Source: an uncultured Prevotella sp. (GTDB taxonomy: Bacteria > Bacteroidota > Bacteroidia > Bacteroidales > Bacteroidaceae). From it: 26,018 nucleotides of DNA. The first letter of the stretch is position 1. Every line of letters begins with the position of its first letter. The notes below the pieces were generated by a model, which was not told the DNA's origin, searched no databases, and saw only the letters and a list, made by a program, of their open reading frames with translations. The stretch is taken from contig CAKQAD010000019.1 in the NCBI GenBank assembly GCA_934215545.1, positions 1 through 26,018 on the forward strand, given 5' to 3'. Shown here piece by piece: positions 1 to 26,018 of this stretch. Made by a program: the position numbers and the translations under genes.

Positions 1-1151
1 AAGAAGTCTGACAAATATTGTTGTCGCTTGTTGTATCTGATTCTGTATCCCTGAATCAACTCTACAACCTCTTTTACGACCTTTGCATTTTCCTCAAATG
101 AGGCATTGTCATATACTTCCTTGATTGCAAACTCGTTATTCTTTTCAAGACGGAGTTTATTTACCTCTTTAAGAAGATATTGTTTTGTCTCTGGTGTTAA
201 ATTTGCACAACGCTTGTCGAAATCCTCATTGTTGAAGTCACTAACAGTTCTATCCAAGAACTTTTTCATACCTTTACTATAAAGGTCTGTTAAGCGAAGT
301 TGGAAATCTACGTGATTATCTCGACCCTCAAGCCATTGAAACTTTAACTCTTCACCCTCTCCAGTTGTTGTTTCATCATAGACTTTGCACAAGAATAGTG
401 TAAATATCTTGTTAAAAGCATTACCCTTGTCAGATACTACATTATGACGCAATATTTCAAGAAAACGATTGAAGATAAAACTTGAATCCTCTGCTTTTAT
501 CTCCTTCAACTGCTCTTTTGTTAAAACTTTGCTCTGAAAATTATATGGCTGCACCCAAGAATCGAAGATACCGTTATCCTTAGTGAGTTTATTCCATTTT
601 TCATAAATGTCTTTAACATCACCATTGCGATAATCATCTTCTATCTTGATAATCTCGTTAACATAGACAAACTTATTTCCTTTCAATTCTGATGTATACA
701 ACATTAGCACATCAGCCTTACCACCAGATAATTGGAAATAAGTAAATAGCTGTCCTCCATCCTTACGAATTTTTGCCAACTCCTTATTGTACTCCTTGCC
801 ATAAGTCTTACATTCGATAAGCATATATGGTGTACCATCTTCGCGATTAACACAAATATCCAATCGTCCAGATGTACCGTGTCCTGACGGCCAAGTCTTT
901 TCAAGAATTAAGTTCTGAGGCTTATATCCTTTTGTGAGTAATCTATCAACACACTCAAGTACTACAAAATTTTCCGCATCAGAAAAATTTTGAGTAGTCT
1001 TACTATCGGCAGTAATACCACTACCATAGTTAATGCTTTGTTTTTCAAAATCAATCTCTATGGCATAATCAACATATATTTTATGATAAATGCCATTCGT
1101 TCCGTTTTTTGGAACAAATCCCAAAACCGTAATATGTTTCTTAATATCCAT
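1..1151 (-). CDS. Restriction-modification protein, N-terminal nuclease part (partial, runs off left edge)
   Basis: Reading the minus strand from the ATG at 1151 gives 383 uninterrupted codons to the window edge, beginning MDIKKHITVLGFVPKNG. Around residues 105-125 it has GRLDICV followed by MLIECKTYG, the D...ExK core of a PD-(D/E)xK nuclease as found in the N-terminal domain of type I R subunits and of fused restriction/N6-adenine methyltransferase proteins. The last visible residues (QQYLSDFF) resemble the linker just before the methyltransferase domain in such fusions; this is recalled family knowledge, and the methylase motifs themselves lie outside the window. A TAnnTTTG box sits 19 nt upstream. 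The AT-rich composition and the adjacent IS remnant suggest horizontally acquired defence DNA. The coding call is firm; the exact type (IIG-like, type I-like or other) is not decidable here. Confidence 0.8.
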   Translation of the reverse strand, partial: MDIKKHITVLGFVPKNGTNGIYHKIYVDYAIEIDFEKQSINYGSGITADSKTTQNFSDAENFVVLECVDRLLTKGYKPQNLILEKTWPSGHGTSGRLDICVNREDGTPYMLIECKTYGKEYNKELAKIRKDGGQLFTYFQLSGGKADVLMLYTSELKGNKFVYVNEIIKIEDDYRNGDVKDIYEKWNKLTKDNGIFDSWVQPYNFQSKVLTKEQLKEIKAEDSSFIFNRFLEILRHNVVSDKGNAFNKIFTLFLCKVYDETTTGEGEELKFQWLEGRDNHVDFQLRLTDLYSKGMKKFLDRTVSDFNNEDFDKRCANLTPETKQYLLKEVNKLRLEKNNEFAIKEVYDNASFEENAKVVKEVVELIQGYRIRYNKRQQYLSDF

Positions 1152-1170
1152 AGTACTCTTAATTTGTTTG

Positions 1171-1178
1171 CAAAGTTA
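1171..1178 (-). promoter_or_regulatory. -7 box of the restriction-modification gene
   Basis: On the minus strand the sequence is TAACTTTG, a full match to the Bacteroidota TAnnTTTG element, ending 19 nt before the ATG at 1151. No clear TTTG -33 element is seen 19-20 nt further upstream. Confidence 0.5.
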
Positions 1179-1290
1179 AAAAATTAATTAGAGATTACCT
1201 CATTTTTGTTTGGATTTCTCGCTATTTTTTATATAGGCGCTTATAGTAGTTGTATAAAAGAAGATGCTTCCACCTTATTATTAACGATTA

Positions 1291-1951
1291 ACGTGAGTTC
1301 GACGAATTAGAATAACGTTAATTGTCTATCTATTGTCCTTTGAACAGCAATTGTTGGTTTCTTAGGAAAAAACGATAAGTAGCCAAAGCTCCAAGAGTGT
1401 TGACAATGAAGTTATCGAATGATCTGTGCCTGGAATGTTCTACCTGGGCTATGTTCTTAAGTTCATCGTTAATCGTCTCTATGATCGTCATCTTTCTAAG
1501 CAAGAGTCTGTCTGATATTCCCCAAAGAACCTTCTTTATTAAGAATGGCCAACGGAATGGCAATGGTCTTCTGAAGTTTCACAAAACGGTTATATGACAC
1601 TACATTTGGAAATAAATGTCGAAGATGCACACATACTTATTCCTTATAGAAATGTTTCAGGCAACGAAAGCCAGAATTGTGGAAAAGTATAACGATAACC
1701 ATTATTTCCGCCTTTGACATGGTGAACTCACGATGATATCTACGTTTAGTGTTGATTTTTATGGTATATTTTCCCATTTAGGCATCAAAAACTTTGCAGA
1801 AGTCATCCGCAATACAGAAAATTTCAGTAACTTTGTCTTCGGTGACCATAGCGATTATTGTTTGTAAACTTTTGATTTTAAGCACATTAAAGTTACAACA
1901 TTTTTCGCTAATCACCATTTTTCAGACACTTATATTTCGTCGAACTCACGT
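1291..1951 (-). mobile_element. IS982-family element, internally deleted (661 bp)
   Basis: The ends are perfect 16-bp inverted repeats, ACGTGAGTTCGACGAA at 1291-1306 and its complement at 1936-1951. Between them, on the minus strand, lies a decayed transposase with IS982-family similarity. Full IS982 elements are about 1 kb, so roughly a third is missing. No convincing target-site duplication is visible at the flanks, which suggests an old insertion or a rearranged flank. The element separates the restriction-modification gene from nadB. Confidence 0.75.
1330..1849 (-). pseudogene. IS982-family transposase remnant
   Basis: From an ATG at 1849 the minus strand reads MVTEDKVTEIFCIADDFCK, the usual start of Bacteroidota IS982 transposases, but meets in-frame TAA codons after FDA and after HFYKE. 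The frame continues through VCVHLRHLFPNVVSYNRF, then a deletion removes the central catalytic DDE part. Reading shifts frame near 1500-1560 to LLLRKMTIIETINDELKN and VEHSRHRSFDNFIVNTLG, the characteristic C-terminal region of the family. Two stops, one frameshift and loss of the catalytic core make it certainly non-functional. Family assignment rests on recalled conserved motifs. Confidence 0.8.
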
Positions 1952-1989
1952 TGTATTAAGTCGGGATATCTTAATCTTTAAACATTTAA

Positions 1990-2027
1990 GGCTAATCCGA
2001 CAAAACTATACATTTGTCAGATTAGCC
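1990..2027. terminator. Hairpin between the IS remnant and nadB
   Basis: GGCTAATCCGACAAA (1990-2004) pairs with TTTGTCAGATTAGCC (2013-2027) across an 8-nt loop. In a plus-strand transcript there is one C/A mismatch; in a minus-strand transcript the same position is a G-U wobble, giving an uninterrupted 15-bp stem, so it fits minus-strand transcription better. No gene ends here on that strand today, so it may be an orphan terminator or a relic. Confidence 0.4.
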
Positions 2028-2112
2028 ATTAGCCCCACCTTTTTTCTGCATTTCAAGATTGAATAATGAAAAAAACATTGACATTTATGTAATGCGTATT
2101 CTTTTTTTTGTA

Positions 2113-2120
2113 TAAATTTG
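2113..2120 (+). promoter_or_regulatory. -7 box of nadB
   Basis: TAAATTTG matches TAnnTTTG and ends 25 nt before the nadB ATG. The -33 position has no clear TTTG; a run of eight T lies directly upstream. Confidence 0.5.
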
Positions 2121-2145
2121 CAGCATCTTAGAAATAATTGAAAAG

Positions 2146-3735
2146 ATGGTTTTCAAATACGACTTTCTTATTATCGGAGCCGGCGTAGCAGGAATGAGCT
2201 ACGCTCTGAAAGTGGCTCGAGCACACAAGGGTAAGGTATGCATGATATGCAAGACCTCACTCGACGAGGCAAACACTTCGTTTGCACAGGGAGGCGTTGC
2301 TTCCGTTACCAACCTCGTAGTAGACAATTTCGACAAGCACATAGAGGACACTATGATTGCCGGCGACTTTATCAGCGACCGCCGTGCCGTGGAGCAGGTG
2401 GTGCGCAATGCACCGGCACAGATAGAGGAACTCGTGAAATGGGGTGTGAACTTCGACCGTAAGGAGAATGGCGACTTCGACCTGCACCGCGAAGGCGGAC
2501 ACTCGGAATTCCGCATACTGCACCATGCCGACGATACGGGAGCAGAGATACAACGCGGACTGATGGCTGCCGTGCGAGCATGCCCGGACATCGACATAAA
2601 GGAGAACCACTTTGCAGTGGAGATTATTACACAACATCATCTCGGTGCTCGTGTGACTCGACGCACACCTTACATCAACTGCTATGGTGCATACGTGCTC
2701 AACCCCGACACGCAGAAGGTGGACACATATCTTAGCAAGGTGACGCTGATGTGCACCGGTGGATGCGGTGCAGTGTATCAAACCACCACCAACCCAGTGA
2801 TAGCCACCGGCGACGGCGAGGCAATGGTGTATCGTGCCAAGGGCACAGTGAAGGACATGGAGTTCGTGCAGTTCCACCCCACCGCACTCTACCATCCTGG
2901 CGAGACACACCCTGCATTCCTCATAACCGAGGCAATGCGTGGCTATGGTGGCATTCTGCGACTGCCCAACGGTGAGTCGTTCATGGAGAAATACGACCAA
3001 CGCCTGTCGCTGGCTCCACGCGATATCGTGGCAAGAGCCATCGACAAGGAGATGAAAATTCATGGCATCGACCATGTGTGTCTTGACGTGACGCATAAAG
3101 ACCCAGAACAGACTAAGAAGCACTTCCCTAACATCTATCATAAGTGCAAGACAATAGGCATAGACATCACTACCGACTATATTCCTGTGCGCCCAGCTGC
3201 CCACTATATGTGTGGCGGCATAAAGGTCGACCTAAACGCACAGTCGAGCATAGAGCGACTGTATGCCATCGGCGAGTGCTCATGCACCGGACTGCATGGC
3301 GGCAACCGCCTGGCAAGCAACTCGCTGATAGAGGCTGTGGTGTATGCCGATGCGGCAGCAAAACACTCGCTGTTGCATGTCGACGACTACGACTTCAACG
3401 ACAAAGTGCCTGAATGGAATGATGAGGGCACCATGACCAACGAGGAGCAGGTGCTCATAACACAAAGCATAAAGGAGGTGGGCGAGATAATGTCGAACTA
3501 TGTGGGCATTGTGCGCTCCGACCTGCGCCTGAAGCGTGCATGGGATCGCCTCGACCTGCTCTACGAAGAGACGGAGGCGTTGTTTAAACGTGTAAAGGCG
3601 AGCCGCGACATCTGCGAGCTGCGCAACATGATTAACGTGGGATATCTCATCACCCGACAGGCAATAGAACGCAAGGAGTGCCGCGGCCTGCACTACACCA
3701 CCGACTATCCGCTTCACGCCTACGACAAGAAATAG
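2146..3735 (+). CDS. nadB: L-aspartate oxidase
   Basis: FAD enzyme that oxidises L-aspartate to iminoaspartate, the first step of de novo NAD synthesis, feeding quinolinate synthase NadA in the cytoplasm. The 529 residues match the family's usual 520-540. Visible: the dinucleotide-binding GAGVAG at residues 11-16, TSFAQGGVASV near 45, HREGGHSEFRILHHADDTG near 115, GGCGAVYQTTTNP near 205, FVQFHPTALYHPG near 240, PRDIVARAID near 290, and the FAD-binding RPAAHYMCGG plus YAIGECSCTGLHGGNRLASN near 350-390. The extra C-terminal helical part (RLKRAWDRLDLLYEE) separates NadB from fumarate reductase and succinate dehydrogenase flavoproteins of the same superfamily. In many bacteria nadB neighbours nadA and nadC; here it stands alone with its own promoter and terminator-like hairpin. 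Confidence 0.95.
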   Translation: MVFKYDFLIIGAGVAGMSYALKVARAHKGKVCMICKTSLDEANTSFAQGGVASVTNLVVDNFDKHIEDTMIAGDFISDRRAVEQVVRNAPAQIEELVKWGVNFDRKENGDFDLHREGGHSEFRILHHADDTGAEIQRGLMAAVRACPDIDIKENHFAVEIITQHHLGARVTRRTPYINCYGAYVLNPDTQKVDTYLSKVTLMCTGGCGAVYQTTTNPVIATGDGEAMVYRAKGTVKDMEFVQFHPTALYHPGETHPAFLITEAMRGYGGILRLPNGESFMEKYDQRLSLAPRDIVARAIDKEMKIHGIDHVCLDVTHKDPEQTKKHFPNIYHKCKTIGIDITTDYIPVRPAAHYMCGGIKVDLNAQSSIERLYAIGECSCTGLHGGNRLASNSLIEAVVYADAAAKHSLLHVDDYDFNDKVPEWNDEGTMTNEEQVLITQSIKEVGEIMSNYVGIVRSDLRLKRAWDRLDLLYEETEALFKRVKASRDICELRNMINVGYLITRQAIERKECRGLHYTTDYPLHAYDKK

Positions 3736-3776
3736 AAGGGGCAAAAGCCTCTCTGAAATCTACGGATAAAGCATAT

Positions 3777-3838
3777 ACAATACGCCCTGCAATGGATAGC
3801 ATTAATTCTGATGCTGCAACCATTGCAGGGCGTATTGT
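3777..3838 (+). terminator. Long hairpin downstream of nadB
   Basis: ACAATACGCCCTGCAATGG (3777-3795) is perfectly complementary to 3820-3838, a 19-bp stem. The 24-nt loop contains a smaller AGCAT/ATGCT hairpin. A weak T-rich tail (TTGTTGTTTT) follows. It begins 41 nt after the nadB stop and probably terminates nadB, although the stem is longer than usual and the loop is structured. Confidence 0.6.
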
Positions 3839-3847
3839 TGTTTTAAA

Positions 3848-3876
3848 CCCAAATCGGTCATTAAAGCCCAAATCGG
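3848..3876 (+). repeat. Short direct repeat CCCAAATCGG, period 19
   Basis: CCCAAATCGG occurs at 3848-3857 and 3867-3876, separated by TCATTAAAG. It lies between the nadB hairpin and the first heptamer block. Function unknown; it may be part of the same repeat-rich intergenic insert. Confidence 0.4.
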
Positions 3877-3889
3877 GATAAGACTTAAG

Positions 3890-4115
3890 AGTTTTGATTT
3901 TTGAATTTTGAATTTTGCGCTTCGCGCATTTTGAATTATTCATTTTTGAGTTATGAATTCGCAGCCAAAATGCGCCAACAGCGAAAATTCAAAGATAGTG
4001 CAAGCCGAATGCAATAAAGCTTGCTTTAATTGCTGAGGCGCAGCCTATCTTATTCAAAATTCAAAAACTCAAAATTGCCGAAGGCAACGACTCAAAATTC
4101 AAAACTCAAAATTTA
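3890..4115 (+). repeat. Heptamer repeat block 1 (between nadB and the sprA 3' end)
   Basis: The left part is made of GARTTTT heptamers (GAGTTTT, GAATTTT), the right part of their reverse complement AAAAYTC, so the block is a large imperfect inverted repeat. Between the arms lie small GC hairpins, TGCGC-TTC-GCGCA at about 3916-3928 and GCC-GAA-GGC near 4077, and one 60-nt hairpin unit at 3992-4051. It fills most of the gap between the convergent nadB and sprA. No ORF is supported in it. Confidence 0.85.
3992..4051 (+). repeat. 60-nt hairpin unit, copy 1 (plus orientation)
   Basis: The unit starts AAGATAG and ends with its complement CTATCTT. Moving inward the two sides pair as TGC/GCA, GCC/GGC, GCAAT/ATTGC and AAAGC/GCTTT around a TT loop, with small bulges, so the whole unit can fold into one hairpin. 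This copy reads GCCGAATGC where the other two read GCCGAAGGC, a single base difference. Confidence 0.8.
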
Positions 4116-4132
4116 AAACTGTGCCCCCTGCC

Positions 4133-7100
4133 CTACCTCGTGAGCGAGAACTTCAGGCTTAGGCCGAAGTCTTGCGTGGTTGTAGGATAGCTGCTCGACG
4201 ACAACAACGGGGTGTTGGTCTGCCTGTCGTAATAGAAGCTCATGGTGAGCAGTCGCGACAATGTGTAGTCGGCAGAGAACGACAGCTTGAAAGCGGTGTT
4301 GCCGCTGCTTGCCGAGCTTGTCATGGTGGCAATGTCGCGGCATATCGATGCTTGCTTACGTAGGCTTAGGTCGAGGCGCAGGCGCAGGTCGTTGTTCACG
4401 CCATTGATTGATCGCGACGACGATGAGCTGGCTGACTTATTGGCATCCTTACCCTTGCCCTTCTGCTTTACACGGCGATGCTTGTTGCCGCTGCCGAAGA
4501 TGTTGAGGTTGTTGATGGTGTAGCCTGTGCCAATCACCCAGTCGTGCGACGACGACTCGTTCACCTGCACTGATGTCATGCTAAGGCTTAGCACACGCGT
4601 CTGTCGGTATTCGGCCTTGATGGTCATGTTGTTGTTGAGCGTGAAGTCGATGCCAAGCAATGGCGAGAACGACTCGTTTATGCTCACCGTCGACACATTG
4701 AACATGGAGTTGGGCACTGGCATGTCGGTAGTGGCGTCGTTGATAAATCCGAGTCCATTCATATACTCCATATATGTGCTATACGATGAGTAGGAACCTA
4801 CGGCATATATGCTCTTGTAGGAGTGGTTGATGTTGACACTCTTGAACACATCGCGGAACCACGGCAGCTTCGACAGTCCGCTATACTTGATAGTCCAGTT
4901 GGGCAGCAGGTGTGCCAACGATGGGAATATCGACAGCGAGCCCCCGCCCATATTGGTATAGGCAGCGAGGAATGCTGGCACCATAACATCAGAGCTGTAT
5001 TTGTTGACACCGCCGTTGGCGGCATCGAAGGTTTGTCCTGCCAATGGCGAGCCAGCCGGATACACTGCCCCGGCATATTGTGCCTGCACACGCTGTCGAT
5101 AGCTTTCGAGCGAGTTGCAGAAGCGCTCAAACGATGCCGAATGATAGCCATTGTCGGCATTGCCAGAACCCTCGAAGGCGCTGCGCAGCGACATTGTAGT
5201 CATGGTGAATGTGCCACTCTGCGTTGTTGGGTTGCCTTGATACATATACTGCACAGAGCGCGATGTGGTGACGGTGCGACTGGCGTTGAGGTCGATTTTG
5301 AGGTTGCGCACTGGCTCGAGTGTGGCTCGTATCTGCAAGTCTTCCGTGCGACTTGTGGTGGCTGGTGTAGCGAGTGAGTCGTTCATGAGCAGCCATCCGT
5401 TGTCGCGTGCCTTCTCAATGTAGGAGTCGCCGATGAATCCGAAGGCGAAGTCGAGTCCTGGCGACAGCGGACCATTGCCCGATCCCTGTCCGAACACATT
5501 GCCTATCATTGGCTTGAATCCAGGCAACGACATAGAGTATTGGTTGCGGTAGCTCACATTAACATTGCGCACCATCATCAGGAATCGTGCTGCCGACTGT
5601 GCCCATCTGTACCACGCCAGCTCTTCGAGAGGCTTGCGTGCCACCACCGACACCTTAATGTTTGTGGCAGAGTCGACCTTGTTCAGTATTCGTATGGTAT
5701 TGTTGTCGGTGCGACGATATTTCAGTTCGAAGGCCTTGCCATCGGCAGTCTTTGCAGTTACGATGATGCGCTTTGTCTGCTTGTTGTGCGACACAAATAT
5801 TGTGGTGTCGGGCATGAGCGTCACCTCGCGTTCATACGCCTTTTTGTTTTTAGGCAACTGATTGCGGAGCATGGCAAGCTGCTTGGCATCGCCGGTGGCG
5901 TTCTTGTCGGCAGGTGTCTTGCCTTTGCCGTCTTTGCCGTCTTTGCCATCTTTGCCATCCTTATCCTTTGCTTTTGCAGCCTCTTTTGCCTTGCGTTTCT
6001 GCTCTGCCCGCTTGCGTCGTGCCTCATCGGCCTTGCGCTTGTTGGCAGCAGAGTTGTCGCGGCGGAATCGGTCGTTGGCCTTCTTCAGGAATGGCACATG
6101 ATTATAGAGTTTCTCCATATTAAACTGCCCGTTGACATTGAGCTGTCGGTTGTTGGCAATGGTGTTGCCAAGAGCCGTACCGTCTTCAAGGTCGGTGCCT
6201 CGCATCCAGCTATAGGTAGCGTTGTAGGATGCATCGGCATTGACCCAGTCGAACACTGGCAGCAGGTTGAGCGGCAGCTTGTAGGATGCCTGGAAGTTCT
6301 GGTTGTACTTCAGTGGTGTTCCCATGTGCTTTATAGACGTCCACACAGAGTCTTTCCATGCCGAGTAGCTGTCGGGATAGAGGTCTTTGTTGATTGGTGT
6401 GTATGGCTGTTCTATCTCTGCATTGGTGGCACTTTGGAAGTTCATGTGCAGATTTTTGGTCAGATCCCAGCGTATGCTGAAGTCGCGGTTCCACAGGAAT
6501 TGCGACGAGAAGGTGAGCGGCAGATTCTGGTTTTCTGTCGACTCCATGTCGCGCTCCTGCAGTTCGTAGTAGCTTCGTGTTATCTCGCTGTTGAAAGCCA
6601 CGTTTTGTGGCAGCCAGTTCAGTCCGATACGCTTAGGCAGGTCGAGCCATTTTGAGCGGCTGCGCAGTTTCTTGAACGGCTCATAGGGTTTATACACTGG
6701 CGACCATGTGTAGGCAAATGCTCCTCGCCAGTTGTCCTCTTTCTCATAGACTGTCGTCTCGCCTGTGGTGTAGCTATGGCTATGGCTGTAGGACAATGAG
6801 AAGTTGGCAGGGTCGTAGGGCATTGGGTGTCGTTTGTTCTGTATGCCCACTCGCACATTCGACAGCGAGAAGTTGGTTTGCGTTACCTTTGTCACGGCAA
6901 TGCTTTCTATTGAGTCGCGCTCGTGTTTTGAGCCGGTGGCGTCGAGTGCGTCCTTGAGCTCCATATCGGAGTCGAGGGGGTTGTACTTAGGCGATGTCTT
7001 CTCTTTCGTCACGGAGTAGTAGAGTGGCACCGACACCTTTGCCTTTTCGGGGAAGAACTTACCCAGCTCCACGCTGGTGGTCACGGTGTAGTTGGAGTAG

Positions 7101-10100
7101 TTGTCGGTGGAGCGTTCTGCCACACCCTCCTCAAGTCCGCCGAAGCCTGCCGAGGTGTAGCGTCCCTGCACGTTGACGGTGCCGAGGTCGGAAAGCTGTA
7201 GGTTGAGGTTGCCCTGCGCTGCCCAACCGCCGGAATTGTTGAATTCCTTGAGTCGCAACTCATTCACCCACACCTCGCCGGTTTTCACCTCGCCGGCATT
7301 GTTGCGCACGCCTATCACCATGGTCTTCACCTCGCCCAGCGTAGGATTGCCCATGATGGATATCTTGTTCTTGGGGTTGTCGGAGTCGTAGGCGGAGTAC
7401 ACACGATTGTATGATGCCTGTCCGAGTGCCTTAGCCTTGTTGCGCTCCTTCTTGAGTCCGGTGAGTTTGGAGAGAGCTATATCGAGCATATTCTCCTTGG
7501 GCCACACCGCCCATGCGTCGTTAGACGAGTAGCGGCTATACTGCCCTGGCACGGTGAGCTTCAGTGGAATCTCGTATTCGTAGTAGTTGCTCTTGTAGTC
7601 GGAGCCGAGACGTATGAACACTGCCAGCTGTCCGTCTTGCAGATTTGTGGTGTTAGGCTCCATGGCATTGGCATGCACATACATCTGCAGGCGCTTATAC
7701 TGGCGCATGTCGAGCGATGTGTTCTTATACACCGCCTTCGACTCGCCGGTGCCAAGTGTCTGCACAGTCATGGCAAGTGCCTGCTCGTTGTTCTCCACCA
7801 GCTGTGGCTGTGTGGGGTCGTTGCCTCGTGTTATGCCTGGAGGCAGCACATAGTTCACGGGCTGCTTGTCGTTGTTCTCTTCGATGTTGACGGCGCTGAC
7901 AGCCATCTTGCCTGATGTAGACCCGGAGTTGTCGAGGTTTTGCTGATATACGCGCCACTCTCCACGCACCAGGTCGAGGGTGCCGAATCGTAGCACCACT
8001 GGGTGCTTGAATCCGGTAAGGAACATACGCATGAAGCGCATTGATGTGAAGTCGTTGATAGAGCCCACCCGCTTCTGATATTCGCGCAGCGGTATGCGGA
8101 ACTGATACCACGACACTGTCTCCGTTTTGTTGTTGCGCAGCTTCTGTGCTGCAGTGCGCTTGTCGACGATGTAGTTGCGTCCCACCTCAAGGTCTTCGGG
8201 GCGCACAGAGATGTGATATTGGAAATACTTCTCGTATTCGTTCAGCGTATAGTCCTGGTTGATGTCCTCCACATCGGGCGTCGACTTATAGGATGTGTCG
8301 TAGCTCTCGGTTCGCGAGTCGCTATCGGGCGAGTTGCCCTGTGGGTTGTTGATATACTTATATCGGCGCAGTATTGATGCCTGCATATTGTCGTAGTCGG
8401 TGCCACGGAAGTAGTGATAGTCGTCGCCGGCAGGGTCGGCCCAGATGCTGTCCCAAACGGCGGGGTTCACCTTGCCCTGCACTTCGCGCAAGAATTCCTG
8501 ATACGACTCCCACTGTCGTTCCTCGTCATTGTTCAGTCCGTTGTAGCCCACATCCTGCAATGCTCTGGCGCCCTTGCTTGTGGCAAAGGCGTAGGTTACG
8601 GTGGCTTGGTTGGGCACCTTTCCCCACTGTGTTGTTGTGAAGCTTTGCGAGCCGTCGACGGGCATTCCGCTCTCGTAGTATTTCTTTCCATCGCGCAGAA
8701 TGTCCTCGCTCATCTCGCCGAGGTTTATGTAGAAGTCGCCACCATGGTCGGATGCGGTGCCTTGCTCACGGGTGTAGATGAATGGGTCGAGCATCCAGAA
8801 TTCTATGTATTCTATGTTGGCAGCCTCGAAGTCGTTGGTGTCGAGTTTTCGCATCATGCCTCCCCAGTGCTGCTGCGGATTGTTGAGTGTTCCGTCGGGC
8901 GCCAGGTCGGGGTTGAAGTTGTATGGTCCACGCTCGTTGGGATAGTAGGCAAGGTTGAGCACGTTGAGTGTCGATGTGGCACCATTGTAGGAGCTTTGGT
9001 CGCGGTTGGGGAACAGCTCTTTAACATACACCTCGCGCACATAGTGGTTAGACAGCTGGTCGAGGTCGCTCTTGATGTGGCCTGGTGTGAGCGACGACGA
9101 GCGGCGTGTGAACAGCGGGTCGATGGTGTACCATGCCATGCGCGATCGGTTGAAGCCCGACTTCAGTGTGGCCTTGTCGGCCGACTCTGGGAACATCGAT
9201 GGCACGCTTGATATCACCCACGATGTTGGGGTGCTCACATCGATGGTGTTCTTGGTGTTCTCGAAGTCGTCGATATACGATGCGTTGTCTTGTGTGCCGC
9301 TGCTCTGTCCGGCAATGAGCTGTGCAAACTCGCCGCTGAACGATATTGACGATGGCTGTGTAAGGTGCAGGAATGGCAGCTTGTCGAGCATATTGGTGAG
9401 CCACTGGCTCTCCTTCTTCCAGTTTATATTGAGGCCCCAGATGGTGTTGTTGAGCGGCTCGGAGCCCATATTCACCTTGTTGGTGAGTGGCTGTTCGGAT
9501 AGGTGCTGGAGTGTACCCGACAGCTGGAAGTTTTTGGAGATGTCGTACTCCCAGTTGACGCCAAACATCGTCTTGCGTTCCTGTGCATAGTCGGTGTTGC
9601 TCTCGAGCGACACATTCACTGCTGTGCCGGCATCGATAATGCTTTGGTTTAGAATGGTCACCTCACCGGCAGAGTAGTCGACAGAGTAGTCGGTGCCCTC
9701 GGCAAGCGTCACTCCGCCTGCCGTTACCACCACAGAGCCCTGCGGGATGTTGTAGGAGCCGAGCTGTATGATGTTGGCCGATGTGCCACGAAACTGTCCG
9801 CTGAGCATGTACTTATCCTTCTCGGCTATCTGCTTTGCCACGGTCTTTGTAGAGTCGTAGAGTTCGGTGTAGGCATATTTCAGTGCCTTGTCGGCAGGCA
9901 CGCCGCGCTGCACCAGATAGTTGTAGATGTGCTTGCCAAAGGGTTCTGCCACTGGGAAGAACACGCGACCATTCGACACGGTGTAGCCCTCGACAAAGTC
10001 GAAGTAGCCATTGGAGTGTGCCTTGTTGTTGTTGTCGAGGCGGTCGGCACCGAGCACTTTTATGAGTGTCTGGCTCTTTACCTGCGGCTCTGGCAGATAC

Positions 10101-11890
10101 GACAGATACACGCCTGCCGTGTCGCTCTGATACTTCACGTCGAGGCGGAACTTCTCGCGCTCCACCGACGATGCCAGGTAGTACACATTCTTCATCATCA
10201 AGCCCCAGTTGCCTTGCTTTGGGTTGTTGCTGGTGTTCTTCAGCGACTTCACGAACAGTGCCTTGCTGGTGTCGGTGACGTCGCTGGCAAACTCGCCCAC
10301 CTGATAGGTGGTGCCGCCATAGGTATATTCGTAGGCTATAGCAAGCACCTGGTCGGTCTGCAGCGATGTCTTCAGCGATACATAGCCCAGCGATTGGTTG
10401 ACGGTGTATTCTGAAGAGTTGAGCAGACGTGCCTTCTCGAGCTTCTCATAGTCGCTACCGCCCACAAAGCCTGGAATAGCATCGAGCACCGACGATGTCT
10501 GGTCGATGTTGCGTGCCTCGACATATTGCGTTGTCATGGCACCATACTCGGAGTTGGCGGCGTTGCATGGCACTGGCTGCCCTGCCACGCCCCACATCTG
10601 GTTCGACACGGCCTTGTTCTCGCCGAGGTCGGTGAGTGCAATGATGTTACGGGTGTTGCTGGTGCTTCCCGACTTGTTGGTGACCCATATCTCCACACGG
10701 TTTATGCTCACTCCCGATGTAAGGTTGGGCAGTGTGCGCATGTTGTCATCGTAGCGGTCGTGGAAATATTGCGACAGGAAGAAGTGGCGGTTTTCCTCGT
10801 AGTTGGCGGCATCGATTTCGAAGGGCGTGAACTGCTTTCCACCCTTCGACGACACGCTCTTTGAGCTCGACTTCTTTTGCGAAGCCACCATCTGCAGCTT
10901 CAGCTTGCCAAACTGCAGGTCGGTGCGGAAGCCGAATAGCGACGAGGCGCCCTTCACCAGCGACGAATTGCTGGGAAACGACACATTGCCAGCCTCTATG
11001 AGCTTGACAATCTCGTCTTCCTTGCCATCATATTTCAACTTGAGGCTTTGGGCATCGAAGTCGAATGTGGCGTCGGTGTTGTAGTTGAGGTTCATATTCA
11101 CCTTGTCGCCCACCCTACCATTCATGTTGATGTTGATCTTCTCGTCGAAGTCCATCGTAGTGGTCTTGCGGTTGCGTATGGGCAGCGATGGGTTGTCGAT
11201 ATTCTTCATTGTGGCGCCAAACTTCAGTTCGGCAGAGCCCTGCGTCTTTATGCGCACGCCGCCAGGACCAAATATCTTCTCTGCCGGACCGAGGTCGAAG
11301 TGCATGTCGGTGAAGTCGAACTTCTCCTTGCCCTTTGCCTGATATATCTCGTCGTTCTTCTTACGGAAGAAGTCGCTCATCATGCGCTTCTCGCTCCACT
11401 TCATATACTCCTCGGTGGTCATCATCACCGGTGCATTGATATACGATTGGCTTATCTTCGAGCCAATGACATAGCGGTCGAGCGAGTCGTTATATTGCAC
11501 GTCTTGCTTAAGGTTGTCGGGGCGGCGCAGGTCGGCAGCACCCTGGTCGAGGTCGTCGAGGGTGATGGGTAGTGTGCGCTGTATCTTCCAGCGTGGGTGC
11601 AGCAGCGAGTCGGGAATGGTGTCGGTGGAGTGTATGGTGGGCTGCGCCTTCACCTTCATGGTGTCGGCAGTGCGGCGCGACGGCAACTTAATGGTGCGGC
11701 GCGACTGCATCATCGGAGCGGTGAGGGCATACGATGCCACTGCTGTAGCAAGAAAAGCCACAGCAGCGAGCGTTGCCGCCGATAGGCGAGGCAGCCTACC
11801 GCACAATCGTCGTAATATGTTGAATATGCTATTCAATTGTGAGTTTTGAGTTTTGAATTTTGAATTTTGAATTGTGCGCCGTGGGCGCAT
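4133..11890 (-). CDS. sprA: Type IX secretion outer-membrane translocon SprA (Sov)
   Basis: Giant outer-membrane barrel that forms the type IX secretion pore and releases cargo with C-terminal sorting domains. The ORF is 2585 aa, close to the 2,400-2,500 of Flavobacterium SprA and Porphyromonas Sov. A hydrophobic export signal lies near residues 36-58 (LSAATLAAVAFLATAVASYA). Family-like stretches include FDFTDMHFDLGPAEKIFGPG near 190, many aromatic-rich beta strands, and a C-terminus ending LSLKFSLTR. A lysine-rich, GKD-repeat insert lies near residues 1945-2005. The start is doubtful: the only upstream ATG (11890) and roughly the first 18 codons are heptamer-repeat DNA. A TTG at 11836 would give a compact signal peptide (NSIFNILRRLCGRLP...), and no ATG occurs between the two. 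ruvA upstream is a neighbour often seen in Bacteroidota. Confidence 0.93.
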   Translation of the reverse strand: MRPRRTIQNSKFKTQNSQLNSIFNILRRLCGRLPRLSAATLAAVAFLATAVASYALTAPMMQSRRTIKLPSRRTADTMKVKAQPTIHSTDTIPDSLLHPRWKIQRTLPITLDDLDQGAADLRRPDNLKQDVQYNDSLDRYVIGSKISQSYINAPVMMTTEEYMKWSEKRMMSDFFRKKNDEIYQAKGKEKFDFTDMHFDLGPAEKIFGPGGVRIKTQGSAELKFGATMKNIDNPSLPIRNRKTTTMDFDEKININMNGRVGDKVNMNLNYNTDATFDFDAQSLKLKYDGKEDEIVKLIEAGNVSFPSNSSLVKGASSLFGFRTDLQFGKLKLQMVASQKKSSSKSVSSKGGKQFTPFEIDAANYEENRHFFLSQYFHDRYDDNMRTLPNLTSGVSINRVEIWVTNKSGSTSNTRNIIALTDLGENKAVSNQMWGVAGQPVPCNAANSEYGAMTTQYVEARNIDQTSSVLDAIPGFVGGSDYEKLEKARLLNSSEYTVNQSLGYVSLKTSLQTDQVLAIAYEYTYGGTTYQVGEFASDVTDTSKALFVKSLKNTSNNPKQGNWGLMMKNVYYLASSVEREKFRLDVKYQSDTAGVYLSYLPEPQVKSQTLIKVLGADRLDNNNKAHSNGYFDFVEGYTVSNGRVFFPVAEPFGKHIYNYLVQRGVPADKALKYAYTELYDSTKTVAKQIAEKDKYMLSGQFRGTSANIIQLGSYNIPQGSVVVTAGGVTLAEGTDYSVDYSAGEVTILNQSIIDAGTAVNVSLESNTDYAQERKTMFGVNWEYDISKNFQLSGTLQHLSEQPLTNKVNMGSEPLNNTIWGLNINWKKESQWLTNMLDKLPFLHLTQPSSISFSGEFAQLIAGQSSGTQDNASYIDDFENTKNTIDVSTPTSWVISSVPSMFPESADKATLKSGFNRSRMAWYTIDPLFTRRSSSLTPGHIKSDLDQLSNHYVREVYVKELFPNRDQSSYNGATSTLNVLNLAYYPNERGPYNFNPDLAPDGTLNNPQQHWGGMMRKLDTNDFEAANIEYIEFWMLDPFIYTREQGTASDHGGDFYINLGEMSEDILRDGKKYYESGMPVDGSQSFTTTQWGKVPNQATVTYAFATSKGARALQDVGYNGLNNDEERQWESYQEFLREVQGKVNPAVWDSIWADPAGDDYHYFRGTDYDNMQASILRRYKYINNPQGNSPDSDSRTESYDTSYKSTPDVEDINQDYTLNEYEKYFQYHISVRPEDLEVGRNYIVDKRTAAQKLRNNKTETVSWYQFRIPLREYQKRVGSINDFTSMRFMRMFLTGFKHPVVLRFGTLDLVRGEWRVYQQNLDNSGSTSGKMAVSAVNIEENNDKQPVNYVLPPGITRGNDPTQPQLVENNEQALAMTVQTLGTGESKAVYKNTSLDMRQYKRLQMYVHANAMEPNTTNLQDGQLAVFIRLGSDYKSNYYEYEIPLKLTVPGQYSRYSSNDAWAVWPKENMLDIALSKLTGLKKERNKAKALGQASYNRVYSAYDSDNPKNKISIMGNPTLGEVKTMVIGVRNNAGEVKTGEVWVNELRLKEFNNSGGWAAQGNLNLQLSDLGTVNVQGRYTSAGFGGLEEGVAERSTDNYSNYTVTTSVELGKFFPEKAKVSVPLYYSVTKEKTSPKYNPLDSDMELKDALDATGSKHERDSIESIAVTKVTQTNFSLSNVRVGIQNKRHPMPYDPANFSLSYSHSHSYTTGETTVYEKEDNWRGAFAYTWSPVYKPYEPFKKLRSRSKWLDLPKRIGLNWLPQNVAFNSEITRSYYELQERDMESTENQNLPLTFSSQFLWNRDFSIRWDLTKNLHMNFQSATNAEIEQPYTPINKDLYPDSYSAWKDSVWTSIKHMGTPLKYNQNFQASYKLPLNLLPVFDWVNADASYNATYSWMRGTDLEDGTALGNTIANNRQLNVNGQFNMEKLYNHVPFLKKANDRFRRDNSAANKRKADEARRKRAEQKRKAKEAAKAKDKDGKDGKDGKDGKGKTPADKNATGDAKQLAMLRNQLPKNKKAYEREVTLMPDTTIFVSHNKQTKRIIVTAKTADGKAFELKYRRTDNNTIRILNKVDSATNIKVSVVARKPLEELAWYRWAQSAARFLMMVRNVNVSYRNQYSMSLPGFKPMIGNVFGQGSGNGPLSPGLDFAFGFIGDSYIEKARDNGWLLMNDSLATPATTSRTEDLQIRATLEPVRNLKIDLNASRTVTTSRSVQYMYQGNPTTQSGTFTMTTMSLRSAFEGSGNADNGYHSASFERFCNSLESYRQRVQAQYAGAVYPAGSPLAGQTFDAANGGVNKYSSDVMVPAFLAAYTNMGGGSLSIFPSLAHLLPNWTIKYSGLSKLPWFRDVFKSVNINHSYKSIYAVGSYSSYSTYMEYMNGLGFINDATTDMPVPNSMFNVSTVSINESFSPLLGIDFTLNNNMTIKAEYRQTRVLSLSMTSVQVNESSSHDWVIGTGYTINNLNIFGSGNKHRRVKQKGKGKDANKSASSSSSRSINGVNNDLRLRLDLSLRKQASICRDIATMTSSASSGNTAFKLSFSADYTLSRLLTMSFYYDRQTNTPLLSSSSYPTTTQDFGLSLKFSLTR
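5924..5959 (-). repeat. 9-bp tandem repeat inside sprA (GKD tract)
   Basis: Four 9-bp units, TTTGCCGTC twice then TTTGCCATC twice, encode a run of Gly-Lys-Asp on the minus strand. They sit in a lysine- and alanine-rich segment (KADEARRKRAEQKRKAKEAA upstream) that looks like a charged, disordered or coiled insertion between barrel segments. Confidence 0.8.
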
Positions 11891-12190
11891 TTTTGAGTTT
11901 TGAATTTTGAATAAGATAGGCTGCGCCTCAGCAATTAAAGCAAGCTTTATTGCCTTCGGCTTGCACTATCTTTGAGTTTTGAGATGCAGCGGAGCTGCAA
12001 TTTTGAATTTTGAATTTTGAGTTTTGAATTATTCTCGGCTTCGCCTGCGATTTTTGAATTTTGAATTTTCGCTGTTTGCGAGTTTTGAGCTGCGAATTCA
12101 TAACTCAAAATTGATAAATTCAAAATTGCCGAAGTCAACAACTCAAAATTCAAAACTCAAAACTGCGCCCACGGCGCATCTCAAAACTCA
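11841..12190 (-). repeat. Heptamer repeat block 2 (between ruvA and sprA)
   Basis: About 350 bp of GARTTTT heptamers on the left and AAAAYTC on the right, with GC hairpins TGCGCC-CAC-GGCGCA (both orientations, near 11876-11890 and 12164-12178), GCAGC-GGA-GCTGC near 11985-11997, and GGC-TTC-GCC near 12038. The 60-nt unit is present in the opposite orientation to blocks 1 and 3. The block covers the ruvA stop codon (12188-12190), the whole ruvA-sprA gap, and the first codons of the sprA ORF as read from the ATG at 11890. Confidence 0.85.
11913..11972 (-). repeat. 60-nt hairpin unit, copy 2 (minus orientation)
   Basis: The reverse complement of this stretch is identical at all 60 positions to the copy at 17223-17282 and differs from the copy at 3992-4051 at one base. 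It lies in the 5' leader of sprA, so it would be transcribed in any ruvA-sprA message. Confidence 0.85.
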
Positions 12191-12805
12191 CTTTATTTGC
12201 TTAAGCGCCAGCTTCACCACCTGCTCCACTGGCAGCGTGGCATCGGCAGTGAGCAGCTCTGTAACCACCTTTGCCGATGGTGCTGGCGAAAATCCGAGCA
12301 TAGTGAGCGCCGCCACTGCCTCGTCGCGCACATCCGATGGCACGGTGCTGGTGGTGCCGCCACCGCTGGCAGGCAGTTGCTGGGCAATGCCCAACTGCAC
12401 AATCTTATCTTTCAGGTCTACAATTATGCGTTGCGCCGTTTTCAGCCCTATTCCCTTCACGCCTTTCAGCAGGCGCTCGTTGCCCTGCGCTATAGCCCCA
12501 GCCAGCTCTGATGGCGAGGCAGCCGACAGAATCATGCGTGCGGTGTTGGCACCCACGCCCGACACTGTTATAAGCAGGCGGTAAAGATCGCGCTCCTGAT
12601 GCGAGGCAAAGCCAAAGAGCGTGTAAGAGTCGTCACGACCACCCGCAACAAGCGATTCGTGCACAAAGAGCTTCACCTCCCCTTTGCCCTGTATGGCTTC
12701 GTAGGTGTTCAGAGAGATGCCAAGAGCATAGCCCACGCCATAGGCTTCTATAACGGCTTGCGCCGGCGTGAGCTCTGCCAATTGGCCTTTTATATAGTCT
12801 ATCAT
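12188..12805 (-). CDS. ruvA: Holliday junction branch migration protein RuvA
   Basis: RuvA tetramers bind four-way DNA junctions and load the RuvB motor for branch migration in recombinational repair. The 205 residues match the family. The N-terminal OB-fold region begins MIDYIKGQLAEL; two helix-hairpin-helix motifs are visible, VSGVGANTARMIL near 80-93 and VKGIGLKTAQRII near 116-128. A linker rich in S/G/T (about 143-158) leads to the C-terminal RuvB-binding domain (EAVAALTMLGFSPAPSAKVV). Its stop codon falls in a heptamer repeat block and sprA follows on the same strand. No consensus promoter is seen upstream on the minus strand; a perfect 12-bp palindrome AATAACGTTATT lies at 12813-12824. 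Confidence 0.95.
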   Translation of the reverse strand: MIDYIKGQLAELTPAQAVIEAYGVGYALGISLNTYEAIQGKGEVKLFVHESLVAGGRDDSYTLFGFASHQERDLYRLLITVSGVGANTARMILSAASPSELAGAIAQGNERLLKGVKGIGLKTAQRIIVDLKDKIVQLGIAQQLPASGGGTTSTVPSDVRDEAVAALTMLGFSPAPSAKVVTELLTADATLPVEQVVKLALKQIK

Positions 12806-12944
12806 CTTATAAAATAACGTTATTATATAGTATAATAAACGCCATCGACATTGTTTTATTGTATATGGCAGTGCTTTTTTAAAGCGTACAAAGAATCGTC
12901 AAGAGCATCGAAACACCATTATTCATATATTTCTTTGTTTTTCC

Positions 12945-12975
12945 TTTGCAGAATTATATATTTTGCGTATATTTG
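12945..12975 (+). promoter_or_regulatory. Full Bacteroidota promoter of the candidate small RNA
   Basis: TTTG at 12945-12948, exactly 19 nt, then TATATTTG at 12968-12975. Both elements match the Bacteroidota housekeeping consensus, making this one of the two best-matching promoters in the window. The expected start of transcription is near 12981-12983. Confidence 0.65.
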
Positions 12976-12981
12976 CCACGT

Positions 12982-13068
12982 CAGTAATGACCAGCGGGTG
13001 GTATACCTTGGGAGCAAGACCTTCTCGACACTACTCCGATAGCAGCCTTCGGGCTGCTATTTCTTTTT
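12982..13068 (+). ncRNA. Candidate small RNA of about 87 nt, family not recognised
   Basis: The stretch runs from the predicted transcription start to the end of the T run of a strong intrinsic terminator. It has no credible ORF. It does not match my recollection of SRP RNA, tmRNA, RNase P RNA, 5S RNA or a tRNA. It contains the palindrome GGTATACC and a GGAG...CTCC pairing possibility besides the terminator stem. It lies between the divergent ruvA and the lipoprotein gene at 13294. It could alternatively be a terminated leader or attenuator for the downstream genes, but 225 nt separate its terminator from the next ATG, which has its own -7 box. Confidence 0.5.
13039..13068 (+). terminator. 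Intrinsic terminator of the candidate small RNA
   Basis: ATAGCAGCC, loop TTCG, GGCTGCTAT (13039-13060), followed by TTCTTTTT. A perfect 9-bp stem with a stable tetraloop and a T run. Confidence 0.8.
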
Positions 13069-13277
13069 AAAAGGGTGCTGCTTCTATATTTAAAAGGTGC
13101 CTTTATAGAATTCTGAATGGCAGGCATCCTGGCAAGAATTGAAACCTAATAACCAATTGGGGTTAAAGCAATTGATTTTCATCGTTATTAAAGCAATCCC
13201 CCTCCCCTTCCCCTCCATTATCTCATAAAATTTATTAAAATAAAAAGGGTTCATCGCCCTGTGATAGCGGAATGTTG

Positions 13278-13285
13278 TACTTTTG
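13278..13285 (+). promoter_or_regulatory. -7 box 8 nt before the lipoprotein start
   Basis: TACTTTTG matches TAnnTTTG. Only 8 nt separate it from the ATG at 13294, so transcription would start about 0-3 nt before the coding sequence. No TTTG is seen at -33. Confidence 0.45.
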
Positions 13286-13293
13286 CCGATGCA

Positions 13294-13698
13294 ATGAAAT
13301 ATTTCTGGCTTTTAACTATTATATTAATATTGGCGTCGTGCGCCAAAACCGAAGACGAGAAGGCAGCACCCCTGCTCGAAAAAATCAACATGCTCTATAG
13401 CCAAGGAAAATATAGAGAGACTCTCGACTCTATTACTGCCTTGCGCGAACGCTACCCCATGGCAGTGGATGCCCGCAAAACCGCTCTAACAGTGTGGCAG
13501 AACGCCTCGCTAAAAATGGCGCAGGCAGATGTGGCGGCAACAGACATAATGCTGCAACAGACTATTGCCCGGCGCGACACGGCTGCAACACTACTCCACC
13601 GCAACATGCTACAGGCAAAATGCGACTCGCTGAAAGCACGCTATGAGGCCATGTGCGGAGTGGTGAGAATGATACACATCAGGCAGAAACAGAAATAG
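13294..13698 (+). CDS. Small lipoprotein of unknown function
   Basis: 134 aa from the ATG at 13294. I chose this start over the GTG at 13261 because it opens directly with a lipoprotein signal: MKYFWLLTIILILASC, lipobox LASC with the acylated Cys at residue 16. A charged linker (AKTEDEK) follows, then a helical region (LLEKINMLYSQGKYRETLDSI) resembling a single TPR-like helix pair, then an Ala/Gln-rich helix. No enzyme motif is visible. It leads a run of plus-strand genes (DUF1599 protein, DoxX-type protein, tpiA). That order is, to my recollection, common in Bacteroidales. Probably anchored to the periplasmic face of a membrane; function unknown. Confidence 0.75.
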   Translation: MKYFWLLTIILILASCAKTEDEKAAPLLEKINMLYSQGKYRETLDSITALRERYPMAVDARKTALTVWQNASLKMAQADVAATDIMLQQTIARRDTAATLLHRNMLQAKCDSLKARYEAMCGVVRMIHIRQKQK

Positions 13699-13701
13699 CT
13701 G

Positions 13702-13733
13702 TTTGGCTATATCACAATAAATTATTACTTTTG
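13702..13733 (+). promoter_or_regulatory. Promoter of the DUF1599 gene
   Basis: TTTG at 13702-13705, 20 nt, then TACTTTTG at 13726-13733. Both elements match the consensus. The box ends 8 nt before the ATG at 13742 and overlaps an upstream in-frame GTG, which therefore cannot be the start of a message made from this promoter. Confidence 0.6.
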
Positions 13734-13741
13734 TGCCGAAT

Positions 13742-14296
13742 ATGGACTTTAACAAAACAGAACGTCAGTTTGGCGAGGCGATGCAGGAGTGTCGCACGCT
13801 GTTCGAAAAGAAGCTGCACGACTATGGTGCTTCGTGGCGCATACTGCGACCTGCATCGCTCACCGACCAGCTCTTTATAAAGGCAAAGCGCATACGATCG
13901 CTCGAAACTACGGGAGAATCGCTCGTAGGCGAGGGCATATTGCCCGAATTCATAGCCCTGATAAACTATGGCATCGTGGGACTGATACAGCTGAAGCACG
14001 GATATGCCGACACGGTGGATGTGACTCCGGAGCAAGCCATGGCGATGTACGACGAGCATGCAAAGGAATGCCTGCAACTGATGTTGCGCAAAAACCACGA
14101 CTACAACGAGGCGTGGCGCGACATGCGCATAAGCAGCTACACCGACTTCATACTCACCAAAATACAAAGAGTGAAGGAAATAGAGAATTTAGGGGGCGAC
14201 ACATTGGTGTCGGAAGGTGTCGACGCCAACTATATGGATATAATAAACTATGCTTGCTTCGGTGTTATCAAGATGCATGAACAAGAGCAGGAATAG
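13742..14296 (+). CDS. DUF1599 protein with duplicated domain
   Basis: 184 aa starting at the ATG at 13742. The protein is two copies of one module. Residues about 20-85 ([49 protein letters not shown]) align with about 107-175 ([49 protein letters not shown]). The HDY...W, TD, K.(K/Q)R and INY positions recur in both. This is the DUF1599 family, which I recall being linked to nucleotide modification in phage contexts; the chromosomal Bacteroidales version has no established role that I know of. Its end overlaps the next gene by 20 nt, implying translational coupling with the DoxX-type membrane protein. Soluble, no signal peptide. Confidence 0.8.
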
Positions 14297-15578
14297 GCTC
14301 ACCTTCATAGCGGTGAACATTGCGAGGCTGTGTCTGGCGCTAACCTTCATAGTGTCGGGGTGTGTGAAAGCCATCGACCCCTTGGGCACGCTATATAAGC
14401 TAAAGGACTATGCTGTGGCAATGGGATGCCAGCAATGGACTCCCGACTGGCTGCTATTGGTGGCGGCAGTAGGCCTAGCGACACTGGAATTTGGCATGGG
14501 TGTGCTGATGCTCTTTGCCATCAGGCGGCGCTTGGTGTCGAAGATGGCGGTGGCATTCATGACCATGATGACCATCGTTACTGTATGGATTTACATTGCC
14601 GACCCAGTGAAAGACTGCGGATGCTTCGGCGATGCCATAACGCTTAGCAATGGGGCCTCTCTGCTGAAGAACATTGTGCTGCTGGCGTGTGCGTTGCTGG
14701 CAGCCCGATGGCCACTGGCAATGCCACGGCTGATATCGAAAGCCAACCAGTGGCTGGTGTGCAACTATACCGTGGTGTGGGTGCTGGGCACAAGCATCTA
14801 CTGCCTGTACTACCTGCCGCTTATCGACTTCAGGCCTTACAGCATTGGAACGAACATAAAGAAATCGATGGAGATGCCTGAGGGAGCGCCCGAGCCAGAG
14901 TTTGAAACGACATTCATTCTGACAAAGGGCGGCGAGACACGCGAGTTTACCATCGACAACTATCCCGACTCTACATGGACATTCGTCGACTCGAAGACAA
15001 TACAGACAAAGGCTGGCTACGAACCGCCGATACACGACTTCAGCATTGCACGCACCAGCGATGGCTGCGACATCACCGATAGCGTGCTGACACGCAAGGG
15101 CTACACCTTCTTGCTGATATCGCCAAACCTGGCGGTGGCCGACGACAGCAACTTCGGACGCATAGACCGCATCTACGAGTATGCGCAAGAGCACGACATT
15201 CCGTTCTACTGCCTCACAGCATCGGGAACCGACGACATTGCCCGATGGCAGGATATGACGGGAGCAGAATATGACTTCTGCAACACCGACGAGACCACGC
15301 TGAAGACGATTATTCGCTCTAACCCTGGACTGCTGCTGCTGAAAGCCGGCACCATAGTAAACAAGTGGAGCCACAACGCTCTGCCAAACGCCACCGACAC
15401 AGAGATCTTGGCACAAGACCGACCAGGGACAGCAAGTAGCATGCTGATGATAGCACTGACATTCTTGGTGCCACTGGCGCTGCTGACCATTGCCGACAGG
15501 TTGTGGGCATGGACAAAATGGATTAAAAGAAAAAAACATATAACAGAATATCCAAAACTTTCAAAAACAAAAAAAGAA
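14277..15578 (+). CDS. BT_3928/DoxX-type membrane protein, in frame with tpiA (no stop codon)
   Basis: I chose the ATG at 14277 ([10 protein letters not shown]), overlapping the DUF1599 gene by 20 nt, over 14250. The first ~150 residues hold four hydrophobic segments with [12 protein letters not shown] and VKDCGCFGD. This is a DoxX/MauE-type domain, whose CGCFG cysteines suggest a redox role. One more membrane segment lies near 155-180 ([17 protein letters not shown]). A soluble region of about 230 residues follows ([27 protein letters not shown], thioredoxin-like in flavour but without a CxxC). A last membrane helix sits near 383-402 ([21 protein letters not shown]). After a lysine-rich tail ([18 protein letters not shown]) the frame runs without a stop into tpiA; the end given here is the base before the tpiA ATG. 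Function unknown. Confidence 0.75.
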
Positions 15579-16340
15579 ATGAGAAAGAAAATTGTAGCAG
15601 GCAACTGGAAAATGAACATGAACCTGCAAGATGGCGTGGCTCTCGCCAAGGAAATCAACGCAGCTCTCGTGGCTGACAAGCCTAACTGCGATGTAGTTAT
15701 TTGCACTCCTTTCATTCACCTGGCTTCTGTAGCTGCTGAGCTCGACCAGACTGTAGTGGGTCTTGGTGCTGAGAACTGCGCCGACAAGGAGAAGGGTGCT
15801 TACACTGGCGAGGTGTCGGCAGAAATGGTTAAGAGCACTGGTGCTCAATACGTAATCCTTGGCCACTCTGAACGCCGCCAGTACTATGGCGAGACAGCCG
15901 AAATTCTCAAGGAGAAGACCGACCTGGCTCTCAAGAACGGACTCAAGGTGATTTTCTGCTGCGGTGAGACTCTCGAAGAGCGCGAGGCAGAGAAGCAGAA
16001 CGAGGTTGTCAAGGCTGAACTCGAGGGTTCTGTATTCCACCTCGACGCAGAGGCTTGGAAGAACATCATCATCGCTTACGAGCCAATCTGGGCCATCGGC
16101 ACTGGCAAGACTGCCACATCTGACCAGGCAGAGGAAATGCTCGCATACATCCGCTCTATCGTAGCAGAGAAGTATGGCAACGAGGCTGCTGAGAACACTT
16201 CTATACTCTATGGTGGAAGCTGCAAGGCAAGCAACGCTCCTGAGCTCTTCTCTAAGCCTAACATCGACGGTGGACTCATCGGTGGCGCTTCACTCAAGTG
16301 CGCCGACTTCAAGGGCATCATCGACGCTTGGAAAAAGTAA
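15579..16340 (+). CDS. tpiA: Triosephosphate isomerase
   Basis: Interconverts glyceraldehyde 3-phosphate and dihydroxyacetone phosphate in glycolysis. From the ATG at 15579 it is 253 aa, the normal length. It begins [13 protein letters not shown] with the catalytic Lys in NWKMN; the catalytic His is in ILGHSERR, the catalytic Glu in [11 protein letters not shown], and the phosphate-binding loops in YGGSCKASN and [12 protein letters not shown]. Codon use is visibly more biased (GCT, CTC, AAG, AAC, ATC) than in the upstream frame, as expected for an abundant enzyme. The A-rich stretch just before the ATG is the kind of initiation region Bacteroidota favour. I infer that most TpiA starts here even though the reading frame upstream is open. 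A terminator hairpin follows. Confidence 0.95.
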
Positions 16341-16370
16341 TTGAAACACAACTCACAACACACTCTCTAT

Positions 16371-16418
16371 ACACTCCAGGCTCTAATAAAAGGAACCTGG
16401 AGTGTTGGAGTTTTATTT
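16371..16418 (+). terminator. Terminator after tpiA
   Basis: ACACTCCAGG (16371-16380) pairs perfectly with CCTGGAGTGT (16396-16405) over a 15-nt loop, followed by TGGAGTTTTATTT. It lies between tpiA and the SPOR gene and probably ends the tpiA message. Confidence 0.7.
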
Positions 16419-16430
16419 GAGACCTTTAGA

Positions 16431-17111
16431 ATGAAAGCATACATCACACGATTGCTGCTGATGGCAAGCCTTGCTATCTGCATCACAGTCGACGCCAATG
16501 CACAATCCTACACGCAACACCTTCAAGAGAAAAAGCAAGGCGCTGCCAGCGTGACCGTGACACAGAGTAGCGAAATAACAAAGATAATAGACGAGGCAGA
16601 TATAAGCACCAAAAAGAAGGAGCCTGCACCAAGCAATCAGCATACTGCAGCCAGCGAGCACACAGCCGGCAGCCTGCACCCGACTGCTGGCAATGCACAC
16701 TCGGCTACTGGCAATGCACACTCGCAGGCCACAACAAGGCACCCGGCAGCCACAAGCCAGCACCCTACAAATGCTGCTGATGGGCAGACCGCCGACGAGG
16801 GGCAGCAGAACACCGAGACAGGGCAGCACAAAATGATGCGACGAAGCTATAAGGTCAACGGATATAGAGTGCAGATATATGCAGGTGGCAACTCGCGCAA
16901 CGACAAAATTAAAGCGCAGAACGTTGGCAACTCCATAAAGAAGGCGTTTCCAACACACCCCGTATATGTGCATTTCTACTCACCACGATGGATATGCCGC
17001 ATGGGCAACTACCGCACCTACGAAGAGGCAAGCGCCATACTCGCACAGGTGAAGAAGATGGGATATAGCCAAGCTTGCATAGTGAGCGGAAAAATTACTG
17101 TGGCGTATTAG
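16431..17111 (+). CDS. SPOR-domain protein with His-rich linker
   Basis: Starts at ATG 16431 (MKAYITRLLLMASLAICITV), a signal peptide with a likely cut after DANA; the upstream TTG at 16341 would place 30 extra residues before it. 226 aa. Residues about 60-135 form a low-complexity linker rich in His, Ala, Thr and Gln with a repeated GNAHS. The C-terminal ~85 residues are a SPOR domain (GYRVQIYAGGNSRNDKI, FPTHPVYVHFYSPRWICRMGNY, YEEASAILAQVKKMGYSQACIV). SPOR domains bind denuded peptidoglycan glycan strands at division sites, so this is probably a periplasmic cell-envelope protein. It follows the tpiA terminator, and a heptamer repeat block starts at its stop codon. Confidence 0.85.
   Translation: MKAYITRLLLMASLAICITVDANAQSYTQHLQEKKQGAASVTVTQSSEITKIIDEADISTKKKEPAPSNQHTAASEHTAGSLHPTAGNAHSATGNAHSQATTRHPAATSQHPTNAADGQTADEGQQNTETGQHKMMRRSYKVNGYRVQIYAGGNSRNDKIKAQNVGNSIKKAFPTHPVYVHFYSPRWICRMGNYRTYEEASAILAQVKKMGYSQACIVSGKITVAY
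16689..16724 (+). repeat. Tandem repeat in the SPOR-protein linker
   Basis: GGCAATGCACACTCG occurs at 16689-16703 and 16710-16724, period 21 bp, encoding GNAHSAT then GNAHS. It is the most regular part of a His-rich linker of about 75 residues. Confidence 0.8.
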
Positions 17112-17393
17112 GAGTTTTGAGTTTTGAATTTTGAATTTTGAGTTGTGCGCTTCGCGCATTTTGAATTATTCATTTTTGAATTATGAATTCGCAGCTCAAA
17201 ACTCGCAAACAGCGAAAATTCAAAGATAGTGCAAGCCGAAGGCAATAAAGCTTGCTTTAATTGCTGAGGCGCAGCCTATCTTATTCAAAACTGAATAACT
17301 CAAAATTGCCGAAGGCAACAACTCAAAACTCAAAATTCAAAATTCAAAACTGCGCCCACGGCGCATCTCAAAATTCAAAACTCAAAAATCAAA
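17111..17393 (+). repeat. Heptamer repeat block 3 (between the SPOR gene and folE)
   Basis: GARTTTT heptamers on the left turn into AAAAYTC on the right, with hairpins TGCGC-TTC-GCGCA, GCC-GAA-GGC and TGCGCC-CAC-GGCGCA and one 60-nt unit. Order and spacing are nearly those of block 1, including the shared stretch TTTTGAATTATTCATTTTTG. It runs directly into the folE ATG, so the A-rich end of the block forms the folE ribosome-entry region. No ORF is supported. Confidence 0.85.
17223..17282 (+). repeat. 60-nt hairpin unit, copy 3 (plus orientation)
   Basis: Identical to the reverse complement of the copy at 11913-11972 and one base different from the copy at 3992-4051. It lies in the folE upstream region. 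Confidence 0.85.
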
Positions 17394-17394
17394 A

Positions 17395-17976
17395 ATGATA
17401 ACTCCAGAATATCGTGAGGGACTCGACGAGCTTGCCTCACACTATAAAAGCATACTGACATTGCTCGGCGAAGATGTGGACCGAGAAGGATTGATAAAGA
17501 CACCTATGCGGGTGGCAAAGGCCATGCAGGTGCTCACAAGGGGCTACTCGCAAGACCCACACAAGGTGCTTACCGATGCGCTGTTTAAAGAAGACTACGA
17601 CCAAATGGTGGTGGTGAAGGACATCGACATCTTCTCGCTATGCGAACATCACATGCTGCCCTTCTATGGAAAAGCTCATGTGGCATATATACCAAACGGA
17701 TATATCACTGGGCTGAGCAAGATAGCACGAGTGGTAGACATTTTCTCACACCGACTGCAGGTGCAGGAACGACTGACACAACAGATAAGAGAATGTATTG
17801 AAAGCACACTCAACCCTCTTGGAGTAATGGTTGTGGTGGAAGCAAAACACATGTGCATGCAGATGCGTGGCGTGGAAAAGCAAAACTCCATAACGGTGAC
17901 AAGCAACTTCTCGGGTGCCTTCGAACAGGCAAAGACACGACAGGAGTTTATGAACCTCATACACAATAATTTATAA
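17395..17976 (+). CDS. folE: GTP cyclohydrolase I
   Basis: Converts GTP to dihydroneopterin triphosphate, the first step of folate/pterin synthesis, as a zinc-dependent homodecamer in the cytoplasm. 193 aa, normal for the short bacterial form. Zinc ligands are visible as C83 and H86 in [10 protein letters not shown] and C154 in HMCMQMRGV. The active-site stretch [21 protein letters not shown] and the helix [18 protein letters not shown] are intact. The ATG follows immediately on a run of AAAAYTC-type repeats with no separate Shine-Dalgarno sequence. The promoter is not obvious; it may lie in the repeat block or in upstream genes. Confidence 0.95.
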
Positions 17977-17990
17977 AACATTATTCGTGC

Positions 17991-17998
17991 TATATTTG
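17991..17998 (+). promoter_or_regulatory. -7 box of the surface lipoprotein gene
   Basis: TATATTTG matches TAnnTTTG, starts 14 nt after the folE stop and lies 31 nt before the ATG at 18030. No clear TTTG is seen 19-20 nt upstream, where the end of folE lies. Confidence 0.5.
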
Positions 17999-18029
17999 AA
18001 GTGATAACAAATAATAAATATTAGAAGAC

Positions 18030-18728
18030 ATGAAAAAATCGCTATTCTTTTTGCTGATGATCGGCATAGCATCAGTATTCACATTCACATCATGCCTTAA
18101 CGACGACGATGACAACGGCGCTGCATCACGCATTCTGACACTCGATGAGCAGTATCAGCAACAGGCAGCTATGAAGGGTACTTACTTTGGCAAAACGCGC
18201 CTCTACTATCCCGGAACTAACAACAACATCGTGAAATACGACTCGGTGAAGGTGACATCATGGACAGTACGCACCGACTCTACAATAACTCTCAACACCT
18301 TCCCGGTGTGCAAGCTCGACTCTGCAATAAATGTCAAGAAGACAGACCTCTCGCCAACAGCTAACACTATGCGAGCACTGCAGCAGGCTATCAAGAGTTG
18401 CGAGGCATTGGTTAACATAAAGTGCTATTACTGTATTCCTACATGGGGATACATAACCGACACACAGAAGATGTTCTTCGTGGCACCAATGGTAATAAGT
18501 CAAACACTGAACTATGAGGGCGAAGACCATAAGGTGGACTTCATCTTCGACAACAATAGCTTCGGTGGCACTTACACCAAGACTACTGGCGATGCCAAGT
18601 TCGAATTCTCAATGTGCCTGACGCATATCGGCATCGACAAGCAAGGAACGTCGTACAAGACATTGCTGCAGGCAGGACGCGACAATTATTACTTCCAGCA
18701 GATTTTGATAACAAACAATGCAAACTAA
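18030..18728 (+). CDS. Putative surface-exposed lipoprotein (DUF4840-like)
   Basis: 232 aa. The lipoprotein signal is MKKSLFFLLMIGIASVFTFTSC with the acylated Cys at residue 22. It is followed by LNDDDDN, an acidic run right after the Cys like the lipoprotein export signal that sends Bacteroidota lipoproteins to the cell surface. The rest looks beta-rich (MKGTYFGKTRLYY, VKVTSWTVRTDSTITLNTFPV, KVDFIFDNNSFGGTYTK). It resembles DUF4840 proteins of Prevotella and Bacteroides from memory, but this is not certain. No catalytic motif is visible. It has its own -7 box; exonuclease III follows after a small hairpin. Function unknown. Confidence 0.75.
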   Translation: MKKSLFFLLMIGIASVFTFTSCLNDDDDNGAASRILTLDEQYQQQAAMKGTYFGKTRLYYPGTNNNIVKYDSVKVTSWTVRTDSTITLNTFPVCKLDSAINVKKTDLSPTANTMRALQQAIKSCEALVNIKCYYCIPTWGYITDTQKMFFVAPMVISQTLNYEGEDHKVDFIFDNNSFGGTYTKTTGDAKFEFSMCLTHIGIDKQGTSYKTLLQAGRDNYYFQQILITNNAN

Positions 18729-18738
18729 TGTTTGCATT
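18717..18738 (+). other. Small perfect hairpin with the lipoprotein stop codon in its loop
   Basis: AATGCAAAC (18717-18725) pairs with GTTTGCATT (18730-18738); the 4-nt loop TAAT contains the TAA stop at 18726-18728. No T run follows, so it is not a typical terminator; it may slow decay from the 3' side or modulate read-through into the exonuclease gene. Confidence 0.45.
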
Positions 18739-18755
18739 ATAAGTCATTATAAATT

Positions 18756-19505
18756 ATGAAGTTTATCTCTTGGAACGTGAACGGCCTGAGGGCTTGCGTG
18801 CAGAAGGGATTTGAAGAGGCTTTCAATACTCTCGATGCCGACTTCTTCTGCTTGCAGGAAACAAAAATGCAGGAAGGACAACTCGACTTGCAGTTCCCTG
18901 GTTACAACTCATATTGGAACTATGCCGAGAAGAAGGGCTACTCTGGCACTGCCATATATACACGCCACACGCCATTGGCAGTGACGTATGGCTTGGGCAT
19001 AGACCAGCACGACCACGAGGGACGAGTGATAACACTCGAGATGAACGATTTCTTCCTTGTGACATGCTATACCCCAAACTCGCAAGATGGGCTGCGCAGG
19101 CTCGACTATCGCATGCTGTGGGAAGACGACTTCCTTAACTACATTAAGAAGCTCGATGCCCAAAAACCAGTTGTAGTGTGTGGCGACCTTAACGTGGCAC
19201 ACGAAGAAATCGACTTGAAAAATCCGAAGACAAATCGTCGGAATGCCGGATTTACCGACGAGGAACGACAGAAGATGACTACACTGCTGAACAATGGCTT
19301 CGTAGACACTTTCAGAACGATGCATCCCGACGAACAGACATACTCGTGGTGGTCGTACAGATTCAAGGCAAGAGAGAAGAACGCTGGCTGGCGCATCGAC
19401 TATTTTATTGTGTCGGAACGACTCAAGCAACGCCTCAGCACTGCAGCCATACACACCGAAATATTCGGTAGCGACCATTGCCCCGTGGAGTTGCAGCTGA
19501 AATAA
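18756..19505 (+). CDS. xth: Exodeoxyribonuclease III / AP endonuclease
   Basis: Cleaves DNA 5' to abasic sites and removes 3' blocking groups in base excision repair. 249 aa, the length of Bacillus ExoA-type enzymes. Endonuclease/exonuclease/phosphatase-fold motifs are intact: SWNVNGLRA at the start (N7), LQETKM with metal-binding E35, [26 protein letters not shown] with catalytic Asp and Asn, [20 protein letters not shown], and GSDHCPV with the catalytic Asp-His pair at the end. It starts 27 nt after the lipoprotein gene. A strong bidirectional terminator follows. Confidence 0.95.
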
Positions 19506-19555
19506 AGCCAATCAGTCATTAGATTTGGGATAAACATAATAGATTATCAAGAAAC

Positions 19556-19615
19556 AAAAAAGTATCTCTATATAAAAGTAGCATCTTCGCTACTTTTATA
19601 TAGAGATACTTTTTT
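19556..19615. terminator. Perfect 27-bp bidirectional terminator
   Basis: Bases 19556-19582 are fully complementary to 19589-19615 with a 6-nt loop ATCTTC. The outer ends are six A and six T, giving a U run in both transcription directions. It lies between the convergent exonuclease III and rubrerythrin genes and serves both. Confidence 0.9.
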
Positions 19616-19679
19616 ATTACGATTATTCCGAATAACAGCAGAACATCCACTGGTTATTCTTTACTATCGATACTGCCAA

Positions 19680-20222
19680 TTACCAATTCTCGGCTCTAAC
19701 CTCAAAATAGCTCTGCGGATGGTCGCACACCGGACATACCTCAGGGGCATTCTTGCCCACTACGATATGGCCACAGTTGCGACACTGCCATACTGTGTCG
19801 CCATCGCGAGAAAACACGATGCCATCCTCTATGTTCTTTAGAAGCTTACGATAGCGCTCCTCATGATGACGCTCTATCTCAGCCACACCGCGCATCTTGG
19901 CAGCAATCTCAGGAAATCCTTCCTCCTCTGCTTCCTTAGCCATACGGTCGTACATATTGGTCCACTCATAATTCTCGCCCTCGGCAGCAGCACGGAGATT
20001 AGACATGGTGTCGTTCACTGCTCCACCTTCAAGAAGCTTGAACCACATCTTGGCATGTTCCTTCTCGTTGTTGGCAGTCTCTTCAAAGAGAGCTGCAATC
20101 TGCTGAAAGCCTTCTTTCTTGGCTTTTGAAGCGAAATACGTGTATTTGTTGCGAGCCTGCGACTCACCAGCGAAAGCCTCCATGAGGTTCTTCTCTGTCT
20201 TTGTACCTTTCAATTCTTTCAT
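19680..20222 (-). CDS. rbr: Rubrerythrin
   Basis: Non-haem di-iron peroxidase that reduces hydrogen peroxide, typical of anaerobes; cytoplasmic. 180 aa. The N-terminal ferritin-like four-helix domain carries the iron ligands in [11 protein letters not shown] (E20) and [10 protein letters not shown] (E53, H56), numbering that coincides with Desulfovibrio rubrerythrin, and further ones in EGENYEW and [10 protein letters not shown]. The C-terminal rubredoxin domain has CRNCG (C147, C150) and CPVCDHP (C163, C166) for the electron-donor iron. It is the last gene of the minus-strand group, 48 nt after tsaE. No separate promoter box was found in the gap, so it may be cotranscribed, although rubrerythrin is often independently induced by oxidative stress. 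Confidence 0.95.
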
Positions 20223-20270
20223 AGATGTATTGTTTATGGTGAATGTTGATGTATGCTTGATATACGAAGA

Positions 20271-20684
20271 TTAGAAGCGCACTACACGTGAGCCATCAGC
20301 TGTCTCTTCGATTGTAACCTTTGTAGCATCTTCTGGCAACAGTTCTTCTATGAGTTCCGGCCATTCCAAGAAGCACACTGAGCCTCCATAGAAATAGTCT
20401 TCATAACCCATATCATAGACTTCCTCTAGTTTTTTTATACGATAGAAGTCGAAATGAAAGATGCTGTCGCCAGTGGTGGCCGACTGATATTCGTTCACAA
20501 TAGCAAAGGTGGGCGATGTAATTACATCGTCAACACCCAACTGCTCGCAAATGGCTTTGATGAATGTGGTTTTGCCGGCTCCCATTTTGCCGTAAAAAGC
20601 AAACACTTTGCCACTGCCCATATTGTTGACAAAGGTCTTGGCGGCATCATTGATATCTGCCAGCGAAGTGATTTTAATTTCCAT
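20271..20684 (-). CDS. tsaE: tRNA t6A synthesis ATPase TsaE
   Basis: P-loop ATPase that works with TsaB and TsaD to make the essential t6A37 modification of ANN-decoding tRNAs. 137 aa, normal. Walker A is GKMGAGKTT at residues 32-40; the family motifs SPTFAIVNEY, HFDFYR and CFLEWPELIEELLP are all present. It begins 20 nt after porX ends, so the two are very likely cotranscribed. Confidence 0.93.
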   Translation of the reverse strand: MEIKITSLADINDAAKTFVNNMGSGKVFAFYGKMGAGKTTFIKAICEQLGVDDVITSPTFAIVNEYQSATTGDSIFHFDFYRIKKLEEVYDMGYEDYFYGGSVCFLEWPELIEELLPEDATKVTIEETADGSRVVRF

Positions 20685-20704
20685 ATTATATAGTTGTTTT
20701 GTTT

Positions 20705-22258
20705 TTACTTCTTTCTTGAACTAAGCGTGATAAGTGGTATAAGCATCTCTTCCATAGATATGCCTCCATGCTGGAATGTGTCTTTATAGAACGACACATA
20801 ATAGTTGTAGTTGTTGGGATAGGCAAAGAAGGTGCTGCCTGTGGCAAAGACATACGATGTGCTGATGTTTGGCGCAGGCAACTGTGCTTCGTGCGGATTC
20901 TTTATCACAAACACATCCTTCGACTGGCAGTTGAGGTTTTTGCCCAACTTATAGCGCAGATTGGTATTGGTGTTTCTGTCGCCCACTATCTTAACTGGTT
21001 TCGAAGCACGTATACTGCCATGATCGGTGGTGATAACTATCTTGCAATCGGTTTGCGAGAGTGCCTTCAGAAGGTCGGCCATTACCGAATGGCGAAACCA
21101 CGAGAGGGTGATGGAGCGATATGCCGACTCATTATTGGCAAGCTCACGCACCATCTTCGACTCGGTACGGGCATGCGACAGCATGTCGATGAAGTTCACA
21201 ACCACCACATTAAGATCGTTTTTCTGCAGTTCGCCAAGGTGGTCGAGCAGGCGGTCGGCACCCACAGAATCGTTTACCTTGTGATAGGAGAAGGTGTCGT
21301 GCCTGCGGAAACGCTCTATCTGGGTGCGCACAAGAGGCGCCTCGTTGAGGTTCTTGCCCTCATCCTCGTCTTCGTCGACCCATAACTCTGGAAACATTTT
21401 CGCTATTTGCTGCGGCATGAGACCGGAGAAAATGGCGTTACGGGCATATTGGGTGGCAGTGGGCAGAATGCTTACATACATGTCTTCGTCGATGTCGAAC
21501 ATGTCGCCAATCTCCTCGGATAGCACACGCCACTGATCGTAGCGAAAATTGTCGATGACGATAAGAAACACTTTGTTGCCAGCTGATATTTCAGGAAACA
21601 CTTTGCGCTTGAAAATATCAGGACTCATAAGGGGGCGGTTGGCATTGCCTGGCGCCACCCAATCGATATAGTTGCTTTTGATGAATTTGGCAAAGGCATT
21701 GTTGGCCTCGTCTTTTTGCATCTGAAGCATATCGGCCATGGCTGAGTCGGCAGCTGATAGTGCCAGCTCCCAATGCACAAGGCGGCGATACACATCCTTC
21801 CAATCGTCGATGGTACGGCTGCCGTCTATCTGCATTGCTATGTCCTGGAAATTCTGCTGATACCCGCTCTGTGTCACCTCCGACACGAGTTGCTTCTTGT
21901 GAATATTCTTCTTCAGCGTAAGCAGTATCTGATTGGGGTTGACGGGCTTTATTAGATAGTCGGCAATCTTTGAACCTATGGCCTGGTCCATGATGTTCTC
22001 TTCCTCGCTCTTAGTGACCATCACCACTGGCGTGGCAGGCAATATCTCCTTTATCACCTGAAGAGTTTCCAAACCAGTAAGTCCGGGCATCATCTCATCG
22101 AGCAACACAAGGTCGAAGGTGTGTTGCCTACATTCTTCAATGGCATCGGTACCATTGCTTACGGTTATAACCTCATAGCCCTTTTTCTCGAGAAATAGAA
22201 TATGTGCCTTGAGCAACTCTATCTCGTCGTCTACCCATAATAGCAATCCTGTGTTCAT
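20705..22258 (-). CDS. porX: Type IX secretion response regulator PorX (receiver plus PglZ domain)
   Basis: Regulator required for type IX secretion in Porphyromonas, where it acts with the sensor PorY and sigma factor SigP. I chose the ATG at 22258 (MNTGLLLWVDDEIELLK) over 22288 because the receiver domain starts at once; this gives 517 aa, about the known PorX length. Receiver residues: acidic pair D10/D11, phosphoacceptor D54 in LVLLDEMMPG, T82 and K104. The second half is an alkaline-phosphatase-fold PglZ domain (FLIVIDNFRYDQW, ILPTATQYARNAIFSG, VVNFIDMLSHART, IVITTDHGS) with candidate zinc-binding Asp/His residues and a central Thr. It lies between porW and tsaE in one minus-strand group. 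Whether it binds DNA is not evident from sequence. Confidence 0.93.
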   Translation of the reverse strand: MNTGLLLWVDDEIELLKAHILFLEKKGYEVITVSNGTDAIEECRQHTFDLVLLDEMMPGLTGLETLQVIKEILPATPVVMVTKSEEENIMDQAIGSKIADYLIKPVNPNQILLTLKKNIHKKQLVSEVTQSGYQQNFQDIAMQIDGSRTIDDWKDVYRRLVHWELALSAADSAMADMLQMQKDEANNAFAKFIKSNYIDWVAPGNANRPLMSPDIFKRKVFPEISAGNKVFLIVIDNFRYDQWRVLSEEIGDMFDIDEDMYVSILPTATQYARNAIFSGLMPQQIAKMFPELWVDEDEDEGKNLNEAPLVRTQIERFRRHDTFSYHKVNDSVGADRLLDHLGELQKNDLNVVVVNFIDMLSHARTESKMVRELANNESAYRSITLSWFRHSVMADLLKALSQTDCKIVITTDHGSIRASKPVKIVGDRNTNTNLRYKLGKNLNCQSKDVFVIKNPHEAQLPAPNISTSYVFATGSTFFAYPNNYNYYVSFYKDTFQHGGISMEEMLIPLITLSSRKK

Positions 22259-22340
22259 ATATTTTTCAGTATTGTCATTGAAGTTCATATCGTATGACGG
22301 CGCTTCAGCGTCGCCAAATATTATCTATATAATACTATCA

Positions 22341-25300
22341 TCAGAAACCATCGAGCTCGTAATACTCATCGTCGGTGCCTACCGACTGCGGCTGATTTTG
22401 TTTTTTGCCCTTTGTTGTAGCAGAAGGCTCATCACCAAAGTAGAACTCGTCTTCGAGCTGTTTCGACTCCTTAGCTTTATCTTCGGTCGAAGGCTGTGGC
22501 TCACCAGGCACTACAGTCTCACTGGTAGAAGGCTTCGTTGGTTCGTCGATAACGATTGTTTCGCTGCCTGGCGTTGCTGTAGACTCACTGGCGGAAGACT
22601 GTGGCTCACCAGGCACTACAGTCTCACTGGTAGAAGGCTTCGTTGGTTCGTCGATAACGATGGTTTCGCTGCCAGCGTTCTGCTCAGTGCTCTTCGATGG
22701 CGGCGTTTCGACATCTGGCACACTGACAATTGTTTGTTGCTGCGAACTACCTGAAGCAGGCTCGTCATCAAGATCAATAGTGCCTGTTGCAGATGTTGTC
22801 TTTTGCGATGCCTCAGGCTCTTCGTCAACAAACGTATTGATCGTTGTAGAAGTGCTTTGAGCATCAGAGTCGTCAATATCAGAATCGTCGGCATCGGCAG
22901 GTCGCTGACGCCTTTCATCGGGCATCGCCACCTCAGTTGGCATATCGAGCAATAGATCTGTGCTTATCTGCAATGGAGCGAAGTGCAGGCGATAGAACTC
23001 GGCATAGTCGTCGTAGCTATACTGTCGGCCCAACAACACAAGGTTGGGCTCGCTGATAAGCAGTATGCGACTCTTGCCAAGCAACTGCATGACATGTGTC
23101 TGTCGTTGCAGCTGACGGGCATATTGCAACACCTCGTCGTAGTTGCGGAAACCGCTCACCATCATACGATGCAAGCCATCCACCTCCTCGACACCAATAT
23201 CGAAGTTGCGCACCATATACGATGTAAAGTTGTAACGGGCCAACTCAAAGAGCATGCGGTTCTCGTCTACAGAGTCGGGCTTATAGGCTATCATATACAC
23301 AAACGATGCATTACGGTCGTCAGTGAGTTGCTGGGCTGCAGTAGAGTCGCCCTCGTTGAGCACCACCGAGCGGCGTTGCCAGATGCCATCAAGGTCGAAC
23401 TTGCCACCACGCAGGCGGCGCCCCTCCTTCACGCCCTTCACTATCATGCCTGCCATCTCAGCCACCTTGCTCTGCGGATAGTCGAGCACTACCTTATTCA
23501 TATCGGCGAGGCATCCGTCGGCATCGCCATTGTTTAGCTTGCCCAGACCTCCGATAAACACAAAACGATCGCGGTTGGCACCGAGTGGAAAGCGCTGCTG
23601 CGACACTTCTACATTGGCACTCACTTCATTGTAGCGCGATGCCTTAAAGGCTGCATAGGTAGCGGCATAAAGCGAATCTTCGATATGCACTCCAAGTCGA
23701 GCATTCTCTACAAAATATGGGTCGGAGAGAAGCGTAGTCCAGTCGCTATTGGGATATTGCTGCTTCAGACGGTCGATATATGTATTTGCCACCGCCGCCT
23801 GACGCTTGCGCATATACAGCAGATAAAGATGATAATATGCCTCGTCGGTCTTCTCAAAATCGGCATAACTGCCAGTGAGTCGCAGCAGATTTTTCTCTGC
23901 CAGCGACAGATTGTCGAGTTTGTCTTTAAACATCACACCGGCATTGAACAGTCCATCGGCAATTATTTCATTGCTCGCCTTTACTTGCTCAGGGTTGAAT
24001 GGAATCTGCGCCATGTAATACTCACGGCGATGCGGATTGTTTTGTGCCGAGTCGGCTATGGCGGCTATAGAGTCAGCAGCGAGTTCTGCCTGATATATGG
24101 AGTCGCGTTGCTCCTGTGTTATCTCTGGCTCGGCGGCACTCTCGAATGCCACCACCGTTTTATTTACACGTTGCCAGTTGTCTACATTGGCACGTTTACC
24201 CCAAAGTTTCTGGAAGGTCTGTTTGCCCTGCTGCACTGCCATAGGATTGTAGAAATACCATAGCGACTTCTGCCCATTCTGCAGCATGGTGTTGCTGCTG
24301 GCATTGTTATTATCAACGTTGCTGCCACCATTCTGCTGCATTGCCTCTTCGGCAGCCCTTTCAGCCTGAGCACGACGCTCCTCGCGTTCCTTCTTTTTAA
24401 GAGCCTCAATAGTGCGGTCGATAGCTGCATTACGGTCGGCTTCGCTCATTTTGGCAAGCGCCTGCAGAGAGTCTTGCAGATGTATTGCATCGGTATATGG
24501 CACCAACTGGTCGAGCACCTTAGAGCGCTTGCTCAGCTGCTCGTAGTCAGGACGCTCCTTGTCGAGCTGTCCGATGGCTTCGCCATAACAGCGCTGTGCA
24601 TCATTATATCGCTCCATATCCCAGTAGATGTCACCAAGACGCAACAACAATACACCCTTCTCTATGCCAGAACGGGTGGCTTTGGCTGCGCCACGCTCAT
24701 AGGCTTTTATGGCTTGTATGGTGTCGCGTTGCGCCATGTATATGTTGCCAATGGCATAATACACCTGATCGAGATAGTCCTTATTCTTGTCGGAGCGCGC
24801 CATACGCTTCAGCTTACCTATCATCTTACGCGACTGCCCTTCCGACATCACCTCGGTCATGGATATGCGGGCATTGAATTCAAGTTGGTAGGGAGGATTC
24901 AAGCGTATCACATGGCGGAATGCCTTCATTGCCTCCTGCCTATTGCCAAGGGCTGTCTGCAACTGCCCCATGAGATACCACTCACGGGCACGTTGCTTGC
25001 GACGCATCTCGTGCTTTATAACATTGCGCAGATAGGGCACCGCCTTGTCGTATTGCTGAGCATGGATGTAGTAGTCGGCATAGGTGTAGTCCCACTCCTT
25101 GCGTGCCGACCAGTGCATAGAATCGCGCTGCATGCCACGAATCACATCTTCAGCATCATAGAGCCACCCTTCTTCAATATAGCTCTTGGCAAGCCATGCA
25201 CGGGCCTTGCCATATATGGCAGGTTGAGTTTTGTAAAGGCGACTCATATATGCAAAAGTAGAGGCGGCCTCGTCAAAAGAGCCCTTATAGAATTGTGAGC

Positions 25301-25730
25301 GCCCCATGAGCAGCCATGCACGCCACAGGAAGGGGTTGTATTCTCGACGCGAGAGCCACTCTATGTCTTTGTCGGTTTTGCGACGCGACTTGGTCCACTT
25401 AGGACGGCGCTTTATACTATGCTGCTTTATTGTTTTCTGGCATTTCTCTATGGCACGCTCATAGTTGGCCTTGCCTATCTCCCTGCTGCTTTTATTGCCA
25501 ACGGTATAGAGTGGCAGCATCTCGGTATAGTTATCTTGATTGCCATCCTCCTTCTCAAGAGAGGCATCAATGTAGGCTTGCGAGCCGTTGAAATAGGTGT
25601 TGTAACGTGCCTTAAAAGCATGCCAACGGCGTGTTACTGAAGTGTTTTTCTGCGTAGAACACCCCGTTGCAACCATTATAGTGGCTACAATGAGCAGTGG
25701 TAGTATATGTCTGAATTTTATTTGTCTCAC
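22341..25730 (-). CDS. porW: Type IX secretion TPR lipoprotein PorW/SprE
   Basis: Lipoprotein needed for type IX secretion (PorW in Porphyromonas, SprE in Flavobacterium). The frame starts with GTG at 25730. The signal is MRQIKFRHILPLLIVATIMVATGC, Cys at residue 24. Next comes the family-typical RRWHAFKARYNTYFNGSQAY and then many TPR-like helix pairs (WLLMGRSQFYKGSFDEAASTF, YADYYIHAQQYDKAVPYLRN, YYAIGNIYMAQRDTIQAI and more) to about residue 420. A charged coiled segment (KKKEREERRAQAERAAEEA) follows, then a second TPR-like half to about 850 and a small alpha/beta part (MVSGFRNYDEVLQYARQL). The last ~180 residues are acidic, Ser/Thr/Pro-rich and contain a tandem repeat. It sits 27 nt after a small conserved gene and upstream of porX, which supports a shared type IX operon. 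Confidence 0.92.
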   Translation of the reverse strand: MRQIKFRHILPLLIVATIMVATGCSTQKNTSVTRRWHAFKARYNTYFNGSQAYIDASLEKEDGNQDNYTEMLPLYTVGNKSSREIGKANYERAIEKCQKTIKQHSIKRRPKWTKSRRKTDKDIEWLSRREYNPFLWRAWLLMGRSQFYKGSFDEAASTFAYMSRLYKTQPAIYGKARAWLAKSYIEEGWLYDAEDVIRGMQRDSMHWSARKEWDYTYADYYIHAQQYDKAVPYLRNVIKHEMRRKQRAREWYLMGQLQTALGNRQEAMKAFRHVIRLNPPYQLEFNARISMTEVMSEGQSRKMIGKLKRMARSDKNKDYLDQVYYAIGNIYMAQRDTIQAIKAYERGAAKATRSGIEKGVLLLRLGDIYWDMERYNDAQRCYGEAIGQLDKERPDYEQLSKRSKVLDQLVPYTDAIHLQDSLQALAKMSEADRNAAIDRTIEALKKKEREERRAQAERAAEEAMQQNGGSNVDNNNASSNTMLQNGQKSLWYFYNPMAVQQGKQTFQKLWGKRANVDNWQRVNKTVVAFESAAEPEITQEQRDSIYQAELAADSIAAIADSAQNNPHRREYYMAQIPFNPEQVKASNEIIADGLFNAGVMFKDKLDNLSLAEKNLLRLTGSYADFEKTDEAYYHLYLLYMRKRQAAVANTYIDRLKQQYPNSDWTTLLSDPYFVENARLGVHIEDSLYAATYAAFKASRYNEVSANVEVSQQRFPLGANRDRFVFIGGLGKLNNGDADGCLADMNKVVLDYPQSKVAEMAGMIVKGVKEGRRLRGGKFDLDGIWQRRSVVLNEGDSTAAQQLTDDRNASFVYMIAYKPDSVDENRMLFELARYNFTSYMVRNFDIGVEEVDGLHRMMVSGFRNYDEVLQYARQLQRQTHVMQLLGKSRILLISEPNLVLLGRQYSYDDYAEFYRLHFAPLQISTDLLLDMPTEVAMPDERRQRPADADDSDIDDSDAQSTSTTINTFVDEEPEASQKTTSATGTIDLDDEPASGSSQQQTIVSVPDVETPPSKSTEQNAGSETIVIDEPTKPSTSETVVPGEPQSSASESTATPGSETIVIDEPTKPSTSETVVPGEPQPSTEDKAKESKQLEDEFYFGDEPSATTKGKKQNQPQSVGTDDEYYELDGF
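22494..22673 (-). repeat. Tandem repeat in the porW 3' end
   Basis: Bases 22494-22568 recur at 22599-22673 with a single difference; the period is 105 bp (35 codons). Each copy encodes SETIVIDEPTKPSTSETVV followed by PGEPQ. The near identity at DNA level points to a recent duplication or ongoing copy-number change. Confidence 0.85.
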
Positions 25731-25757
25731 CTTATTATAACTCTGTTAGGTGGCATT

Positions 25758-26000
25758 TTATTGCATTTTCGACTCATTAATAAGCATCACCACCTCGTCT
25801 TTCAGCTGGTCGGGCAGACTCACATGGCGCAAGTTAAGACTTCGGCACCAAGCAGCCACTTCGTCAGAACGCATGGTGTAGAGCACTTCCGAGAAGCGCT
25901 CCACATCAGCATCGGTGTAGGCATCGGACGACATACCACGATAGGCATCGAGCTCTTCGTCGTCGAAATATTCTATCGGCTTGGTGCTTGCTTCCATCAT
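25758..26000 (-). CDS. Small conserved protein of unknown function, upstream of porW
   Basis: 80 aa from the ATG at 26000 (MMEASTKPIEYFDDEELDAY). The frame stays open upstream to the window edge (codons for KCEQEC), so the true start may lie outside. Acidic, no signal peptide or membrane segment, one Cys in AWCRSLNL. The DDEELDAYRG...DADVERFSEVLYTMRSDEVAAW...LPDQLKDEVVMLI pattern looks like a compact helical protein. I recall similar unnamed proteins in Prevotella but no function. It is 27 nt from porW on the same strand and may be cotranscribed with it. Confidence 0.65.
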   Translation of the reverse strand: MMEASTKPIEYFDDEELDAYRGMSSDAYTDADVERFSEVLYTMRSDEVAAWCRSLNLRHVSLPDQLKDEVVMLINESKMQ

Positions 26001-26018
26001 GCACTCTTGCTCGCACTT

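Follow-up and report, generated by a model that had tools for sequence, protein, structure and literature searches.

Heptad-armed blocks in gene junctions of an uncultured Prevotella as probable gene-less derivatives of an IVP element

Introduction

The window analyzed here, a stretch of 26,018 nucleotides of Prevotella/Leyella-like sequence from an uncultured Prevotella sp. (GenBank assembly GCA_934215545.1, contig CAKQAD010000019.1), contains three blocks of GARTTTT heptads, which are probably gene-less (non-autonomous) derivatives of a junction-dwelling “IVP element.” In its intact form, such an element would read: heptad array, mini-hairpin, inner motif, a gene for a four-helix-bundle protein of family PF05635, inner motif, mini-hairpin, and inverted heptad array. 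The anatomy and bounded homology of two copies in strain An906, with an inner motif common to the window blocks, were computed, as were occupied and unoccupied states of one junction in other Bacteroidota, an inward bias of stop codons, and strong folding of the stems.

Results

Three blocks in the window

The three blocks lie where the earlier note had placed them, and the polarity reversal that it described is present, with GARTTTT in the left arms, AAAAYTC in the right arms, and heptads running inward from both block ends. GARTTTTGARTT has 21 matches in the window, compared to 0.01 expected (mean of 100 dinucleotide shuffles; maximum 1). The mini-hairpins of the same description occur in all three blocks, two of those in block 2 being imperfect:

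3889..4118, no strand: block 1, with left heptads at 3889-3916 and right heptads at 4089-4118
3916..3928, plus: mini-hairpin TGCGC-TTC-GCGCA
3929..3952, plus: inner-end motif, 1 mismatch to TTTTGARTTNTTCAATTTTGARTT
3991..4051, plus: palindromic core AAAGATAG...CTATCTT, a distinct repeat lying within the block
4051..4074, minus: inner-end motif, 2 mismatches
4075..4087, no strand: mini-hairpin TTGCC-GAA-GGCAA
11841..12190, no strand: block 2, between sprA start and ruvA
11875..11889, no strand: mini-hairpin TGCGCC-GTG-GGCGCA
11913..11973, minus: palindromic core, in the opposite orientation to that in blocks 1 and 3
11985..11999, no strand: mini-hairpin TGCAGC-GGA-GCTGCA
12033..12050: mini-hairpin, imperfect
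12102..12125, minus: inner-end motif, 1 mismatch
12126..12138: mini-hairpin, imperfect
12164..12178, no strand: mini-hairpin TGCGCC-CAC-GGCGCA
17112..17394, no strand: block 3, filling the junction of a SPOR-like ORF (stop 17109-17111) and a folE-like ORF (ATG 17395), both named by eye
17146..17158, plus: mini-hairpin TGCGC-TTC-GCGCA
17159..17182, plus: inner-end motif, 1 mismatch
17222..17282, plus: palindromic core
17282..17305, minus: inner-end motif, 2 mismatches
17306..17318, no strand: mini-hairpin TTGCC-GAA-GGCAA
17351..17365, no strand: mini-hairpin TGCGCC-CAC-GGCGCA

Block 1 lies 14 nt short of the stop codon side of sprA and 153 nt past the nadB stop, and the outermost heptad of block 2 overlaps the ruvA stop codon (TGA, minus strand, 12188-12190). 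Blocks 1 and 3 correspond colinearly as copies, at 89% identity over a stretch of 92 nt and at 92% over one of 166 nt, and block 2 is related to them in rearranged form. Compared to shuffles, single-strand folding gave z = -6.1, -12.9, and -11.0 for blocks 1, 2, and 3, respectively. The Rfam scan of the window returned no match at gathering score, and no rRNA was found. Block 3 had no match among phages; among plasmids, it matched one Prevotella record over 25% of the query, within the palindromic core.

Gene-bearing copies and the shared inner motif

The 19-bp heptad form GARTTTTGARTTTTGARTT matches 43 times in Prevotella sp. 885, 63 times in Leyella stercorea DSM 18206, and 255 times in An906, and its reversed form 0, 5, and 5 times, respectively. 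The expectation of very many copies genome-wide thus agrees with the dozens to hundreds counted in three relatives, and these copy numbers, together with the near-copy blocks 1 and 3, also accord with the proposed modular spread or gene conversion. Two of the An906 GARTTTT blocks surround an intact PF05635 ORF, encoding a 23S rRNA intervening-sequence protein (IVP), and the homology between these copies spans from the outer heptads of one end to those of the other, beyond which the genes differ. They are the only ones with a PF05635 gene among the An906 blocks fetched, i.e., the listed places, which form part of the 255 matches.

A 24-nt inner-end motif is common to the window blocks and the An906 IVP copies, and occurs with 0 mismatches in locus L216. 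Inside the arms, it is found at 5/10 in the window, 31/53 in An906, 12/31 in Prevotella sp. 885, and 10/39 in DSM 18206, compared to 0.00 in shuffles. In the window, tblastn gave only weak matches to PF05635 and no gene of this family, and the blocks are therefore termed derivatives and not gene-bearing members of the IVP element. Prevotella sp. 885 has its 43 heptad matches, yet a single PF05635 match, which scores below the family cut-off.

PF05635 loci elsewhere

PF05635 genes in other genomes often lie between inverted arrays of 7- or 8-nt words, with the word differing per copy. An inverted score of at least 24 was reached by 18 of 20 family-relative loci (five “family relatives” having been picked partly for heptad matches), by 14 of the 30 best-scoring Bacteroidota matches taken at one per genome, and by 8 of the 13 cyanobacterial loci chosen among the top-listed plasmid records; the other 16 Bacteroidota loci fall below this threshold. 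The family-relative set comprises 20 of 30 loci, leaving out eight below the family cut-off and two partial ones just over it (L212, L218). Six family-relative loci were scored separately (L198, 36; L201, 47; L202, 19; L204, 14; L206, 27; L211, 52). The plasmid sample covers 16 of 30 records, with H19, H20, and H25 taken singly beside the cyanobacterial ones. Some IVP loci (L239, L241) have direct arms, and two with an ambiguous ORF (L245, L253; inverted scores 13 and 33) were left out of the arm, periodicity, and stop-codon analyses. Compared to shifted windows of the same loci, the flanks of PF05635 genes are enriched for inverted matches (p 5e-11) and lag-7 periodicity (p 3e-9). Moreover, arms at one locus resemble one another more closely than they do arms at other loci, which is also in line with modular spread or gene conversion.

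The junction between nuoC and nuoD in other Bacteroidota was followed in the best 30 loci of 54 genomes with a match: it is short in 16, partial in 3, and filled in 11. Nine of the 11 filled loci entered the arm comparison and 10 the tree, L281 being without an intact IVP frame. The IVPs of this site cluster together on the tree, so that descent with loss fits this site better than frequent jumping.

Arm order, stop codons, and alternative explanations

In the window and three relatives (the Leyella-group set), the arms of 26 clusters are ordered F...R and those of none R...F; Hallella seregens has the R...F order in two clusters. At 20 of the 26 F...R clusters, both edges lie within -60 to +30 bp of a called coding end, in a summary from which Hallella and SUG386 were left out and for which, as for all neighbor counts, a simple ORF caller was used and genes were named by eye. 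Confinement to intergenic DNA, which the earlier note had proposed to map, did not hold in the relatives checked: some arrays lie in frame inside long open frames. Such arrays are necessarily read in the stop-free direction, and their direction is therefore no independent evidence.

Read inward, the arms tend to carry stop codons in all three frames. Among 58 arms, 41 have more stops inward, 10 more outward, and 7 are equal; in the window, each of the six outer arms carries 3-4 stops over the three frames inward and 0-1 outward. Purine-richness as the sole cause of this polarity was rejected, since the six window arms are less than 50% purine when read inward and still carry 3-4 stops. When the repeat unit is 7 or 8 nt long, a stop codon in it rotates through all frames, which it does not do at 6 or 9 nt; this is a possible reason for the odd period. 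The first interpretation of the blocks agrees with the relatives with regard to spread or conversion and the many copies, but missed the protein gene in some of a relative’s blocks, the stops in all frames, and the arrays inside open frames.

The arrays might be passive heptad microsatellites that arise by slippage, with selection leaving the harmless ones and PF05635 genes as incidental neighbors. The arrays inside open frames, the differences in array length between species at one and the same junction, and the heptads of Prevotella sp. 885, which has no PF05635 match over the cut-off, are in favor of this idea. However, slippage alone yields neither the F...R order nor a common 24-nt inner motif, nor hairpins at 66 of 161 arms (9.6 in shuffles), nor locus-specific inverted pairing around PF05635 genes, and we regard a purely passive origin as unlikely. 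Still less likely are bidirectional transcription terminators that spread by duplication, as might be suggested by the strong folds of the window blocks and by arms which, read inward, present GC mini-hairpins and then TTTT. This idea was rejected because the neighbors are mostly co-directional (21 of the 26 two-armed blocks; 4 are convergent and 1 divergent); arrays inside open frames and the lack of heptads at the ruvA-sprA junction in the three relatives inspected also speak against it. Least probable are REPIN-like elements mobilized by a RAYT (Y1) transposase, which the layout of two inverted hairpin-bearing units and Y1_Tnp matches in An906 and DSM 18206 bring to mind, but the hairpin stems vary widely (24 stems) and the distribution of Y1_Tnp does not track the repeat: it is found in 4 of 9 genomes (drafts may lack genes), is absent from the heptad-bearing drafts of Prevotella sp. 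885 and Hallella seregens, and is present in one heptad-free genome.

Discussion

Relation to known systems

Intervening sequences of 23S rRNA with an IVP (PF05635, annotated as S23 or four helix bundle protein) have the gene between inverted arms, as in An906. An example in Azospirillum, with the IVP inside the 23S rRNA gene, has heptad arms in the same style (score 47 when re-windowed by hand, 20 with the automatic ORF start). In contrast to these intervening sequences, the window blocks lie between protein genes, are without a PF05635 gene, and belong to a repeat that is many-copy in relatives. REPINs and REP elements consist of two inverted hairpin-bearing units, with many non-autonomous copies and a rarer gene-bearing partner. 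IVP elements resemble REPINs in their paired inverted hairpin units and in non-autonomous copies outnumbering gene-bearing ones, but the gene between the arms is PF05635 and not a Y1 transposase, and heptad arrays form the ends, with stems that vary freely.

That the earlier note knew no named family is fair for the sequence, with no Rfam match at gathering score and no Bacteroidales family in a full-text search, but the layout has a precedent: Xanthomonas has inward-facing heptamer pairs near start and stop codons, for which the passages concerned give no linked gene (PMC4692102). As excerpted there, Xanthomonas GGGAATC and Anabaena GGGGAYT likewise form arrays near the starts and stops of genes, follow the same strand rule, lie mostly between co-directional genes (with convergent pairs in Xanthomonas), and recur, at differing lengths, in the corresponding junctions of related species; mobile elements are generally not associated, and these excerpts name no linked gene (PMC4692102). 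Convergent pairs of the Xanthomonas type near coding ends are what the 26 F...R clusters present. However, the word differs, and GARTTTT lacks G-runs able to form quadruplexes. According to the relevant sections of PMC4679880, the TAACTGA repeats of Beggiatoaceae, cyanobacteria, and some Bacteroidetes are also intergenic heptads, in overlapping phyla, with strain-specific gains and shorter junctions in relatives; unlike here, they are direct repeats (one indirect), with no linked gene. BOGUAY_0693 was considered as a possible IVP and dropped, as the passage concerned does not say what it is (PMC4679880). The BrickBuilt MITE of Porphyromonas gingivalis, as outlined in PMC4596501, is likewise intergenic, tandemly repeated, and from the Bacteroidales, but has a 23-nt unit with leader and tail and another sequence and layout.

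A putative mechanism

We infer that IVP elements move, and the following mechanism might account for it. The two arms would pair in the transcript, and stops in every frame would exclude ribosomes, allowing the stem to form. An RNase III-type activity could then cut the stem, which would make the insert tolerable to host genes; RNase III-type cleavage and excision is known for intervening sequences of 23S rRNA. Within a copy, slippage and conversion would keep both arms similar, whereas from copy to copy the word would drift. IVP has been likened to the retroelement accessory protein Avd, and is otherwise functionally uncharacterized in the literature as excerpted (PMC10053308 for the likeness). 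An Avd-like IVP might assist in copying the element, and copies without the gene, including those of the window, might use IVP in trans.

Implications

The layout of the IVP element recurs across several bacterial phyla, and the element is little-studied. More tentatively, and with somewhat less than even confidence, PF05635 genes with mirrored heptad stop-arrays may represent one widespread class of small elements in gene junctions and rRNA, in which case the heptameric repeats of Bacteroidota, cyanobacteria, and Xanthomonas would largely be its arms or gene-less relics, moved in trans by an Avd-like IVP via an RNA or single-stranded intermediate. A link between PF05635 and flanking heptads was not found in the openly licensed PMC literature, as far as its retrieved passages extend. 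Several reports have treated heptameric repeats as a puzzle, and their link to PF05635 makes both testable. It also suggests a more general element of gene junctions, for which the intervening sequences of rRNA are one location among others.

Heptad Blocks in the Window

The three heptad blocks of the window were reported in an earlier note and prove genuine, with 21 matches to the heptad pattern where shuffles lead one to expect 0.01. The polarity described there holds as well: in all three blocks, GARTTTT runs inward from either end, with short GC hairpins in between. Each block has a palindromic core in its middle:

3991-4051, palindromic core of block 1 (3889-4118)
11913-11973, palindromic core of block 2 (11841-12190)
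17222-17282, palindromic core of block 3 (17112-17394)

Blocks 1 and 3 are copies of each other in colinear order, with stretches of 92 nt and 166 nt at 89% and 92% identity; block 2 is rearranged relative to both. All three fold as long stems, with z-scores against shuffles of -6.1 (block 1), -12.9 (block 2), and -11.0 (block 3). The TATCTTTG end of the core resembles a Bacteroidetes -7 promoter box. The core was also found without heptads after sprA in Leyella stercorea DSM 18206 (L059).

Elsewhere, the window contains a terminator-like inverted repeat of 30 bp, nearly perfect and with a loop of 6 nt, between ORFs that are read convergently (19553-19618), an 80-nt tandem duplication, 98% identical, within a long ORF (22489-22673), and a single open frame of 696 aa that leads from a membrane protein into a triosephosphate isomerase-like part (14250-16340; named by eye).

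Heptad Arrays in Related Genomes

A 19-bp heptad pattern matched 255 times in strain An906, 63 times in DSM 18206, 43 times in Prevotella sp. 885 (P885), 13 times in Hallella seregens, and three times in SUG386, with 0 matches in the remaining four of these nine genomes; in a family sample of 301 genomes, 24 had it, mostly with few matches. Five relatives and the window yielded 86 clusters: 30 with only reverse arms (AAAAYTC), 28 with only forward arms (GARTTTT), 26 with two arms facing inward, and 2, both from Hallella, in the opposite order. In 20 of the 26 two-armed blocks, both edges lie -60 to +30 bp from a called coding end, and 21 of the 26 are located between co-directional genes. Hairpins, of 24 distinct stems, come next after 66 of 161 arms, compared to 9.6 in shuffles.

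Arms tend to hold more stop codons when read inward than outward: among 58 arms of 36 loci, which are not independent where they share a locus, stops were more numerous inward in 41, outward in 10, and equal in 7, and all three frames were stopped in 35 arms inward versus 9 outward. The period was 7 nt in 45 of these arms and 8 nt in 13, the two periods looked for. Another arm definition gave inward versus outward counts of 15 to 6, 21 to 4, and 11 to 0 in three sets, and all six outer arms of the window have 3-4 stops across the three frames inward and 0-1 outward. Arrays also occur within open frames, i.e., in LeuRS-, PurL-, Mfd-, RluA-type enzyme-, and NtrC-type regulator-like proteins (named by eye), where they are necessarily read in the stop-free direction. 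Such arrays continue the reading frame of long, conserved-looking proteins at L138, L144, L149, L151, and other loci; Hallella seregens has them in LeuRS-like and PurL-like frames. Several single heptad arms in P885 directly adjoin a different, second dispersed repeat (L112, L120, L108, L101, L104, L154, L107, L117); it spans about 400 bp, its ends being similar to ATGCAAATAT and its inner words to AATAGTGGCACTATT.

A PF05635 Gene Between Inverted Arms

Two An906 blocks contain an intact ORF of the 23S rRNA intervening-sequence protein family (IVP, PF05635) between their arms. Homology between the two blocks reaches the outer heptads on both sides, give or take about 10 nt, and different genes lie beyond it (by eye, recA-like and ackA-like). 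L221, a close An906 paralogue, joins both block IVPs at 100/99 support in the tree; its arm words (TTGAATG) are related, yet different. The inner-end motif of this gene-bearing element, as it stands in L216, recurs on the inner side of 5/10 arms in the window, 31/53 in An906, 12/31 in P885, and 10/39 in DSM 18206, with 0.00 expected from shuffles.

PF05635 matched in 90 of 118 sampled Bacteroidota genomes (87 over the family cut-off), in up to 16 copies. Across 28 of the 30 loci fetched, 5' flanks agreed with the reverse-complemented 3' flanks better than shifted windows from the same loci did (median score 23 versus 16, p 5e-11); direct matching at these 28 loci did not exceed shifted windows (p 0.3). 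Lag-7 periodicity was raised in the flanks (p 3e-9) and lag 8 marginally so (p 0.06), with no rise at lags 5, 6, 9, and 10. The inverted score, whose 95th percentile in 462 control ORFs is 21, was 24 or higher in 14 of 30 loci of the phylum sample (13/28 plus one of two dropped loci), in 18 of 20 among relatives of the family (14/14 plus four of six left out), and in 8 of 13 on cyanobacterial plasmids (inverted match, p 1.6e-5; lag 7, p 0.03). Single loci scored 61 (Gemmatirosa), 56 (L303, a further An906 IVP), and 34 (Leptolyngbya), and an Azospirillum IVP inside 23S rRNA (Rfam LSU, 1511 bits) has arms scoring 47 when windowed by hand. Arm words vary between IVP copies.

On the Azospirillum lipoferum plasmid AZO_p2 (L301), the IVP gene that splits the 23S rRNA gene is unannotated and has heptad-like inverted arms. 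Three cyanobacterial plasmid IVP genes (L287, L292, L296) are located within CRISPR operons, flanked by cas6 and cas4 or by cas10 and a Cmr3 gene.

Filled and Empty Sites

The nuoC-nuoD junction was compared in the 30 best-scoring loci; 57 genomes were searched, and 54 of them gave a match. Its length was 1-26 nt in 16 loci, 111-144 nt in 3, and 432-575 nt in 11; of the three intermediate junctions, two are interpreted as retaining an IVP tail together with a single arm, and an intact IVP frame was not found in one of the 11 filled junctions (L281). Arms of the same locus match better than arms of different loci (9 loci, p 0.0014), so that, at this site, the two arms of a copy seem to evolve jointly as their word drifts. 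On the tree, IVPs from this junction cluster (2 changes versus 9.3 shuffled), in line with mostly descent with loss, which argues against very frequent jumping.

The window sprA product shares 82% identity with its P885 and DSM 18206 homologues (best segments), and only the window has a heptad pair at sprA-anchored loci (1 of 81, i.e., 80 loci of relatives plus the window). Since the ruvA-sprA junction holds a different, shorter sequence in L001, L003, and L059, block 2 looks like a gain in the window lineage. The SPOR-folE junction carries the 283-bp block in the window, a two-armed array in An906 (roughly 215 bp), and only a short, one-sided array in DSM 18206; ten further loci compared at this junction had no marked heptads. 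Upstream of a recA-like gene, An906 has a full gene-bearing block, P885 about 31 bp, and G304, another relative, a short variant.

Interpretation

Heptamer repeats of Xanthomonas and Anabaena are reported to follow the same strand rule near coding ends as observed here. Convergent pairs occur in Xanthomonas, while Anabaena has few, and the repeats generally lack association with insertion sequences or transposable elements (PMC4692102). TAACTGA arrays are likewise described from phyla overlapping those here (PMC4679880). PF05635 is likened to Avd, the accessory protein of diversity-generating retroelements (PMC10053308), and is described as encoded within rRNA insertions (PMC11270868); searches of openly licensed PMC papers yielded none that links such heptameric repeats to PF05635.

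The window blocks are probably derivatives of IVP elements, i.e., of PF05635 genes between inverted heptad arms, that lack the IVP gene; our confidence goes no higher because only two gene-bearing blocks were found for the GARTTTT word. IVP elements would be able to move and might be excised from RNA, with the IVP possibly acting in trans.
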